DNA from: Clostridiales bacterium
GTDB lineage: Bacteria > Bacillota > Clostridia > Lachnospirales > WQUN01
Direction of reading: 5' to 3'
Length of the DNA: 64,000 nucleotides
NCBI GenBank assembly: GCA_031270945.1
Contig: JAISWZ010000069.1
Coordinates: 1 to 64,000 of the forward strand
The notes under the pieces are model-generated. The model made no database searches. It saw only the letters and a list, made by a program, of their open reading frames with translations, and was not told the origin of the DNA. Below, piece after piece: positions 1 to 64,000 of the stretch (positions are counted from its first letter, which is position 1; each line of letters starts with the position of its first letter). Made by a program: the position numbers and the translations under genes.

Positions 1-518
1 CGCTCAAAACCGTCAACTTGGTCTTCTTTTCATCGCGTCAAAAACCCTTGTTTCCGCCATTTCTCGAAAGAGCAAAGCCAACTTTGAATTCAACTTCTCT
101 CATAGGGGCAAAAATTCGAGATTAGACCCCTTATTCTGCTTCAATATTGTCATCGCGCCTAGATCCCTTGTTTCCGCCATTTCCTGCAAGCAACTAATGC
201 ATTGATGTCTGCCTTCTCCATCCCCCTCAGCCAGCTGGCGTTACTTTTCTCTCTGCTATACCTAAGCATAGGCAACCAGCAAAGCCCGCCCATGGTTCAG
301 AAATCCTTGGTATGCCATTCGCTCAATTCAGTCTACTTGGTCTTCTTTTCATTGCGTCAAAACCCCTTGTTTCCGCCACTTCTCGAAAGAGTGATGCCAA
401 CTTTGAATTCAACTTCTCTCATAGGGGCAAAAATTCGATGGTAGACCCCTAATTCTGTTTCAATATTGATTCGCGCCTAGATCCCTTGTTTTCGCCATTT
501 CCTGCGAACAACTAATGG
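1..518. repeat. Direct duplication of a ~200-bp non-coding segment
   Basis: Bases 1-199 and 320-517 are near-identical copies (about 319 bp apart). Both contain the blocks CTTGTTTCCGCCA, TTTGAATTCAACTTCTCTC and ATAGGGGCAAAAATTCGA in the same order. No reading frame is shared by the two copies, so this looks like duplicated intergenic DNA. The first copy is cut by the window edge, so the array may continue to the left. Confidence 0.8.
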
Positions 519-544
519 TTTGTTGTCAGGCATTCTCCATCCTC

Positions 545-735
545 GCTTGGCCCTCGCGCGATGAGGTTTCTGGCTCCTTCCTGCAGAGTATTCAACTTAG
601 AAGACCTGAGCTCGACCGCATCACTACGTACTGGAAGAATTTCACTTTCAGCTTGGAAGGCACAAAAAAGGCGCAGAAAAAGCTTTGCCTCTCCCCCACG
701 CGATGAGATTTCTGGCTCCTTCCTGCCGAGCATTC
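545..735. repeat. Isolated copy of the ~150-bp repeat A
   Basis: This stretch carries the hallmarks of repeat A: the block GGCTCCTTCCTGC, an ATTCAACTTA block, a CTGGAAGAATTTCACTTTCAG hairpin-like segment, and a GGCACAAAAAAGGCGCAGAAAA block. The next unit begins at about 695 and runs straight into repeat B near 740, the same A-to-B junction seen at 6590-6630. Confidence 0.7.
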
Positions 736-1480
736 AACTTAGAGTATCCTTCAGCTTACCCGCACTGCTTCCAACAAGATGGATTGTTTTTTAGCTTTAG
801 TGTGCACAGCGAGGGACTTTTTGTTCCTCGCGTTAACGAACCCCTTTATTTAGCTTGGACCGCTCATGCCTATCCTCCGGTTTGTCCGCACCACTTCCTG
901 GGAGTTGGTTTGTAGTTCCTCGCGTGACTAACCCCTTATTAGCTTAGACCGCTCATAACATCCTTCAGTGTTGCGTGACTAACCCCTTATTTAGCTTAGA
1001 CCACTCACGCCTATCCTCCAGTGTGCCCGCACCGCTTCCTAGAAGACGGATTGTCCCGCTTTTATCTGCTCAACGAGGAATTTTGTTTTTGTTCCTCAGG
1101 CAACGAAGCCCTTAGCTAACCCTCAGTTTTCCCGTACCGCTTCCAACAAGATGGATTGTTGCTCCAGCTTTAGCGTACAGAGATTTTGTTTTTGTTCCTC
1201 GGGCAATGCACGTCGAGAGGCTTTGTTATTGTTCCTCGCGCAACGAACCTCATAGCTATCCTTCAGCTTACCAGCACTGCTTCCAACGAGAAGGATTGTT
1301 GCTCCAGCTTTAGCGCACACAATGAGGGATTTTGTTTTTGTTCCTCAGGCAACGAACACTGCTTACGGCTTACCTTGGCATACCCTCACTGCTTCCAACA
1401 AAACAACGATTTATGTTCCACCTCTTGTCTGCGCATCGAGGAACTTTTTTTGGCGCATCAAGCTAGTAGTGGTGAACAAA
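736..1480. repeat. Degenerate tandem array of repeat B (~128-bp unit), first block
   Basis: About six units, each with a GCTTCCAACAAGATGGATTG-like block followed by a TTTTGTTTTTGTTCCTC block and an AACCCCTTATTTAGCTTAGA block. Units vary by substitutions and short indels, and no conserved spacers exist. Open frames occur on both strands but have no ribosome site and follow the repeat period, so I treat the array as non-coding. Confidence 0.75.
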
Positions 1481-1564
1481 ATAAACTTAATCCCCTAAAC
1501 GACTAACATACGCATTTTCATGGAAAAATAGATATGTAGGCAATGACTTAGAGGAGGAAGAAAA

Positions 1565-2071
1565 ATGGTAACCGTTTCGGAATTCGTACAGATAGTTCTT
1601 GAGATAACAGCAGCAGAAGCAGCTGTGTCAATTAATGATGAAAATAAAACTGTCCACCTGGAGGTCGAAACAATTAGGGAAGGGCTCACCTGCCCTCATT
1701 GCGGCGCGCAAAACATTCCGGTTTATGATACAAGGCCCAGGAGATGGCGGCATATCGACGTCGGTAAGTACAAGTCTTACATTCACTACCGCCAGCCAAG
1801 ATGCACTTGCCCTCATTGCGGTGTCGTGTCTGTGCCTCCCCCTTGGGCCCCCAAGCAATGCAGCCATTTTACGAACGCGTTCGAGCTTGAGGTCATGAAG
1901 CTGGCAAAATCCACGTCGGTTCTCCAAATCGCGATCCATTTTGGCGAGAATGATCCAACAATTTGGGGCATAATCAAGCGCCGCGCCGACGATGCCATGG
2001 CGTCGATGAATTTCCAGGATGTCAGGCGAATAGGCGTTGATGAGACATCTTCCAGAAAAGGCTTAGGCTAA
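1565..2071 (+). pseudogene. Truncated ISL3-family transposase
   Basis: The 168 aa product has the N-terminal architecture of ISL3 transposases: a zinc-binding CPHCG (about residues 39-43) and a CTCPHCG (about 79-85), then a helix-turn-helix region and the sequence RRIGVDETS, which in intact members begins the DDE catalytic domain. The frame stops ten residues later, so most of the roughly 400 aa family length, including the other acidic residues, is missing. A good ribosome site (GAGGAGG) precedes the ATG by 8 bases. It is an inactive remnant. The downstream DNA shows no continuation in another frame that I can recognise. Confidence 0.8.
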
Positions 2072-2815
2072 TCGGGGTTTAATGCGCATTCCATCGCTGC
2101 GCCTGGGAAATTTGAAAAGAAAGTTTTTAGCTGGTTTTTAGGATAAACGGGTTTGATGCTTCCCCTGCTGGTGCTCGCTCGGACTCCCCGAGTGAGGCAA
2201 ATCGCTCAATGTCACCTCTCTCAGCTCATCTGCCCAGCTTTTCACAGGAGCGATTGCTCTGACAAATTCAGATGCCCAGAAGTGCATCGAGGGCAAAGTT
2301 CGCCTGAAATAGTTATATTTTGGTAATTTCAATCCATGATTTCTTTATTCCACCATGGAATTTAACACGTTTTGCATGTTTGTCCCTGTTGGCGCTCGCT
2401 CGACTTGGTTTTGCCTTTGGAAGCACCATCCCTGGCTAGCCTAAACAGCTTTGTCTGCTCACCTAAACCGCTTGAGTTAACCTCACCGCTTTCTACAAGA
2501 ACGATTCAAGAATGCATAGGGCGAGCCTTTACTTTGTTATTGCTCAAGAACCGCCTTGCCCTCGAGTGCCATGCGCAACTCGTCTTTCCGATCCTTGACC
2601 AGCGCTCACAACGATGAGAGCCCGACATCGGCGCAGGAGTCCGGCTTGGCATCAACTTAGATATAGACGAATGGACAACAGCCTCGATAAGGATGTCATC
2701 GGATTCCACATGCGGTCTGAAGTTTGCGATTTTATCAGTCGGCCCTTTATTTTCGAGCCGAATACTAATAGCACTGTGGCCAGCGTCATCAGCGCAAGCC
2801 TTCATGCAAAGAAGG
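2072..2815. other. Gene-free stretch with a possible decayed coding fragment
   Basis: No intact gene. On the minus strand 2625-2805 reads as a protein-like stretch (core ISIRLENKGPTDKIANF) without a ribosome site or recognisable family. A 26-base block, CTGTGGCCAGCGTCATCAGC plus six bases, occurs here (2774-2799) and again at about 4664-4689, so both places may hold pieces of the same lost gene. Confidence 0.35.
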
Positions 2816-3520
2816 ACTATGTTTTTGTTCCTCGCGCGGCTAACCCCTTATTTAACTTAGACTGCTCTGAGCCAGCTTACCCGTACAGCTTTCCATAGGA
2901 TGGATTTGCTCCAGCCTCAGTCTACACATAGAATGGCTTTGTTTCCGTTCATCGGCAACGAAACCCTTGTTAAGCATAGTCTGCTCATAGCTATCCATCG
3001 CCCGCAGTGCTTCCAACGAGATGGATTGTTGTTCCCGCTTTAGTCCGCACGTCGAGGGTCTTTGTTTTTGTTCCTCGCGTTAACAAACCACTTGTTTAGC
3101 TTAGACCTCTCATGGCTATCCTTCAGTATGCCCGCACCGCTTCCAACGAGATGGATTGTTGTTCCGGCTTTGATATGTACAACGGGATTTTGTTTTTGTT
3201 CCTCTCGTAACAAACCCCAGGACCGTCCTCCAGTGTGCATGCACTGCTTTCCACGGGATGGATTTGCTCTAGCTTTAGTGCACACACCAAGGGACTTTAT
3301 TTTTGTCCCTCGCACACGAACCCTTTGTTTAGCTTAGACCGCGCATAGCTATCCTCCAGTGTGTCCGCACCGCTTCCAACGAGATGGATTGTTGTTCCAG
3401 CTTTAGTTACTCAACGAGAGGCTTTGTTTTTTTCTCGGGTAGCGAACCCCTTATTGAGCTTTGGTTGCTCACGGGCTTTCTTCAACTTGTCCGCACTGCT
3501 TTCCATGAGATGATTCTGCA
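2816..3520. repeat. Repeat B array, second block
   Basis: About six further units with the CGCTTCCAACGAGATGGATT block at roughly 2885, 3010, 3140, 3245, 3370 and 3493. Spacing is 105-130 bases. The order of blocks matches the first array, so the two arrays share an origin. Confidence 0.75.
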
Positions 3521-3588
3521 GCAAGACTCCATCAAAGCCCTAAAACCAAGGCTTGCAAAGAGCGGATGCGGCGGCCAAACTTTGTATT

Positions 3589-3695
3589 TTAGAGCGTATC
3601 CCAAAATTATATCCGAGGTGCAAAAAGAGTCCGGCATTGAAGCATTCGCCAGGACTTTTCCGACACCATTATGGATTTTGGGGATATGCACTAAG
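3589..3695. repeat. Palindromic element (MITE-like), copy
   Basis: Left arm TTAGAGCGTATCCCAAAATT and right arm ATTTTGGGGATATGCACTAA face each other 107 bp apart. The interior carries the GAAGCATTCGCCAGGACTTT block of the 'CATTCGCC' subfamily. No coding capacity. Confidence 0.8.
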
Positions 3696-3798
3696 CCATT
3701 TACGTGCATTGGTCCGGTGGCGTCAGGATGCCAAGGGTTCTTAGCGGCATGGAGAAAAGCGAGGTCAAGGAACTTGAGACCTCGCTGGGCACCCACAC

Positions 3799-3998
3799 TC
3801 GATTCATGCTAGTGAAGCGAGCTCGGTTTTTTGCTCGCGTTGCTCTTAAAGCTTTCGAGAGCAACGCGAGCAAGATCAAATCATTCCAAATACTTTTCCA
3901 GGCCCGCACCTTGTTTGCTCTTGTCAACGTAGCCACTCGATTCATTACAGTGAAACGAGCTCGGCTTTTTGCTAGCATTGCTCTTGAATCTTTTGCGA
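3799..3998. repeat. Two direct copies of a ~66-bp segment
   Basis: Bases 3799-3864 and 3932-3998 both read CACTCGATTCAT, then GTGAARCGAGCTCGG, TTTTTGCT and ATTGCTCTT-like blocks, with about ten differences. They lie in a gene-poor region and have no shared open frame with a ribosome site. Confidence 0.65.
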
Positions 3999-4103
3999 GG
4001 AGTTTTTTCAAGATATTTTCTGGCCTGCAACAACCTTATGCAAATCATTCTACGCGCTCGCGAGGTTAGCGACTTGCGAGCGCTCCACCAGGAAGAAAAT
4101 TAG

Positions 4104-4553
4104 GTGGAAAACACAATTGCAAGAAACGAAAGCTGCTTCGGACAGCTTGCTTGCCCTCCAACGGAGAGCGTGATTGACAGAGCCAATCAGAATTACAAGA
4201 TTGGCGTTCCTTCGAGCATATACACGTTGCTTGAAGTTGCAGTGAGAAACGATAAGCTCGGCAGCGAAGAGCCAGAAAGGAGCGTTAAGTTGAGGGAGTG
4301 GCTGCACTACAACAGCTACTTTGACTCGGTTCTGAGGTCTATTCGCGTCGAGAACAAAGCGTCTCTCAAAGGCCAGAGGCGCCGACATAATCGACGCGTC
4401 TGACTTCATCGAGTTCTCGCTTTTGGACAAGAGCGAGATGGAAATGCCAATAACCCTGACGTTCAAGGACGCCTTCAATGCTCCGCGCACTGAGAGGATA
4501 CAACCCCTATATAAAGTATTGGCGGATGCGCCACTATGTATTCACAAAAGTTG
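4104..4553 (+). pseudogene. Decayed unidentified coding region
   Basis: The frame from 4104 gives a protein-like sequence (ANQNYKIGVPSSIYTLLEVA, later LREWLHYNSYFDSVLRSIRV). Near 4372 the sense continues in another frame (DIIDASDFIEFSLLDKSE, then ITLTFKDAFNAPRTERIQP) and stops at about 4553. A frameshift inside an old gene explains this best. I do not recognise the family. There is no convincing ribosome site, and no partner gene nearby. Confidence 0.4.
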
Positions 4554-5245
4554 AAAATCATGCTTGAAAATCCAGGCGATCCAAACTGCAAGCATAGGTG
4601 CGCCTTATCAAATTCAGGCAATCATTTTGCCAAAAACGGAGGGAGCATCATGGGAATAGCCTACTGTGGCCAGCGTCATCAGCGCAAGCTCGCGCTTGGA
4701 TTTTCCTCCGTGGCAGATCTATCTCTGCCATGCTTTTCTCAACCTCCTCCGAATCAGCTATCTCCATTGCTCATGACCGTCGGTTGGCGATCATCCAGAA
4801 AATAGACAGTCTTCTCGAACATCGAGTTCTCGAATACCATTTCGTTCAGGGTATGCCTCTGCCTCCAAGACAACACAGCGATGTACATGTTATCAGCTCG
4901 TCCCTAAAATTAAGATGGATGCTTGCGTCCTACTGGAGCCCTCGCCGCAATTTCCACAATGTTTTGAAAGTCACACCTCGGACGGTTGCCATGAGCGTTA
5001 TCCGAAAAATCCGTGAGCCTGTCTCGCGCTTAGGGACGGAGGCGAGGCCATCGCAATGCTACTCGTTTTCCGGGTCAGGAAAAACGTCCGACAAGTCAAA
5101 GTTTTGAGAATCCCGCTCCCGCCAAAAGCAGCGCTCGATTATAGTCTCTGTATGCTTAACATTCTATGTAATCGATGCATGAAATCGGCTTTGCGAGTAC
5201 TACACATTGGCAAACTGCTTGGCAAATGGCTCAGCGTATGCTCTA
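4554..5245. other. Gene-free stretch
   Basis: Open frames here lack ribosome sites and change frame often. Parts may continue the decayed gene upstream. A block near 4664-4689 repeats bases 2774-2799. Nothing else recognisable. Confidence 0.4.
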
Positions 5246-6600
5246 GAAAAAGCTTTGCCGCCCCCACGCGATGTGGTCCCGGCTCCTTCTCGCCGAGTAT
5301 TCAACTTATAAAAACTAAGTACCTCGAAGCTTGGCTGCACCGCTACGTACTGGAAGAATTTCACTTCCAGCTTCGAAAGGCACAAAAAAGGCAAAGAAAA
5401 AACTTTGCCGCCCCCACGCGATGTGATTCCTGGCTACTTCCTGCCGAGTATTCAACTTATAAAAACTAAGTACCTTGAAGCTTGGCTGCACCGCTACGCA
5501 CTGGAAGAATTTCACTTCCAGCTTTAAAAGTGCAAAAAAGGCACAGAAAAACCTTTGCCGCCCAAACGCGATGTGGTTCCTGGCTCCTTCCTGCCGAGCA
5601 TCAATTCAAGAGAACCTAAGTACACTGAAACTTAGCCGCACCGCTACGCACTGGAATAATTTCACTTCCAGCTTTAAAAGGCACAAAAAGGCGCAGAAAA
5701 ACTTTTGCCGCCCCCACGCAATGCTGTTCCTGGCTCCTTCCTGCCGAGCATCAATCATGAGAACCTTAAGTACCTTGAGTTCGACCGCACCGCTACACGC
5801 TGGAAGCATTTCACTTCCAGTTTTAAAAGGCACAAAAAAGGCACTGAAAAAGCTTTGCCACCCCACGCGATGAAGTTTCTGGCTCCTTCCCTGTTTCTCG
5901 CTTCCGAGCATTCAACTTAAAAAATCTAAGTACCCTGAGTTCGGCCGCAACGCTATGCACTGGAAGAATTTCACTTCCAGCTTTTAAAAGCACAAAAAAG
6001 GCACAGAAAAACCTTTGCCGTCCCCACGCGTGAGGTTTCCGGCTCCTTCTAACCAAGCATTCAATTTAGAAAACTTTAAGTACCCTACTTAGAGCATATC
6101 CCAAAATTCCGGCAGTGGCGCAGTGAAAGTCATCGCGATGCTTTAACGCGTGACTTTCACAAGCCATAAATTTAATTTTGGGATATGCTCTTAGTACCCT
6201 GAGTTTGGCCGCACCGCTACGCACTGGAAGAATTTCACTTCCAGCTTTAAAGTGCACAAAAAGGCGCAGAAAAACCTTTTCCGCCCCCACGCGATGATGT
6301 TCCTGGCATGTGTTGAAGTTTCTGGCTTCTTCCCTCCGAGCATTCAACTTAAAAAATCTACGTACCCTAAGTTGATCGCACCGCTACGCACTGGAAGAAT
6401 TTCACTTCCAGCTTTAAAAGCACAAAAAAGGCAAAGAAAAAACTTTGCCGCCCCCCACGCGCTGAAGTTCCTGGCTACTTCCTGCCGATCATCAATCAAG
6501 AGAACCTAAGTACCCTGAGGCTATTAGCCGCACCGCTACTCGCTGGAAGCATTTCACTTCCAGCTTTAAAAGGCACAAAAAGGCCAGAAAAAGCTTTGCC
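5246..6600. repeat. Tandem array of repeat A (~150-bp unit, about nine copies)
   Basis: The block AAAACCTTTGCCGCCCCCAC recurs at about 5251, 5401, 5551, 5701, 5851, 6011, 6273, 6441 and 6590. The first four steps are exactly 150 bases. Each unit holds a perfect short hairpin, CTGGAAG-loop-CTTCCAG, a GGCACAAAAAAGGCACAGAAA block and an ATTCAACTTA block. The one long step (6011 to 6273) is explained by a palindromic element inserted at 6089-6193. No ribosome sites or consistent frame, so probably non-coding. Confidence 0.85.
6089..6193. mobile_element. Palindromic element inserted inside a repeat A unit
   Basis: A 105-bp element with arms TTAGAGCATATCCCAAAATT and AATTTTGGGATATGCTCTTA interrupts the AAGTACCCTGAGTT block of a repeat A unit. 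GTACCCT is present on both sides of the element but only once in uninterrupted units. This is the footprint expected of a target duplication. The interior has nested complementarity (GTGAAAGTCATCGCGATGC with GCGTGACTTTCAC). Confidence 0.8.
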
Positions 6601-7920
6601 ACCCCAGGGACAGCTTATCCGCACCGCTTCCAACGAGATGGATTGTTGTTCCGGCTTCAGCGTACACAGCGAGGGACTTTGTTTTGTTCCTTGGACAACT
6701 AACCTCTTATTAAGCTTAGACTGCTCATGGCTATCCTTAGCATACCTCACCGCTTCCAAAAAGATGGATTCTTGTTTCTGCTTAGATATGTACAACAAGG
6801 GATTTTGTTTTTGTTCCTCGCATAACAAACCCCTCATTTAGCTTAGATTTCTCTAGGCCAGCTTATCCGCACCGCTTACAACGAGACGGATTGTTGTTCC
6901 AGCTTTAGTGTACACAGCGAGGGACTTTGTTTTGATTCTTGGGCAACTAACCTCTTATTAAGCTTAGACTGCTCATGGCTATCCTTGGCATACCGCACCG
7001 CTTACAGCAAGACGGATTGTTGTTCCAGCTTCAGTGTGCACAGCAAAGGACTTTGTTGTTGTTCCGGTTGAGACTGCTCAGCGAGGGACTTTGCTTTGTT
7101 CCTCGCGTGGCTAACCCCTTAGACCCTCAGGACTGTCCTTCAGCTTACCCGCACCGCTTACAACAAAACGCTTTTTGTTCCAGTTTAGCGTGAACATCGA
7201 GGGGGCTTGTTTTTGTTCCTCGCACACGAACCCCTTATTGAGCTTAGACTGCTCGATGAGGGGCTTTGTTCGTTTCTCGCATGGCTAACCCCTTACTTAG
7301 CTTAGATTGCTTTGGGCCAGCTTACCCGCACCGCTTTCCATTGGGCGGATGGTTGTTCCAACTTTAAGTGCAGACAACAAGGAACTCTCGGACAACTAAC
7401 CCCTTAGGTTGCTAGGGGCATTCTTCATCTTCAATTTGTCCGCACCGCTTTCAGCGCACACAATGAGGGCCTTGTTTCCCGCGTAACGAACCGCTTGTTT
7501 AGCTTCGACTTCTCATAGGTATCCTTTATCGTACCCGCAACGCTTTCAAAAAGATGATTTGTTGTTCCAACCTCAGTATACACAAGGAGGGCTTTTGCTT
7601 TTGTTCCTCACGAAATGAACCCCTTACTTAGCTTCTACCTCTCAAGGCTATCCTTCAGCTTATCCGCGCCGCTTTCAACAGATAGATTGTTGTTCCAGAT
7701 TTTGTCTGCTAAGCGACGGACTTTTATCCCTCAGGTAGGCGGATTGTTGTTCCCGCTTTAGTTTGCACGTCATGGGCCTTGTCATTGTTCCACATGGCTA
7801 ACCCCTTATTTAGCTTAGACCTCTCATAGCTATCCTTAGCGTACCCGCACTGCTTCCAACAAGACAGATTTTTGTTCCAGCTTCAGTATGCACAGCAAGG
7901 GACTTTGTTTTTGTTCCTCT
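6601..7920. repeat. Repeat B array, third block
   Basis: About ten units of the 128-bp type follow directly on the last repeat A unit. Recurrent blocks are CCGCACCGCTTCCAACGAG, GGATTGTTGTTCCAGCTT and TTTGTTTTTGTTCCTCGC. Copies become more divergent towards the right end. No supported gene. Confidence 0.75.
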
Positions 7921-8075
7921 TATGACATAAATTGATACGAAAGTCAATAAATTGATATATTCAAGTGGAAAGCCCTGATATACTGAAAAAGAACTGAGGC
8001 TAAGGCTAAGACGCAAGCAAAACAAGGGCGACTTGGCGGCAATCAGCAATGCATTGAGATCACGAAGAATCCGCC

Positions 8076-8098
8076 CTAAAAGCATATCCCAAAATTAT
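8076..8098. repeat. Half copy of the palindromic element
   Basis: Only one arm (AAAGCATATCCCAAAATTAT) is present, about 60 bases upstream of the glycosidase start. The opposite arm is missing, so this is a truncated copy. Confidence 0.6.
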
Positions 8099-8157
8099 GT
8101 CCTATGTGTCAGTTCAAAAGCCGAGAACTGCAATGCAGAAATGGATGTGACAGAGCA

Positions 8158-9306
8158 ATGCGAAATTCAATCAAGCCAGGACAGGTTTGGCTGGACACGA
8201 ATGGAAAGCGCATTCAGGCCCATGCAGGCGCAATCATCTACGAGAACGGCGTCTATTACTGGTATGGCGAAAACAAGGAATTCACAAACGAGAAAAGGAA
8301 GGTTTGGACTTCAGGCATACGCTCCTACTCCTCCAAGGATTTGTACAATTGGAATGACGAGGGATTGATAATTCCTCCGAATGAAGTGGACAAGCGTTCT
8401 CCGATGCATCCATCCAGGCGAAATGACCGTCCGCACATCCTGTATAACAAAGGAACCCGCAAATATGTCTGCTGGATCAAAGAAATCGAGAAAGGCTACC
8501 ATATCCTTGCTGCCGACAAGTTGCTGGGCCCCTACAACATGGTAAACCCAGATTACAGGCCCCTGGGCAAGGCAGCTGGCGATTTTGACTTAGCGCAGGA
8601 TGAAGTTACAGGGAAGGCATACCTATATTTTAGCCACAAGCAGGAGTGTGTCATTACCGTTGAACTTACGGAGGATTATATGGCCGCCACCAGCAACTGC
8701 CGGCAGTTTTACGAGGGGCTTTATCCGCCGTTTTGCCGCGAGGGAATCACGCACCTTTTTCGAGGAGGAAAGCACTATTTGCTCACCAGCGGGATGATTG
8801 GATACATTCCAAATCCTTCGGTAGTAGCCGTTTCGGATGATTGGCTTGGGCCTTTCGAAACACAAGGCAACCCGCATATCAACGATGACAGCTGCGCATC
8901 TTTCAACAGCCAGGCTTCTTCAATTTTCAAGCATCCTCACAAGGAAGATTGTTACTTCGTTCTTGCGGATCGCTGGGTTCCAGACTTTGTGGTGACTCGG
9001 GAAAGATACGAATGGCTTACGCGTGTGATCGGCTCAAACTTTGACAAGAAATACAAAGCCAGCCTTAAAGAAAAATTGGCATTGCTAAAGACCCCCATCA
9101 TGGCTAAAGCAAACACCTCAATGGCCGATTATGTATGGCTTCCCGTGCGTTTTGAAGGTGAAAGGCTTTTGATCGATTGGCAAGACGAATGGCAATTGAT
9201 TTGCATACCTGAATGCGCTTTGCCTAAGTACTGCAGATCTTTCAGTTCCAAATTCGAAAAATCAGAATTATGGCGTTTTCCAGGGATTCTGCGCCTATCT
9301 ATCTGA
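8158..9306 (+). CDS. Glycoside hydrolase family 43-like protein
   Basis: A 382 aa protein that resembles the five-bladed beta-propeller of GH43 enzymes, closest in feel to the exo-beta-1,3-galactanase-like members. The opening blade reads GQVWLDTNGKRIQAHAG and then IIYENGVYYWYGENK, a typical GH43 start. Later motifs are GDFDLAQDEVTGKAYLYFS and ADRWVPD. There is no signal peptide, so it probably acts on oligosaccharides in the cytoplasm. I chose the ATG at 8158 because the propeller begins a few residues after it; an upstream ATG at 8104 adds 18 residues without a better ribosome site. The GH3 gene follows 61 bases downstream and may form a pair with it in plant or arabinogalactan sugar breakdown. 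Substrate not determinable from sequence. Confidence 0.75.
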   Translation: MRNSIKPGQVWLDTNGKRIQAHAGAIIYENGVYYWYGENKEFTNEKRKVWTSGIRSYSSKDLYNWNDEGLIIPPNEVDKRSPMHPSRRNDRPHILYNKGTRKYVCWIKEIEKGYHILAADKLLGPYNMVNPDYRPLGKAAGDFDLAQDEVTGKAYLYFSHKQECVITVELTEDYMAATSNCRQFYEGLYPPFCREGITHLFRGGKHYLLTSGMIGYIPNPSVVAVSDDWLGPFETQGNPHINDDSCASFNSQASSIFKHPHKEDCYFVLADRWVPDFVVTRERYEWLTRVIGSNFDKKYKASLKEKLALLKTPIMAKANTSMADYVWLPVRFEGERLLIDWQDEWQLICIPECALPKYCRSFSSKFEKSELWRFPGILRLSI

Positions 9307-9367
9307 ATCTGCTCATTTTGGGATGATATTCTTGGTCGCTTTTCGGCAATTAAAAAATCTGGAAGGA

Positions 9368-11489
9368 ATGATTGGCTTGGACATACCTGCAATTATAAAC
9401 TCCATGACGCTAGAGGAGAAAGCTGGCCTCTGCTCAGGAATGGACAATTGGTGCACAAAGCCTGTGGAGCGCCTGAGAATTCCATCTATCCGAATGTCTG
9501 ACGGCCCGCATGGATTGCGCAAAGAGGATGAGGCAAACAAGAAACCTGGCAACATCTTTGCCAAAAGCATGCCAGCTGTTTGCTATCCAGCCGCGTGTGC
9601 CACTGCAGCCAGCTTTGACCCGGAGCTTTGCGTGAAGAGGGCGAAGCACTAGGAAGGGAATGCAATGCGCTTGATGTAGCAATCTTGCTGGGGCCAGCAG
9701 TAACTATCAAACGCAGCCCGCTTTGCGGACGAAACTTTGAATATTTCTCGGAAGACCCCTATCTTGCGGGCAAGCTAGCCGCCGCTTACATTAATGGTCT
9801 GCAAAGCCAAAATGTTGGAGCAAGCTTGAAGCATTTCGCATGCAACAACCAGGAAACCGCCCGGATGAGCGGCTCAAGCGAGCTAGACGAGCGAACGCTA
9901 CGGGAAATATACCTTCCGGCTTTTGAAATTTCCATAAGGGAATCTCAGCCTTGGACTGTAATGTGCAGCTACAACAAGATAAACGGCACATATGCAAGCG
10001 CCAACAAGCGTTTGCTGACGGACATCCTTCGCGATGAATTCGGATTTGACGGCTTTGTCGTGTCCGACTGGGGCGCTGTGCATGACAGAGTAGCGGGAGT
10101 TGCCGCCGGATTGGATTTGGAGATGCCATTCTCAGGTGGAGAGACAGACGCGCAGATTGTCAAAGCAGTGCAAGACGGAACTCTGAATGAGGCAGATCTA
10201 GACAAGGCTGTTTGCCGCATACTAAGAATTGTGCAAAAGCGAGAGGAAAGCTTGGGTAATAAAACTGATTGCGACCTTCAGGCCAATCACGACTTCGCTG
10301 TGAAAGCTGAATCCGAATCCGCTGTTCTGCTGGAGAACAACGGCCTTCTGCCTTTTAGGGAAGGGATGAAAGCGGCATACATTGGGCCATTTGCAAAAAA
10401 ACCGCGATACCAGGGTGGCGGTTCAAGCCACATCAACCCTTGCAAGGTAACTGGCGCTTTTGAGGCCGCGCTGGCAAAGGGTCGCGATGTTTCTTATTCT
10501 GAGGGCTTCCCGCTTGAAGATCTCATAGATGAAGCGCTAATGGAATCCGCAGTTAAAGCGGCGCAAGCGGCTGACGTTGCCGTCATTTTCGCAGGTCTGC
10601 CTGACAGCTTTGAATCAGAGGGCTATGACCGTCTTCACATGCGCTTGCCCAGCGTCCAGAATGAGCTTATCAAGCGTGTCACCGCCGCTCAGCCAAACAC
10701 TGTCGTGGTTCTGCACAACGGCAGTCCTGTGGAATGCCCTTGGGCTGACAATGTTGCCTCCATATTGGAGATGTATCTAGGCGGCGAAGGTGTTGGAGAA
10801 GCTGCCGATTTGCTTCTGTGGGGCGAAGCCAATCCTAGCGGCCATCTGCCAGAAAGCTTCCCTTTCAAGCTCGCTGATAATCCCAGCTTTTTAAACTTCC
10901 CAGGCCAAGGCGGCAAGGTGCGGTATGGCGAAGGCATTTATGCAGGATACCGCTATTATGACGCAAAGGAGATGCCGGTGCGCTGGGCTTTCGGGCATGG
11001 CTTGTCATATACGGACTTTGAGTACTCAGGTGCCCGCGTCAGCGCGAACAGCATGGATGATGACACGACTGTCATTGTAAGCGTGGATGTTGCCAACACT
11101 GGCTCAAGAGAGGGCAAAGAGGTTGTGATGCTGTTCGTTTCCGATGAAACCGGAACACCTGGACGCCACCGAAAGAGTTGAAGGGGTTTGCCAAGCTTTC
11201 CCTTAAGCCTGGCGAAACCAAAACTGCGGAGATGACTGTAAGCGCACATGATCTTGCCTGGTATTGCGAAGAGCTCCCAGGCTGGCATGCCGCTCCGGGC
11301 CGCTACAAGCTTTTGATCGGACGCTCGGCAACAGACATCAGAGCTTCTCTTGACATTTGCTTTTCCACAAAGAAACCTGGGCCAGGCCATCTCAAAAGCA
11401 TGGACATTAACACATCGTACGGCGCCTTGCTTTTTCGGCGCAAGATGGCGTTTGCCCTATCGGACAAACGCCATCCTGCGCTTTTTTGA
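9368..11489 (+). pseudogene. Frameshifted GH3 beta-glucosidase
   Basis: Three overlapping frames join into one GH3 protein. Frame one (from about 9368) holds NSMTLEEKAGLCSG and RIPSIRMSDGPHGLR. It breaks near 9640 within the FDPEL..GEALG region. Frame two (to 11181) carries LKHFACNNQE, the nucleophile motif VVSDWGAVHD, the C-terminal sandwich with ESEGYDR (likely acid/base Glu) and VRWAFGHGLSYTDFEYS. A second break near 11165 moves to the frame KGFAKLSLKPGETK, the fibronectin III-like domain. All active-site motifs survive, so the decay is recent, or the breaks are sequencing errors. The last frame runs into the terminator hairpin, so the original stop also seems lost. Family members act on short beta-linked oligosaccharides; this copy lies just after the GH43-like gene. 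Confidence 0.85.
11438..11487 (+). terminator. Rho-independent terminator after the GH3 gene
   Basis: An 11-bp stem (GATGGCGTTTG with CAAACGCCATC, 11444-11475) extended by an outer GCGC/GCGC pair and followed by TTTTTT. It serves the plus-strand glycosidase pair and lies 45 bases from the end of the convergent ATPase gene. Confidence 0.8.
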
Positions 11490-11531
11490 CTTGCGCCCTG
11501 CGCAGACCGCTCAGGACTATCTGGCAAATCG

Positions 11532-12833
11532 CTACCCGCGCCTTTTCGAGATTTCGGGATACTCGTTAAAAAACACGCCAATAGCGTAAAGCGGGACGTG
11601 CACCATCCACCCGTCGTCACGGTAGCCTTGCAGAGACGTCCGATAGGATACAGTCGGCTCGAACATTTCTCTATATACCGAGAGGCTTTTGCTTTGCAAG
11701 TTCTCTTCAACATGCACCTCCAGCGGGCATATGTCCTTGCCGCGCCTCAGCACAAAATCCACTTCGGCGGTTCCTATGCTGCGCCAGAAGCTATGCTCGA
11801 TCCCGCAGGCGACTGTTTCCTGCGAAATATACTGCTCCATCAGGGCACCTTTGAACCCCTCGAAAATACGGTTGCCGTCAAGCAAAACTCGGGCGTCCAG
11901 ACTGAGCGCCGCTCCCAAAAGGCCAATATCCAGCATGTAAATCTTGAAATCCTTGTCTTTTTGGCTTGAAGGCAGGAGCGGCGGATTGACAACCCGTCTG
12001 CACTTGTGGATCAACCCGCAGTCTTGAAGCCATTGCAGCGCACTTTCGTAGTCGCTGTAGCGAGTCATCTTTTTCACAACGCCTGGCGAGAATTTCTTGT
12101 TTTTCCTTGACAGCTGCGCGGGAATGCTGCGCCAGGCGCTCCTGGTTAGGGAAATGTCTATGTTCGAAGAGCGCTTGGCAAAATCATTCTCGATTGAAGT
12201 CAAGATCCACTCTTGCACCCCTCGCGCTTTTGCGTAATCCCCGCTTTTCGCGTACTCTGCGACAACTCCCGGCATCCCACCTACATAGAAGTAATTTCGC
12301 AGCAAGTCCACATACCTGGATTTGCTGTAGGAAATCCGCATCCAATCGATCTTGCCACGCAGCTGCATTGCATGGCTTCCCTCTCTGATCCCCTCCAGGA
12401 ACTCCAAAAAGGTCATGGGGCGCAGATGGCAGAAATCAACTTTGCCCTCTGGGAACGGCGCATCCTCAGTCCTGCAACCCGCCATAACAGCGTATTCAGG
12501 CGCGCTTTCAAAAAAGAGCCCAAGAGATGAAAGAGCATTGGGAATTTCCTGGATGTCATCTAAAATCAGCAACGTAGACCCGGGCTCAATGGCGCATTCA
12601 GTCTCCAGCTCCAGGCCCTTGACCAGGCGCCGAATGTCATGGCTCATGCTGAAAAGGCCCTGCATCCTGTCGTTGTTGTTGAGGTTTATGTAAGCCGTCC
12701 TTTCAAAATGCTCAGAGCCAAATTCTTTCATCAGCCAGGTCTTCCCGACTTGCCTCGCTCCCAAGACAACCATGGGCTTTCGGCTTTCCGAGCCTTTCCA
12801 TGCTATCAGCTCGTTCATTTTTTCTCGTTTCAT
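11532..12833 (-). CDS. AAA ATPase with C-terminal DUF4143 domain
   Basis: 433 aa. The N-terminal AAA_14 domain has a Walker A loop GARQVGKT (residues 25-32) and a Walker B strand LLILDDIQE (88-96). The C-terminal half fits DUF4143, a PD-(D/E)XK-like fold; EVDFVLRRG matches the usual EVDFV strand, but the later EVK is EVH here (PLEVHVEEN), so a catalytic lysine may be missing. Proteins of this type are common singletons in anaerobe genomes and their biological role is not settled. The start at 12833 is supported by similarity, although the ribosome site is weak. The first codons are duplicated just upstream, giving a tiny open frame that stops after 14 residues. Confidence 0.85.
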   Translation of the reverse strand: MKREKMNELIAWKGSESRKPMVVLGARQVGKTWLMKEFGSEHFERTAYINLNNNDRMQGLFSMSHDIRRLVKGLELETECAIEPGSTLLILDDIQEIPNALSSLGLFFESAPEYAVMAGCRTEDAPFPEGKVDFCHLRPMTFLEFLEGIREGSHAMQLRGKIDWMRISYSKSRYVDLLRNYFYVGGMPGVVAEYAKSGDYAKARGVQEWILTSIENDFAKRSSNIDISLTRSAWRSIPAQLSRKNKKFSPGVVKKMTRYSDYESALQWLQDCGLIHKCRRVVNPPLLPSSQKDKDFKIYMLDIGLLGAALSLDARVLLDGNRIFEGFKGALMEQYISQETVACGIEHSFWRSIGTAEVDFVLRRGKDICPLEVHVEENLQSKSLSVYREMFEPTVSYRTSLQGYRDDGWMVHVPLYAIGVFFNEYPEISKRRG

Positions 12834-12894
12834 ATAGGTCTCAGCCTTTCCATGCTATCAGCTCGTTCATTTTTTCTCGTTTCATACAGGTCTC
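12791..12894. repeat. 52-bp tandem duplication over the ATPase start codon
   Basis: Bases 12791-12842 and 12843-12894 differ at one position. The duplicated unit contains the first 14 codons of the ATPase gene and its upstream sequence. The outer copy reads MKREKMNELIAWKG and then meets TGA, so translation could start at either copy but only the inner one gives the full protein. Confidence 0.9.
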
Positions 12895-13056
12895 AGCCTT
12901 TCTGATAGCCGTGATTTGACTCGCGAGATTGCTCACTAAAATCATATTATGCAGCCAATATCAAAATATCATTGCTTTTTTTGAAAATCCCAATTTTTCA
13001 AAACAGCGAGGACAGCATGCGACTTTATGGCTAAAGCAGCGAATCGGTCTGCCTGG

Positions 13057-13088
13057 GGGGAGGTCGCCGACCCGTCGGCGACCTCCCC
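13057..13088. other. Perfect 15-bp inverted repeat
   Basis: GGGGAGGTCGCCGAC faces its exact complement across two bases. The hairpin is very stable but has no T-run on either side. It lies between the immunity-like gene and the ATPase gene, both on the minus strand. It could be a transcript-end structure or a protein-binding site. Confidence 0.7.
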
Positions 13089-13151
13089 TAGATCCCCTGC
13101 AATAAGCCATGCTTTACATCAAGGGGGCGCGTCCGGCCTCAGATTTGGGAT

Positions 13152-13682
13152 CTAGCAGTTCCATTTGCACTGCGCCGGATTTGGCTCATTCTCCACAGCA
13201 ACCGCTCTAAGCGCGGCTGTATAGTCAGCGCAAACTTCCTCAGCGATCTTGTTGTACTCCGCCTCTGTTGCGTCTAGCCCCAGCCGGTCATATCCTACAG
13301 CGGCCGCCGCGTAAAAGAGCAGCCCCAGCGAATGCGGCGCGGCGTGTATGCATCCAGCCGACTGGCCAATGGCTCTGGCGGCGGCTTGCGCTACAGGGTT
13401 GCCATCCAGCTCGCGAGCGGCGGCATGGCACTCGTTTAATATGATGTTTTTGACGTATGGCAGCTTCACTTTCCCGTCAAGCCATTCACGGGCGGCTGCT
13501 ATGGCGTGTTCTGGGCGCTCGTCATCAGGGCAGCTCTTCTTGAATAGCGGAAGGACTTTCTCCTGCGCGTAGCCAAGCGTCCAGTTCGCTATTGTCGCCT
13601 TGCTTTGCGTTTCAATCAGCCGCATAAGCGCTACGGTAGATGGAGCGTCAGCGCTTCCAAAGGTCTTGCGAAGCTTTTTCAT
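13152..13682 (-). CDS. Immunity-like protein (putative Imm-5 type)
   Basis: 176 aa, alpha-helical and rich in alanine. The pattern DERPEHAIAAAREWLDG, then HAAARELDGNPVAQAAARA and CIHAAPHSLGLLFYAAAAVG, resembles the 'putative immunity protein' family found widely in bacteria, often as a lone gene. In polymorphic toxin systems such proteins neutralise a toxin, but no toxin gene is visible here. The start at 13682 follows an AAGGAGGAG ribosome site by 4 bases; an in-frame ATG five codons upstream overlaps that site and is less likely. It is the last gene of a short minus-strand group that starts with the DUF2200 gene. Confidence 0.7.
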   Translation of the reverse strand: MKKLRKTFGSADAPSTVALMRLIETQSKATIANWTLGYAQEKVLPLFKKSCPDDERPEHAIAAAREWLDGKVKLPYVKNIILNECHAAARELDGNPVAQAAARAIGQSAGCIHAAPHSLGLLFYAAAAVGYDRLGLDATEAEYNKIAEEVCADYTAALRAVAVENEPNPAQCKWNC

Positions 13683-13700
13683 TGACTCCTCCTTCAAAGC

Positions 13701-13817
13701 TTAGGTTGTGCCAGCGGCCCGCTTTCCCAGTTCCGCTCCCGCTTCAAGGATGCGTTCAACAACCCATGCCGTGTTGCCCGACTTATGGGGGCTGCCGCTA
13801 AAACCCGCTATCTTCAC
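13701..13817 (-). pseudogene. N-terminal fragment of an NAD(P)H-dependent FMN reductase / flavodoxin-like protein
   Basis: Starting at GTG 13817 the frame reads KIAGFSGSPHKSGNTAWV and then a helix ending in ILEAGAEL, before stopping after 38 residues. GSPHKSGNT is the FMN phosphate-binding loop of this family, whose members are normally 170-200 aa, so only the first beta-alpha unit remains. It lies between the DUF2200 and immunity-like genes and looks like a deletion relic. Confidence 0.75.
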
Positions 13818-13825
13818 ACTGCCCT

Positions 13826-14176
13826 TTACTTCCTAAGAATCTTTTCCATGGCCCTTCCCTTGGCCACTTCATCTACGAGCTTATCCAGCCTTCGGATGTT
13901 CTGCATAAGCGGGTCAGAGATCAGCTCGACGCGGTGCCCGCAGATGACTCCTGTCACTTTGTCCGCGTTTGGGTTGATTTGCGGCGCTTCAGCGAAAAAC
14001 TGCTCGTAGCTTGCTCCATTGTCCAGCTGGGACTGCAATCCTTCGGCGTCATAGCCTGTCAGCCACTGCGTGACGATATCCACGTCCATTTTGGTTTTTC
14101 CCTTGCGCTCAACCTTCTGGATAAGAAGCGGATACACGTCAGACACTTTCATTTTGAAAACGCGATCATTAGTCAT
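13826..14176 (-). CDS. DUF2200 family protein
   Basis: 116 aa. The sequence KMKVSDVYPLLIQKVERKGK followed by VDIVTQWLTGYD matches the start of DUF2200, a small cytoplasmic family of unknown function, and VTGVICGHRVELI DPLMQNIRRLDKLVDE-like segments match its end. An AAAGGAG ribosome site lies 7 bases before the ATG at 14176, so I reject the longer frame. A promoter with a 17-bp spacer lies 75-100 bases upstream. The downstream genes (flavodoxin fragment, immunity-like gene) could be co-transcribed. Confidence 0.85.
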   Translation of the reverse strand: MTNDRVFKMKVSDVYPLLIQKVERKGKTKMDVDIVTQWLTGYDAEGLQSQLDNGASYEQFFAEAPQINPNADKVTGVICGHRVELISDPLMQNIRRLDKLVDEVAKGRAMEKILRK

Positions 14177-14250
14177 ATCAATCTCCTTTATGCCAAGCGG
14201 GCTTGGCAAACCAGCGCTTGCTTTTCTCATTCGGGCCAATTCATAAAGCC

Positions 14251-14279
14251 ATTATAGCAAAGTTCCTGTAAATGGGCAA
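14251..14279 (-). promoter_or_regulatory. Sigma-A promoter for the DUF2200 gene
   Basis: On the minus strand TTGCCC (14279-14274) and TATAAT (14256-14251) are separated by exactly 17 bases. The predicted start of transcription is about 70 bases before the DUF2200 ATG. Confidence 0.75.
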
Positions 14280-14534
14280 CGCATAACCTATTTCTAAAAA
14301 AGGCTCAGGCTAGCGTTTTCCCAATGCTTAGGGGCATATCGCCAAAGCAATGTGATGCTTGGAATTGGATGCCCATTGGCTCTCGCGCTGAGAGCACCCG
14401 GCCACAAATCCTTATGTGACTTTAAAAGCCGTTTTTTCAGGTTTAAGCTCCATATCTTCACATAATTTTCATATTTGCTCTCTTGCAGCCATCTCCCCTT
14501 TGTGCTACTCTAATTTGTGATTATTTCACACAGC

Positions 14535-14645
14535 GATAAGAGCATATGCCAAAGTTTTGAAATGGCGCAGAACAGCGTTGCCCAATGTTCCGGGCAGCCA
14601 GGCATCGCGACGCTTCAAAGCCCATCAAAAATTTTGGCTTAAGCT
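14535..14645. repeat. Degenerate palindromic element
   Basis: The left arm reads ATAAGAGCATATGCCAAAGT and the right arm AAAATTTTGGCTTAAG. The interior keeps the CATCGCGACGCTTCAAAG block of the 'CATCGCGATG' subfamily. It ends about 20 bases before the next start codon and is the only element between the DUF2200 promoter and that gene. Confidence 0.55.
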
Positions 14646-14667
14646 TTAAACACAGGGAGGCAAGGCA

Positions 14668-15429
14668 ATGGTTGCGCAAGAACTTTCTGCTGAAACAATG
14701 AGCTCCACCCAGGGACAAGACCCTGACGCCGACATCGACTTCGGAGATGTTTGGGCAATAGATCAATTTCTGACGAAATCAGGCCTCAAATCAGCTTTTG
14801 CCATCTCGCGCGCAGAGGATTCAGATACGCTCCTGACTCTCTTGGCCCTTATGCTTCGCAACGAAGGCACCCGCCCCTCGGAGTTTTATGAAACTTCTGT
14901 AGCCAAGCTGCTTTATCCAGACGCGCGAGTCTCTATCAAAGAAAGCACGGCCTTCTTGGCCGAATTCGGAGCTCCTGGCATGTTCGAGAAATTTGTTGCG
15001 TCTTATCTCGATTGGTGCCAAACGGCTAAGTCAGACGAGGATTTTAACAGCGCCTGCGGCACTATAGAAATCATGGGGGCCACTTTCTCATCTTCCATGA
15101 AACGCGCCTACTCGGAGAGCGACGAGACCATCTGCGGCGAAGACATTATCGCATTCATGGCTACCTTTTTCCAAATGGAGCTTGCCAAGCAGTTGCAGAA
15201 CTGCGGCTCCGACAAGGTGCGAAAAGAGACATCAACGACTGTCTTGAGCGAATTTCGCAAAACCAAGGCAAAGATCATTGATGGCACACTTCACAGGGGA
15301 GAGTTCACAAGCAAGGCCAATGACGTGATAGAAGCCATGGGCATGAAGATACCTGCAAGCTTTAAGTTGAATGGCAACAGGGTTGAGGTTGGCGAATACT
15401 CGTTCAACTGCAAGCTCGGAGTCTCTTAG
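14668..15429 (+). CDS. Transposase-derived protein lacking the DDE core (paralog 1)
   Basis: 253 aa. The N-terminal part (FGDVWAIDQFLTKSGLKSAF, DTLLTLLALMLRNEG, YETSVAKLLYPDARV, LAEFGAPGMFEKFVASYLDW) resembles the N-terminus of IS1634-type transposases, in which a variable YxxSxxxxLYP segment precedes the first catalytic Asp. The C-terminal part (EDIIAFMATFFQMELAKQLQ) resembles the helix after the catalytic core. The roughly 250 residues with the DDE triad are absent, yet the frame is intact and has a GGGAGG ribosome site. A second protein of the same build lies 1.5 kb downstream. Either both descend from one internally deleted insertion sequence, or the shortened protein has been retained for another role. 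No terminal inverted repeats of an IS were found. Confidence 0.6.
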   Translation: MVAQELSAETMSSTQGQDPDADIDFGDVWAIDQFLTKSGLKSAFAISRAEDSDTLLTLLALMLRNEGTRPSEFYETSVAKLLYPDARVSIKESTAFLAEFGAPGMFEKFVASYLDWCQTAKSDEDFNSACGTIEIMGATFSSSMKRAYSESDETICGEDIIAFMATFFQMELAKQLQNCGSDKVRKETSTTVLSEFRKTKAKIIDGTLHRGEFTSKANDVIEAMGMKIPASFKLNGNRVEVGEYSFNCKLGVS

Positions 15430-16694
15430 AGGAACGTGAAAGCGGAATAAATGCAAGGGGTTCAAGACTGTACCGGCCAAGGGCATGCGTAGTCCTTGGC
15501 CGGCTTTATGGCAAAACCTTTCGTGAAATATTAGCTTGCATTTATGATTTCTTTGCGATACAATGGTTCAAGCCATGAACCTCGCTTTTCACTCAGGAGT
15601 ATGGATGCTCCGAGCAAAACAAGGAATTAAAGCATAAAGGCGGCGTTGCGCCTCTGACGGAATTTTGGGATTGCACTAAGAAAACAGATTTGCCGTCGCA
15701 AGGCCAGGGTTCGCGCGGGTAGGTGGCAGGATGCTCGAAAGAGATTTGAAATTTTGTCCTTATAATCCTAAACCACTTCACGCCTAATGCTGATAGCGAC
15801 TCCTATCCTCGCAAGAGGTCTTAACCACGCGCGACAAATTCTGCCGCCGCGATCCCTAGAAATAGGTTTGAAATACCTTTTGAAAATATGGATTTGACAA
15901 ACTCGTTATCCTGAAAGGGAACCTTGAAACCCTGTGTTCAAGATAGGCGGTTTGTGTTTAAGAGCATATCCTAAGCTTTTCGCCAGGACTTTGGTTGGTC
16001 AAACGCTATCCGGTGCCATTACGGAATTTTGGGATATGCTCCAAGCTGTCCTCGACAAAAGTTTGATGGACATACGTCCCTCGTTGATGATTGGCTCCTC
16101 AGATATAATTTAGGAATATGCACTAAGCAGTCCTCGAAAGAGTTTTGAAATTTTGGAGGAAATTCATATGCACCTTTGTAACGGTTTGGTAATTCAAGGT
16201 TATATTCCCTAATGTGGACCAAACTGACATATGCATAGTTGCCACTTCAGCGCCGAAATCCTCGAAAGAGGTGTAAAGAAAAACGGGGTTTGAAACTTTG
16301 AACTGAATCAGAAGGGAGGGGCGATGCAGGAGAACGGCTTTATGGCTATCGCCTACTCGACTAGAAAGTCTGTGGTCATCACATAGGGAAAGCCGCTCTT
16401 GTTGTTGCGAGGATTCTACACGCCTATCGATTCCGTGATTGCCACAGTGTCTTCAACTTCCTGCAAGGGATATTGCTCGCGTATGTCTATCACATCGTCT
16501 GTCCAATCCCAGGTTTGAAAGCAGCTGGTGAACCCTGCCGCCGCATTCTCAAGTTAAACGTTTAACTGCGCTTTCAAGCGCCTCTCCGACTCTTTATTCG
16601 CTCGCGCTTGGCCTTATTATTTTCTTTCACCCAAAGCTTGCCACTTGAGTCTTTCCCTCATTTGTGCTATCCTTGAATATAAAGATGACCTTGC
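15430..16694. other. Gene-free stretch with element copies and a recurring palindrome
   Basis: No supported gene. It holds one palindromic element (15958-16045), two lone right arms (about 15660-15683 and 16105-16127), three CCTCGAAAGAG-type blocks (about 15736, 16135 and 16260) each followed by TTTGAAA-like sequence, and a copy of the palindrome GTTAAACGTTTAAC at 16552-16565. Confidence 0.5.
15958..16045. repeat. Palindromic element (MITE-like), shortened copy
   Basis: Arms TTAAGAGCATATCC and GGAATTTTGGGATATGCTCC are 88 bp apart end to end; the left arm has lost the AAAATT block and the interior is CTTTTCGCCAGGACTTTGG. Confidence 0.7.
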
Positions 16695-16889
16695 ATGTGG
16701 AGTTTTCTTTTTTTGCCCGACTCTGGCGAGGCCATCCGCAAGGAGATCTCAGAAAAGAGCGGCATGAGCGTAAACAGAGTTGTTGCAAGCATTCTTGAAA
16801 GGAATTTATGGAAATCCAAAGAAACAAATCGAATTATACTCACGAGCAAACTCCATTTATTGGAGATGCTCCAGGAGGCGATAGAATGA
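16695..16889 (+). CDS. Small ribbon-helix-helix-like protein
   Basis: 64 aa. The segment LPDSGEAIRKEISEKSGMSV followed by NRVVASILERNL looks like the two helices of a ribbon-helix-helix DNA-binding domain. The stop overlaps the start of the next gene in an ATGA, which suggests coupled translation. The first residues are uncertain: an ATG at 16684 in another frame (MTLHVEFSFF) would join this frame if a T were lost in the T-run at about 16705-16715, so a frameshift may hide a longer N-terminus. There is no good ribosome site for the 16695 start. Confidence 0.45.
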   Translation: MWSFLFLPDSGEAIRKEISEKSGMSVNRVVASILERNLWKSKETNRIILTSKLHLLEMLQEAIE

Positions 16890-17599
16890 ACGAGCTTAGA
16901 TTTGGAGACGCTTGGGCCATAGAGCAATTCATAGGAAAATCGGGCATGAAATCAGTCTTTGTCAACGTCTGCCCAGAGGATTCCGATACCTTGCTGGCGT
17001 TTCTGTCTTTTGTTATTCACAATGGCGGTGTGCGCAACCCGCAACTTTTTTATGAATCTTCTGTAGCCAGCCTGCTTTACCCAGACGCGCACCTAGAAGA
17101 CGATAGCGCAAAAGTCTTCTTGCGCAAAGTTGGAACATTGGATTTCTACAACAAATTTGCCCGCCTGTACATGAATTGGGGTGAAACGGTCATGTCTGAA
17201 GAAGACCTTCGTGGCAACACCGTCTTGCTGTCTTTAATGAGAACCACGCTCAGCAAAAACATTAGCAACCACGAGGATCCAGTAAACAACGGGCAATTCG
17301 TTCTCTCAACCATGGCTACCTTGTTCCATATGGAATTCGAAAAGCAGCTGCATAATTGCGGCAAACTCAAGATAAGAAAGATGCCGTTAAATCTCGTGTT
17401 GGATGAATTCGCAAAAACGACGGCGAATGTTATTGACGGCGAGCTTGTCCGGGAAGAGTTCACCAGCCTGGCAAACGAAGTGATGGAAGCCGTGGGAATG
17501 AGCATTGGGGAGCGATTCAAGATAGATGGCAACAGGATTGCGGTTGTCGAATACTCGTTCAACTTCAAGGAGAGCATCTATTACAAATTCGATGATTAA
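16886..17599 (+). CDS. Transposase-derived protein lacking the DDE core (paralog 2)
   Basis: 237 aa, collinear with the protein at 14668: FGDAWAIEQFIGKSGMKSVF, EDSDTLLAFLSFVIHNGG, YESSVASLLYPDAHL, then a middle region without DDE motifs, STMATLFHMEFEKQLHNCGK and VIDGELVREEFTSLANEVME. Both end with a [GN]NRxxVxEYSFN motif, which is not a transposase hallmark and so may be specific to this shortened family. The start at 16886 follows AGGAGG by 8 bases and overlaps the small upstream gene by 4 bases. A hairpin with a GGTTAAACGTTTAACC core follows the stop. Function unknown; the shared architecture and intact frames favour selection for a protein. Confidence 0.6.
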   Translation: MNELRFGDAWAIEQFIGKSGMKSVFVNVCPEDSDTLLAFLSFVIHNGGVRNPQLFYESSVASLLYPDAHLEDDSAKVFLRKVGTLDFYNKFARLYMNWGETVMSEEDLRGNTVLLSLMRTTLSKNISNHEDPVNNGQFVLSTMATLFHMEFEKQLHNCGKLKIRKMPLNLVLDEFAKTTANVIDGELVREEFTSLANEVMEAVGMSIGERFKIDGNRIAVVEYSFNFKESIYYKFDD

Positions 17600-17609
17600 G
17601 CAAGGCAGA

Positions 17610-17660
17610 GCGGCATTTTCGCCGCCGCACCTGCAGGTTAAACGTTTAACCTCAGGTTGC
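17610..17660. repeat. Hairpin with GGTTAAACGTTTAACC core, copy 1
   Basis: GCCGCACCTGCAGGTTAAAC folds on its complement GTTTAACCTCAGGTTGCGGC. It sits just after the stop of the second transposase-derived gene and is preceded by CAGAGCGGCATTTTCGCC, the same lead-in as copy 2. The core palindrome occurs three times in the window (also 16552 and 17918). Confidence 0.75.
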
Positions 17661-17663
17661 GGC

Positions 17664-17714
17664 CCCGCCGCCAACCCAGCCAAGCATGCGGCACCAAGCG
17701 CTGTGCTTTCAGCT
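17664..17714 (-). pseudogene. Duplicated fragment of glpK
   Basis: This 51-bp segment matches bases 18173-18223 inside glpK (coding for the [15 protein letters not shown] region) with about seven differences. It lies in the gap beyond the glpK stop, so a second, mostly deleted copy of the end of glpK once stood here, or a fragment was copied across. Confidence 0.75.
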
Positions 17715-17847
17715 GTTGGATCATGGCTTGAGGTGTTTCGATGTCAGAAACCGCAAAACCTCGTGGCAAGAACAGCCTGATATTGGCGTTTATAGACAGT
17801 TGCCGACACATTTGTCTAGGTCAGAAAAGTTTCAAACCAATTGTTAT

Positions 17848-17945
17848 CAAGAAGAGCATTTATGCAAATTCGATGAGTAAAAAAAAGCAGAGCGGCATTT
17901 TCGCCGCCGCACCCCTAGGTTAAACGTTTAACCCAAGGGTGCGGC
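17848..17945. repeat. Second copy of the gene end plus hairpin
   Basis: CATTTATGCAAATTCGATGA and the following AGAGCGGCATTTTCGCCGCC repeat the last codons of the gene at 16886 and its downstream hairpin. Here the hairpin is stronger: GCCGCACCC..GGTTAAAC pairs with GTTTAACC..GGGTGCGGC (17908-17945). The sequence from about 17741 may be the remains of a third copy of the gene. Confidence 0.65.
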
Positions 17946-18036
17946 CGCGTATGCTTTGCGATAAAATCTCAAGAAATGCGAAGAGGCCTGAGCATTCGCC
18001 CAAGCCCCTTCGCACCCAAGTTTTTCGCTTGCCAGA

Positions 18037-19515
18037 TCAGCCTTCCAAGCACCTCGCCACAGCCTTTTTCCATCCCGCGAGCAGGCGCTCAGCATCTTCA
18101 AGCTCCATCTTCGGCTTGAAAACCTCAGCCATGCGCCTGTTTTCCAAAATTTCGTCCTTGCTTGAGTACACTCCCGTCGCCAGTCCAGCCAGGCATGCGG
18201 CGCCAAGCGCTGTGCTTTCAGCTATGTCAGCCCGAATCACTTCCATGCCCAAGATATCGGCTTGGAACTGCATGAGGAAGTTGTTGCGGGAAGCGCCTCC
18301 GTCCACCTTAATGGCCTTTGCCGCCAAGCCTGAAGCGGTCTCCATTGCCTTTATGACGTCATAGCTCTGGTACGCTATAGACTCAAGGGCGGCCCTGACT
18401 ACATGAGCCCGGTTTGCGCCCCTGGTGATCCCGGAGATGATGCCCCTGGCGTATTGATCCCAATAAGGAGCGCCAAGACCTACAAACGCGGGAACCATGT
18501 AAACGCCAGCCGTGTTTTCAACGCTTTGCGCCAGCTCATCTGTCTCGCTGGCCTGGCTGATGATCGAAAGCCCGTCTCTTAGCCACTGTATGGCGGCGCC
18601 AGCGACGAAAACGCTTCCCTCAACGGCGTACTCAACTTTTCCGTCCAGTCCCCATGCAATGGTTGTGAGCATCCCGCCTTCAGGCTCTATCGCTTTCTCG
18701 CCGGTATTCATCAATATAAAGCAACCAGTGCCGTAAGTGTTCTTCACTTCTCCGGGCGTGAAACAGCATTGGCCAAACAGAGCCGCTTGCTGGTCTCCTG
18801 CCGCTCCCGCTATAGGAACCTCTGTTCCAAACAGGTCGGCCATCCCGAAAACGTGTGACGAAGGCTTGGCCTCAGGCAGCATTTGCGCCGGGATCTTAAG
18901 CCAATCCAGGATCTCCTGATCCCATTTCAGCTCCCTAATGTTAAAGAGCATGGTTCTTGAAGCGTTAGTGTAGTCAGTGGCATGAACCTGGCCCTTGGTC
19001 ATGTTCCAGATAAGCCAGGAGTCTATGGTGCCAAAAAGCGCGTTTCCCTCTTCTGCCAGCTTCCTTGCCCCTTCAACGTTCTCCAGCATCCACGCAAGCT
19101 TCGTGGCGGAAAAGTAGGCGTCAACCACAAGCCCTGTCTTGGCTTTGGCTATGGGGGCGAATCCCGCCTTCTTGAGCTCGTCGCAAGCCTCGGCCGTTCT
19201 TCTGCACTGCCAAACAATCGCGTTTGATATGGGCCTTCCTGTGCGCTTGTCCCAAACAACAACAGTTTCTCGCTGGTTGGCTATCCCTATGGCGGCTATG
19301 TCCTTGCCTGTCACTCCAGCTTTTGCCATGGCTTGCCTTGCCGACTCCATCTGTGTTTGAAGAATCTCCAAAGCGTCATGCTCCACCCATCCCTCCTTAG
19401 GAAAGATCTGGCTGAACTCCAGCTGGGCAGAACTTACAATGTTTAGCCTTTTGTCAAAAAGAACGCACCTGGAACTGGTAGTCCCTTGATCCATTGCCAT
19501 TAAAAGCTTCGGCAT
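18037..19515 (-). CDS. glpK: Glycerol kinase
   Basis: 492 aa, full length for GlpK, which phosphorylates glycerol to sn-glycerol 3-phosphate in the cytoplasm. The FGGY-kinase signatures are clear: [16 protein letters not shown] at the N-terminus (phosphate 1 loop), [44 protein letters not shown] and the C-terminal [20 protein letters not shown]. An AAGGAGGAG ribosome site precedes the ATG. It is the last gene of an operon read from 22617, after the dehydrogenase, the FAD oxidoreductase and the DUF1667 protein, an arrangement common in Clostridia. The product of this enzyme is the substrate of the first gene. Confidence 0.97.
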
Positions 19516-19572
19516 AGCATTCTCCTCCTTGCCATTTAGTGCATATCAGCCGTTTATCCTGCAAAGCCTGTT

Positions 19573-19929
19573 TTATCCTGCAAATCCAACGTTTTTAGTC
19601 GCAACTATGTCAACGCCCGTTCCCGCGCAATTCGGGACAATGATGTCCCCAATGGATATGGGGGCGCAGACCTCAACGCCTTTTAACGCTTTTACGCAAT
19701 CAAATATCTTGCCTTTAGGAACAGGCTTTGCGGTTTTTACAGGAAGCGCCGCTATAGCGGCATTTTTGAGCTTTACCGTGGTAGCCACCATCCGCACAGG
19801 GTTCACGCACTCAGTTTTGGCATACGCCGCGCCTCTGGAGCACGCGTTTCCAGAAACCGAAATCTCTTGGCCTGATACCTGGACTTCCATCGGGCAGCCC
19901 ATGGGGCAGTTCACGCAAATGATCTTCAT
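19573..19929 (-). CDS. DUF1667 protein (glycerol operon accessory, Cys-rich)
   Basis: 118 aa. MKIICVNCPMGCPMEVQV gives the CxxCxxxC cluster typical of DUF1667, and a fourth Cys follows in NACSRGAAYAKTE. The rest forms a small beta domain ending in VDIVATK. Such proteins nearly always sit beside a GlpA-like dehydrogenase and an FAD oxidoreductase and are thought to help electron transfer, perhaps by binding an iron-sulfur cluster. The ATG at 19929 begins one base after the upstream stop, and the ribosome site GGAGG lies inside the end of the upstream gene. A longer frame starting at 19983 overlaps that gene and is rejected. Confidence 0.9.
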   Translation of the reverse strand: MKIICVNCPMGCPMEVQVSGQEISVSGNACSRGAAYAKTECVNPVRMVATTVKLKNAAIAALPVKTAKPVPKGKIFDCVKALKGVEVCAPISIGDIIVPNCAGTGVDIVATKNVGFAG

Positions 19930-19930
19930 G

Positions 19931-21187
19931 CTACTTATCCTCCAGCGAAACTTCGATCCGAGATATATTTGGCCTTTTGGCAAACAGCTCCCCGCTCAAG
20001 GAAATCGTCTCCATTTCCCCTGGAGCGAACACCATTTTCTTGCGCTTGAGCACCTGCTCCCCGTCCATCTTTACAACAAGCGCCGCGTTTCTCTTTTCGG
20101 CAGTCACGCGGAGCCTCAAAGTCATATTGTTTTTCACTTTTTTCGGGTTGATTGAAAACGGCATTACATACCTTACTCCGTTTCCTGGAACGACTTCGGC
20201 GCTTGATCCTGAGAATGCCTCTCCGAAAGCGTACGCGGCCGCGTTTTCTCCCGCCTCCTGCGCCTCTTCCGAAACAAAGTCAACCAGGTCATGCACATGC
20301 AGAGCGTTTCCGCAAGCAAAGACTCCAGGGGCGCTTGTCTCAAAGCTCTCGTTTACAATAGGCCCGCCTGTGTCAGGAGACAGCTTCACTCCAGCCATCT
20401 TTGAAAGCTCATTTTCAGGAATCAGCCCTACTGAAAGCAAAAGGGTGTCGCAAGGGAAAAGCTTCTCCGTTCCAGGAACTGGTCTTAGGCTGCTGTCCAC
20501 CTGCGCTATGGAAACGCCCTCAAGCCGGTCTTTCCCGAAGATGCCAACCACAGTGTGCGACAGCATCAGCGGTATCCCGAAATCGTCCAGGCACTGGACA
20601 ATGTTTCTCTTCAGCCCGCTTGAATGAGGCATCAGCTCCGCTACAGCGGCCACATGCGCTCCCTCTAGCGCCAAGCGCCTTGCCATGATAAGCCCTATGT
20701 CGCCGGATCCGAGTATCACCGCTTCCCGGCCTGGCATAAGCCCGTCTATGTTGACAAACTTTTGGGCCGTGCCGGCTGTCATGATCCCTGACGGCCTTGA
20801 CCCAGGAATGTTTAGCGCCCCTCTTGGACGCTCTCTGCAACCCATTGAAAGAACAACCGCTTTGGCCCTGATCTCCTGGATCCCTGAAGCGCTGACGGCC
20901 TTTAGCACCCGGTCTGACCCGAGCTCCAAAACCATCGTTCCAAGACTTGTCTCAATGTCCCCAGACAAAACCTCTTTTATAAACCTGGCCGAGTACTCAG
21001 GCCCTGTCAGCTCTTCCTTGAAAGTGTGAAGCCCAAATCCGTTGTGTATGCATTGGTTCAGGATCCCGCCTAGCTCCCTGTCCCTTTCTATCACAAGCAC
21101 TTTGTCCGCTCCAGCCTTTTTGGCGCCAAGGGCAGCCGCCAATCCTGCGGGCCCGCCGCCTATTATGGCTACGTCCACATCCCTCAC
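19931..21187 (-). CDS. FAD-dependent NAD(P)-disulfide-type oxidoreductase of the glycerol operon
   Basis: 418 aa. The FAD-binding loop AIIGGGPAGLAAA is at the N-terminus, a second dinucleotide loop ILGSGDIGLIMARRL about residue 155-170, and an FAD-closing motif APGVFACGNA near 300. This is the usual second subunit beside GlpA-like proteins with DUF1667 in anaerobes, probably passing electrons from glycerol 3-phosphate to a soluble or membrane acceptor. The start is GTG at 21187, which overlaps the upstream stop as GTGA and has AAGGAGG 6-7 bases before it. The gene after it begins one base beyond the stop. Confidence 0.9.
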   Translation of the reverse strand: MRDVDVAIIGGGPAGLAAALGAKKAGADKVLVIERDRELGGILNQCIHNGFGLHTFKEELTGPEYSARFIKEVLSGDIETSLGTMVLELGSDRVLKAVSASGIQEIRAKAVVLSMGCRERPRGALNIPGSRPSGIMTAGTAQKFVNIDGLMPGREAVILGSGDIGLIMARRLALEGAHVAAVAELMPHSSGLKRNIVQCLDDFGIPLMLSHTVVGIFGKDRLEGVSIAQVDSSLRPVPGTEKLFPCDTLLLSVGLIPENELSKMAGVKLSPDTGGPIVNESFETSAPGVFACGNALHVHDLVDFVSEEAQEAGENAAAYAFGEAFSGSSAEVVPGNGVRYVMPFSINPKKVKNNMTLRLRVTAEKRNAALVVKMDGEQVLKRKKMVFAPGEMETISLSGELFAKRPNISRIEVSLEDK

Positions 21188-22617
21188 AAAAGCGCCTCCT
21201 TGATGGGCCCGGAGAGAATCCAAGATCCGCCCCCGTGCTTGGTTGCCTCAAGCGGGCTTTTGCCAAGCTCCTCCGAGACTATTCCTACAAGCTTCATCAT
21301 GCAAAATCCGGATTGGCATCTTCCCATTCCGGTCCTTGTCCTTCTTTTCACAGCGTCCAAAGAGACCGCTCCTATAGGATTTCTTAAAGCGTTAAGTATT
21401 TCGGCCTTGGTCACTTTCTCGCACCTGCAGATGACGTTGCCAAAGTCAGGATCTTTCTCTATCAGTCGCTGCCTTTCCTCCCAGCTGCTCTCCCGGAACT
21501 TTGGAAAGGGCTCCAAGTTCGGGCAGAACTCCGAATTCTCTTCTGGCTGGAGGATGCCGCAGACAATCTCAGCCGCCGCCTCCCCTATGGCAGGCGCCGC
21601 CGAAAGCCCTGGGGACTCAATGCCCATCAGGTTGACAAAACCCTTGCCCGACTCTTCTATCACGAAATCATCTGACTTGTGGTGCGCCCTGACCCCGGCA
21701 AAAGACGTTATGATCTTGTTCCTGGGCAGCCTCTTAAGGCTCCTGGATGCCTTCTCAAGCGCCTCAGCCAGCCCCTCCCTGGTTGTGGACGTGTCATCTC
21801 CGTCATCAATGTCCTTTGACGTAGGGCCTATCAGCACATTTCCGTCAGCCGTCGGAGCGACAAGGACCCCTTTTCCCATCTTTCCTGGCACCTGGAACAA
21901 GACCCTGGAGACCAAGCCTCCTTCTTCCTGATCCAGCAGGCAGTACTCGCCTCGCCTAGGCTGGATGGCGTTTTTTTCTCCGCCAGCCATTTCACTTATC
22001 TCTCCAGAATGGACGCCAGCCGCGTTTACAACCACCTTTGCCAGGTATTCGCCGTTGTTGGTTTGAACCCTGTAGCCGTCTCCGTCCTGGCTTATTCCTG
22101 TCACAACCGTTGCGAGAGCGAATTTGACTCCGTTCAAGGCCGCGTTGTCCGCCAAGGCTATGCACATTTCGTAAGGCGAAACCACACCGCCTGAGGGAGC
22201 AAGCAAGGCATCTGTTACGCTGTCGCCAACACCAGGCTCTAGCGCCAAGATCTCTTCTCTTCCCAAGATCGCGATATCGCTTAGCCCGTTTATGCGCCCT
22301 CTGCGATTAAGCTCTTCAAGCTCCCTTCGATCATTCTCTCCAAACCCCAAAACAAGAGAGCCGCACCTCGAAAACGGGAAGCCCAGCTCTTTCGACAGCT
22401 TGTCAAACATCCTTTGCCCACGGACGTTCATGACAGCCTTTTTTGTGCCTGGAAGCGCGTCATAGCCTGCGTGGACAATCCCGCTGTTTGCCTTGGTTGC
22501 GCCAGAGGCGACATCAAAACCTTTTTCCAGCACCAGAATGTCTAGCTTCCTCTTGGAAAGCTCCCTGGCGACGGCGCAGCCAACAATGCCTGCGCCAATG
22601 ACAATAACATCTAGCAA
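21184..22617 (-). CDS. glpA: FAD-dependent glycerol-3-phosphate dehydrogenase-like protein with BFD-like [2Fe-2S] domain
   Basis: 477 aa. The N-terminus VIVIGAGIVGCAVARELSKR binds FAD, followed by GATKANSGIVHAGYDALPGT, a signature of this DAO-type family. The C-terminal CRCEKVTKAEI and GRCQSGFCMMK supply the four cysteines of a bacterioferritin-ferredoxin-like [2Fe-2S] domain. It should oxidise glycerol 3-phosphate to dihydroxyacetone phosphate. I place the start at TTG 22617 because GAGGAG stands 6 bases before it; an in-frame ATG at 22635 adds six residues. It is the promoter-proximal gene of the operon. Confidence 0.88.
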   Translation of the reverse strand: MLDVIVIGAGIVGCAVARELSKRKLDILVLEKGFDVASGATKANSGIVHAGYDALPGTKKAVMNVRGQRMFDKLSKELGFPFSRCGSLVLGFGENDRRELEELNRRGRINGLSDIAILGREEILALEPGVGDSVTDALLAPSGGVVSPYEMCIALADNAALNGVKFALATVVTGISQDGDGYRVQTNNGEYLAKVVVNAAGVHSGEISEMAGGEKNAIQPRRGEYCLLDQEEGGLVSRVLFQVPGKMGKGVLVAPTADGNVLIGPTSKDIDDGDDTSTTREGLAEALEKASRSLKRLPRNKIITSFAGVRAHHKSDDFVIEESGKGFVNLMGIESPGLSAAPAIGEAAAEIVCGILQPEENSEFCPNLEPFPKFRESSWEERQRLIEKDPDFGNVICRCEKVTKAEILNALRNPIGAVSLDAVKRRTRTGMGRCQSGFCMMKLVGIVSEELGKSPLEATKHGGGSWILSGPIKEALL

Positions 22618-22640
22618 TTTATCTCCTCGATCCATGAAAA

Positions 22641-22666
22641 GCATGCCCATTGCTCTTGGGGCATGC
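22641..22666 (-). promoter_or_regulatory. Leader hairpin before the glycerol operon
   Basis: GCATGCCC pairs with GGGCATGC (10-base loop) and is followed on the minus strand by TTTT, about 12 bases before the ribosome site. It has the form of a weak leader terminator or a ribosome-access switch. Glycerol operons of Bacillus are controlled by antitermination at such a leader hairpin, but no GlpP gene is in the window. Confidence 0.5.
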
Positions 22667-22741
22667 ATCGCTTTTTGCAAAAATGGCATCACGGCATGTG
22701 GCTTGCGGGGTTGCCAAGTCACACATTGGGGATGCGCTTTT

Positions 22742-22750
22742 ATTATATCA
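22742..22750 (-). promoter_or_regulatory. Extended -10 promoter for the glycerol operon
   Basis: On the minus strand the sequence TGTGATATAATA contains TG-A-TATAAT. No good -35 hexamer is seen 17 bases upstream. Transcription would start about 115 bases before the TTG start codon. Confidence 0.6.
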
Positions 22751-22857
22751 CAAGCCTAAAGCCATTAGAAGTTTTTAAATTCGTACTCAAAGCGGCGAAA
22801 GACCCTGCTGGCCGCGCCGCCCAGGCGTAAAATCGACTCTTTAGGGCATGATATACT

Positions 22858-22964
22858 TAAATCATATCCCAAATTTGATTTCAGGCTGAAAAATCCTTTA
22901 TTTAAGCATTCGCGAAGCATTCGCCAGGAATTTTTCACTGCCTTAACGGGATATGCTCTTGCGA
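22858..22964. repeat. Palindromic element, MITE-like
   Basis: Left arm TAAATCATATCCCAAATTTG, right arm ACGGGATATGCTCTTG. The interior carries GAAGCATTCGCCAGGAATTT. It fills most of the space between the divergent glycerol operon and the dehydratase gene. Confidence 0.75.
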
Positions 22965-23025
22965 GCGTTCTCGTCAGTATAAACCATCAACTTTTTCCGA
23001 GCTTTAAATTCGGAGGTGCTTCAAC

Positions 23026-24009
23026 ATGAAAACTTGCTTGATCACAGGCGGCTGCGGCTTCATTGGGTCAACTCTCATAAATCGCCTGCTGGGCAGGGGC
23101 GGGATTAAAGTCATAAACCTAGATCTGCTGACTTATGCTGGCGACATAGACAACCTGGGTGAAGCGGAAAGCGACCCCAACTATGTTTTCGCCCAGGCGG
23201 ACATCGTGGACACGGAAACCGTGGAGTCCATATTTGAGAACTATGACATAGACGCTGTCATAAACTTCGCGGCTGAGACCCATCTGGACAGGTCAGTGAA
23301 AAACCCGGTCATATTCGGCAGAACAAACTCCATAGGGGCGCTAAACGTCTTGAATGTGGCGAAAAGGGCCTGGGAAGGCAAAGGGGGGTTCAAGAAGGGC
23401 GCTGTATTCATCCAGATCTCAACCGACGAGGTGTATGGTGCGCTAGGCCCAACTGGCCTCTTTCTGGAAGGATCCAGCATAGACCCCAGAAGCCCCTACT
23501 CCGCCAGCAAAGCCTCAGCTGACGTCTTTGTCCAGGCTTACGGGTCAACATACCGGATGCCTGTTGTGATAGCCCGCTGCTCCAGCTGCTATGGGCCAAA
23601 GCAGCATCGCGAAAAACTGGTTCCCAGCCTGGCGCTCAGCGCCCTTGACCGCAAGCCAGTCCAAGTGTACGGCGAAGGGCTTCAAAGCAGGGATTGGATC
23701 TACGTGGATGACCTTTGCGAGGCCATTGAGGCTATCATGGACTCGGGCAAGGCCAACGAAATTTATAATATTGGCGCCAACGCAGAGATTTCTTACAAAG
23801 ATCTCGTATATTTCATTATAGGGCGCGTACGTCCGGGAGAGGAAAATGACCTGGTGCTGCATTCTCCCGAAAGAAGAGGATATTGGCGCCGGTTTGCCGT
23901 CGACACGTCGAAAATCACGAAAGAGCTGGGATGGACAGCTAAGACGCCTTTCTCGGACGGGTTTGACAGAACCCTCGAATGGCTTGAGCGCTCCAGGCAC
24001 AGGATTTAA
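23026..24009 (+). CDS. rfbB: dTDP-glucose 4,6-dehydratase
   Basis: 327 aa, an extended short-chain dehydrogenase. The NAD loop is ITGGCGFIGS (residues 6-15), the substrate segment NFAAETHLDRSVKNP, the catalytic block QISTDEVYG and the YSASK pair near residue 160. It converts dTDP-glucose to dTDP-4-keto-6-deoxyglucose, the branch point for rhamnose and other deoxysugars of surface polysaccharides. The ATG follows GGAGG by 9 bases. The usual partners rfbA, rfbC and rfbD are not next to it, so it is a single gene here. Confidence 0.92.
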   Translation: MKTCLITGGCGFIGSTLINRLLGRGGIKVINLDLLTYAGDIDNLGEAESDPNYVFAQADIVDTETVESIFENYDIDAVINFAAETHLDRSVKNPVIFGRTNSIGALNVLNVAKRAWEGKGGFKKGAVFIQISTDEVYGALGPTGLFLEGSSIDPRSPYSASKASADVFVQAYGSTYRMPVVIARCSSCYGPKQHREKLVPSLALSALDRKPVQVYGEGLQSRDWIYVDDLCEAIEAIMDSGKANEIYNIGANAEISYKDLVYFIIGRVRPGEENDLVLHSPERRGYWRRFAVDTSKITKELGWTAKTPFSDGFDRTLEWLERSRHRI

Positions 24010-24047
24010 GTTTTGCGACGTGTCTAACCATGTCTCTTTTTAAGGTA

Positions 24048-24076
24048 TTGCGCCAGTTTTTTGATTGTGGTACAAT
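24048..24076 (+). promoter_or_regulatory. Promoter upstream of the small membrane protein cluster
   Basis: TTGCGC (24048-24053) and TACAAT (24071-24076) with a 17-base spacer. It would give a leader of about 290 bases before the first small membrane protein gene, including a strong hairpin. Confidence 0.65.
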
Positions 24077-24096
24077 ATTTTCATGCTTAAAGCAGG

Positions 24097-24206
24097 CTGC
24101 GGCTTTTCGAGCGCTTTGTCGAAAGCCGCAGGTTAAGAGGCTTCGCCGATGATGCGGCTCCGCCGCTTATGAGGCTTTGCCGATGATGCGGCTCCGCCGC
24201 TTATGA
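24097..24206. repeat. Strong hairpin and adjoining tandem repeat in the leader
   Basis: CTGCGGCTTTTCGA faces TCGAAAGCCGCAG (24098-24132). A 36-base unit GCCGATGATGCGGCTCCGCC plus CGCTTATGAGGCTTT then occurs twice (about 24147 and 24177). The unit itself contains GCGGCTCCGCCGC, which can pair with itself. This could be a structured leader. Confidence 0.65.
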
Positions 24207-24373
24207 GGCGCATGCCGAAACCAGCAACTCTGGCGCACGCTTTCGACATTACCGCATTACCGCGCGAGTGAAAACATCCATAAGCTTACTTTTTGTTTTC
24301 CCTCGCAAGCAACCGCTGACACGAGCGAAAAGCAGCATTCGTTTCGCTCGCTGCTATACACAGGAGGAGCGTA

Positions 24374-24682
24374 ATGTACGAACCAGACAACTACAACTCC
24401 AATTCTCCGCCGCCACCGCCACCGCCCCCTCCTCGGGCTCCAGATATCGAGCCAGGGGCGCTTACCCTAAGGGAATGGCTTGTCACCATCGTGATCCAGA
24501 TCATTCCCTGCATAAACATCATATTTCTGTTGCTCTGGGCATTTGGGCCTGACAATCCACCCAGCCGCAAGACGTACGCCAAAGCCTGGCTGATCGTCAT
24601 GGCATGCTCATTGCTGTTTATCCTGTTCTTTGCCAGGCCGGTGATAAATTTCCTTGAGAACTTATTGTGGCTGTCGATGTGA
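24374..24682 (+). CDS. Small two-helix membrane protein, tandem paralog 1
   Basis: 102 aa. A proline-rich N-terminal tail (nine prolines in a row near residue 13) precedes two hydrophobic helices at about 35-57 and 72-95. The signature LREWLVTIVIQIIPCINIIF then LLWAFG and YAKAWLI is shared by all eight genes in this cluster and resembles small membrane proteins common in Firmicutes that have no assigned function. GGAGGAG lies 6 bases before the ATG. This copy is the most divergent at its N-terminus (MYEPDN rather than MNGQDD). Confidence 0.8.
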   Translation: MYEPDNYNSNSPPPPPPPPPRAPDIEPGALTLREWLVTIVIQIIPCINIIFLLLWAFGPDNPPSRKTYAKAWLIVMACSLLFILFFARPVINFLENLLWLSM

Positions 24683-24776
24683 GGCGCTGGATAGCATGGC
24701 ATTTCCAAGGGTTCGCCAAAGTCTTGAGGGCGGGCGTTCGAGATCCAAAACGCTCGCTACAAGTTAAGCTTTGGGC

Positions 24777-24832
24777 ATAGAGCATACGGCTTTGAAGCAT
24801 TCGCAAGACGTTTTGGTATATGCCCAAAGAGC
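24777..24832. repeat. Short degenerate palindromic element
   Basis: GGGCATAGAGCATACGGCTT and GTTTTGGTATATGCCCA bracket GAAGCATTCGCAAGACG. Only 56 bp, but the interior block identifies it as a member of the dispersed family. Confidence 0.5.
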
Positions 24833-24856
24833 CCTTCAGGAGGATCAATAAAACTA

Positions 24857-25126
24857 ATGAACGGACAGGATGACTTCAATTGGGAAACGCCTCCACCCCA
24901 GACTCCAGATGGCGCTTCAGGGCCGCTCAGCCGCAAGGACTGGATAATCACCATGGCGCTTCTGGCAATTCCCTGCATTGGCATCATATTTTCGTTGAGC
25001 TGGGCCTTCAGCGAAGGAAACCCCGACCGCAAGAAGTTCGCCCGAGCCTGGTTAATCTTCAATCCGGGCCTTTACATCGTTTTGACCATTATCGCTGCAA
25101 TAACCAGTTTTTCTGTTTTGCAATGA
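24857..25126 (+). CDS. Small two-helix membrane protein, tandem paralog 2
   Basis: 89 aa. Starts MNGQDDFNWETPPPQTPD, then LSRKDWIITMALLAIPCIGI, LSWAFSEGNPDRKKFARAWL and a second helix. AGGAGG lies 13 bases before the ATG. It has the standard conserved N-terminus of copies 2 to 7. Confidence 0.85.
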   Translation: MNGQDDFNWETPPPQTPDGASGPLSRKDWIITMALLAIPCIGIIFSLSWAFSEGNPDRKKFARAWLIFNPGLYIVLTIIAAITSFSVLQ

Positions 25127-25206
25127 ATAAAAAGAACTGCGCTTTCGACGCTGGACCTTGATAGCTCCAAATTTCCCAATTTTGCCGCTTTATAATGCGC
25201 AGAGCA

Positions 25207-25384
25207 TAAGAGCATATCCCAAAATTTTATCCGAGGCACCGGAAAAATCCGGGTGTTTGCTCGAAGAAGCCCGAGCAAACTAGTTGAAGCATTCGCCAGG
25301 ATTTTTTCGGCGGAATTTTGGGATATGCACTAAGGCTTGGAAAAGTAACGCGCCTTTTTCGAAATTTTTGGATATGCTCTAAGC
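25207..25384. repeat. Palindromic element with an extra internal hairpin, plus a second right arm
   Basis: Arms TAAGAGCATATCCCAAAATT and GGAATTTTGGGATATGCACT lie 130 bp apart, longer than other copies because a second inverted repeat (GTTTGCTCG with CGAGCAAAC) is present in the middle. A further arm (TTTTTGGATATGCTCTAAGC) ends at 25384, 18 bases before the next start codon. Confidence 0.75.
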
Positions 25385-25401
25385 AATTCGGGAGGGCTAA
25401 T

Positions 25402-25698
25402 ATGAACGGACAGGACGACTTCAATTGGGCAACGCCTCCACCTCAGCCTCCAGACAGCGCGCCAGGGGCGCTCAGCCGGAAGGACTGGATTATCACACTG
25501 GCGCTTCAAGCCATTCCCTGCATAGGCATCATATTTTCGCTGGTTTGGGCATTCAGCGAAGGAAACGCTGAGCGCAAGAAGTTCGCCCGAGCCTGGTTGA
25601 TTGTCAACATCTGCGTTGCCGTCATTGTGACAGTCCTTATTTTCGCGGTGGTAATTTTGTTTTGGGACGCCATTGACAGCTTTCCTTATGCCTACTGA
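25402..25698 (+). CDS. Small two-helix membrane protein, tandem paralog 3
   Basis: 98 aa, MNGQDDFNWATPPPQPPDSA start, conserved WIITLALQAIPCIGIIFSLV helix, EGNAERKKFARAWL loop and second helix ending in an aromatic tail (FPYAY). GGGAGG lies 7 bases upstream of the ATG. Frames that begin earlier run back into a palindromic element arm and are not used. Confidence 0.85.
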   Translation: MNGQDDFNWATPPPQPPDSAPGALSRKDWIITLALQAIPCIGIIFSLVWAFSEGNAERKKFARAWLIVNICVAVIVTVLIFAVVILFWDAIDSFPYAY

Positions 25699-25843
25699 TT
25701 TTATGGCTGGATATGCTTAAGAGAGAAACTCTTGATTTTAAGGCTGAACATGCTCGATAGAGATACTCTCATCTCTTTTCGCTCTCTGGCGCAACTCCCA
25801 AACGCGGCATATTGCTTGGATGACGCCCCGCAGGAGGACTAAA

Positions 25844-26122
25844 ATGAACGGACAGGACGACTTCAATTGGGCAACGCCTCCACCTCAGCCTCCAGACAGC
25901 GCACCAGGGGCGCTCAGCCGGAAGGAATGGATTATCACAATGGCGCTTCAGGCCATTCCCTGCATAGGCTTCATATTTTCGTTGGTTTGGGCATTCAGCG
26001 AAGGAAACGCTGATCGCAAGAAGTTCGCCCGAGCCTGGCTGATCATCAACATCTGCGTCGGCGTAATAATAGGGGTCCTTGTCATCGTATTTGTGGCTTT
26101 CATAATGGGCATATGGCTTTAG
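25844..26122 (+). CDS. Small two-helix membrane protein, tandem paralog 4
   Basis: 92 aa, nearly identical to copy 3 through the first helix, then GVIIGVLVIVFVAFIMGIWL as the second helix. The upstream sequence GCATATTGCTTGGATGACGC and CCGCAGGAGGA is repeated before copies 5, 6 and 7, so gene and leader were duplicated together. Confidence 0.87.
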   Translation: MNGQDDFNWATPPPQPPDSAPGALSRKEWIITMALQAIPCIGFIFSLVWAFSEGNADRKKFARAWLIINICVGVIIGVLVIVFVAFIMGIWL

Positions 26123-26185
26123 GGCTACGGGCTCTTACGCCTTTTAAGGCATATTGCTTGGAAGACGCCCTGCAGGAGGATTGAA

Positions 26186-26488
26186 ATGAACGGACAAGAC
26201 GACTTCACTTCGGCAGCGCCTCCACCTCAGCCTCCAGACAGCGCGCCAGGGGCGCTCAGCCGGAAGGACTGGATTATCACACTGGCGCTTCAAGCCATTC
26301 CCTGCATAGGCTTCATATTTTCGCTGGTTTGGGCATTTAGCGAAGGAAACGCTGATCGCAAGAAGTTCGCCCGAGCCTGGCTGATCATCAACATCTGCGT
26401 CGGCATAATAATAGGGGTCCTTGTTGTCATATTTGCAGCTTTCATATGGGACGTCCTTCAGGATCCCTTCTTTTCTTATGGCTACTGA
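26186..26488 (+). CDS. Small two-helix membrane protein, tandem paralog 5
   Basis: 100 aa. Close to copy 4 in the central region; N-terminus MNGQDDFTSAAPPPQPPDSA and C-terminal tail DPFFSYGY. Ribosome site AGGAGG 7 bases before the ATG. Confidence 0.87.
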   Translation: MNGQDDFTSAAPPPQPPDSAPGALSRKDWIITLALQAIPCIGFIFSLVWAFSEGNADRKKFARAWLIINICVGIIIGVLVVIFAAFIWDVLQDPFFSYGY

Positions 26489-26550
26489 CTCTTATGCCTT
26501 TTAAGTTTAATAGGCATATTGCTTGAAAGACGCCCCGCAGGAGGGTTGAA

Positions 26551-26835
26551 ATGAACGGACAAGACGACTTCACTTCGGCATCGCCACCTCCTCCGCCTCC
26601 AGAAAGCGAGCCTGGGGCGCTCAGCCAGACGGAATGGTGCATCATTTTATTTCTTCAAATCATTCCCTGCGTAAATGTGGTCATGATGTTGATGTGGGCA
26701 TTCAGCTCAAGAGGAAACCCCACCCGCAAGAGGGTCGCCCAAGCCTGGCTGATCATAAGCGCATGCCTGCTCATTCTTATAGTGATCTTTATCTACTCAG
26801 GGGCATACTCGCATTTTATTACACTTAGCCACTGA
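26551..26835 (+). CDS. Small two-helix membrane protein, tandem paralog 6
   Basis: 94 aa. N-terminus as in copy 5 but with ESEPGALSQTEWCIILFLQI and then IPCVNVVMMLMWAFSSRGNP, a variant shared with copy 7. Copies 2-5 and copies 6-7 therefore form two subgroups. Confidence 0.87.
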   Translation: MNGQDDFTSASPPPPPPESEPGALSQTEWCIILFLQIIPCVNVVMMLMWAFSSRGNPTRKRVAQAWLIISACLLILIVIFIYSGAYSHFITLSH

Positions 26836-26989
26836 TCTTTGGGCTGGATACGCTCAGAGCTAAAAGTTTTCGCTCTGAGAAGCGAGTGATGCAAAACTCA
26901 GCTCTTTTCGCTCGCTAATATAGTTCCAAGCGTTTTTATAGCGCAATCATGGGCATATTGCTTGGAAGACGCCCTGCAGGAGGATTGAA

Positions 26990-27292
26990 ATGAACGGACA
27001 AGACGACTTCAATTGGGCAGCGCCGCCTCCACCGCCTCCAGAAAGCGAGCCTGGGGCGCTCAGCCAGAAGGAATGGATCATCATTGTATTGCTTCAAACC
27101 ATTCCCTGCGTAAATGTGATCATGATGTTGGTATGGGCATTCAGTTCAGGAGGAAACCCCACCCGCAAGAGAGTCGCCGAAGCCTGGCTGATAGTCAGCG
27201 TGTGCGTGATGGCGATTTCATTTATCCTCAACGGCGTCGGCGGAAACGCTATCTCTTCCCTTCTTGACTCACTGGCAAATTACCGGAATTAA
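26990..27292 (+). CDS. Small two-helix membrane protein, tandem paralog 7
   Basis: 100 aa. Same subgroup as copy 6 (IPCVNVIMMLVWAFSSGGNP, RKRVAEAWLI). The leader sequence is the same 35-base block as in copy 5. The C-terminal tail is hydrophilic (LLDSLANYRN). Confidence 0.87.
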   Translation: MNGQDDFNWAAPPPPPPESEPGALSQKEWIIIVLLQTIPCVNVIMMLVWAFSSGGNPTRKRVAEAWLIVSVCVMAISFILNGVGGNAISSLLDSLANYRN

Positions 27293-27362
27293 ATTTGAGA
27301 TGTGAGGAATAAATTGCGGAATTAATTTTGGGAGATTAAATTTGGGGGATGGGAGGAATAAA

Positions 27363-27590
27363 ATGAACGGACAAGAAGCGGCGGCGCCGCTTCCAAATAG
27401 CCCGCCAGGGATGCTGAGCCTGGAAAAATGGTTAGCCGTTATGGCAATCGGGCTCATTCCTGGCATAAATATTGCATATATGCTGATCTTGTCATTCGAG
27501 AAGGACGGAAACCCCACTCTCCAGAAGTACGCAAAAGCTTGGCTGTTGGCCGCAATGTGCGTTTGCGGGTTTCTCTCGCTCTTCAGTTGA
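27363..27590 (+). CDS. Small two-helix membrane protein, tandem paralog 8
   Basis: 75 aa, the shortest and most divergent of the set: MNGQEAAAPLPNSPPGMLSL, then WLAVMAIGLIPGINIAYMLI and QKYAKAWLLA. The Cys of the IPC motif is Gly here. GGGAGG lies 7 bases before the ATG. It is followed by a strong terminator, so it closes the cluster. Confidence 0.82.
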   Translation: MNGQEAAAPLPNSPPGMLSLEKWLAVMAIGLIPGINIAYMLILSFEKDGNPTLQKYAKAWLLAAMCVCGFLSLFS

Positions 27591-27676
27591 GGCTTCCTCT
27601 TGCTCCCATGGTGACAGCCATCGGCCAAGAAACATATGGCAAAGTTTAGCGCCGCCATTTAGTGCGTATCCCAAAT

Positions 27677-27718
27677 AAAAGGCCGGACAGGCGCTCTTGT
27701 GCCGTCCGGCCTTCTTTC
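27677..27718. terminator. Bidirectional terminator
   Basis: GGCCGGAC pairs with GTCCGGCC across a loop that also folds (GGCGC..GTGCC). T-rich tracts flank it on both strands (CTTCTTTCT on plus; TTTTATTT on minus). It ends the small membrane protein cluster and the convergent carboxypeptidase gene. Confidence 0.85.
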
Positions 27719-27723
27719 TATCT

Positions 27724-29202
27724 CTACTGCAAACAGATCGCCCTGAACTTGCTCTCCAGGTAGTTGGTGAAGTAGCTCGCGTCCAAGGGCTCTCCTGTCG
27801 CGCCGACCACGATCTCCTCTGGAGTCTTGAGCGCCCCGTGCATGTGGATCTTGCTTGTGAGCCACTGGGTTATGGGCTTGAGATCCCCCTTTTTCACAAG
27901 TTCGAACACTGGGATGTCTTTTTTCATGAAGTGCAGGAACTGAGCGGCATAAGCGTTTCCAAGCGCGTAGGACGGGAAGTAGCCGAATGAGCCTTGGCTC
28001 CAGTGAACATCCTGCAGAATCCCGTGCGCGTCGTCTGGCGGGGTTAGGCCTAGGTACTCCCTCATCTTCTCGTTCCACAAGGCCGGAAGCTCTGCGACTG
28101 GGCGGCCGTTAATGATAATCTCCTTTTCCATTTCGTAGCGGACCATGATATGCAGGGAGTAAGTCAGCTCATCGCTCTCTATCCTGATCAAGGAAGGCTT
28201 CGCCTGGTTTGAGGCAAAGTATAAGTCCTCTGCTGTGACGTCAGAGAATTCTTTTCCAAGCAAGGCGATAACGCTGCCATAGACGCTTTCCCAGAACTCG
28301 CGGGATCTGCCTATGACATTTTCATAGAACCTGGACTGGGACTCATGGATGCTCATGGACGCCCCTTTGCCCAGAATAGTCTCAGCCACCTCGTCTCCGA
28401 TATTCTGCTCATAGAGGGCATGGCCGGTCTCGTGAAGGACCGAGTAGAATGACGAGAGAAAGTCATTCTCATGGTAGTTGGTAGTGATCCTGACGTCGCC
28501 CTTGCTGAAGTTCGTTGTGAAAGGGTGAACGCTCTCCCTGATCATTCCGCACTTGAAGTCAAAGCCAAGCCTGTCCATCAAAAGCTTGGATATCTTTTTC
28601 TGCGTTTCGGCGGGGACTGGGCGCTTCGCAAAAGAGGCGTCAAACTTCTTCCCTTTTTCAGAGATCTCTTGCACCAATGGCACTATGGTCTTCTTCAGCT
28701 GGCTGAAAAAGGCGTCCAGCTTTTCCGTCGTCATCCCGGACTCATAGTCGTCAAGCAGCGCGTCATAGGGGTTTCCGGAGACGCCCCTGAGAGTTGCGAA
28801 GCGTCTCTGCCACTGGATTATCTGCTCCAGCGCTGGCGCGAAGGAGGCAAAGTCGCTTTCAGCCTTGGCTTTTTCCCATACGCTTTGGGAGTTTCCCAAA
28901 AGCTCATTGTACTTGCCTATGTCCTCAGGAGGAATGTTCTTCCACGAGTCATAAAACTTCTGGGACTCGCGCATTGACACTCTTTCCAGCTCATCCAAGC
29001 CTTCCTGAGGCGCCTGGAGGAATTCCTGCATTTTGCCGGATACAGCCAAGGTGAACTGCTCTTCAGCAAGAATCCCGAAAGTTTTAGCTCTAGCTGGTAT
29101 TCCTCCGGGCGGCGCCCCTGTGGACATGTCCCAATGGATCAGCGCCAGGGCGTTCCCGATGGCTTTAGACTTGTCCAGGTATGCCATGAATTCGCTTGCC
29201 AT
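27724..29202 (-). CDS. M32-family metallocarboxypeptidase (Taq type)
   Basis: 492 aa, full length for M32 enzymes, cytoplasmic zinc exopeptidases that remove C-terminal residues. All family motifs are visible: HPFTTNFSKGDVRITT, the zinc site HETGH near residue 259 with the downstream Glu in HESQSRFYEN, IESDELTYSLHIMVRYEME and ILQDVHWSQGSFGYFPSYAL. The ATG at 29202 follows GGGGAAGGG by 5 bases; a longer frame from 29265 has no such site. It is a single-gene unit, divergent from the next operon, with a likely -10 (TATAAT, minus strand, 29470-29465) but no clear -35. Confidence 0.95.
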   Translation of the reverse strand: MASEFMAYLDKSKAIGNALALIHWDMSTGAPPGGIPARAKTFGILAEEQFTLAVSGKMQEFLQAPQEGLDELERVSMRESQKFYDSWKNIPPEDIGKYNELLGNSQSVWEKAKAESDFASFAPALEQIIQWQRRFATLRGVSGNPYDALLDDYESGMTTEKLDAFFSQLKKTIVPLVQEISEKGKKFDASFAKRPVPAETQKKISKLLMDRLGFDFKCGMIRESVHPFTTNFSKGDVRITTNYHENDFLSSFYSVLHETGHALYEQNIGDEVAETILGKGASMSIHESQSRFYENVIGRSREFWESVYGSVIALLGKEFSDVTAEDLYFASNQAKPSLIRIESDELTYSLHIMVRYEMEKEIIINGRPVAELPALWNEKMREYLGLTPPDDAHGILQDVHWSQGSFGYFPSYALGNAYAAQFLHFMKKDIPVFELVKKGDLKPITQWLTSKIHMHGALKTPEEIVVGATGEPLDASYFTNYLESKFRAICLQ

Positions 29203-29340
29203 AACCCTTCCCCCTTCTTGGAGCGGCTCAAGCGCTTGGAGCGCGCTTGAGCCGATATGCCGCAAATGTGTGACGAGCGCTCAAATCTGGAAATTTTATC
29301 TCATGATCAGTCGGGCCGTTCCCGCTGATATCAGAAAATT

Positions 29341-29446
29341 CTAAGAGCATATCCCAAAATTAATTCCATGGCTTGAAAAAGTCACGCATAAAAGCATCGC
29401 GATGACTTTTTCGGCGCCCCAATGGAATTTTGGGATATGCCTTAAT
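29341..29446. repeat. Palindromic element (MITE-like), full copy
   Basis: TAAGAGCATATCCCAAAATT and GGAATTTTGGGATATGCCTT, 106 bp. The inner arms GGCTTGAAAAAGTCACGC and GATGACTTTTTCGGCGCC are also complementary around AAAGCATCGC, giving a long two-part hairpin. It lies between divergent promoters. Confidence 0.85.
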
Positions 29447-29499
29447 CCTACCGCTCGCAAGTATATTATACCACTGTCTGTCATGAAGGGAAAATGGTA

Positions 29500-29528
29500 T
29501 TGTTGAGGCCCCCTGCATGAGTTATAAT
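29500..29528 (+). promoter_or_regulatory. Sigma-A promoter for the DUF4129/DUF4350 operon
   Basis: TTGTTG (29500-29505), 17 bases, TATAAT (29523-29528). It gives a leader of about 90 bases before the ATG at 29623. Confidence 0.75.
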
Positions 29529-29622
29529 ATTCTTGTGGGCCTTGCGCCAGAGGCGCAACGCCAACCGGATGATGTGTTTATCTCAGAATATAGAATCCGG
29601 CATCCTAAAAGAGGAGGTTGCC

Positions 29623-30600
29623 ATGAAGCTGAAGAATACCATGAACGTGTCTGAAATGCTGGATGAAGCTTATGACCAATACAAAAAAATGTTCTTTCAG
29701 CAGCTGGGAGTTTCCCTTGTTTGCTATATCTCCGCTGTCATATTGCTGATGCTGACCCTGGGCCTTTCTCTTGGCGTGATGCTTACAACGGCTGTCCTTG
29801 GCAACTCCATCGGGTCGATTTTGCTCTATGGAACAATAGCGGCATTCATGGCTCTCCTGGTCCTTGGGCTATGGCAGGGCGCGGCCTCCGTGCTGGCTTG
29901 GCAGGTTTGGATCGGCGCGACTCCCAGCGTTGGAATAGCGCTGAAGCGGATGTTCGGATCGCTTCTTCGAATAGCCAGCGTATGCCTGGTTGAGGTCACG
30001 GCGGCGGTTCCAGTTGTCTTCCTGGCGTTCCAGGCAGTTGTGCCGTTGGACAACGCTGAGTTTGAAATGACCCCAGGCACGGCTGTGGCGCTTTTGGTGT
30101 GCGCCCTGATTCTTGTGATAGGCTGGCTTTTGGCGTCCACCTGGCTTTATTTCGCTATTCCCTGCTGCGTGCTGGAAAAGAGGTGGCATGTCAGCGCCGT
30201 TGCCCGTTCTATTTCGCTTGTGAAAGGCGATTTCAAGACAGTGCTTTCCGGAAGGCTATCCTTCTGGATGTCCACAATAGCGTTGCAGTACAGCCTTTAC
30301 GGCGTGATCACCCTTTCTGTTGCCGCAATGGGGATGCTTCCGTCATCTGACTCAAGCATCTATCAAGGCATAAGCGTTCTGCAGGTGTTTTTGTCTTCGA
30401 TCGCGCCGCTTTTGCTCGCGCCTTTGCCTCATGTTTTCTCTGTCTTGTCTTACGCGAACCAACGCATAAAGAAAAACGGGCTTGACATTGAGCTTGAGCT
30501 CCACAACCGCCAAGTCGCCTTGGCCGCTGGCAAGCGGGAGCTTCTCGCCAGGCAGAACGCATCCGGCCAGGCAGGAGGGGCTTATGAATACCCAATTTGA
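29623..30600 (+). CDS. Multi-pass membrane protein (first gene of the DUF4129 operon)
   Basis: 325 aa with about six hydrophobic helices (for example VCYISAVILLMLTLGLSLGV, ALLVLGLWQGAASVLAWQVW, AVALLVCALILVIGWLLAST). The C-terminal cytoplasmic tail KKNGLDIELEL is typical of the poorly characterised membrane proteins that precede DUF4129 genes. The start at 29623 follows GAGGAGG by 6 bases. The next gene starts 17 bases before this one ends. I infer a role in the same envelope-related complex as its neighbours; no enzyme motif is visible. Confidence 0.75.
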   Translation: MKLKNTMNVSEMLDEAYDQYKKMFFQQLGVSLVCYISAVILLMLTLGLSLGVMLTTAVLGNSIGSILLYGTIAAFMALLVLGLWQGAASVLAWQVWIGATPSVGIALKRMFGSLLRIASVCLVEVTAAVPVVFLAFQAVVPLDNAEFEMTPGTAVALLVCALILVIGWLLASTWLYFAIPCCVLEKRWHVSAVARSISLVKGDFKTVLSGRLSFWMSTIALQYSLYGVITLSVAAMGMLPSSDSSIYQGISVLQVFLSSIAPLLLAPLPHVFSVLSYANQRIKKNGLDIELELHNRQVALAAGKRELLARQNASGQAGGAYEYPI

Positions 30601-31222
30601 CCAGGCCCTGACTGATGTTTTGAAGCGGGGCAAGTACAATGTCCTGACTGGCAGAACCATGGACATCAAGAAGTATCTGACGGACTTGATAGACGAGATC
30701 CTAGCAAAGATTTTTGCAACCTTTGAAATCCCCGTAAGCGAGAGCGCAAGCGGCAACGGCAACTGGGCAAGCGGCTTTGCCATAGTCCTATTGACCTTGT
30801 CCATTCTTGGCGTAGCTGCTATAGTCATACACATTGTAAGGGGCAAGCTCAAAGAAGAGCCGGACATGGAAGGGGTGCTTGCTGGCATCGATCCAAGCCG
30901 GTCTCCCAGCGACCTCATAAACGCGGCTGCAGCCTTTTGGGCTGACGGCCAGCCTCGGGACGCGGCCAGGCATGTGTTTGCCGCAGTGCTTTTGGCTCTG
31001 GACAAAAGCGGGGCGCTATCTATAGGCGTGTCAAAAACCAACAAGCAGCTCGCGGAGGAGCTGAAGCGAAAGGCCCCGAAGTTTCTTAGCTCTTTTAAAA
31101 GCGTTTCGAATATATTTCAAATCGTGTGGTTTGGCGGCAAAAATTTGGACGAGGAATCGTTTTCCGAATGCTTGCGCCTAGGATCGCTATTGGTTGGGGA
31201 GGCTGGCAGTGAAAAACGCTAG
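30584..31222 (+). CDS. DUF4129 domain protein
   Basis: 212 aa. One membrane helix (GFAIVLLTLSILGVAAIVIH, about residues 66-86) anchors a C-terminal cytoplasmic domain, in which DARRHVFAAVLLALDKSG-like and TNKQLAEELKRK segments match DUF4129. The N-terminal part before the helix is only about 65 residues. GGAGGGG lies 4 bases before the ATG. Overlaps both neighbours, so translation is likely coupled. Confidence 0.8.
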   Translation: MNTQFDQALTDVLKRGKYNVLTGRTMDIKKYLTDLIDEILAKIFATFEIPVSESASGNGNWASGFAIVLLTLSILGVAAIVIHIVRGKLKEEPDMEGVLAGIDPSRSPSDLINAAAAFWADGQPRDAARHVFAAVLLALDKSGALSIGVSKTNKQLAEELKRKAPKFLSSFKSVSNIFQIVWFGGKNLDEESFSECLRLGSLLVGEAGSEKR

Positions 31223-32228
31223 ATTGATAGCCATATGCGTAGGCCTCCTCATTGTTGCCCTGGTGGTGAAAGAGCTGGCCGGGCTTTCCGATGACGGGCC
31301 GGCGTACACAGTCTTCTCGTCAACTGCGGCAGGCGCCAGCCTTTTCAAGGACACATTGGAAGAGATGAATTATCCCGTGGGGATCTCCTACGAGAAGATA
31401 AACGCTGACGCAAGCCTGAATGACACGCATGTGCTTATAGAGCCTGAAATGGACGAAAACGACCTGTCAAGCCTTCTGGCCTGGGTTTCAAAAGGCGGAA
31501 GAGCCGTCCTAATGGGCAGCCCCACGGTCATTGGCCAGTTGAGCTACCTTCTTTTGCTGGACTACCCAACCCGCTACAGGGAAGCAGCCCACGGCGCCGT
31601 GAGCGAGTGCCAGCTGGGGTATGGAACGCTTCTGTACGGCTCAAGCCAAGTCGTCTTGAACAAGCAGCTCATGGAGAACTCAGCTTCAGGAAAGACAATC
31701 ACAGGCTTTCTCTCTTCGTGGAAAAGCCCTCAGATATATTTTAACGAGTACTACCACGGGTACCGGTACGAGGCGAACTCATGGGACAAGCTTCCCTCTG
31801 GGCTTAGGGCCTTGGTTCTTCAGATAGGAGTGGCTGCCGCAATGCTCGTCTGGTTTCTGGGCTTTAGGTTCGGCAAGCCTGTGCCCTTGATAGAGGGTGT
31901 TGAAAGAGACGAAAGCGAATATTGCATAGCTCTTGCCAACCTGGAGAGAAAGGCCGGAATGAGCGAAGGGGCTTTGGAGGATCTCCAGCAAGCGCTTCTT
32001 CGAAAATGCGCCAGAGCCTTTCACGCGGGAAGAAAGCTGGACAAGGAATCCTTGGCCAAGCTCTGGGCAATGCGCTCCCTTTCGGGAGCGAAGAACATAG
32101 AATTGGCGTTTCCAGGCGAATTGACTGACAAAAGGCAGCTGGCGGAAGCGGCCGCGGCGATTTGCGCCTTGGAGGCTGTACTTCGAAAGCGAGCCGCGAA
32201 GAGATCCAAAAGCGTGTCCCAAATTTAA
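31209..32228 (+). CDS. DUF4350 domain protein
   Basis: 339 aa. An N-terminal helix (LIAICVGLLIVALVVKEL) is followed by an extracytoplasmic domain with the DUF4350 pattern (SLFKDTLEEMNYPV, VLIEPEMDENDLSSLLAWVS, GGRAVLMGSP), then a second helix near 205-225 and a helical cytoplasmic tail. The start is GTG 31209 with GGGGAGG 6 bases upstream, inside the end of the DUF4129 gene. DUF4350 domains resemble the GATase-like domain that binds partners in DUF4129/MoxR/DUF58 systems. Confidence 0.8.
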   Translation: MKNARLIAICVGLLIVALVVKELAGLSDDGPAYTVFSSTAAGASLFKDTLEEMNYPVGISYEKINADASLNDTHVLIEPEMDENDLSSLLAWVSKGGRAVLMGSPTVIGQLSYLLLLDYPTRYREAAHGAVSECQLGYGTLLYGSSQVVLNKQLMENSASGKTITGFLSSWKSPQIYFNEYYHGYRYEANSWDKLPSGLRALVLQIGVAAAMLVWFLGFRFGKPVPLIEGVERDESEYCIALANLERKAGMSEGALEDLQQALLRKCARAFHAGRKLDKESLAKLWAMRSLSGAKNIELAFPGELTDKRQLAEAAAAICALEAVLRKRAAKRSKSVSQI

Positions 32229-32230
32229 AA

Positions 32231-32336
32231 TAGTGCATATCCCAAAATTTATTATAAGGCTTGGAAAAGTAACGCGTTAAAGCATCGCATGACTTTTCCT
32301 GCGCCCTTTTTTTGAATTTTGGGATATGCATCTAAT
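32231..32336. repeat. Palindromic element inside the operon
   Basis: AGTGCATATCCCAAAATTTA and GAATTTTGGGATATGCATCT bracket 106 bp just 3 bases beyond the DUF4350 stop and 32 bases before the MoxR start. Interior AAAGCATCGCATGACTTTTC. It may attenuate or process the transcript between the two halves of the operon. Confidence 0.85.
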
Positions 32337-32367
32337 AAATCTTATATTTTGATCAAGGAGCCCTCAA

Positions 32368-33312
32368 ATGGCAGAGATTGGAACTACACGCGCGATAACT
32401 GACGTCGTGAAAGATGAAATAGGCAAAGCCGTGATTAACCAGGGCTACTTGACAACCCTGGCCCTGGCGGCCCTCTTGGGCGGAGGGCATGTTCTTATCG
32501 AGGGGGTTCCAGGGCTGGCCAAGACGCTTTGGGTGAAGTCGCTCGCAAAGACTTTGAGCGTGGACTTCAAGAGAGTGCAGTTCACTTCTGACCTCATGCC
32601 CTCTGACATTCTTGGCGCAAAAATCTTCAACATGAAAACCTCAGAATTTGATCTAAGAAAAGGCCCGCTTTTCACAAACCTGTTCCTGGCTGACGAGATA
32701 AACCGCACACCGCCGAAAACCCAGTCCGCTTTGCTTGAGGCTATGCAGGAGCGGGCAATCACGATAGACGGAGAAACAATGCCTCTGTCAGAGCCGTTCA
32801 TGGTTCTGGCCACCCAGAACCCCCTTGAGCACGAGGGCGCTTATCCTCTGCCTGAAGCCTTGACTGACAGGTTCATGCTGAAGCTGAAGATGACATATCC
32901 AGGAGTGGCGGCAGAGAAGGCCATTCTTCGCGCCTATGGCGGAGAGCTTGCAGTGCCTGAGCCAAGGCAGGTAGCAAACGCCTGGCAGGTGGCCGAGTGC
33001 AGAAGCGAGGTTGCCGCTGTCCATGTGGATGACAGCGTATACAACTACATTGTAAGCGTGGTTGAAACCACAAGGCGAATGAATGTGGTTGACATAGGCT
33101 CAAGCCCCAGGGGAGCGCTTGCCATACTCGCTTGCGCCAAGGCTCTTGCCGCTATGGAGGGGCGGGACTACCTGATACCTGACGACGTGAAAGCGATAGC
33201 CCCAGCCGCGCTTAGGCACAGGATAACGCTTAAGGCTGACGCGGAGCTTGACGGCATAACCACGGACAAAGTGGTTGAAAACATACTGGCCCAAACGAAG
33301 GTGCCAAGATGA
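32368..33312 (+). CDS. MoxR-family AAA ATPase
   Basis: 314 aa. Walker A GVPGLAKT (46-53), Walker B FLADEINRTPPKTQSALLEA, sensor region MVLATQNPLEHEGAYPLPEA and arginine-finger region LTDRFMLKL. The C-terminal lid has SPRGALAILACAKALAAMEG and DVKAIAPAALRHRI. MoxR ATPases act as chaperones that assemble or activate partner proteins, often DUF58/VWA proteins encoded next door, as here. AAGGAG precedes the ATG. The stop overlaps the next start as ATGA. Confidence 0.93.
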   Translation: MAEIGTTRAITDVVKDEIGKAVINQGYLTTLALAALLGGGHVLIEGVPGLAKTLWVKSLAKTLSVDFKRVQFTSDLMPSDILGAKIFNMKTSEFDLRKGPLFTNLFLADEINRTPPKTQSALLEAMQERAITIDGETMPLSEPFMVLATQNPLEHEGAYPLPEALTDRFMLKLKMTYPGVAAEKAILRAYGGELAVPEPRQVANAWQVAECRSEVAAVHVDDSVYNYIVSVVETTRRMNVVDIGSSPRGALAILACAKALAAMEGRDYLIPDDVKAIAPAALRHRITLKADAELDGITTDKVVENILAQTKVPR

Positions 33313-34610
33313 GCATAACCCTTAAGTTCGCAAAGCTCGAGTTCATAGCTATCGGCGTCGTGCTCCTGGCCTCGGTTTTCGGATTTGGGATGATCGTGTT
33401 CGCGGCTTGCAACCTGGCGCTTGCGGCGCTTTTCATTGCTGACTGGATAGGCGCGCCAAAAGCCGGATCCTTTGCTGTGACCCGCGAGCCAGGCGACAAG
33501 CTCTGCTGCCGGGCTGAAAACGTCATCGGATTTTCCGTCTCAAGCACCCACGGCAAGGCTGTGAAGCTCTTTCTGAAAGACACCCCTCCGGACTTCAGGT
33601 TTAGCCTGGACGAATCCGACATGGCTAAAGTCATACCTCCAAGCGGGAGGCAGGGCTTCTCTTATATTGCCATCCCCATGAAAAGAGGCAGCTTCCTGTT
33701 TGAGGGCGTCTTCTGCATAGCCGAGGGAAGCCTTGGCTTGTTCAGGAGGCGCTTCTTCAAAAAGCTGCCCAGGGATTTCAAGGTTTACCCTGACATGCGA
33801 AACCTCAGCAAGTACAGGCTTATGGCTAGAAACAAAAGGCTTCTGGCCCCTGGCCCAAACCGCGCCAAGCTTCGCGGGGCTGGAGTGGAGTTTGAAAGCT
33901 TGCGGGAATACGTGGACGGAGATGACACCAGAAAGCTCAACTGGATGGCTTCGGCCAGGCAGGGCAAGCTCATGGTCAACCAATATGAGTCGGAAAAGAA
34001 CCAGCCGGTCTTCATCCTTGTTGACGCGGGCAGATCCATGTCAAGCGCGGCCAAAGGGCGGGAAAAGCTGGACTATTCAATAGAGGCGGCCCTTATCCTG
34101 GCGGACATTGTCAACCAGCAAGGCGACGTCTGCGGAATCCTGGTCTTTGACTCAGCCGTAAAGACCATTGTAATGCCAGGCAAGGGCGCAAGCCACAGAA
34201 CCATGTGCATGGATGTCTTGTATAACATCGAAGGCGTAAAAAGCGCCTCCGATTACGAAGGCGCTTTCCTTGAGCTTATGAGAAGGCAAAAAAGAAGCGG
34301 GTTGGTCTTTGTTTTCACAGATTTTGAAACCCCTGAAGAGGCGAAAGACATAAGCGCCGCTCTTTCGCTCTTGAAAAAAAGGCACATTCCTCTGCTGATG
34401 CTCATGGAGTCCGAAGGGCTTCGGGAGCTTGCTGACATGAAAGCCAAAACCGAGAAAGAAGCTTTTGAAAAGGCGGCCGCCGCCCGATATCTTTATGAAA
34501 AGGAGTCTCTTTGCAGGAGCCTTGGAACAAGGGGCTGCGCATGCATCAGGTCAGAAGCCGGGGCTTTCGCCCTGGCGGCGGTGAACAACTATCTGGCGGC
34601 AAAAAGATAG
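33309..34610 (+). CDS. DUF58 domain protein
   Basis: 433 aa. Two N-terminal helices (about 12-50) are followed by an extracytoplasmic or cytoplasmic beta domain and the DUF58 core AGVEFESLREYVDGDDTRKL with NWMASARQGKLMVNQYE. Beyond it comes a VWA-like fold, with FILVDAGRSM in place of the metal-binding DxSxS (here DAGRS). It is the expected partner of the MoxR ATPase just upstream, with which it overlaps by 4 bases. The C-terminus carries a short Cys-containing tail (GTRGCACIRSE). Confidence 0.9.
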   Translation: MSITLKFAKLEFIAIGVVLLASVFGFGMIVFAACNLALAALFIADWIGAPKAGSFAVTREPGDKLCCRAENVIGFSVSSTHGKAVKLFLKDTPPDFRFSLDESDMAKVIPPSGRQGFSYIAIPMKRGSFLFEGVFCIAEGSLGLFRRRFFKKLPRDFKVYPDMRNLSKYRLMARNKRLLAPGPNRAKLRGAGVEFESLREYVDGDDTRKLNWMASARQGKLMVNQYESEKNQPVFILVDAGRSMSSAAKGREKLDYSIEAALILADIVNQQGDVCGILVFDSAVKTIVMPGKGASHRTMCMDVLYNIEGVKSASDYEGAFLELMRRQKRSGLVFVFTDFETPEEAKDISAALSLLKKRHIPLLMLMESEGLRELADMKAKTEKEAFEKAAAARYLYEKESLCRSLGTRGCACIRSEAGAFALAAVNNYLAAKR

Positions 34611-34655
34611 CCTTTTATATTTTATATTTTATGTTTTATATTTTTTTTATATCTC

Positions 34656-35615
34656 CTAGCTTTTGCTGTATCCCGCCCTCACAAAGTAAAAGGCCAAAGC
34701 AGCCAGCGTTGCGAAAGCGAAAGCCAGCTTAAGCGGTGGGGATACTGGAAGAGGACTGAAAAAGCCCTCAATCAGCGCCGCTGCTGCCAGCATCACAAGT
34801 ATTCCCGGAATGAATCCAGCTGCCCTCTTGGCTGCCAGAACCAGCGCGTCCTTTCTGCTCAAGCGCCCTGGCAAAAGAATGGCCTTTCCTATCATCAACC
34901 CGCAAGCCCCGCTCAAGAATATCGCCGCAAGCTCTATGAACGCATGGGGCAGAAGAGTGCCGAAGTAGATCGCCATGTTTGCGCCCCTGGACATGAAAAG
35001 CCCAGTGGTGGCGCCCAGCACCGCCCCATTGTAAAATATGATGTATATCGTGCCAAGTCCAGCGGTAAGCCCCAGAGCGAAAGCTTCAAAAGAGACCCTA
35101 ATGTTGTTGGTCATTATCACTGCGCCTAACATCGAATAGTTGGCAAGCGAGACAGGCACGCCAGACACGCCGCCTCCAACCGCGTCAATGGTGCTCTGGG
35201 GCAGAAAGATTGCGAAATAGATGGGGTTTGTGGCAGTGAGAGCGATGCTTACCATCACCCCGATAAAGAACAGGAGCATGGATGCAAGGAAGTATTCCTG
35301 GTATTCCCTGGCCATCTGGGGAAATCCGGAAGTGAAGTATCCAGCCGCGTCAGCCCACGCCCCTTTTTCCTTGGCGTAAAAGTGCTGGTGCGACATCCCT
35401 GCCAGCCTGTTCAAGTACGCGGTGGTTTTGCCGTTTGGATACCTGGTCTTGGCATACGCCAGGTTGCGGGTTGCCTTTCTGAAAAGATCGGCAAACTCCC
35501 GAAGCTCTTCGCTTGAAAAGCTCGAAACCCGCTTTCGCTCAAGCCTTCGGTTATATTCATCCAGCTTTTCCCAACTGGTTTTGTTTTTTTGGATAAACGC
35601 TTCTTCTTCTAACAC
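34656..35615 (-). CDS. Stage II sporulation protein M (SpoIIM/DUF95) family membrane protein
   Basis: 319 aa. A helical N-terminal cytoplasmic part (about 1-100) precedes four to five membrane helices, with the family motifs NNIRVSFEAFALGLTAGLGT and LPHAFIELAAIFLSGACGLM. The start is GTG 35615 with GAGGTGA 6 bases before it. In many Actinobacteria and Clostridia this gene belongs to the same cluster as RDD, DUF4129, MoxR and DUF58 genes, so its place here fits, though it is on the opposite strand between DUF58 and RDD. Presence of this family alone does not prove sporulation. Confidence 0.88.
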   Translation of the reverse strand: MLEEEAFIQKNKTSWEKLDEYNRRLERKRVSSFSSEELREFADLFRKATRNLAYAKTRYPNGKTTAYLNRLAGMSHQHFYAKEKGAWADAAGYFTSGFPQMAREYQEYFLASMLLFFIGVMVSIALTATNPIYFAIFLPQSTIDAVGGGVSGVPVSLANYSMLGAVIMTNNIRVSFEAFALGLTAGLGTIYIIFYNGAVLGATTGLFMSRGANMAIYFGTLLPHAFIELAAIFLSGACGLMIGKAILLPGRLSRKDALVLAAKRAAGFIPGILVMLAAAALIEGFFSPLPVSPPLKLAFAFATLAALAFYFVRAGYSKS

Positions 35616-35617
35616 AG

Positions 35618-35790
35618 CTCTTCACCTCGCTTGCTGGAGCTCTTCTAACACAGCTCTTCATGCCGAAAGGGCGCATTTTCAAGCGCAGCGCTCTTTGCTT
35701 GCTATATAAATTAAAAAATCGCTTTTTGCTTGCTATATAAAATAAAACAAAAAAAACGCTTTTTGCTTGCTATATAAAATAATTGTTTTT
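35618..35790. repeat. Repeats between the divergent SpoIIM and RDD genes
   Basis: CTTCTAACACAGCTCTTCA occurs twice (about 35608 and 35643), so the SpoIIM start region is partly duplicated. Next, CGCTTTTTGCTTGCTATATA followed by AA occurs three times (about 35690, 35721 and 35755), with AT-rich spacers. The TATATAAA repeats may hold promoter elements for one or both genes. Confidence 0.7.
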
Positions 35791-35815
35791 ATTTCTTATA
35801 TAAAGGGGCGGAGCC

Positions 35816-36529
35816 TTGAAAACCTTCACTATCGTCACGCCAGACAACATAGAGATCGAGTATCGGTTGGCTGGCGTTGGCTCCAGGCTGTCAGCGGCAT
35901 TCATTGACGTCTGCATCCAGCTTGCCGCCTGCGTTGCTGTCATTTGCGCCATTTTGTTTGGCATTATGCAGTACCGCTTCTCAAACACTGAAAGCTTTAA
36001 CTACAATCACCCAGTATTCGCTTTAGCCCTCGTTTTGGTCTTTGCCATAATCTATGGATACTGCCCTGTCTGCGAGCTGTCCATGGGCGGACAGACTCCT
36101 GGCAAGCGGCTTTTCAAGCTTAGAGCCATAAAAACCAACGGCCAGGCCCTGTCTTTGGCGCAGGCGCTAGTCAGGGGCGTATTGCGCTATTCCATTGACA
36201 TGCTTGGGGTTGGCGCTGTCATGATATTCTTTACCAGCAAGCGCCTAGGCGACATGGCCGCCTCAACCATTGTTGTAGCCCAAAGCTCAGAAGTGCAGGT
36301 TTCAAGCCTTGGCCCCATCCAGAAAGAGCCAGTCGCGATGCAACGGCTTTCTCTTGACGAGGACGAGACACGGTTGCTCAAGGAATTCTTCGACCGGCGC
36401 GAACACTTTCTTGACCGAGGCAAGGGCTTGGAACAAAACCTGGCGGCTTACTTCGGAGAAAAGTTTGACTGCCCGCCCAATATTTTTTCCATTGCTAACC
36501 TTTATGAGCTTTTGAGGATTAACAGCTGA
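35816..36529 (+). CDS. RDD family membrane protein
   Basis: 237 aa. The RDD domain starts with GVGSRLSAAFIDVCIQLAAC (the R and D of the family name), followed by helices at about 35-55 and 65-85, MGGQTPGKRLFKLRAI and the third helix with LGDMAAS. A soluble C-terminal tail of about 70 residues follows. TTG start with GGAG 5 bases upstream. Function unknown; partner of the SpoIIM-like gene across the shared promoter region. Confidence 0.88.
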   Translation: MKTFTIVTPDNIEIEYRLAGVGSRLSAAFIDVCIQLAACVAVICAILFGIMQYRFSNTESFNYNHPVFALALVLVFAIIYGYCPVCELSMGGQTPGKRLFKLRAIKTNGQALSLAQALVRGVLRYSIDMLGVGAVMIFFTSKRLGDMAASTIVVAQSSEVQVSSLGPIQKEPVAMQRLSLDEDETRLLKEFFDRREHFLDRGKGLEQNLAAYFGEKFDCPPNIFSIANLYELLRINS

Positions 36530-36623
36530 GGATTAAAATGGTCAAAGCTCCGCGAACCAATAAAAAGAGAGGCGCTAAAGCCCAATAATACAGCCGTTGC
36601 AATGCCTTTTGAGCAAGCATATC

Positions 36624-36731
36624 TTAGAGCATATCCCAAAATTCCGAAATGGCATCGGAAAAATCCTGGCGAATGCTTCAACGCCGGATTTTTCCGGTGC
36701 CTCGGATATAATTTTGGGATATGCTCTTAAT
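36624..36731. repeat. Palindromic element (MITE-like), full copy
   Basis: CTTAGAGCATATCCCAAAAT and AATTTTGGGATATGCTCTTA with a GAATGCTTCAACGCCGG interior. Inner arms GGCATCGGAAAAATCC and GGATTTTTCCGGTGCC are complementary over 15 bases. Lies between the RDD gene and its terminator. Confidence 0.85.
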
Positions 36732-36744
36732 TATATTCCTAAAT

Positions 36745-36797
36745 TTACACAAGCCCTGAAGTAGTCGCTTCAGGGCTTGTGTTTTGTTTTTTGCTTT
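36745..36797 (+). terminator. Terminator after the RDD gene
   Basis: ACACAAGCCCTGAAG pairs with CTTCAGGGCTTGTGT (stem about 14-15 bp) and is followed by TTTGTTTTTT. It also faces the 3' end of the convergent DJ-1 gene. Confidence 0.9.
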
Positions 36798-36837
36798 TAA
36801 ATCCTATTTCCAGTCCCGCTTGCTCATTCCAACCCTG

Positions 36838-37383
36838 CTATGCCAGCTTCGCCAAAAACGCGTCCGCCACTTTATCGGCTGCTTCCTTGCCTTTAAGCTT
36901 TTCCACAATCGCAAGCCCAAATTTCACTGCAGTCGCTGGGCCTCTGCTTGTGATAAGCTCTCCGTCAACAGCCACGGCGCTGTCGCCGCGTTTGGCGTCG
37001 CCCAAGTCATCTTCCATGCCTGGGTAGCATACAGCAGTCTTGCCCCCAAGAAGCCCCAACGCGCCTAGAACCGTTGGCGCGGCGCAAATGGCGGCTACTG
37101 GCTTGCCGGCTTTGAAGTGGCTTGTCAAAGCTTCGGTGAAATCCTTGTTTTCAAGGTAGTGGACATAGCCGCCCCCGCCTGGAAGCACAAGGATCCCGTA
37201 GCTTGAAACGTCTCCTGAAAACACTGTGTCAGCCTCAACTGGTATGCCATGCGCCCCTGTGGCGCTTTTCTTGCCGGAGAGCGACACCGTTTCAACTTCC
37301 ACTTCGCCGCGCCTGAGAATGTCTATTGTTGTGATCGCTTCTGTCTCTTCGAACCCTTCTGTCAGGAAGACTGCTGCTTTCAT
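36838..37383 (-). CDS. DJ-1/PfpI family protein (YajL/ThiJ-like)
   Basis: 181 aa, full length. MKAAVFLTEGFEETEAITTI supplies the conserved Glu (residue 15); the nucleophile elbow is AAICAAPTVLG with Cys100; LPGGGGYVH and ITSRGPATAVKFGLAIVE match the family. Members act as glyoxalase/deglycase-like or stress proteins in the cytoplasm; the exact activity is not certain. The start at 37383 is preceded by AAGGGGAT; a frame from 37437 has no ribosome site. Probably a single-gene unit. Confidence 0.92.
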   Translation of the reverse strand: MKAAVFLTEGFEETEAITTIDILRRGEVEVETVSLSGKKSATGAHGIPVEADTVFSGDVSSYGILVLPGGGGYVHYLENKDFTEALTSHFKAGKPVAAICAAPTVLGALGLLGGKTAVCYPGMEDDLGDAKRGDSAVAVDGELITSRGPATAVKFGLAIVEKLKGKEAADKVADAFLAKLA

Positions 37384-37460
37384 GGTAGATCCCCTTTCGT
37401 AGCGAAAGCCTTCGCTCGTCATAAGCTTTTTTAACAAATTTTCTTAACAAATTTTTTTCT

Positions 37461-37526
37461 TAAAGGCCAATTTAAGGCCTTTTTACCACGCCTCACGGGG
37501 CTGCTGGAGCAGCCCCGCTTTTTAGC
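37461..37526 (+). terminator. Two terminator-like hairpins in plus orientation
   Basis: AAAGGCC-AATTTA-AGGCCTTTTT (about 37461-37482) and CGGGGCTGC-TGGA-GCAGCCCCGCTTTTT (37496-37524). Both have T-runs only on the plus strand, although the genes on either side (DJ-1 and polC) are on the minus strand. They could block antisense transcripts entering from the left. Confidence 0.65.
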
Positions 37527-37543
37527 GCTTTAAGCTTGTCCTG

Positions 37544-37600
<57 letters not shown>

Positions 37601-37616
37601 TACTTATCACAAAACC

Positions 37617-40600
37617 CTAAAAAAACGTCATCTGGTTTGTTTCCGGCATTCCGTCAAGTATTCCGCTGCTTCTCAGGAGCTCAACGACTGTCTTGTTTGT
37701 CTTTGTTCTCTCCCTGAAGTCGTCCACTGTGCAAAACGGGCCGTTTTCCCTGGCGTCCACGATGTTCTGGGCCACGTTCATGCCCAGCCCTTGGACTGAG
37801 CAAAGAGGGGGCATAAGCCCGTTGGGCGTTTCCATGAACTTTGAGGCTTTGGCCTTGTACAGGTCAAGCTTCGCAAACTTGAGCCCGCGAGCGTACATCT
37901 CTATGACCAGCTCAAGAAGGGTCTGGGTGTTCTTGTCCTTGGCTGAGGCTTCTTTTCCCATGGCGACTATGGCTTGCATGGCTTCCTTCGCCTTGGCTTC
38001 GCCCAGGCACATCCTGGTGTAGTCAAAGTCCTCAGCCTTCACGGAGAAGCTTGCGGCATAGAAGCTATAGGGGTAATAGACCTTGAAGTAGGCGATCCTG
38101 ACGGTCATGGTCACATAGGCCACAGCATGCCCTTTGGGGAACAGGTACTTTATCCTTTTGCAGGACTCGATGTACCATTCTGGGACGCCAGCGTCCCTCA
38201 TCATGTTGACGTCATCGACCTTTAGCCCTTTGCCTTTTCTCACGCTCTCCATTATCTTGAAGGCGGCTTTCTTTTCAACGCCTTTGGCAATGAGAAAAAG
38301 CATGATGTCATCTCTTGTCGGGATAACATCTTTTAGTGTTGCCACTTTGTCTTTTATCAAGTCGGCGGCGTTGTTCAGCCACACATCGGTTCCATGTGAG
38401 AGCCCTGATATGCGCACGAGCTCAGCGAAAGTGCTGGGCCTGGTATCCAGGAGCATCTGTCTTACGAAAGAGGTGCCAAACTCAGGAAGGCCTAGGGTTC
38501 CGGTCTTGACTCCTATCTGCTGCTCGGTGACCCCCAGCGCCTGCGGAGAGGTGAACAGGGACATCACCTGCTTGTCATTTAAGGGAACCGTTACCGGATC
38601 CCTCTGGGAGGCGTCATGGAGCATTCTTATAATGGTTGGCACGTCGTGGCCTAGCAAGTCCAGCTTCAGGAGCCTGCCTGATATTGAGTGGTAATCAAAG
38701 TGCGTAGTCGTGACAGTTGAGTCAACATCGTTCGCTGGCCTTTGTATTGGGCAGAACTCATATATGCTATGCCCTCTTGGAAGTATCATAAGCCCGCCTG
38801 GATGCTGGCCGGTGGTGCGCTTGATTCCGGTGCAGCCGGACTTGAGCCTGTTTATCTCAGCGTTTCTGAGAGTGAGCGATCTTTCGTCGCAATACTTCTT
38901 GACATAGCCATAGGCGGTCTTGTCAGCCAATGTGCCTATGGTTCCAGCCTTGAAGACATTTCCTTCCCCGAAGAGGACCTCAGTGTAGGCATGGGCCTTG
39001 GTCTGGTACTCGCCGGAGAAGTTGAGATCGATATCAGGCTCCTTGTCTCCGTCAAATCCTAAAAAGGTTTCAAACGGTATGTCATGCCCTTCCCCGCTCA
39101 TGGGAGCGCCGCATTTGGGGCAGTTTTTTGGAGGCATGTCACAGCCTGACCCTCCTGCCACGACTTCAGTCTCAGGGGAGTCAAACTCGGAGTATCTGCA
39201 GGCTGAACACAAATAATGGGGAGGCAGGGGGTTCACTTCGGTTATCCCGGCCATCGTGGCGGCGAATGACGATCCGACTGATCCCCTGGAACCTACCAGG
39301 TAGCCATCTTCATTGGATTTCCACACCAGCTTCTGGGCTATGATGTACATAACCGCAAACCCGTTCTTAATAATGGAGTCCAGCTCTCGCCTGAGCCTCA
39401 GCGCCACGATCTCCGGAAGCGGATCCCCGTAGAGCTCCTTCGCCTTGCCTGTGGCTATCTCTATCAGCTGCTCTTTGGCCCCTTCGATCTGAGGCGGGAA
39501 GGTCTCATCCGGTATTGGCTTTATTCTTTCAACCCAGTCAGCGACAAGCCTGGTGTTTGTCACGACAACCTCGAAAGCCTTGTCTGGCCCCAGATAGGCG
39601 AACTCGGAAAGCATTTCCTCGGTTGTCCTGAAATAAAGGGGGGCTTGCAGATCGGCGTCCTTGAAGCCGTCTCCAGCCATTATTATTCTTCTGAAGACCT
39701 CGTCCTCAGGATCTATGAAGTGCGAGTCGCATGTGGCGACAACAGGCTTGTTGAGCCTTTCGCCTAAACTTACTATTTTCATGTTCCACTGCTTCAGGTC
39801 TTCTACAGAGCTTGCCATGCCTTCCCTAAGCATGTACATGTTGTTGCCGTTTGGCTGGATCTCGAAATAATCGTAGAAGTCCGCTATCTCTTCGATCTGC
39901 TCTTTTGGCGCGTTCTCTCTTATGGCCCTGTAAAGCTCTCCCGCCTCGCAGGCGGAACCCAGGATCAACCCTTCCCGCCTTTTGGCGATCTCGCTTTTGG
40001 GCATTCTTGGGCGCTTGAAGAAGTAGTTCAGATGGGAGATAGAGATCAATTCATAGAGATTTTTCAGCCCGACAGCGTTCTTGGCCAAGACAATTGCGTG
40101 AAAGTATTTCTGCTTTCTGACGTCAACGCCTCCGCTAGCCTGAAGATTGATGTCGTCAAGGGTCTTGGCGCCGCGAGAGGCGAAGATCTCAAAGCACTTG
40201 AGCATTATTCCGGCGCAGGCTTCCGCGTCATCCACAGCCCTATGGTGGTTCTCAAGGGACACTCCCAGGTGCTCAGCCACGTTGTTGAGCTTGTGCTTGG
40301 GCAGTTCCGGGAACAGAAACCTTGCGAGCTCCAGCGTGTCCACAACAGTGGCAGGGACTTCAAGCCCTAGGGCTATCGCTGCCTGGGTCACAAATCCCAC
40401 GTCGAATTGGGCGTTGTGCGCGGCCAGAGCGCAGCCTTCTGAAAACTTCAAGAACTCGGGCAAAATGTCTTTCAGTTCTGGGGCGCCTTTAAGCATGTCC
40501 CCAGTAATGCCTGTCAGCTCTGTTATCTTCGGAGGAATAAGCCCGTCGTATGCCACGAATGAGTGAAACCGATCGATCTCTTTATAATCTTTTATCTTGA

Positions 40601-41978
40601 CGGCCCCGATCTCGATTATCTGATCCGACTCTTTGCGGAGCCCTGTGGTCTCAAGGTCAAAAACAACGAATTCTCCGTCTAATAAAACGCCTTTGGGGCA
40701 GCGGCAAAGCGCTCCTATGTCATTTACCAAGTAGGCTTCCACTCCGTAGATGACCTTTATGCCGCTTTTCTTCGCCGCGTCCATGGCTTCAGGGAACGCC
40801 TGGGCCACTCCGTGATCTGTTATGGCAATGGCGGGGTGCCCCCACTTGGCGGCTCTTTCCACGTATTCCTTGGCTGGGGTTACTCCATCCATTGAGCTCA
40901 TCTGGGTGTGAAGGTGCAGCTCCACCCGCTTTACTTCGGACTTGTCCTCACGCGATGGCGGGGGCTGGCCTGGGCCGATCTCTTTGGCCATGATGTTGAG
41001 CTCTTTGGAATACTCGTCATACTGGCTTTTGCCCTTGACGCAGCACCACTTGCCCTCAGAGATGACCCCTTTGAAATCCGTGTCAAACTCGTCAGCCAGG
41101 CAGAAGAACTTGACTGTCACAGAGTCCTTGCCGTCGGTCATGTCAAAGGAAACCAAGAGCCTGCTGTTTTTGATGTCCCTGGTCTCGACAAAGAATATCT
41201 GGCCCGAGAGCATCAGGTCTTCGTCTTTTCTCAAGACATCCGAGATGAGCCTCACGTCGGCGCTTGTTGCCATCTCTTTGGATAGCGCCAGCACAACCTT
41301 TGTCTTTGGCCTAGCGCCACCCTTGCCTTTGTAGAACGCGGGTTTGCCGCCATCCGAGTTAGATCGCGGCTTTTTGTCATCTTCAAACTTGGGCGCTGAC
41401 CCTTTTGCAGTCCCGTGGGACCGCTCTGCGGCCGCAGGCGGCCGCTCATAGCTTGGATCGCAGGACTGCGGGATGTCATCAACAATATGGATTTCCAGCG
41501 GCTTTTTCAGGCATCCGCATATGTATTCCCTGATCTTCCTGTCCACGCCTGTAGCCGAAAGCATGATCTTGCAGTTTTCAACCACGTGTATCTCGCAAAT
41601 CTCTTTGCCGGGGCTGATTTTCGCCTGTTTCAAGATTTCCTTGCAAACGTTCGACCTTCGCCCTATGTAGCCCACAGCCTGCTCCCAAGCAAGCCTGAGC
41701 TGGGAATCCATGTCCCCGAAGAAAACAGGCGTTGTGTACTTGACCTCAACTTCTACCCTTCTGAGCATGGGGAAGCTGGAAAGCAGCTTGTCCTCAAGAT
41801 CTCCCAGGAGTTTCTCTTGAACAAGCTTGGGGCTAAGGATTTCCACATTCATCAAGAGCTCGTTCTTGTTTACTTGGATGCTTCCAACAGACGCTTCTGA
41901 CAGGTGCCCCATCAAGTCTCCCGGGAGCTTTAATGAGGCGAAAACATCTGAAACAGGCCTTCCCGCTGCGCTTTCCAT
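37617..41978 (-). CDS. polC: DNA polymerase III alpha subunit, PolC type
   Basis: 1453 aa, the Gram-positive replicative polymerase. N-terminal domain about 1-225 with a basic, Pro-rich linker; OB domain; PHP domain starting at VELHLHTQMSSMDG (about 350); an inserted DEDD proofreading exonuclease starting at FVVFDLETTGL (about 437) with FDVGFVTQAA and HHRAVDDAEA; the rest of PHP; the polymerase palm with GSRGSVGSSFAATMAG, a zinc finger (CSACRYSEF...CPKCGAP, about 925-965) and PDIDLNFSG (about 985); then KYLFPKGHAVAYVTM near the tau-binding C-terminus. It overlaps ispG (TGATG). It is the last gene of an operon from 48823. The proS gene common beside polC in related genomes is not present here. 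Confidence 0.98.
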   Translation of the reverse strand: MESAAGRPVSDVFASLKLPGDLMGHLSEASVGSIQVNKNELLMNVEILSPKLVQEKLLGDLEDKLLSSFPMLRRVEVEVKYTTPVFFGDMDSQLRLAWEQAVGYIGRRSNVCKEILKQAKISPGKEICEIHVVENCKIMLSATGVDRKIREYICGCLKKPLEIHIVDDIPQSCDPSYERPPAAAERSHGTAKGSAPKFEDDKKPRSNSDGGKPAFYKGKGGARPKTKVVLALSKEMATSADVRLISDVLRKDEDLMLSGQIFFVETRDIKNSRLLVSFDMTDGKDSVTVKFFCLADEFDTDFKGVISEGKWCCVKGKSQYDEYSKELNIMAKEIGPGQPPPSREDKSEVKRVELHLHTQMSSMDGVTPAKEYVERAAKWGHPAIAITDHGVAQAFPEAMDAAKKSGIKVIYGVEAYLVNDIGALCRCPKGVLLDGEFVVFDLETTGLRKESDQIIEIGAVKIKDYKEIDRFHSFVAYDGLIPPKITELTGITGDMLKGAPELKDILPEFLKFSEGCALAAHNAQFDVGFVTQAAIALGLEVPATVVDTLELARFLFPELPKHKLNNVAEHLGVSLENHHRAVDDAEACAGIMLKCFEIFASRGAKTLDDINLQASGGVDVRKQKYFHAIVLAKNAVGLKNLYELISISHLNYFFKRPRMPKSEIAKRREGLILGSACEAGELYRAIRENAPKEQIEEIADFYDYFEIQPNGNNMYMLREGMASSVEDLKQWNMKIVSLGERLNKPVVATCDSHFIDPEDEVFRRIIMAGDGFKDADLQAPLYFRTTEEMLSEFAYLGPDKAFEVVVTNTRLVADWVERIKPIPDETFPPQIEGAKEQLIEIATGKAKELYGDPLPEIVALRLRRELDSIIKNGFAVMYIIAQKLVWKSNEDGYLVGSRGSVGSSFAATMAGITEVNPLPPHYLCSACRYSEFDSPETEVVAGGSGCDMPPKNCPKCGAPMSGEGHDIPFETFLGFDGDKEPDIDLNFSGEYQTKAHAYTEVLFGEGNVFKAGTIGTLADKTAYGYVKKYCDERSLTLRNAEINRLKSGCTGIKRTTGQHPGGLMILPRGHSIYEFCPIQRPANDVDSTVTTTHFDYHSISGRLLKLDLLGHDVPTIIRMLHDASQRDPVTVPLNDKQVMSLFTSPQALGVTEQQIGVKTGTLGLPEFGTSFVRQMLLDTRPSTFAELVRISGLSHGTDVWLNNAADLIKDKVATLKDVIPTRDDIMLFLIAKGVEKKAAFKIMESVRKGKGLKVDDVNMMRDAGVPEWYIESCKRIKYLFPKGHAVAYVTMTVRIAYFKVYYPYSFYAASFSVKAEDFDYTRMCLGEAKAKEAMQAIVAMGKEASAKDKNTQTLLELVIEMYARGLKFAKLDLYKAKASKFMETPNGLMPPLCSVQGLGMNVAQNIVDARENGPFCTVDDFRERTKTNKTVVELLRSSGILDGMPETNQMTFF

Positions 41979-43051
41979 CAGCGGCCACCTGCCTCTGCCG
42001 CAAGCTTCTCAATCTCCAGCAGCAGCGCGCTTGCCAGATCTGGCTCATCGACTGTTCTCAAAATTTTCCCCTTCTTGAATATCGCGCCTTTGCCTTTGCC
42101 TCCAGCTACCCCAATGTCAGCGTCCCTGGCCTCTCCAGGCCCGTTGACGACGCATCCCATTACGGCGACCTTGAGAGGGGCGCTTATGCTTTTGCATTTT
42201 TCCTCTACTATTAAAGCCAGCTTCATCAAGTCTATCTCAGTCCTGCCGCAAGTAGGGCAGGAAACAAATTCAACGCCAAAGCTCCGAAGAGCCAACGACA
42301 TCAATATTTCTCGGGCGACAGCCACTTCTTCCACCGGATCCGCTGTCAGCGAAACCCGTATCGTGTCCCCTATTCCCTGGGCAAGCAGCGCCCCAATGCC
42401 AACGGCCGACTTTATCGCGCCGCGCTTTGCGGTTCCGGATTCAGTGATCCCTATATGCTGGGGATAGTCAGTCTTCTCGGACAGTATCTTGCACGCCTCG
42501 ATGCAGGTCGGGACGCTTGACGCCTTGATTGATATCACTATGTCATAAAAGCCGCAGCTCTCAAGCATGGCCGCGTGCGCCAGAGCGCTTTCGGCCAGGG
42601 CCAAAGGTGTAGGCCCTCCATGCTTGGCCAGGAGCTCTTTTTCCAAAGAGCCAGAGTTAACGCCGATCCTGATGGGAATTTTTCTTTCTTTCGCAGCTCG
42701 CGCCACCTCTTTGACTTTTTCGATTCCGCCTATGTTTCCCGGGTTTATCCTTAGCTTGTCCGCCCCAGCCTCAGCCGACTTGACGGCTAGCCGCCAGTCG
42801 AAATGGATGTCCGCCACAAGCGGGATTTTGTCTGAAACCCTTTTCCTGATCTCGCCAAACGCCAACGCGGCAGCGTCATCTGGAACAGCAAGCCTCACTA
42901 TTTCGCATCCCGCCGCCGCTAGCGCCTCTATCTGCCTGACCGTAGCCAGGACATCTCTTGTGTCAGTGTTTGTCATTGACTGGATTGCGATGGGATTGGA
43001 GCCGCCGATTTCAACGGCCCCAATTTTCGCCACTCTCGTCAGCTTTCTCAT
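41978..43051 (-). CDS. ispG: 4-hydroxy-3-methylbut-2-enyl diphosphate synthase
   Basis: 357 aa. Converts methylerythritol cyclodiphosphate to HMBPP in the non-mevalonate isoprenoid pathway, using a [4Fe-4S] cluster. Visible are QSMTNTDTRDV near the N-terminus, LVADIHFDWRLA and the cluster ligands in FVSCPTCGRTEIDLM and VMGCVVNGPGEARDADIG. The ATG at 43051 follows GGGGAGG by 5 bases. It stands with dxr and uppS in one operon, linking early isoprenoid steps to undecaprenyl diphosphate. Confidence 0.96.
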   Translation of the reverse strand: MRKLTRVAKIGAVEIGGSNPIAIQSMTNTDTRDVLATVRQIEALAAAGCEIVRLAVPDDAAALAFGEIRKRVSDKIPLVADIHFDWRLAVKSAEAGADKLRINPGNIGGIEKVKEVARAAKERKIPIRIGVNSGSLEKELLAKHGGPTPLALAESALAHAAMLESCGFYDIVISIKASSVPTCIEACKILSEKTDYPQHIGITESGTAKRGAIKSAVGIGALLAQGIGDTIRVSLTADPVEEVAVAREILMSLALRSFGVEFVSCPTCGRTEIDLMKLALIVEEKCKSISAPLKVAVMGCVVNGPGEARDADIGVAGGKGKGAIFKKGKILRTVDEPDLASALLLEIEKLAAEAGGR

Positions 43052-43164
43052 GCGAGCCTCCCCTAAGAGCTTAAGCAATACAAGCTGTGATCCTGCAGAA
43101 CTCCATCAAGGCCCCAGATATTCGCGTTTGGTTGCCCGGCGGCTGTTGCGGCAGAATCAAGCCT

Positions 43165-44235
43165 TTACTTTGGCAATATAAGCTTCTGGATATCGCTTAC
43201 CGCGACAAAGACCGCGAATATGATAAGGAGAACAAAGCCGACAAGATGGATGATCCCTTCCTTCTCGACCGGAACAGGCTTTCTCCTGATCGCTTCAAAG
43301 AGCACAAACACCAGCCTTCCGCCATCAAGAGCAGGAAGCGGAAGAAGGTTGAAAACTCCAAGGTTGGCGCTCAGGAAGCCGCAAAGCTGGAGCATGGTCA
43401 GAATCCTGTCTCCAAGGCTTATGGTTTCTGTCGCCTTGTAAGTGTCGCCTATCACAGTGACAATGCCTATTGGGCCGCTCATTTCCCCGATATTAAGCTT
43501 TCCGGTGACAAGGCGAACCAGCCCTATGACAGTCGCTTTGACAAAGAAGCCTATCATGTAAAAGGCCTCGCCCAGCGTCTCTCCGATATCCGCCTTTTCA
43601 ATGCCCTCCAGAGGCTTGGCGAATATGCCGTTTTTGGCGGCGACCATGAAACCGACCTTATAGGCATTCGATTCCTGATCCAGGTACGGGACAACCGTAG
43701 TCTTGAGCTTCTGGCCATTTCTCAAAAACTCAAGCTCTATGGGGCTGCCGTTCGCTGTGGACATCTCAAACATGAAATCCTCATAAATCCTGATTGTTAC
43801 GCCGTTCATCCGGGTTATGCGATCCCCTGCGACCAGCCCTGACGCCTCGGCTGGAGATCCTTCAACCACGGATCTGACCTGTGGCACGGTAAAACCTTGG
43901 GCAAGCGCTCCTACCAGGAATATGACAAACGCCAGAACGAAGTTCATGGCGGCGCCAGCCACAAGGATAAACGCCTTCTGATGGGCAGGCTTGCTGCTAA
44001 AGCTTCTGGCGTCCTCAATAGCCGCGTCCTCGCCTAGCATCTTGCAGAATCCGCCTATTGGCATCAACCTGAGCGAATAAACAGTCTCTCCGACTTTCTT
44101 CTTCAGGAGGACAGGGCCCATCCCTATGGCGAATTCTTCAACCATGACGCCGCAAGCCCTAGCCGCGGAATAATGGCCGAACTCGTGAATGACTACTATA
44201 AGCCCGAAAATCAGCACTGCTATAACTATAGACAC
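43165..44235 (-). CDS. rseP: RIP metalloprotease RseP (site-2 protease)
   Basis: 356 aa. Zinc site HEFGH (residues 17-21) in the first helix, a PDZ domain about 115-180 (VEGSPAEASGLVAGDRITRM), and the LDG motif in NLLPLPALDGGRLVFVLFEA. Cleaves membrane anchors such as anti-sigma factors within the membrane. GTG start with AGAGGTG upstream. The 113-base gap to ispG holds no obvious hairpin. Confidence 0.96.
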   Translation of the reverse strand: MSIVIAVLIFGLIVVIHEFGHYSAARACGVMVEEFAIGMGPVLLKKKVGETVYSLRLMPIGGFCKMLGEDAAIEDARSFSSKPAHQKAFILVAGAAMNFVLAFVIFLVGALAQGFTVPQVRSVVEGSPAEASGLVAGDRITRMNGVTIRIYEDFMFEMSTANGSPIELEFLRNGQKLKTTVVPYLDQESNAYKVGFMVAAKNGIFAKPLEGIEKADIGETLGEAFYMIGFFVKATVIGLVRLVTGKLNIGEMSGPIGIVTVIGDTYKATETISLGDRILTMLQLCGFLSANLGVFNLLPLPALDGGRLVFVLFEAIRRKPVPVEKEGIIHLVGFVLLIIFAVFVAVSDIQKLILPK

Positions 44236-44268
44236 TGAAGCACCTCTTGGCCCGCCCCATGGGGGCGG

Positions 44269-45423
44269 CTATTGCGGGGCGCAAGCCAGGCGGGCAGCCC
44301 GCCTCGCCTCTTCGCTAGCCGCAAGCACGCCCTCCAAGCTCAAGCCTTCCACTGTATAATTATATGTTTCCATTACGCTTTTTATTATAGCTGGTATTCG
44401 TCCAAAAGGAATCTTCCCTGATATATACGCGGCAACCGCCTCTTCGTTTGCTGCGTTCATCACCGCCGGAGCGGTTCCGCCTGCGTCCAGCGCGGCATAC
44501 GCCAGCTTCAGGCAGCTGAACTTGTCCAAGTCCGGAGGGTAGAACTCCAACGGCTTGCACTTGAAGAAGTCCAGGCGCTGGCAGGGGGATGGCATGCGCT
44601 TTGGGTAGGTGAGCGCGTACTGTATCGGAAGCCTCATGTCCGGAAGGCCCAGCTGGGCGATAACAGAGCCGTCCTCAAACTCTATCATGGAATGGATTAC
44701 GCTTTGCGGATGCACTATCACTTCTATATCGGCTCGTTCTACCGAGAAGAGCCACTTGGCCTCTATCACCTCAAGGCCCTTGTTCATCATTGTCGCAGAG
44801 TCAACAGTGATCTTTGCGCCCATGCTCCAGTTGGGATGCTTCAGGGCTCTTGAGAGAGGCATGTCGTACAGCTCCTCTTTCGGCGTCAAGCGGAAAGGGC
44901 CGCCTGATGCCGTCAGAAGAATTTTTTTCAGCCTGTTTCCAGAAGCCCCCTGCAAGCATTGGAATATGGCAGAATGCTCGCTGTCCACTGGAAGGATCGC
45001 AAGGCCTTTCTCTTTTGCCTTTGCCATAACCAAAGCCCCAGCCGCCACAAGGGTTTCCTTGTTGGCCAGGGCCACATTTTTCCCAGCGGAAAGGGCCGCC
45101 ATTGTAGGCTCAAGCCCTTTCACCCCAACTATGGCGTTTAGCGCCACATCAGCTTGGGCAATGGACGCGGCTTGCAACAGCCCGTCGCGTCCAGTCATGA
45201 CTTCAGTCTTTTGGCCTTTTGAAGCAAATCGCCTGGACAGCTCCAGGGCCTTGTCTGGATTAGAGACAGAGACCAGCGCAGGGTTGAATTCTTTCGCCTG
45301 CTCTTCCGCGATATCAATGCTTGTCCCGCAAGCCAGCGCCACAACCTCTATCCCAAGCCTTTTTGCCACATCCAGAGCCTGCTGGCCAATCGAGCCTGTA
45401 GAGCCCAATATGGAAATTTTCAA
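44269..45423 (-). CDS. dxr: 1-deoxy-D-xylulose 5-phosphate reductoisomerase
   Basis: 384 aa. The NADPH loop KISILGSTGSIGQQALDV is at the N-terminus; ANKETLVAAG, LPVDSEHSAIFQ (metal-binding residues), LTASGGPFR and HPNWSMGAKITVDSATMMNK are all present. It makes MEP, the committed intermediate of isoprenoid synthesis. I choose TTG 45423 because GAAGGTGA stands 5 bases before it and the protein then begins as usual for the family. Confidence 0.97.
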   Translation of the reverse strand: MKISILGSTGSIGQQALDVAKRLGIEVVALACGTSIDIAEEQAKEFNPALVSVSNPDKALELSRRFASKGQKTEVMTGRDGLLQAASIAQADVALNAIVGVKGLEPTMAALSAGKNVALANKETLVAAGALVMAKAKEKGLAILPVDSEHSAIFQCLQGASGNRLKKILLTASGGPFRLTPKEELYDMPLSRALKHPNWSMGAKITVDSATMMNKGLEVIEAKWLFSVERADIEVIVHPQSVIHSMIEFEDGSVIAQLGLPDMRLPIQYALTYPKRMPSPCQRLDFFKCKPLEFYPPDLDKFSCLKLAYAALDAGGTAPAVMNAANEEAVAAYISGKIPFGRIPAIIKSVMETYNYTVEGLSLEGVLAASEEARRAARLACAPQ

Positions 45424-45534
45424 TGAGTCACCTTCTAGAAAGGGCAATGCGAATTTTTTTTATTTTATTTTATTTTTTTTATTTTTGCAATCAAAGCACG
45501 GCTTTGGATTATTTCTCAAAGAGCATATCTTCGA

Positions 45535-45602
45535 TTCAGAGCATATCCCAAAATTTATTTTATGGCTTGTAAAAGTCACAGGATTTTTGGGATATGCACT
45601 AA
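45535..45602. repeat. Shortened palindromic element in the polC operon
   Basis: CAGAGCATATCCCAAAATTT and ATTTTTGGGATATGCACTAA with only 28 bases between, ending at the cdsA stop codon. One inner half (GGCTTGTAAAAGTCAC) is kept and its partner deleted. Confidence 0.8.
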
Positions 45603-46481
45603 TTACCTTCCGTAAAGGCCAATCATCACGATATACATCATTGGCGCCGTGAAGAAAACGCTGTCAAACCTGTCCAATACTCCGCCATGCCCTGGAAACA
45701 CCTTTCCGAAGTCCTTTATCCCCGTAAACCTCTTGACAGCGGAAGCCGCCAAGTCGCCAAATATTGAGAATATGGCGCCTACCCCGCCTATCAAGGCGCT
45801 GGAGAGGGTCACGCTGGAGGATTCGGGAAACATGTCGCTTCCAACTATGAATCTGTAGAGAACAACAAGAGCCATGGCGCCAAGCACCCCGCTGATTGCG
45901 CCCTCAACTGTCTTGTTGGGGCTGAGCTTTGGGGCCAGCTTGCGCTTGCCGAAGGCTTTTCCGCCAAAGAAGGCGAACGAGTCCGAGCCGAAGGCTGAGA
46001 TTAGAACCAGCCAGACAAAGAATGAGCCATAGCTGTGCATTCTGATCAAGTATACGAATGATAGCATGAAAGACACGTAAAAAAATCCGAACAGTGTCAA
46101 GGCGCAATCGATGATGTTTATCTTGCTGTGGAAAACGACCATGATCACAAGGCTAGATATGATGATTATTGTGATAAGCACAAAAAAATGGGAACTGCTT
46201 CCGCCTATCCTGGGAATCATTATATAGTAGAGAATCGTTATCAGATACCCTACTATGTTGACGCCCACAAGATCCCTGATGAAGTTGAAAAAGCGCCCTC
46301 TCCAGGACTGCCCGTTTTCTGGCTGGGGCTTCGGTATCTTGCCCAGCATCGCATTGTAGAACTCGGTCAGCCCTACTATGGAGAGAGCCATCAGCGCGCA
46401 CTGCAAGAAGATGCCTCCCAGATGTATTACCGCAACAAGCAGCGGCAACCCCACCACGCCTGTCAACACACGCCTTACCAT
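45603..46481 (-). CDS. cdsA: Phosphatidate cytidylyltransferase (CDP-diglyceride synthase)
   Basis: 292 aa with about eight membrane helices. The family signature is clear: GKRKLAPKLSPNKTVEGAIS and then GDLAASAVKRFTGIKDFGKV with FPGHGGVLDRFDS. It makes CDP-diacylglycerol for phospholipid synthesis. The start is uncertain: MVRRVLTGVVGLP at 46481 gives the usual family N-terminus, but the nearest ribosome-like site (GGCGGTG) is about 13 bases away. An ATG at 46538 overlaps a palindromic element and would add 19 residues. Confidence 0.93.
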   Translation of the reverse strand: MVRRVLTGVVGLPLLVAVIHLGGIFLQCALMALSIVGLTEFYNAMLGKIPKPQPENGQSWRGRFFNFIRDLVGVNIVGYLITILYYIMIPRIGGSSSHFFVLITIIIISSLVIMVVFHSKINIIDCALTLFGFFYVSFMLSFVYLIRMHSYGSFFVWLVLISAFGSDSFAFFGGKAFGKRKLAPKLSPNKTVEGAISGVLGAMALVVLYRFIVGSDMFPESSSVTLSSALIGGVGAIFSIFGDLAASAVKRFTGIKDFGKVFPGHGGVLDRFDSVFFTAPMMYIVMIGLYGR

Positions 46482-46544
46482 ATGAAGATTTTCACCGCCT
46501 TTGCGCCGGAGTTCGCTTTGCCGAACGGGTTTCGCCATGCTGCG

Positions 46545-46627
46545 TCCCAAAAATTCCGAAAAGGCGCCAAAGCCGGCGAACGCTAACCGGACTTTGGCAA
46601 GCCCTTAAGTTTTGGGATATGCGCTTA
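46545..46627. repeat. Palindromic element between cdsA and uppS
   Basis: TCCCAAAAATTCCGAAAAGG and TTAAGTTTTGGGATATGCGC, 83 bp, with a left arm that has lost its outer part. The interior includes GCCAAAGCCGG and CCGGACTTTGGC, which pair. A further arm (GAATTTTTGAATATGCTAG) touches the uppS stop at 46677. Confidence 0.7.
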
Positions 46628-46676
46628 AAGCAAATCCAAAAACTCATAAAAAGCCCAACCCGAATTTTTGAATATG

Positions 46677-47393
46677 CTAGTCCTTGCGAGCCCCGAAGCG
46701 TCGGTCTCTGCTTCTGTATTGCTCTATGGCGTCATTGAGATCAGATATGTTGAAGTCAGGCCACAGCTTCTTCGTAAAGTACATTTCCGAATAGGCGGTT
46801 TGCCAGAGAAGGAAGTTGCTCATTCTCATTTCCCCGCTTGTCCTGATCAAAAGATCAGGGTCAGGCACGTCGGACGTGTCAAGGAACTGGCCGAAGGATT
46901 CCTCCGTCAAGCCGTTTGACCCCAGCTTTCCGCTGGCCACAGCCAGGGCCGCCTTCCTTGCGGCCCTGACAATGTCGTCTCGCCCTCCGTAATTGAGCGC
47001 TATTATGACCCTCATGCCCTTCTTGGCCAAGGTCATGCTCTCCAAGTCCCTGATTTTCTCCCGAAGATCCGGCTCCAGCTTGGAGAGATCCCCTATCGTG
47101 CTTATCCGCATCTCGTTTTTCTTGGAATCGTCTATATATTGCTGGATATAGTCCCTAAGCAGGTTCATCAGCGAATCTATCTCGTCTTGTGGCCGCTTCC
47201 AGTTCTCGGTTGAGAAGGCGTATACAGTCAGGAATTTGACCCCTATCTTTTCCGCCTCTGTCGCGAGCTTCCGGAGCGCCTGGGCGCCAGCCCGGTGCCC
47301 GGCAGCCTTGCCGAGCAGCCTCGCTTTAGCCCACCTGCCGTTTCCGTCCATTATAATCGCCACATGCTTTGGGACCATGGCCGCTTCAGGCAA
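46677..47393 (-). CDS. uppS: Undecaprenyl diphosphate synthase (cis-prenyltransferase)
   Basis: 238 aa. HVAIIMDGNGRWAK has the catalytic Asp at residue 16; the conserved FSTENWKRP, LNYGGRDDIVRAA, DLLIRTSGEMRMSNFLLWQ and SEMYFTKKLWPDF blocks follow. Makes the C55 lipid carrier of cell wall synthesis. The start is TTG 47393, with AAGGGGTG 6 bases upstream. In-frame ATG five codons later has no ribosome site. Confidence 0.96.
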   Translation of the reverse strand: MPEAAMVPKHVAIIMDGNGRWAKARLLGKAAGHRAGAQALRKLATEAEKIGVKFLTVYAFSTENWKRPQDEIDSLMNLLRDYIQQYIDDSKKNEMRISTIGDLSKLEPDLREKIRDLESMTLAKKGMRVIIALNYGGRDDIVRAARKAALAVASGKLGSNGLTEESFGQFLDTSDVPDPDLLIRTSGEMRMSNFLLWQTAYSEMYFTKKLWPDFNISDLNDAIEQYRSRDRRFGARKD

Positions 47394-47517
47394 GATGACA
47401 CCCCTTTCGATTTATGTCTGTAAAGCTTCTCCGGCACTAAATGCATGCGCCTATGCCAGCGGCAAACAGGGCAGAAGCGGCCTGCCGGGCGGCCCTCGCC
47501 AGCATAATTCGCGCGCG

Positions 47518-48072
47518 CTATATTGACATTATCTCTTTGCTCTTGGCGTCAAGGCGCTTCTCTACCTCGGCGACCCATTTGTCTGTGAGCTTTTGCATGT
47601 CTTCTTCAAACTGCTTCAGCTCGTCTTCTGTTATTTCGCTTTTCTTCTGCTTCTTCTTGTAGGCGTCCATTCCGTCCCGCCTTATGTTGCGGATGGCTAT
47701 CTTGAATTCTTCGCCCTTTTTCTTTACGTCCTTGGAGAGCTGCTTGCGGCGCTCCTCCGTGAGCTCGGGGAATACGAGCCTGATCACTTTGCCGTCGTTT
47801 GTGGGGTTGATTCCCAGCTCCGACGCTTGGATTGCCTTCTCGATGGACTTGAGCAGGCTGGAGTCCCAGGGCTGGATTACAAGCATTCTGGGATCGGGAA
47901 CGCTGATGTTCCCAATTTGGTTGAGTGGCGTGTCCGCGCCGTAAGCGCTTACTGTCACCTTGTCAAGGACGTGCGGGTTCGCGCGTCCGACCCGGATCGT
48001 GTTCAGCTCCAGATCGAGGCTCTCAGCTGACTTTTTCATCTTTTCTTCGTAAGGCTTTGTGTGGTTAGACAT
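47518..48072 (-). CDS. frr: Ribosome recycling factor
   Basis: 184 aa, the standard length. Long helices with LDLELNTIRVGRANPHVLDK, then ISVPDPRMLVIQPWD and IRLVFPELTEERRKQLSKDV are typical. It splits post-termination ribosomes together with EF-G. AAGGAGG lies 8-9 bases before the ATG, inside the end of pyrH, which overlaps the frr start by 8 bases. Confidence 0.98.
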   Translation of the reverse strand: MSNHTKPYEEKMKKSAESLDLELNTIRVGRANPHVLDKVTVSAYGADTPLNQIGNISVPDPRMLVIQPWDSSLLKSIEKAIQASELGINPTNDGKVIRLVFPELTEERRKQLSKDVKKKGEEFKIAIRNIRRDGMDAYKKKQKKSEITEDELKQFEEDMQKLTDKWVAEVEKRLDAKSKEIMSI

Positions 48073-48823
48073 AATACTCCTCCTTGCATCTTAGGGACAC
48101 CCTGGTGCCAAGAGCGTCGTCGCCCGAGGCTTCGCCGCTTGCGCTTAACACTGCCCTTACGATAGAGCTGGGCTCATCTAGCCCGAATATGAAGGAATCC
48201 ATCCCGCTTTCGCTTGAAAGGCTCATGGCCGAGATGTCCACGGCTTTGAGCCCTCTCTCCAATACGCCTTGGTAGCTGATTGCCTTGAACTTCCTCGCCC
48301 CAAGGTTTATCTTCGGATCGCTGTCGTAAATGCCGTCAACGCTTTTGGCGTAAAACACGCAGTCAGCGTCAAGCTCCGCAGCCCGCAAAGCGGTGATGGT
48401 GTCGGTTGAGAAATATGGATGGCCCAGGCCTCCGGCAAACACAAGCGTTTCGCCAGCCTCAAGGGCTGCGAGGGCTGACTTCCGGGAAAAGACGTCCGCG
48501 AACGGCCCAACCGCGAAAGGCGTCATAAGCCTTGCCGGAATGCCCAAAGCGCTAAAGCTCTCGGCCACGTATATGCCGTTCATGACAGTTCCAAGCATCC
48601 CGATCTGATCTGATGATGACCGGCTGATCTTGGACTTGTCCGACCTCCCGCGCCATATGTTGCCGCCTCCGACAATAATCGCGACCTGAAACCCGCCCTT
48701 GCCAATTTCCTTGAGCATTCCTATCTGCTCCGCTATGCCCTCGACGACAGAATCGTCATAGAGGCCGCTGGAGCTCCCAGCCAAGGCCTCTCCGCTTAGC
48801 TTTACCACTGCTCTCTTAATCAT
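48065..48823 (-). CDS. pyrH: UMP kinase
   Basis: 252 aa. VVKLSGEALAGSSSGLYDD, GGGNIWRGR and DCVFYAKSVDGIYDSDPKIN show an amino acid kinase of the UMP kinase type, which phosphorylates UMP to UDP. It is slightly longer than usual; the last 15 residues (ending RCKEEYYV) extend over the frr start. First gene of the operon. In most Clostridia rpsB and tsf stand just upstream, but here only a gene-free stretch follows. Confidence 0.97.
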   Translation of the reverse strand: MIKRAVVKLSGEALAGSSSGLYDDSVVEGIAEQIGMLKEIGKGGFQVAIIVGGGNIWRGRSDKSKISRSSSDQIGMLGTVMNGIYVAESFSALGIPARLMTPFAVGPFADVFSRKSALAALEAGETLVFAGGLGHPYFSTDTITALRAAELDADCVFYAKSVDGIYDSDPKINLGARKFKAISYQGVLERGLKAVDISAMSLSSESGMDSFIFGLDEPSSIVRAVLSASGEASGDDALGTRVSLRCKEEYYV

Positions 48824-48943
48824 GTCATCCCCGCCTCAACCGCATCTTCTTTCCTTTTCTTTAATTTAGCATAAGTCCATCAAAAATGCCATAGCTTTTT
48901 TTGGCCCGCCTTCTAGCGAGACAGGAGGCGTTCCCCTTTCGCT

Positions 48944-48949
48944 ATTATA
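48944..48949 (-). promoter_or_regulatory. Probable -10 for the pyrH operon
   Basis: TATAAT on the minus strand, about 120 bases before the pyrH ATG, preceded by TTGTAC. No convincing -35 lies 17 bases upstream (ATGCAC). A GAGGCGGGGATGAC ribosome region follows near the gene. Confidence 0.5.
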
Positions 48950-48989
48950 GTACAACCAGCCTAAGAGTGCATTGCTTTTTGATTAGAAT

Positions 48990-49096
48990 TTAAGAGCATA
49001 TCCCAAAATTAATCTTAGGGCTTGCGAAAGTCATGCGTTAAAGCATCGCTTTGACTTTCGCTGCGCCACTTGCGGAATTTTGGGATATGCTTTAAG
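48990..49096. repeat. Palindromic element (MITE-like), full copy
   Basis: TTAAGAGCATATCCCAAAAT and GGAATTTTGGGATATGCTTT, 107 bp, with interior AAAGCATCGCTTTGACTTTC. Inner arms GGCTTGCGAAAGTCATGC and GACTTTCGCTGCGCC pair. Upstream of the pyrH promoter. Confidence 0.85.
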
Positions 49097-49734
49097 TCGA
49101 GGGCAACCTTGTTTTTCCTTGGCGCTGGCGAGCGGCATGCCAGTATAGTTTAAAATCTGCGCCTAGAGCTAAGCGGTTCGAGATCCCAGCAATCCTTAAA
49201 TTCTCTCAAGCCGCCCGTTGGCACGGCAGTCCCTCTTAGAGGTTTGACAAACTTTTGGGCTTGTATCCAAAACATTTAAGGGCGGACTGCGTTATGCCGG
49301 GGTGCAGGCACCCCAAGTGCATCAACGCGTAGATGTGATGGCGCTGAATCCTTAGGCCTACATGCAATTCAAGAGCGCTTGCATCAGCTGGTTGCCGGCA
49401 CCCCAAAGGCATACGCTTAAAGTTTTCGCTGGGCAAAGCGGAAAAGGGCCTGAACCAGCTATTACAACACCCCTCAGCTGGCGGAGGGGTGCTGGCGCTA
49501 TAACACCCCATTGTATGCAGATGGCATGGCTGCTTGCGCAAAGGGCGTTGAGGCTGAGGCATTGAGGCGTTGATTCAGAGGCAGGGCACACCCAAGAGCT
49601 CTGGTCTGAGGCTGGGATATAAGAGGGGCTTGGGCTAAGCGGGAGGGGCTTGGGGCGAGGTGATTGTTGGGTCTGAGCATTTGTCTTGGCATGAGACGAA
49701 GTGATGAGCTTGGTTTGAGTCTGATTTATCTTTT
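49097..49734. other. Gene-free stretch with CACCCC hairpins
   Basis: No supported gene. Two hairpins, GGGGTGC/GCACCCC (49299-49314) and CACCCCTC/GAGGGGTG (49468-49491), and two further CACCCCA blocks at about 49396 and 49503. The repetition of one motif in hairpins and alone suggests an RNA or DNA structure, but there is no clear promoter or terminator. Confidence 0.45.
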
Positions 49735-50710
49735 GCCTCTGGCAAAATTAGGCCCCATAGTGAGGCCTGAATTGGTATTCATTTCTTTGGAAAATTTGAG
49801 ATGCATTAACCAATTAGAATGGCGCAAGGCCATTTCGTAGGATTTTAAAGCGCTTTTAAAGTTTGACCGATTCTAGTTTGAAATTATAAAGGCATGAATT
49901 GCCATTCATTTCTTTGGAAATAGAAAGGTGCATTAACCTTGCCTTTTGGTTATTTATTGATAACCCGAAATCCCGAAAAAGTCGCTCTCAAAGGCATTGC
50001 TAAGCTTTGATCAGGTGCCGTCAGGCATTCCTCAAACCCATAAATTCCTTTTGAAATATTGATGTCGTTAACCTTTTAAGTCTGTGAACGCACTTGCGGC
50101 TCACTGGTTCGGAGACGTTAGAGTTTATCAGGCTTATTCAAGCTTCGGATAGCCGTTTCATGCTTGTTAATAGCTCAGACCTTTAACCCTCCCACGTCGC
50201 TTTATGAAGCCAGCGGATGGATAAGGCATGAACTTTCGGCTCTTTCGGCAAGCCGTTAGGGTTAGTCATGCGCAAATCCTTGCAAACGCTATGTTTGCGG
50301 GCTTTTCTTAATTAGGTTCCACCATCTGAATATATGTTTTTTAGCATGAACCCTATGACGTGACAGCTCCTGTCCAAAAACAGCAAGCACGTGCAACGAA
50401 TCAGAAAAGCCTTGAAAACATAGGCTTTAGGGGCTCGAATGCAAAACGTGCATTTCACGCTTGGGAGGGTTGCATTTTTAAAAAGGCTTTAAATCTAGGC
50501 TTTTTTGGGCTTTTTCAAAACGCGCGCTTCAAGCCTTGATTTTGGCATCGGTGTTGTTAGCGCATGCAAACCACTTCAAACCCTTGCGGTTGAGCCATTT
50601 GTGGCCGATTTTGGCCTTCAGATCGACCCCCTTCGCCCGTCTCCAGCGCCCCCGGAGAGGGCGCTGGCCGTTAAAATTTTTGACATTGCAGTTATATATT
50701 TACTGTGAGA
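49735..50710 (+). ncRNA. Candidate large structured RNA
   Basis: About one kilobase with no supported gene but many complementary segments. Long-range helices: AACCCTCCCA (50185-50194) with TGGGAGGGTT (50462-50471), 10 bp; TAGGGTT+CATGC (50257-50271) with GCATG+AACCCTA (50344-50355), 12 bp around a 3-base bulge; GTCT+GAAC (50080-50089) with GTTC+AGAC (50107-50116). Local hairpins: GGTTAT/ATAACC (49948-49965), CGGCT/AGCCG (50237-50255), GCAAAC/GTTTGC (50282-50298), AAAGCCT/AGGCTTT (50406-50428), CCAGCGCCC/GGGCGCTGG (50643-50667). A module with ATTCATTTCTTTGGAAA and TGCATTAACC occurs twice (49777-49811, 49904-49938), each closed by a different stem. TCATGC/GCATGA (50158/50226) would cross the 10-bp helix, a possible pseudoknot. 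Strand is a guess from the terminator at 51077. Confidence 0.55.
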
Positions 50711-51076
50711 CCGTTAACCTTGGGGCGCTGAGCCCGTTTTTGACTCTGATTGGCCTTATCAATTTATCCTAGATCCCCCGGTTTCATCACAAAAAGCTCA
50801 CTGCTGACACGATTTTTGTGTTTCCGATCACCTAATGCATTAAAGAACTGCTGCCAAGTCTTTAACAAATGATTACACAATTCATTCTTTTCGTTCATAT
50901 GAACGATCTAAAGCCTTGATTTTGCTGGGCTCGCAGGTATGTGACACGCGCTTCACGCAGCTTGAACACGGATTTGCCGCCCTTTGCGGGATCAAACGGG
51001 TCTTTTCCCGCGATCAAGGCCATTGCCAAGAAAAATGCTCGAAAATATTTAAAAAGCAATGGCCCCTGCCATTATT
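50711..51076. other. Gene-free stretch up to a strong terminator
   Basis: A frame at 50916-51131 (71 codons) has no ribosome site and runs through the terminator, so I do not call it. The region may be the 3' part of the RNA transcript that starts upstream. Confidence 0.4.
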
Positions 51077-51113
51077 AAAGGGAGCGTGGCCTAGCCACGC
51101 TCCCTTTCGTTTT
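51077..51113 (+). terminator. Strong rho-independent terminator
   Basis: AAAGGGAGCGTGGC pairs with GCCACGCTCCCTTT (13-14 bp, CTA-like loop) and is followed by CGTTTT. No coding gene precedes it on the plus strand for more than 15 kb, which supports a non-coding transcript ending here. The minus side has AATAATGG, so it is weaker in that direction. Confidence 0.85.
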
Positions 51114-51403
51114 CAAATCTTGCTGTTTTAGTTCTTAAAGCTTAAAGCAGCTTTAAAGGCGGCTTGCTCTTAAATGTTAATGAATTGCGTGCAATTGTTA
51201 AGAACGGCTCAATAATTTATTCATAAACTTAAAGAACTGATAATAAAAAAGTAATTTCACTGACATTATAATAATTCAAAAATGAAAGATCCCGCCAAAG
51301 CAATCGACGTATCATTGTATATGGCTCGTCCGGGCTAATGCCCGCAATCGCCAAGCAATTTGCCGGGAAGCGCTTCCCATAGAAAGCTGGCAACATGTGT
51401 GTA

Positions 51404-51484
51404 ATCGCATATCCCAAAGCTTTAGCAGGGCGCAGCAAAGTCATTGCGGTTTTGCAAGCGCAAATTTATGGATATGCCCTAAGA
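51404..51484. repeat. Palindromic element, shortened copy
   Basis: ATCGCATATCCCAAAGCTTT and AATTTATGGATATGCCCTAA bracket GCAAAGTCATTGCGG. Both arms have mutations. Confidence 0.6.
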
Positions 51485-51584
51485 AATATACGCACTAAGC
51501 GCGTATCCCGAAATGACCTCGAAAGTCTTAGGTTGGGCCAATCGAGCCTTGATTTAGATTTAAGGCTATTTTTTGAGCCATTGA

Positions 51585-51772
51585 GGCACATCCCAAAATT
51601 GATATGAGACGGCTTTGAGCATATCCCTAAATCAATTCCAGTGCCATTGCGGAATTTTGGGATATGCAACGCCAGGATAGATCTGCCCAGAGTTCAAGAG
51701 CGAGGCCCCGGGGGCATGCTCATAGCTCAAGGCGGCCTTCCTCAAGCCATATTGATTTTGGGATATGCCTTT
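51585..51772. repeat. Cluster of palindromic element arms
   Basis: Left arms at about 51588 (CACATCCCAAAATTGA) and 51617 (AGCATATCCCTAAATCAATT), a right arm GGAATTTTGGGATATGCAAC at 51648-51667 and another (TGATTTTGGGATATGCC) at 51753-51769. This looks like two or three nested or partly deleted copies. Confidence 0.65.
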
Positions 51773-51929
51773 GGATTTGCGGCTTAACTTCCGCAAGTCT
51801 GTTGCGTTGATTTCTTGTCAAGTTGCTCGTCTAATGACAGACTTTTTCAAGAACTTGCCCCCGCAAGCGCAAACACAGCCTGCGCCATTCGGTATTTTCG
51901 GATACGCACTGAGAAATCGAGGTGATGTA

Positions 51930-52436
51930 ATGTTCCGGCGCATCGATAAACACCCCGAAGTTTGCATTGATGGGGTTCGCCGCAAGAGGGAGAAATTCAT
52001 AGGATACTGCTGGTGCTCTGACCACAAGGGGTACCTGACCACAAAGCTTCTTAAAGAACATAACTGCCTCGAGAAAAAATGCGTGATGCTCCAGAAGCTC
52101 GAACACAGCTTTTGGACGCAAAGAGATCGGGTAAAGGCCCAAAAGCGGGATGATCCCAGAAAGGCGCAATCCAGCTTGGAGCATGAAGCCCTCGAGTTGG
52201 CCCGGTCTCACACCAAGCTCAGGGCGCAGATAGTAGTTACAAATGTGAAGATACTCAGCGATGACTTAATGCGGGTAGCCTACATAGGCAGCAAAAGCGA
52301 AGACTTGACAGAATTGGCTACCCATTTAGGAAGCCGGTTCGGAAAGCGCGTATGGATAAGGCACGTTCCTAGCGACCCAGCGATTTTGGAGAGTTTGCTC
52401 CAAAAAAAGCAAACAGAGCATAGCGAGGCGAGGTAA
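51930..52436 (+). CDS. Hypothetical protein with a Cys/His cluster
   Basis: 168 aa. The N-terminal half has CIDG, GYCWCSDHKGYLT, KEHNCLEKKCVMLQKLEH, that is six cysteines and four histidines in about 50 residues, which could bind zinc. A charged helical linker (about 80-115) leads to a small alpha/beta C-terminal domain, VVTNVKILSDDLMRVAYIG and FGKRVWIRHVPSDPAI, which might bind RNA or act as a dimer module. I do not recognise the family. The ATG at 51930 follows GAGGTGATG; a frame from 51765 reaches back into element-rich DNA and is rejected. No operon partners. Confidence 0.65.
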   Translation: MFRRIDKHPEVCIDGVRRKREKFIGYCWCSDHKGYLTTKLLKEHNCLEKKCVMLQKLEHSFWTQRDRVKAQKRDDPRKAQSSLEHEALELARSHTKLRAQIVVTNVKILSDDLMRVAYIGSKSEDLTELATHLGSRFGKRVWIRHVPSDPAILESLLQKKQTEHSEAR

Positions 52437-52451
52437 GCCCAAGCAAACAGC

Positions 52452-52634
52452 CTAAAGCAGGCTGACAATCGCTTGTCTACACACTCCGTTTATTTGAATG
52501 ACTTGGACGCCTAAATCTTTGGCCCAAGGATTCGCGCTCGCCAGCCCTGCTTGCATTATTCCATCTTTAACTTGACACTGTACAAGGCGCTTGGCGCCTA
52601 TTCCTTGAACCGCTGCATTTGAGCAGCTTTTCAT
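52452..52634 (-). CDS. Possible 60-aa protein or fragment
   Basis: The frame reads QCQVKDGIMQAGLASANPWA and then KDLGVQVIQINGVCRQAIVS, which looks like real protein sequence. The ribosome site is weak (CTAGGTCG) and the length is short, so it may be the end of a lost gene. No family recognised. Confidence 0.25.
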   Translation of the reverse strand: MKSCSNAAVQGIGAKRLVQCQVKDGIMQAGLASANPWAKDLGVQVIQINGVCRQAIVSLL

Positions 52635-52646
52635 GCGCGACCTAGC

Positions 52647-52681
52647 AGAACAGGACGTTCTGCCGAGTAGAACAGGACGTT
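52647..52681. repeat. Direct repeat AGAACAGGACGTT, two copies
   Basis: The 13-base word stands at 52647-52659 and 52669-52681, next to the right end of the IS605-like element. It may have arisen during insertion or by slippage. Confidence 0.7.
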
Positions 52682-52688
52682 TTAATTA

Positions 52689-52875
52689 GTGACATACCCC
52701 GACCTGTAGAGGCCGTGGCTTCTCGCTCGATAGCCCTTGTTTTTCAGGCTAAGCATAGCGAGCTTCCCCCGTGCGCCCCACGGTCGTCATAGGCGTTGGT
52801 TATCCGCCCAGTTTTTACATCACGGTCGCCCGCCAATTCATCCCACCGCCTTAGAGGCGGGGGAATTATTGGCGG
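52689..52875 (-). mobile_element. IS605-type end with omega-RNA-like scaffold, no tnpB
   Basis: Read on the minus strand the segment runs from a long hairpin (CCGCCAAT..ATTGGCGG outer, CCGCC/GGCGG inner, 52830-52875) through GATAACCAACGCCTATGACG, GGGGAAGCTCGCTATGC, GAGCGAGAAGCCACGGCC to TCTACAGGTCGGGGTATGTCA. The GAAGC..CTCTACAGG..GGGGTA-TCAC ending resembles the 3' end of IS200/IS605 elements, where the TnpB guide RNA (omega RNA) scaffold ends and the guide begins in flanking DNA. No tnpA or tnpB remains. It is therefore a small derivative that might still be transcribed. Recognition is by memory of typical ends, not by alignment. Confidence 0.45.
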
Positions 52876-52890
52876 TTTTGTTAAGCCAGG

Positions 52891-52914
52891 AAAGCGCCCC
52901 ATAGGGGCGCGTCT
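52891..52914 (-). terminator. Terminator after peptide A1
   Basis: GCGCCCC-TAT-GGGGCGC on the minus strand followed by TTTCCT, immediately after the stop codon of the first class A peptide. Confidence 0.75.
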
Positions 52915-52916
52915 TG

Positions 52917-53069
52917 CTAGAACAGCTTGACTATCTGGCCGATGATCGACTGGAATACCGGCACAGCGCTCTTCACGATTGAGAAGAGTCCGCTCAGGAC
53001 TGATATGAAGCTTGCTCCGCCCTTTACTTCACGGGTTTCCATTTCGTTGAGTTCTACTAAGCCTTTCAT
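52917..53069 (-). CDS. Double-glycine leader peptide, class A1 (hydrophobic core)
   Basis: 50 aa. Leader MKGLVELNEMETREVKGG (18 residues) matches the bacteriocin-type double-glycine pattern: hydrophobic at -15, -12 and -4, Glu at -8, Gly at -2 and -1. The 32-residue core (ASFISVLSGLFSIVKSAVP then VFQSIIGQIVKLF) has no Cys, three Lys and one central Pro, so it may form a helix-hinge-helix that acts on membranes. AGGAGG lies 8 bases upstream. It has its own promoter and terminator. A C39-peptidase transporter would be needed for maturation; none is in the window. Confidence 0.85.
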   Translation of the reverse strand: MKGLVELNEMETREVKGGASFISVLSGLFSIVKSAVPVFQSIIGQIVKLF

Positions 53070-53126
53070 TTGAGTCCTCCTCTGCGCTCAATGGCGCGTG
53101 TATGATAATTCGATGTATGCACGAAT

Positions 53127-53155
53127 ATTGTAATCTCGTTGCGGTTTTTTGTCAA
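53127..53155 (-). promoter_or_regulatory. Consensus sigma-A promoter of peptide A1
   Basis: TTGACA (53155-53150), 17 bases, TACAAT (53132-53127) on the minus strand, giving a 50-base leader. The same hexamers, spacer length and following TTCGTGCA block occur before peptide A8 at 63524-63552. Confidence 0.9.
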
Positions 53156-53208
53156 TATCCGATTTTTTTAGACATTCGACAAAAAAAGGCTCAACCGGGC
53201 GCAAAATA

Positions 53209-53232
53209 GGCCGGACACAAATGTGCCCGGCC
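53209..53232 (-). terminator. Terminator upstream of the A1 promoter
   Basis: GGCCGGGCACATTTGTGTCC then GGCC on the minus strand, followed by TATTTT. It isolates the A1 gene from transcription coming from the right. A near copy lies before A8 at 63598-63621. Confidence 0.75.
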
Positions 53233-53235
53233 ATC

Positions 53236-53660
53236 TTCACAAAATTTTCATAATTAAAAATCGCTATTTTGTGCCAATTTTCTTGCTTTTTTCTTTATTA
53301 ATTTATTAAATCCTGCGAAAAATGGGTAACATGCGCCAGCCTTCAGCGTATCGAACAACCGCGAAAGAAAAGCCAGGAAGCCTAGTTTCTTGACAAATCA
53401 CGGAGATTTACAATAGAATCCGGCGCAGCCCCCCTAGAGGGGCCAGGCCAGCTTTTTCAGGCTTGCCCTATGCAGAGATTTCTTTAGATATGAGCGTTCC
53501 CAGCCTCTCTTGCGGCAAAGGCAAATCGGTTATATCGACATTTGCGGCACTTGCGCCAAGCGAAAGCGTGTTCATAAAATCTTTAGCTTGGGCTTGGAGA
53601 GTTATGTCGGCGAGCGCTTGCCGCTAGAAAGCATAGCTGGCGCTAAACGCAGGGGATTGT
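53236..53660. other. AT-rich gene-free stretch with a plus-strand promoter
   Basis: TTGACA (53390-53395) and TAGAAT (53414-53419) are 18 bases apart on the plus strand, followed by the hairpin CCCCTAGAGGGG. No gene with a ribosome site follows on this strand, so the product, if any, is unknown. Confidence 0.45.
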
Positions 53661-53666
53661 ACTTGG

Positions 53667-53744
53667 AGCATATCCCAAAATTAGTTTATTGCGCTGGAAA
53701 AGCATCGCGATGCCTTTTTCAGCGCCTTTGGGATATTCACTTGG
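53667..53744. repeat. Palindromic element, shortened copy
   Basis: GAGCATATCCCAAAATTAGT with TTTGGGATATTCACTTG; interior GCGCTGGAAAAGCATCGCGA and TGCCTTTTTCAGCGC pair well. Confidence 0.7.
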
Positions 53745-53873
53745 CAAAGCTTGCGGGATCAAGCGGTTTCACGGAGGTCAAACATTTTTGACACAACCAG
53801 AACCTTCGGCTTAAGCGTCTGCTCTGATTCCGCGCTCCCAAGCGCCTATAGCGCCCAGGCGCAAAGCGTTTTT

Positions 53874-53972
53874 GAGCATGCCCCGGAATAAGTTTTAGGT
53901 TCAGAAAAGCCACGCCTTAAAGCATCGCATGCCTTTCCCTCGCCTTAACGGAATTTTGGGATATGCATTTAA
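53874..53972. repeat. Palindromic element with a mutated left arm
   Basis: GAGCATGCCCCGGAATAA and GGAATTTTGGGATATGCATT with AAAGCATCGCATGCCTTTCC between. Ends 39 bases from the stop of peptide A2. Confidence 0.7.
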
Positions 53973-54010
53973 TTGCCCGCGTCATCCCTGATGCTCAAGG
54001 CAAGCTATTG

Positions 54011-54166
54011 CTACAAGTTGAATACGTTGCCTAAGAAAGATTTCACTCCTGGCAGAAGCCAGCGTATAACTGAGAAGACCCCGTTAACAATCGCAACCAG
54101 GACCATCTCCGTTCCGCCCTTGACATCGCGGGTCTCGGATTCTGTGAGTTCTACAAGTCCTTTCAT
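54011..54166 (-). CDS. Double-glycine leader peptide, class A2
   Basis: 51 aa. Leader MKGLVELTESETRDVKGG, core TEMVLVAIVNGVFSVIRW then LLPGVKSFLGNVFNL. The central Pro and the ΦΦPxΦ pattern are kept; it has a Trp and two basic residues around the hinge. GGAGGAGG lies 9-10 bases before the ATG. Frames that start further upstream have no ribosome site. Confidence 0.85.
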   Translation of the reverse strand: MKGLVELTESETRDVKGGTEMVLVAIVNGVFSVIRWLLPGVKSFLGNVFNL

Positions 54167-54229
54167 TTGTGCCCTCCTCCGGCGCGTCCTGCGCCTGTTG
54201 AGAATATATTGTCGCAAGCATAATAACAA

Positions 54230-54333
54230 GTGCATATTCCAAAATTATTTTGGAGGCATGGAAATCATTTGCGCAGCGATTTGCCCGAAAACGCAGGGCC
54301 ATGCGGGTTTCAAGAATTTTGGCATATGCGCTA
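54230..54333. repeat. Palindromic element upstream of peptide A2
   Basis: AGTGCATATTCCAAAATTAT and GAATTTTGGCATATGCGCTA; the two changed bases in the arms (TTCC, GGCA) no longer pair, so this is an older copy. Confidence 0.65.
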
Positions 54334-54401
54334 GAAGTCATGGTGCAAAGCTCAACTTGCATAGCTGTTATGATGATCGCACAAATTTAGAATTTTCTTT
54401 C

Positions 54402-54465
54402 TAAGAGCATATCCCAAGCTTTCAGCGTTAAAGCGTTCGCCAGGAATTTTGAGATATGCATTAAT
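54402..54465. repeat. Palindromic element, short 'CATTCGCC'-type copy
   Basis: CTAAGAGCATATCCCAAGCT and GGAATTTTGAGATATGCATT with AAAGCGTTCGCCA between, 64 bp. Confidence 0.65.
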
Positions 54466-54638
54466 TCATGCTCATAGCATAGCTGCCTTCCGGCGGCAAC
54501 AAGCGTCTTGCGGCCTGGGAAAGCCCTAGCGCTTTGAGACGCTAGGCTTCCAGGCAAGAGCGCGACCCGAAATAGCGGCGGCTATAAAACACTTCGGATC
54601 CGCCCTGATCTTGCGAGAAAAAATTTAAATCTAAAACC

Positions 54639-54737
54639 AAGAGCATGCCCCAAGCTCAATTCCATGGCTCACTATTGTTCTGCGTAGACCAACGCAAAAT
54701 CTTGCGCAGCCATTTGCCAGGTTTGGGATATGCCCAA
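54639..54737. repeat. Palindromic element next to peptide A3
   Basis: AAGAGCATGCCCCAAGCTCA and GGTTTGGGATATGCCCAATG. Inner arms GGCTCACTATTGTTCTGCG-like are unlike the two main subfamilies. The right arm ends 4 bases before the A3 stop codon. Confidence 0.6.
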
Positions 54738-54740
54738 TGT

Positions 54741-54896
54741 TTAGAACAATCCGAAGAAGCCATTCACCAACGTTGCGAAGACTGGCACAACGTTCTCAAA
54801 CAGTCCAAGAAGCTGGGCGTAGAACGATGTAAGGAGCGATCCTCCACCCTTCACATCGTGGGTTTCTTCCTGAGTCAGTTCCGTAAAGCCTTTCAT
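54741..54896 (-). CDS. Double-glycine leader peptide, class A3
   Basis: 51 aa. Leader MKGFTELTQEETHDVKGG, core GSLLTSFYAQLLGLFENV then VPVFATLVNGFFGLF. One acidic residue and no Lys or Arg in the core, unlike A1 and A2, so charge is not conserved in the class, whereas VVPVF is. GGAGG lies 9 bases before the ATG. Confidence 0.85.
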   Translation of the reverse strand: MKGFTELTQEETHDVKGGGSLLTSFYAQLLGLFENVVPVFATLVNGFFGLF

Positions 54897-55820
54897 ATTG
54901 GTACCTCCGTGGCGCATAGCGCCTGCTTCTAAATTGCGGCGTAAAATTTTGATGTCCCAGCAATCCTAAAATCAATTCAGGGATGTGCTTATATATAAAA
55001 GATCTTGCAGGGATACGGCCAGTTTTGCTAGCCTATTGCCTGCCCTCCAGCCGGGCGCGGCAAGAAAGCTTTGCGTGAATCTTTTCAGCCTGCGTAATTA
55101 AATAAAATAATAGGACTTGTACTGGAGTTCCTTTTCGTCGAGCTCGCGTAGCCCTCCATGGCGATATATCATGCGCTAGGCAAGCCTTGCCCAGCGAGCG
55201 AATCATAACTGCGCCTTGCTTGCTGATGGCCGCCCGCGAGCGAAAACCGAGGTTTTCACTCGCGGTCCAGCCTTCAGCAAGCGCAGAAAAGCGCTTGACA
55301 CCTGCTTATGAAGAATAGCCCGGATGCGTGTTATTTGTTTCCAAGCAAGAACGTATCCCAAATCGGCTTGATTCTTTGAAAAAAGGCGCCGATAAAGTAT
55401 TTGAGACCGCGCTTGATGCCTCAAATCGGGATGCGCAGTGCGTCGCAGACGAGCTTGCAACTTTGGAGCTCTTTGTTCAAGGCTGCTGCGTCTTCCAGCA
55501 AGACACGGCAACCCCTTTGATGCATTTGCCTTAGTGCTGGCGCTAAACTCTTTTTCCAAGAGTCTTCAAACGCTTCATCCTGCCACATCGGCAGTCTTGC
55601 CAGCAGTTTGGTGGCACTTTAACGCTTTTGCTTGTGATGTAGCGATTGTGAAATGAACAACGGCTCGATTACGCATCAAATTTAATTGAGAATGCAATTC
55701 AGCCAGCGTAGACGAGCTTTCAAGCCTCGGGGAACTCGGTCCCGCGTACAGAACTACTGGCGCGACCCGCTTGTGTCAAGCGGCCTTCAAGCGCCTCATC
55801 CTGCTGGATATCCAGCATTT
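54897..55820. other. Gene-free stretch with the first copy of an 80-bp repeat
   Basis: At 55557-55646 lies the first of four copies of a segment with CAAACGCTTCATCCTGC, CAGTCTTGCCAGCAGTTTGG and CTTGTGATGTAGCG blocks. On the minus strand it can be read into a protein-like frame, DEAFEDSWKKSLAPALRQMH and on to about 55420 (ending CDALRIPI), but later copies are frameshifted, so it is probably a relic. Confidence 0.45.
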
Positions 55821-55928
55821 TTACCAGTAGTAGCGGTACCCGTAGCCGTAGTAGCCGCCCCTGCCGCAGCAGCCACCCTTGTTGTTGAGTTCCTTTTCGT
55901 CGAGCTCGACCAATTTGTTGGTTTTCAT
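55821..55928 (-). CDS. Double-glycine leader peptide, class B1 (Cys/Gly/Tyr core)
   Basis: 35 aa. Leader MKTNKLVELDEKELNNKGG; core CCGRGGYYGYGYRYYW. The leader shares LVEL[DN]E and the KGG end with class A but is one residue shorter between them. The core opens with two Cys directly after GG and ends in Tyr-Tyr-Trp. GGGAGGG lies 9 bases upstream, within the block CTAATGTAGGCTAAATGCC common to B1, B2 and B9. Such composition is known from ribosomally made peptides with modified Cys, but no modifying enzyme is seen here. Confidence 0.8.
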   Translation of the reverse strand: MKTNKLVELDEKELNNKGGCCGRGGYYGYGYRYYW

Positions 55929-56243
55929 TTGCGTAACCCTCCCTGGCATTTAGCCTACATTAGCAAGGCGCTTTAGCGCATGCTTGCAATAGATTAAATA
56001 TGGCTTGCCCAAAATGGATGGCGCGGCTTGCAATTAGCCAAAGCCTGCCTCTTCCGTATTTTGAGACAGCCCTGGTGCTATATCGGGTTGCATTATCAGG
56101 CCATAGCCACAAGATCTTGGCGCTGGAAAGTTCCTCGAAAAGCAATTCTCTCCTGCGCATTTGAACATTTGAGGCACGCCCTTGATGCGTTAAAAATGGC
56201 AACCCATAACGCCAACCAGCTTGAAGCGATGGCGCAAAGCTCT

Positions 56244-56340
56244 TTTTCAAGAGCCTTCAAGCGCTTCATCCTGCTGTTTCCAGCATTCTTGCCATCAGTT
56301 CTGTCAGTTGGCCTTAACGCGCATGCTTGTGATGTAGCGG
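56244..56340. repeat. 80-bp repeat, second copy
   Basis: CAAGCGCTTCATCCTGCTG, CAGCATTCTTGCCATCAGTT and CTTGTGATGTAGCG as in the first copy at 55557. It lies between B1 and B2, and the spacing suggests that gene plus repeat were duplicated together. Confidence 0.65.
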
Positions 56341-56534
56341 TTTCTTGAAATGAATACAGCTCTCCTGCGCTGACAGAGCCATGCAAGTTTGCTCTTTGAA
56401 ATCAAGGCAAACTGTTATAGCCTCAGCGAGGATTTCCTCGCTAAAAGAGCTTTCAAACAATGGAAGCTTTACGGGTGCCCAAATCAAGCGCAAGGCAACC
56501 CAGGCTTGCCACTCCTGCTGGCGAATCCAGCATT

Positions 56535-56642
56535 TTACCAGTAGTAGCGGTACCCGTAGCCGTAGTAGTAGCCGCCACCGCAGCAGCCGCCCTTGTTCTT
56601 GAGGTCCTTCTCGTCCAGCTCAACCAATTTGTTTGTTTTCAT
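56535..56642 (-). CDS. Double-glycine leader peptide, class B2
   Basis: 35 aa. Leader MKTNKLVELDEKDLKNKGG; core CCGGGYYYGYGYRYYW, three residues different from B1. AAGGAGGG lies 8 bases before the ATG. DNA identity with B1 continues into the leader region, so it is a recent duplicate. Confidence 0.8.
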   Translation of the reverse strand: MKTNKLVELDEKDLKNKGGCCGGGYYYGYGYRYYW

Positions 56643-58216
56643 TTGAGTAACCCTCCTTGGCTTTTTAGCCTACATTAGCACAGCGCTTAGCGCTTGCTTG
56701 TAGTTGGTACGTTTCAGGACTTGCAGTTGCCAGTTTTGGTGCTCTGGTGCTTTATGTCAAGGGAAGCCGGGTTATTCGGCGTCCCATATGCAGACTGCCG
56801 TGAGCCGTTGGCGCTGGCCTCTTTTCACGGAGGCTTCAAACGCTTCATTCCGCTGTTTCCAGCAGTCTTGCCAGCAGTTCCGACAGTCGGCACTTAACGC
56901 GCATGATTAGTAAAGAAGTAAAGCCCAAAATCATCAAACTTCGTTGCGATTGCAGATGCTTTTTGTTTCGCCCCAAGATTTGCAAAAGCCAAAAGTCAAA
57001 TCATTGGCCTATGCGCATTTTAGGGAATATTGGGATACACTAAGTTCGCGCAGGCGAGCTTATGCTCGGCCAATTGCCTGCTTCCATCTCCTCGGCTTTT
57101 TGCGCTCACTCTATATTCAGGAAAGCCTTGTTATGCAGACCGCCATGAGCTGTTGGCGCTAGCCTTTTTATAGGTTTCAAACGCTTCATTCTGCTGTTTC
57201 CAGCATTCTTGCCAGCAGTTCCGACAGTCGGCGCTTAAGGCGTTAAAGCTAATTATATTGGCGCAGATAGGTTGGTTGCATATATCAACGTGATCGCTTT
57301 GCCGCTGGCGCGACCCGCTTTTCTCAAGCGGCGCAATTCGCTTAGATCGTCTTGCCAGACATGGCGCGGCATGCCCTCCTTGGCATATTATCCTACATTA
57401 GCATGGCATATAATTGCCCCTGCGTATGAGACGACGCGGTAATAGCCAACTGCGCTTTGCCTTTGCGATTCTTCTTGCACAAGAATCGGATTGTATTTTG
57501 GTGAGCAAACTTTTTTGAGTTTTCTCCGTTTTCTTTAGTATCTAGCGTTTCTTTCTTTTGTGCTTTGCGTTCTTTTCTTTGGCGCTTTAGAGGGCGTTTC
57601 ATTTGTGAGGCTTATGTGCATTAGCTATTGTTTTTTTCTTATGTGCTTGAACTTAGCTTTCCTATGTGCTATAGCTATAGCTTTTCTTATGTGTTTTAAA
57701 ATCTTATGTGTTTTAGGCTCTTATGTGTTTTAATCTCTTATGTGATTTAAACTCTTATGTGTTTTAGGCTCTTATGTGTGTTTTAGGCTCTTATGTGTTT
57801 TAGACTCTTATGTGTTTTAATCTCTTATGTGCTTTAGGCTCTTATGTGCTTTAATCTCTTATGTGTTTTAGGCTCTTTGTGATTTAAACTCTTATGTGCT
57901 TTAAGTCTCTCTTATGTGCTTTAGTCTCTCTTATGTGTTTTAGGATCTTATGTGCTTTAAGCATTTTTCTGCAAGTAAACCGTTGCGCGGATCAAATCCT
58001 TATGTGAAATTTCTTATGTTTTTCCAGCGACACGCCGAGACCGCCATGATCTGCTTGCGCTAGCCCGCATTTCAATCCTGGCGGCCAAGGCATCGCTCTT
58101 AAGTTTTTATAGCCAAGCTCCGTGAACATTGAATGGCGTTTTGCGTATTGGGGGTTCTGGCAAGCGGCTCTTGATGTTGCCGCCAGCCAGTTAAGGTTGC
58201 GCGGAATTCAATGTTC
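56643..58216. other. Gene-free stretch between B2 and B3
   Basis: Holds copies three and four of the 80-bp repeat (56837-56905, 57176-57240), a degenerate palindromic element near 57005-57046, an orphan copy of the class B upstream block with ribosome site (57376-57410) that is not followed by a peptide gene, and a long TTATGTG array (57636-57962). The orphan block probably marks a lost class B gene. Confidence 0.55.
57636..57962. repeat. Tandem array of CTTATGTGTTTTAGGCT-like units
   Basis: About eighteen units of 15-19 bases, each with CTTATGTG followed by TTTTAGGCT, CTTTAATCT or TTTTAAACT. The unit is too short and variable for a CRISPR and no spacers exist. The strand composition is strongly biased: T and G on plus, A and C on minus. 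Confidence 0.9.
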
Positions 58217-58330
58217 TTAGCGCATGTAGTAGTACCCGTCGCTACCTTTGTAGAACACTGGGTAGTAGTAGCCCGTGTGGCAGCAGCATCCGCCTTTGGA
58301 CTGCAGCTCTTTGATGTCAAGTTCTTTCAT
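58217..58330 (-). CDS. Double-glycine leader peptide, class B3
   Basis: 37 aa. Leader MKELDIKELQSKGG (14 residues, a deleted form of the B4-B8 leader), core CCCHTGYYYPVFYKGSDGYY ending YMR. It is the only class B core not ending in Trp and the only one with Lys, Asp and Ser, so it may be diverged in function or decaying. AGGAGG-like site (CAAGGAGGATACGCAA) before the ATG. Confidence 0.75.
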   Translation of the reverse strand: MKELDIKELQSKGGCCCHTGYYYPVFYKGSDGYYYMR

Positions 58331-58418
58331 TTGCGTATCCTCCTTGGGCGTCATGCGCTTCGTCCATTGCTTGCCTTGAGCTTGGCTCCCGCTTGCGATG
58401 GACGCATGTCAGGCGCTT

Positions 58419-58571
58419 TTACCAGTAGTACCCGTAGCCGTAGCCGTAGTACCCGCCGTAATAGCCGCCGTAGTAGCCACCGTAGTAGCCGCCTCCGCAG
58501 CAGCATCCGCCTTTGGTCTGCATGTCTTTGGAGTCAAGCTCCTGCAGCTCTTGCATGCTAAGCTCTTTCAT
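58419..58571 (-). CDS. Double-glycine leader peptide, class B4
   Basis: 50 aa. Leader MKELSMQELQELDSKDMQ then TKGG; core CCCGGG followed by four YYGG-type units and YGYGYGYYW. The DNA of the core is a run of GGCTACTACGGC repeats, so its length can change by slippage; B5 has a different number. GGAGGAG lies 8 bases before the ATG. A frame that begins at 58673 starts inside a palindrome arm and is rejected. Confidence 0.82.
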   Translation of the reverse strand: MKELSMQELQELDSKDMQTKGGCCCGGGYYGGYYGGYYGGYYGYGYGYYW

Positions 58572-58660
58572 TAGTATCTCCTCCTTGGGCATAATGCGCT
58601 TTGTCAGAAACTTGTCGGCAAGGTCGCCTTTGGCTTCTCTTGACAGGGACGCATGGCCAT

Positions 58661-58708
58661 GAGCATAACCCAAAACTAATTCATGGCTGTTTTGGGTTAT
58701 GCATTAAA
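58661..58708. repeat. Mini-palindrome with GCATAACCC arms, copy 1
   Basis: GAGCATAACCCAAAACTAAT and GTTTTGGGTTATGCATTAAA, 48 bp. It matches the large dispersed element at its arms except that TATCCC is TAACCC on both sides, a paired change that keeps the stem. Confidence 0.8.
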
Positions 58709-58725
58709 TGGCCATCAAGCAGTTT

Positions 58726-58875
58726 TTACCAGTAGTACCCGTAGCCGTAGCCGTAGCCGTAGTACCCGCCGTAATAGCCGCCGTAGTAGCCGCCGCCGTG
58801 GCAGCAGCATCCGCCTTTGGACTGCATGTCTTTGGAGTCAAGCTCCTGCAGCTCTTTCGTGTTCAACTCTTTCAT
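58726..58875 (-). CDS. Double-glycine leader peptide, class B5
   Basis: 49 aa. Leader MKELNTKELQELDSKDMQ then SKGG, identical to B7 and B8; core CCCHGGGYYGGYYGGYYGYG then YGYGYYW. Compared with B4 it has three YYGG-type units and an extra His after the Cys triplet. Same ribosome site as B4. Confidence 0.82.
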   Translation of the reverse strand: MKELNTKELQELDSKDMQSKGGCCCHGGGYYGGYYGGYYGYGYGYGYYW

Positions 58876-58963
58876 TAGTATCTCCTCCTTGGGCATAATG
58901 CGCTTTGTCCGATGCTTGCTGGCAAGTAGCCTTTGGCTTCTTTTGCCAGTGACGCATGGCCAT

Positions 58964-59006
58964 GTGCATAACCCAAAATTAACGGAATTTTGGGTTATGC
59001 ACTAAA
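58964..59006. repeat. Mini-palindrome with GCATAACCC arms, copy 2
   Basis: GTGCATAACCCAAAATTAAC and GGAATTTTGGGTTATGCACT almost touch (43 bp). Lies between B5 and B6. Confidence 0.85.
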
Positions 59007-59023
59007 CGGCCTTCAAGCGGTTT

Positions 59024-59140
59024 TTACCAGTAGTACCTGTAGCCGTAGTAGTAGCCGCCGCCGTGGCAGCAGCACCCGCCTTTGGACTGCACGTCTTTGG
59101 AGTCAAGCTCCTGCAGCTCTTTCGTGTTTAACTCTTTCAT
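59024..59140 (-). CDS. Double-glycine leader peptide, class B6
   Basis: 38 aa. Leader differs from B7 by one residue (DVQ for DMQ before SKGG); core CCCHGGGYYYGYRYYW. GGAGGAG site as in its neighbours. One of three nearly identical genes in a row. Confidence 0.82.
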   Translation of the reverse strand: MKELNTKELQELDSKDVQSKGGCCCHGGGYYYGYRYYW

Positions 59141-59229
59141 TTGTGTCTCCTCCTTGGGCATAGTGCGCTTTGCGCGATACTCGCTGTCAAGAAAGCCTTT
59201 GGCTTCACTTGCCAGTGACACATGGCCAA

Positions 59230-59287
59230 GAGCATAACCCAAAATTAATTAGGCTTAAAAAAGCCGAATTTTGGGTTATGCACTAAA
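59230..59287. repeat. Mini-palindrome with GCATAACCC arms, copy 3
   Basis: GAGCATAACCCAAAATTAAT and GAATTTTGGGTTATGCACTA around GGCTTAAAAAAGCC, which forms its own small hairpin. 58 bp. Confidence 0.85.
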
Positions 59288-59304
59288 CGGCCGTCAAGCG
59301 GTTT

Positions 59305-59421
59305 TTACCAGTAGTACCTGTAGCCGTAGTAGTAGCCGCCGCCGTGGCAGCAGCACCCGCCTTTGGACTGCATGTCTTTGGAGTCAAGCTCCTGCAGCTC
59401 TTTCGTGTTCAACTCTTTCAT
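59305..59421 (-). CDS. Double-glycine leader peptide, class B7
   Basis: 38 aa, core CCCHGGGYYYGYRYYW, identical in protein to B8. The repeated unit (gene, leader and mini-palindrome) is about 281-284 bases in this part of the cluster. Confidence 0.82.
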   Translation of the reverse strand: MKELNTKELQELDSKDMQSKGGCCCHGGGYYYGYRYYW

Positions 59422-59510
59422 TTGTGTCTCCTCCTTGGGCATAATGCGCTTTGCGCGATACTTGCTGGCAAGAAAGCCTTTGGCTTCACTTGCCAAAGAC
59501 GCATGGCCAA

Positions 59511-59571
59511 GAGCGTAACCCAATAATAATTCATGGCTTAAAAAAGCCGGAATTTTGGGTTATGCGCTAAA
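59511..59571. repeat. Mini-palindrome with GCATAACCC arms, copy 4
   Basis: GAGCGTAACCCAATAATAAT and GGAATTTTGGGTTATGCGCT around GGCTTAAAAAAGCC. The left arm has two mismatches. 61 bp. Confidence 0.8.
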
Positions 59572-59588
59572 TGGCCGTCAAGCGGTTC

Positions 59589-59705
59589 TTACCAGTAGTA
59601 CCTGTAGCCGTAGTAGTAGCCACCGCCGTGGCAGCAGCATCCGCCTTTGGACTGCATGTCTTTGGAGTCAAGCTCCTGCAGCTCTTTCGTGTTCAACTCT
59701 TTCAT
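59589..59705 (-). CDS. Double-glycine leader peptide, class B8
   Basis: 38 aa, same protein as B7 with a few silent differences, which suggests that the protein sequence is under selection. Ribosome site GGAGGAG. First gene of the B4-B8 tandem set in the direction of transcription. Confidence 0.82.
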   Translation of the reverse strand: MKELNTKELQELDSKDMQSKGGCCCHGGGYYYGYRYYW

Positions 59706-59944
59706 TTGTGTCTCCTCCTTGGCGTATTATAATGCCCCAAGGCACCTAGAGCCATATCCCAATGTTCACGGATGCGCGAAGCCGTCACGATGCTCGTGCT
59801 TGGCAATCGCAAGCCATAAAACGATTTGGGACATGTTTTGCAGGTGAGCCATTGGGGAACTGCCCTTAGACTCATTAGTAAATTTCGTGTTGGATTTGCG
59901 GGCAAAACGGCCTTCAAAGGGCTTCAGTCTGCCAATCTGGACTT

Positions 59945-60127
59945 TTACCAGTACCCATACCCGAAGCCGTAGCCGTAGCCAAAGCCTCCAAAGAAAGCTG
60001 GGGCAGGGACAAAGCGAACAGGGGCAAGGATCACAGGCGCGAACATTACGGGCCTGCAGCAGCAGCAGCATCCACCTTTAGACTGGAGATCCTCGGCGTC
60101 TAATTCAACCAAGTTATTTAAGTTCAT
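59945..60127 (-). CDS. Double-glycine leader peptide, class B9 (five-Cys variant)
   Basis: 60 aa. Leader MNLNNLVELDAEDLQSKGG keeps LVELD and KGG; the core starts with five Cys in a row, continues with a Pro/Val-rich segment (RPVMFAPVILAPVRFVPAPA) and closes with FFGGFGYGYGFGYGYW. It is the longest and most complex class B peptide and joins the B1/B2 leader type to the B4-B8 core type. AGGAGG lies 7 bases before the ATG. Confidence 0.8.
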   Translation of the reverse strand: MNLNNLVELDAEDLQSKGGCCCCCRPVMFAPVILAPVRFVPAPAFFGGFGYGYGFGYGYW

Positions 60128-60817
60128 TTTATAACCTCCTAGGCGTGTTAGCCTACAGTAGCAAGTTGTTAAGGTGCTTGGCCAAAGCGAGGCAACCGCG
60201 CCTCTAAATGCTTCAGCCTATCATTTGTAAGGGTATTGCGTCCGCTTGCGAAGCTAAGTATAGGCGCCCCAAGCGGATCCCCAATCGGAGCGCCGCCTAG
60301 GGCAAGTTCCAGCGCTTGTTAGGCGCAGTGAGTATCCATCCGTGACTTGGACAAATACTTAGCGCATATCCAAAACTTGATTTTGGGATATGCTCTTATG
60401 TCCGTGTTCTGTCTCACCATTTGGCTGCGGGATTGCGCATGCCGCTTTTTGTCGTTGGCCAAAGCCAGTTCAGATGACGCAAGCATGCGCAATTCGGCCT
60501 AGCTTGCAAGAGTTTCACATAACTAAGGGCCGCCAGCCAATCGGTGCTGCTTGGAATGCGCTTTTTATCGCGAAACGTTAGCCATGAAAACTGTTGGCAA
60601 TAAAAGCTAGTGAAAAAGCAGGATAATCGGCAAACCCGGTGCTAGCAGGCGGACGCACGGAGAGCGGCAGCCGCGTTAGCGCTGGCAGTAGGCGTTGTGC
60701 CTTATCGAGCTTCGTTGCAAAGCAAAACCCCATCGCTTGCGGATGCATAATATCGCTCACCTTTATGCCACGTTCCCATGCCCATTGCCCGCTATTAAAA
60801 GCGCGCTTGTCTGGGCC
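60128..60817. other. Gene-free stretch with one short palindromic element
   Basis: The element at 60359-60399 (GCGCATATCCAAAACTTGAT with ATTTTGGGATATGCTCTTA) has lost its interior. Bases 60718-60817 resemble 61400-61500 (CGCTTGCGGATGCATAATAT and GCGCGCTTG blocks), part of a duplicated unit with the class A genes. Otherwise nothing recognisable. Confidence 0.45.
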
Positions 60818-60973
60818 TTACTTCGACGCCGCAAACGCTCCAAGCCAAGATTGTATCGTTGGGATAAGAGCCTTGAAAACGACAATGAGCCCGTCCAAAA
60901 CCACTCCGAAGTCGAACGCTCCGCCTTTGACTTCCATGCTCTCAGTCTCGCTGAGTTCTACTAAACCCTTCAT
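60818..60973 (-). CDS. Double-glycine leader peptide, class A4
   Basis: 51 aa. Leader MKGLVELSETESMEVKGG, core AFDFGVVLDGLIVVFKALIP then TIQSWLGAFAASK. Shares EVKGGAF[DN]F with A5 and A6. The core is more polar at its end than the others. AGAAGGAG lies 6-7 bases before the ATG. Confidence 0.85.
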   Translation of the reverse strand: MKGLVELSETESMEVKGGAFDFGVVLDGLIVVFKALIPTIQSWLGAFAASK

Positions 60974-61108
60974 GTGAATGCTCCTTCTGGCGCCGTTATG
61001 GCGCTTTCTAATCAATGGCGTTGAAATGTCATGTCTTGGGCGCTATGCAAAGCGCGCTAGTTGAGGCTGCCTCAACCTAATAAGGCCTTGCCTCAACCCG
61101 TCGGGGCT

Positions 61109-61264
61109 TTACAGCAGCCCGAAAAGCCCTCCGAACAACGTCTGCACTGTTGGGACGATGTTCTTGGCGAGGGAAAAGAGCCCGGTGAAAAGCGACCCGA
61201 AGTTGAACGCTCCGCCTTTGACTTCCATGCTCTCGATATCGCTGAGTTCTTCTAAACCCTTCAT
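61109..61264 (-). CDS. Double-glycine leader peptide, class A5
   Basis: 51 aa. Leader MKGLEELSDIESMEVKGG, core AFNFGSLFTGLFSLAKNIVP then TVQTLFGGLFGLL. It differs from A6 mainly by conservative changes. Same ribosome site as A4. Spacing from A4 is about 290 bases. Confidence 0.85.
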   Translation of the reverse strand: MKGLEELSDIESMEVKGGAFNFGSLFTGLFSLAKNIVPTVQTLFGGLFGLL

Positions 61265-61501
61265 GTGAATGCTCCTTCTGGCGCCACTTTGGTGCCATCT
61301 AATCTATGATGCCGACTTGCGCCGGGTTTGCTGCTTGCAATGCGAATGCATAGCTTTGGTGGCGCGCCGCTGTCTCTGCAAGAGAAGCGCAAGCCAACCG
61401 TCACAACTTTATAGGGCTAGGCGAATCCATAGAGCAAAACTCAGCGCTTGCGGGCGCATAATATCTATTATAAACGCTATGCAACGCGCGCTTGCCGGGC
61501 C

Positions 61502-61657
61502 TTACAGCAACCCGAAAAGCCCTCCGATCAACGACTGAATCGTTGGAACGATGTTCGTGACAAGAGAGAAGATTCCACTCAGAATCGACGCGAAATCAAA
61601 CGCTCCGCCTTTAACTTCCATGCTTTCGGTATCGGTGAGTTCTACTAAGCCCTTCAT
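61502..61657 (-). CDS. Double-glycine leader peptide, class A6
   Basis: 51 aa. Leader MKGLVELTDTESMEVKGG, core AFDFASILSGIFSLVTNIVP then TIQSLIGGLFGLL. No basic residue in the core. The downstream 100 bases resemble those after A4, so the unit of duplication includes flanking DNA. AGAAGGAGG region precedes the ATG. Confidence 0.85.
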   Translation of the reverse strand: MKGLVELTDTESMEVKGGAFDFASILSGIFSLVTNIVPTIQSLIGGLFGLL

Positions 61658-61756
61658 AAAGAATCCTCCTTCTGGCGCCCCTTTTCGGCGCCTTTTGACC
61701 TATAATGCCGGCTTCGCATCCTGCTGAACCGGTGCTCGTTTAGAGCAAAAACAGCT

Positions 61757-61914
61757 TTGAAGCATATCCCAAATTTTATCTTAAGGCTTAGTGCATATCC
61801 CAAAATTCCATTAAGGCGCCGAAAAAGTCATCGCGATGCTTAAACGCGTGACTTTTTCAAGCCATGGAATTAATTTCGGGATATGCTCTTAAAGAATTTT
61901 GGGATATGCGCTTG
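61757..61914. repeat. Palindromic element with doubled arms
   Basis: Two left arms (AAGCATATCCCAAATTTTAT and GTGCATATCCCAAAATTCCA) and two right arms (AATTTCGGGATATGCTCTTA and AATTTTGGGATATGCGCTTG) surround a full interior (GAAAAAGTCATCGCGATGC with GCGTGACTTTTTC). One element seems to have inserted into, or beside, another. Confidence 0.8.
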
Positions 61915-62245
61915 ATGGTGTGCCGCTGTCTCTGAGCGCGCAAAAAATAAATGGGGCAGAAGCGATAGCATAACCGTCACAGCTTTGTTAGGCTAGGCCA
62001 TCCAGAATTCAGGCAAGCGTAAACGCCGCTCGCTGTGTGCTAATTCTGACGGGTCTTGGGTTGTGTGCGCTTTGGCAGAGGAAAGATGGACGACACGAGC
62101 GAATCAAGCTCGCCATGCTTGTCGAGACGGCGCAGGGCGCGACACCGCGCTTGCCCGAATCAAGCGGCAACTCTTTCAATGCTCGCCAAAATCCGCTCAA
62201 TCGACCGCCGAAACAAAGCGCGCCGCAGTTCGGCAAAGAGCTAGC

Positions 62246-62398
62246 TCAGTCGAAGATTCCGGTAAACACCGACCTCAATGTTGGGAAGATGTTCGTTATA
62301 AGCGAGATCGCGCCGTTGATGAGAGAGAAAAACAGATCAACAGTGCCACCCTTAACCTCGCGACTCTCTGCTTCGTTAAGTTCTACAAAGCCCTTCAT
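62246..62398 (-). CDS. Double-glycine leader peptide, class A7
   Basis: 50 aa. Leader MKGFVELNEAESREVKGG, core TVDLFFSLINGAISLITNIF then PTLRSVFTGIFD. Ends in Asp, unlike the others. Ribosome site AGAAGGAGG before the ATG. Closest relative by leader is A1. Confidence 0.85.
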   Translation of the reverse strand: MKGFVELNEAESREVKGGTVDLFFSLINGAISLITNIFPTLRSVFTGIFD

Positions 62399-63303
62399 TA
62401 ATAGCCTCCTTCTGGCGCTCAGCGCCAAATAAAAGATTAGCTTTAGTTGTATAGCGGGGGCGCAACACCCAGGTTTAGCAAAGCCAGAGAGCAATACGCC
62501 ACGAACATGAAAAGATCTGGCGCTTTAAAAAACTTGGGTTGATTGCGCCGGCGCCCGATGCGCCGCTCAGCGGCTGCAATTCAGGGCGCCAAACCGCCAT
62601 GGCTCTTGGCTGGCGCTTGAGGCGCGTAGCGCTAAAATCTTTTAAGGCAAGCTTGAGTTAACCCTAAGCCAGCTTCACTGTTTCAAAAGGCGTGACCGGG
62701 CGCCGTCGTGATTGGCATAGGGCGCTTCATGCTGCGCCGCCTGGCAAGATCCTCAAGCGCAAACCAAAAACAATTTATTTACCGCGCTTTAGGCGCGACA
62801 CATTTGAGATTCAGCTGCGCATTGGCTAGAAGCCTGGAACGGCTGCTAGCATTTATCATTGGCTTGGAGCGTATCCCGAACTCTTTAGAGTTTTGGTCTC
62901 GAGTTTTGGTTTCTTGTTTTGGTTTCGAGTTTTGGGACAGCCTTCAGTGATCCGTATATTTCTTGATGCAAACTGATCATTTGCCGACAGATTATGCTAT
63001 CTACGGCATTAGCTGAAGCCAATCCAAATTTGTGTTCAAGTACATTCATAATTGGCTTTGACGGCGCTGCCATCGCAGGGCAGTGAATTAGATTTTGCCA
63101 GTCTTCGGCGAATATGATGCTTGATTGATGCAACAGCCTCGAGCAACGTGCACACCGATGGGCACGGCTTGACGCTCTTTGACGCAATGCATGCGCGGCC
63201 TTGCACAAGGCTGGCTTGCGGCGGATGGCTGGCGATTAGCCAGCGATTCAAATTCAGAGCCGCTACAAAGCCGAACCTTTTTACTGGCGCCTCTTGCGGG
63301 TGT
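62399..63303. other. Gene-free stretch
   Basis: No supported gene or full element. One lone left arm (GGAGCGTATCCCGAACTC) at about 62866-62883 is followed by three TTTTGGTTTCGAGTT-like blocks (62891-62938). GC-rich alternation of GCGCC at 62550-62600. Confidence 0.4.
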
Positions 63304-63462
63304 TTAGACGAATACCATCAGGATTCTGCCAAACAACGGCTTGAGCCCAGGCAAAACGCTTGTTACAATGGTAAAGATACCAGCAAGCAGTTCCGGCACA
63401 CATACCGTGCCGCCTTTGACTGAGCGCAACTCGTTTTCATTTAGTTCGACTAAGCCCTTCAT
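63304..63462 (-). CDS. Double-glycine leader peptide, class A8
   Basis: 52 aa. Leader MKGLVELNENELRSVKGG, which fits the canonical ELxxxEL pattern best of all (Leu at -7). Core TVCVPELLAGIFTIVTSVLP then GLKPLFGRILMVFV; it has a Cys and a second Pro near the start, both unique in class A. GAAGGGGG lies 5-6 bases before the ATG. It has a consensus promoter. Confidence 0.85.
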   Translation of the reverse strand: MKGLVELNENELRSVKGGTVCVPELLAGIFTIVTSVLPGLKPLFGRILMVFV

Positions 63463-63523
63463 TCGCATCCCCCTTCTGGCGCTACCGCGCCGACTTAATA
63501 GCAAATGTCATGTCTGCACGAAG

Positions 63524-63552
63524 ATTGTATTATTAACGCACACATTTGTCAA
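63524..63552 (-). promoter_or_regulatory. Consensus sigma-A promoter of peptide A8
   Basis: TTGACA (63552-63547), 17 bases, TACAAT (63529-63524) on the minus strand, followed by CTTCGTGCAGACAT. This matches the A1 promoter region in hexamers, spacing and early transcribed sequence. Confidence 0.9.
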
Positions 63553-63597
63553 CGGGTCGGCGATATAGGTCGAAACCTAAGAAATGGCGTCAAAATA

Positions 63598-63621
63598 GGC
63601 CGGACACGATTGTGCCCGACC
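63598..63621 (-). terminator. Terminator upstream of the A8 promoter
   Basis: GGTCGGGCACAATCGTGTCC then GGCC on the minus strand, followed by TATTTTG. Together with the promoter it forms a cassette that repeats the one before A1. Confidence 0.75.
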
Positions 63622-63839
63622 TGTTTCACAAAAAGTTCATGATTGACTCTTTGGCTAATTTACGCCATTCTTTGTCATAATTCTGAATTTCGGCAGAATA
63701 TGGATATAAATCGCGAATCCTGGCTTAGAATTCCCAATTTTTTTGCGTTGAGCGATCATTAACTCGCATTTTGGCCCGGGTTGCCCCCTCTCAGCCCCTA
63801 AAGCGCAGGGGGGTGCCCTTGTCCATAGCCCATAACGCG

Positions 63840-63924
63840 CTGGGGCAGCGCTATAAAAGTCCTGAGAATGCTTCAATGCTGGGCTTTTCAGCGCCCTGAA
63901 ACAATTTTGGGATATGCTCTAAAC
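63840..63924. repeat. Palindromic element, right part
   Basis: The right arm ACAATTTTGGGATATGCTCT is intact, with AAAAGTCCTGAGAATGCTTC and GGGCTTTTCAGCGCCC before it. The left outer arm is not recognisable. Confidence 0.6.
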
Positions 63925-64000
63925 CGTGGCTTTGTCTATGCTCTTAGCTTAGGTTTTTCGAGTGTCCTAGCCGCCAGAATATTTTTTTGCGTTATTCAAC

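Follow-up and report, generated by a model that had tools for sequence, protein, structure and literature searches.

What does a dense set of short genes on one strand encode, and how would its products leave the cell? The locus lies in the window (the whole stretch of DNA analysed, 64,000 nucleotides) of a Clostridia bacterium with a large genome; its named relatives originate from termite guts. Between 52,917 and 63,462 on the minus strand, we found seventeen double-glycine genes with strong ribosome sites. Eight (class A) combine a canonical double-glycine leader with a helical hydrophobic core of 32–34 residues, and nine (class B) have Cys-first cores of 16–41 residues, Gly/Tyr-rich in most. 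The reading that we favour from sequence, with a probability of roughly 0.5, is that these are double-glycine precursors with dispersed machinery, and that they act much as an arsenal of unmodified class II bacteriocins would. The precursors are listed below, leader and core separated by a slash.

52917..53069, minus strand: A1 precursor MKGLVELNEMETREVKGG / ASFISVLSGLFSIVKSAVPVFQSIIGQIVKLF (ORF, class profile)
54011..54166, minus strand: A2 precursor MKGLVELTESETRDVKGG / TEMVLVAIVNGVFSVIRWLLPGVKSFLGNVFNL (ORF, class profile, strict scan)
54741..54896, minus strand: A3 precursor MKGFTELTQEETHDVKGG / GSLLTSFYAQLLGLFENVVPVFATLVNGFFGLF (ORF, class profile, strict scan)
55821..55928, minus strand: B1 precursor MKTNKLVELDEKELNNKGG / CCGRGGYYGYGYRYYW (ORF, class profile)
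56535..56642, minus strand: B2 precursor MKTNKLVELDEKDLKNKGG / CCGGGYYYGYGYRYYW (ORF, class profile)
58217..58330, minus strand: B3 precursor MKELDIKELQSKGG / CCCHTGYYYPVFYKGSDGYYYMR (ORF, class profile, strict scan)
58419..58571, minus strand: B4 precursor MKELSMQELQELDSKDMQTKGG / CCCGGGYYGGYYGGYYGGYYGYGYGYYW (ORF, class profile, strict scan)
58726..58875, minus strand: B5 precursor MKELNTKELQELDSKDMQSKGG / CCCHGGGYYGGYYGGYYGYGYGYGYYW (ORF, class profile, strict scan)
59024..59140, minus strand: B6 precursor, mature part CCCHGGGYYYGYRYYW (ORF, class profile, strict scan)
59305..59421, minus strand: B7 precursor, mature part as B6 (ORF, class profile, strict scan)
59589..59705, minus strand: B8 precursor, mature part as B6 (ORF, class profile, strict scan)
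59945..60127, minus strand: B9 precursor MNLNNLVELDAEDLQSKGG / CCCCCRPVMFAPVILAPVRFVPAPAFFGGFGYGYGFGYGYW (ORF, class profile, strict scan)
60818..60973, minus strand: A4 precursor MKGLVELSETESMEVKGG / AFDFGVVLDGLIVVFKALIPTIQSWLGAFAASK (ORF, class profile, strict scan)
61109..61264, minus strand: A5 precursor MKGLEELSDIESMEVKGG / AFNFGSLFTGLFSLAKNIVPTVQTLFGGLFGLL (ORF, class profile, strict scan)
61502..61657, minus strand: A6 precursor MKGLVELTDTESMEVKGG / AFDFASILSGIFSLVTNIVPTIQSLIGGLFGLL (ORF, class profile; core modelled as one helix)
62246..62398, minus strand: A7 precursor MKGFVELNEAESREVKGG / TVDLFFSLINGAISLITNIFPTLRSVFTGIFD (ORF, class profile, strict scan)
63304..63462, minus strand: A8 precursor MKGLVELNENELRSVKGG / TVCVPELLAGIFTIVTSVLPGLKPLFGRILMVFV (ORF, class profile; weak Bacteriocin_IIc match)

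A strict scan required a Shine-Dalgarno site, a start, an acidic leader, a hydrophobic or small residue at -4, Gly-Gly and a core of 10–110 residues. It recovered 14 of the 17 genes in 52,001–64,000, whereas order-2 Markov shuffles of this segment gave a mean of 0.035 such genes (maximum 1, n = 200 shuffles), and no further gene was found in the remainder of the 64-kb window or in the next 20 kb. The class profiles found the three that were missed, B1 and B2 with Asn at -4 and A8 with an AGGGGG ribosome site. The seventeen members are almost certainly real genes. The initial annotation had placed seventeen minus-strand ORFs here and described them as tandemly duplicated double-glycine precursors on one strand, with class A cores of 32–34 residues; all of this was borne out, the ORFs being present with ribosome sites and far above chance. 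Apart from the seventeen, 52.4–65.4 kb contains no ORF that reaches 25 codons and has a strong ribosome site (weak-site genes could escape), so the array has no visible immunity or modification gene.

Part of the class B region can be delimited as a tandem repeat.

58983..59722, minus strand: tandem repeat with a 281-bp unit in 2.6 copies (95% alike), containing class B genes

B6 and B7 are part of this repeat, and a related 304-bp repeat register starts at 58417. One and the same 16-residue core makes up the mature part of B6, B7 and B8. The proposal that the copies diverged mainly in the core holds for class A, with a pN of 0.22 in leaders and 0.46 in cores. Pooled pN/pS in class A was 0.31 for leaders versus 0.68 for cores (pS near saturation), with leaders thus more conserved than cores.

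Upstream elements were found at both ends of the array and at each class A gene.

53127..53155, minus strand: sigma-70-like promoter TTGACA-17-TACAAT upstream of A1
63524..63552, minus strand: sigma-70-like promoter TTGACA-17-TACAAT upstream of A8
53084..53097, minus strand: GC hairpin directly 5′ of the A1 ribosome site
54181..54195, minus strand: GC hairpin 5′ of the A2 ribosome site
54911..54923, minus strand: GC hairpin 5′ of the A3 ribosome site
60990..61004, minus strand: GC hairpin 5′ of the A4 ribosome site
61279..61297, minus strand: imperfect hairpin, one mismatch, 5′ of the A5 ribosome site
61674..61692, minus strand: GC hairpin 5′ of the A6 ribosome site
62413..62427, minus strand: GC hairpin 5′ of the A7 ribosome site
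63478..63491, minus strand: GC hairpin 5′ of the A8 ribosome site

The A1 and A8 upstream regions are 83% alike over 59 bp, and only these two genes within the array have an 11-of-12 sigma-70-like promoter. A short hairpin lies just 5′ of the ribosome site in all eight class A genes, with differing loops. We dropped it as a class A regulon marker and do not claim it as array-specific because its GGCGC..GCGCC dyad is common across the genome (68 matches versus 6 in a backward control). No known RNA family came close to its gathering score in the cluster. The sparse promoters would suit an array left over from tandem duplication, neutral or decaying and with few of its members expressed, as would the wide intergenic spacing, the repeats and dispersed elements lying between the genes, and a contig without a pump. 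However, every one of the 17 genes has an unbroken frame and a ribosome site, the leader pN/pS is low and the class A hairpins are kept despite their differing loops, and we consider decay very unlikely.

In the favoured reading, a C39 peptidase domain would bind the class A leader. The leader consensus for PCAT transporters combines L(-12)xxxE(-8)L(-7) with Gly-Gly where the peptide is cut, and in it Leu at -7 matters for PCAT1, ComA and LahT (PMC6959990). Leaders in the array are 14–22 residues long. Those of class A have L-12, E-8, V-4 and Gly-Gly in eight of eight, with Leu at -7 in one and Thr or Ser in seven. The sole match of the class A profile in the PDB was the leader of CtA, a PCAT1 substrate, at a very weak E of 0.48. 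Class A is probably a C39 substrate. In class B, Gly-Gly is present in 9/9 and position -4 is polar; an LxxxEL-like motif at -11/-7/-6 lies one residue nearer Gly-Gly than in the PCAT consensus, which makes processing uncertain. The single C39-cut leader type first proposed therefore suits class A and fits class B loosely.

The initial annotation suggested looking for a C39-peptidase transporter beyond base 64,000. This location is ruled out, as the remaining 22 kb and indeed the whole 86,136-bp array contig (C717) lack a C39 gene; two such transporters are present in the same genome, and the export pump for the array peptides is likely encoded elsewhere in it. One candidate, C707, is a PCAT1-like C39-peptidase transporter with an HlyD-type partner on an unlinked contig. 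It passes TIGR01193 (544.6 bits, cut-off 523.85), and among solved structures it is nearest to PCAT1 (4ry2, E 3e-183, full-length alignment). The C39 active site is intact (Q10, C16, H94, D110). In PCAT1, L-7 and L-12 are contacted by A55 and I59, whose counterparts in C707 are A50 and L54, and the position reading -4 is I130, giving with the invariant class A V-4 the Ile/Val-4 pairing seen in LahT. Double-glycine genes flank C707-like pumps at 27 of 38 named loci versus 3 after shuffling, and a relative, G141, has at least seven directly upstream of its PCAT-HlyD pair. C707 and the array are on different contigs of a genome that is 76% complete. Taken together, C707 is probably the class A pump; that class B shares it is possible at somewhat under even odds. 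Another contig encodes a separate NHLP-type exporter, C662 (TIGR03796, 955.7 bits, cut-off 853.3).

We then consider what the class A peptides might do. The A6 core was predicted as one helix (residues 22–50, block pLDDT 78–84), and class A cores have little charge (-1 to +2), whereas typical bacteriocins are cationic. With all eight scanned against Bacteriocin_IIc (PF10439), A8 scored 19.1 bits, below the gathering cut-off of 27.1, and the other seven had no match; no adjacent immunity gene for a class II bacteriocin was recognized among strong-site ORFs of at least 25 codons in 52.4–65.4 kb. The chance that class A acts against other bacteria appears slightly better than even. C39 pumps also export ComC/BlpC-type pheromones, so the peptides could instead be C39-cut cell-to-cell signals, sensed by a kinase or cytoplasmic receptor, rather than toxins. 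The class A relative in a congener, G172, has weak ComC and BlpC family matches. Yet a one-receptor signal would not be expected to come in seventeen diverse cores, of which three are identical copies, and the absence of any other strong-site ORF leaves no regulator in 52.4–65.4 kb. Signalling is thus improbable, and the array peptides are, on present sequence evidence, probably bacterial weapons or their partners.

The scans for homologues elsewhere gave no close relative of either class. None was confirmed for class A in a GTDB genome scan with one leader pattern or in viral contigs, nor for A6 in plasmids, and in 246 genomes of the order the class A profile returned only distant, leader-driven matches, several doubtful. 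Class B likewise yielded no convincing match, either in a viral scan or across 391 genomes of the class. Genome G133 was dropped as a precursor genome since its profile match lacked a recognizable precursor gene.

In class B, Cys-Cys is invariant directly after Gly-Gly, and most members have 25–43% Gly and ~45% aromatic residues. The description as Gly/Tyr-rich is correct for eight of nine cores; the ninth, B9, is rich in Pro, Val and Phe in its middle and ends in GYG. Ser or Thr occurs in class B cores only in B3, and Cys in class A cores only in A8. Class B may, tentatively, be a distinct exported-peptide family in which a motif-shifted Gly-Gly leader precedes a short core that starts Cys-Cys(-Cys) and is mostly rich in Gly and Tyr; it would form a two-part system with hydrophobic class A in a Clostridia lineage that has large genomes and relatives in termite guts.

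The invariant Cys pair, Tyr/Gly-rich cores and non-canonical leader also raise the option that class B are RiPP precursors modified by an enzyme encoded away from them (such as a radical SAM protein forming Cys thioethers or Tyr cross-links) and leaving via C662. The genome has 49 radical SAM matches, one ~3 kb from C662. None is on C717, however, enzyme and precursors would be unlinked, and no modification gene occurs on that 86-kb contig. The 76%-complete genome had no match to YcaO (PF02624), as in azole-containing peptides (LAP), or to a LanC-like cyclase (PF05147), as in lanthipeptides. Class B leaders are not of the long NHLP/Nif11 type: leaders are short, and among the members scanned against Pfam or NCBIfam none matched either family. 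We regard modification as unlikely. The composition, with identical 16-residue copies suggestive of gene dosage, might alternatively reflect surface or matrix building blocks, cross-linked via Cys or Tyr, rather than antimicrobials. This is a matter of likeness only: a structural protein would not be expected to be so short, and the neighbourhood showed no cross-linking enzyme, which leaves it an improbable account.

We return to the dispersed class II-like arsenal. The sequence gives seventeen translatable precursors in two classes, and a PCAT1-type exporter with an HlyD-type partner on C707. The C707 C39 domain would bind the class A leader through L-12, E-8, V-4 and Gly-Gly, cut after Gly-Gly and export the 32–34 residue core, which would act on competitors' membranes as one long hydrophobic, weakly amphipathic helix. 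Class B peptides would be made from the same locus as companions, may leave through C707 too or through the NHLP-type pump C662, and are perhaps disulfide- or metal-linked partners or surface peptides. The argument draws on genes far above chance, leaders conserved over cores, the class A motif with the very weak CtA match, the kinship and groove residues of C707, the flanks of related pumps, the G141 locus, the congener G172, where 1.1 kb separates a precursor with a hydrophobic core from a Cys-Cys-first one on the same strand, and the one-helix model. Against it count a pump on another contig, Thr/Ser at -7 in 7/8 class A leaders, the class B motif shift and polar -4, the lack of a recognized immunity gene, the low class A charge and the incomplete genome.

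If both classes are exported, the array would be among the largest of its kind, the maximum in a cyanobacterial survey being sixteen per cluster (PMC3140520). It would also be a natural library, in which eight helical-core variants behind a near-constant leader report what one C39 pump accepts and class B tests how strictly C39 peptidases measure the distance from leader motif to Gly-Gly. The "combinatorial" character first suggested stays conjectural. The array does fit a known kind, the double-glycine precursor array, although the initial annotation could not match it to a named family.

Four known systems come closest to the array. C707 aligns over its full length with PCAT1 of Clostridium thermocellum (4ry2, 6v9z; PMC6959990), with groove residues conserved or conservatively replaced, and class A leaders have L-12, E-8 and Gly-Gly; the PCAT1 substrate is CtA. 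Here, in contrast, there are many substrates rather than one, precursors and candidate pump are on separate contigs, class A has Thr/Ser at -7 and the class B motif spacing is one residue shorter. Class II bacteriocins (PF10439, TIGR01847/TIGR03949) are similar in their short precursors, Gly-Gly leaders, hydrophobic cores and C39 pump with HlyD-type accessory protein, the last also found in the array genome; they differ in that only A8 matches PF10439, below cut-off, no immunity gene was recognized and class B cores have no counterpart that we found. Cyanobacterial C39-linked clusters, with one to sixteen double-glycine precursors each (PMC3140520), are likewise dense with very diverse cores, but their precursors are of NHLP, Nif11 and further families and have processing genes close by, whereas this array has short leaders, two distinct classes and no processing gene on its contig. 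In G141 (Po218_bin90, L043/L082) the genes adjoin the pump, the cores are longer and a Cys/Gly/Tyr class is missing, but it belongs to the same taxonomic family and has a pump with 46% identity and tandem Gly-Gly genes with mostly hydrophobic cores.

Seventeen short double-glycine precursor genes in two classes on a single strand had been reported in the initial annotation, and we found this observation to be real and well described. The array and the features that lie within or next to it on its contig (C717, 86,136 bp, of which the window is positions 1–64,000) are:

52,917–63,462, minus strand: array of 17 short precursor genes, eight of class A (A1–A8) and nine of class B (B1–B9)
57,685–57,962: tandem repeat of the 17-bp unit TCTTATGTGTTTTAAGC between B2 and B3, ~ 16 copies with an 87-bp higher order
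C717:65,350–74,762 (L026:1350–10762), minus strand: Druantia type I-like defence gene set directly upstream of the array, with DruE (1826 bits), DruD, and, beyond an unmatched gene, DruB

Class A precursors share the pattern MKG[LF]xEL..E...VKGG and have hydrophobic cores of 32–34 residues; class B precursors share ELD...KGGCC, with cores of 16–41 residues. A strict double-glycine scan recovered 14 of the 17 genes and nothing in the remaining window or the following 20 kb (mean in shuffled sequence, 0.035). Between 52.4 and 65.4 kb on both strands, no other ORF of at least 25 codons with a strong ribosome site was present. In profile searches of the whole genome (8.8 Mb in 725 contigs, 76% complete), both classes were confined to the array, all remaining matches having E ≥ 0.4. 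Genomes of this genus (the present one, G000, and G172) are 7.7–8.8 Mb in size versus 1.7–3.7 Mb for the other listed family genomes. The present genome probably has a termite-gut origin, judging from isolate names of its relatives that follow the pattern used for MAGs of higher termites (e.g., Nc150, Cu122, and Emb289; PMC7024585).

In class A, mean pN was 0.22 for the leader and 0.46 for the core, and the corresponding pN/pS values, which are only approximate because pS is near 0.7, were 0.31 and 0.68. B4–B8 are located within related tandem repeats with a unit of 281–304 bp, and B6, B7, and B8 encode an identical mature peptide. The repeat unit holds a variant of a hairpin element dispersed through the genome. 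We observed a ~ 95-bp inverted-repeat element (GCATATCCCAAAATT ... AATTTTGGGATATGC), which looks like a REPIN/MITE-type sequence; by exact-end pattern, it has 370 dispersed copies in this genome and is absent from all 37 other family genomes, including that of the congener G172. Within the window, this element is represented by 33 sites of GGGATATGC (e.g., 6094–6188, 29347–29440, and 48996–49090).

A1 and A8 have similar upstream regions, each with a promoter-like site (TTGACA-17-TACAAT) at a plausible distance, and the number of promoter-like sites in the region, taken alone, is not remarkable (15 observed, 10.1 expected, sd 2.7). A short GC hairpin ends 2–3 bases ahead of the ribosome site in seven of eight class A genes by a strict rule, and with one mismatch in the eighth (shuffles, 0.11 of 8; control genes, 1 of 46). 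Because this dyad is frequent across the whole genome, the hairpin can be linked only tentatively to translation or RNA stability.

The export machinery had been expected alongside the array, which proved wrong: the two C39 peptidase genes of the genome lie on contigs C707 and C662. C662 carries a complete NHLP-type exporter (L004:5215–14860; TIGR03796, TIGR03797, and an HlyD-like protein); a radical SAM/SPASM gene is ~ 3 kb away. C707 encodes a TIGR01193-type transporter followed by an HlyD-like protein. Its closest solved relative is PCAT1, to which it aligns end to end; by alignment-based numbering, PCAT1 groove residue A55 is conserved (A50), whereas I59 and G135 are replaced by L54 and I130. 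C707-like pumps occur in 10 of 38 family genomes, including all four with credible class A-like genes by profile search (G000, G141, G157, and G172). In G141, from a different genus, a group of at least seven double-glycine genes (L043, G141:C47, 7465–9837) lies immediately ahead of a PCAT–HlyD pair; two of these pump-adjacent precursors are long and Cys-rich. One or more double-glycine genes occur in the flanks of 27 of 38 named loci around C707-like pumps versus 3 after shuffling. Together, the PCAT1 alignment, genome co-occurrence, G141 arrangement, and flanking genes make C707 the likely candidate pump.

G172 encodes one hydrophobic-core and one Cys-Cys-first precursor on the same strand, 1.1 kb apart. 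Profile comparison gave 93.5% probability for the class A relationship, carried by the leader, and a weak 46.9% for class B. Class B is the unusual part of the array. Leaders of PCAT1 and its relatives follow the consensus L(−12)xxxE(−8)L(−7)xxxxGG, with specificity set by position −4 (PMC6959990). All eight class A leaders have L−12, E−8, and V−4, but seven differ from the rule at −7, where they carry T or S instead of Leu. All nine class B leaders keep an LxxxEL-like pattern but at −11/−7/−6, one residue nearer GG, with a polar-type N, S, or T at −4; it is therefore uncertain whether a normal C39 peptidase would process them.

The favoured reading is that the array is class II bacteriocin-like with an unlinked pump. 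An AlphaFold2 model of class A, from an alignment of the eight sequences, has a short leader helix (residues 9–15) and a single core helix (22–50; mean pLDDT 71, core blocks 78–84). Class A cores, which have a hydropathy of 1.1–1.6, would fit a membrane-acting helix, although their low net charge (−1 to +2) is atypical compared with many bacteriocins.
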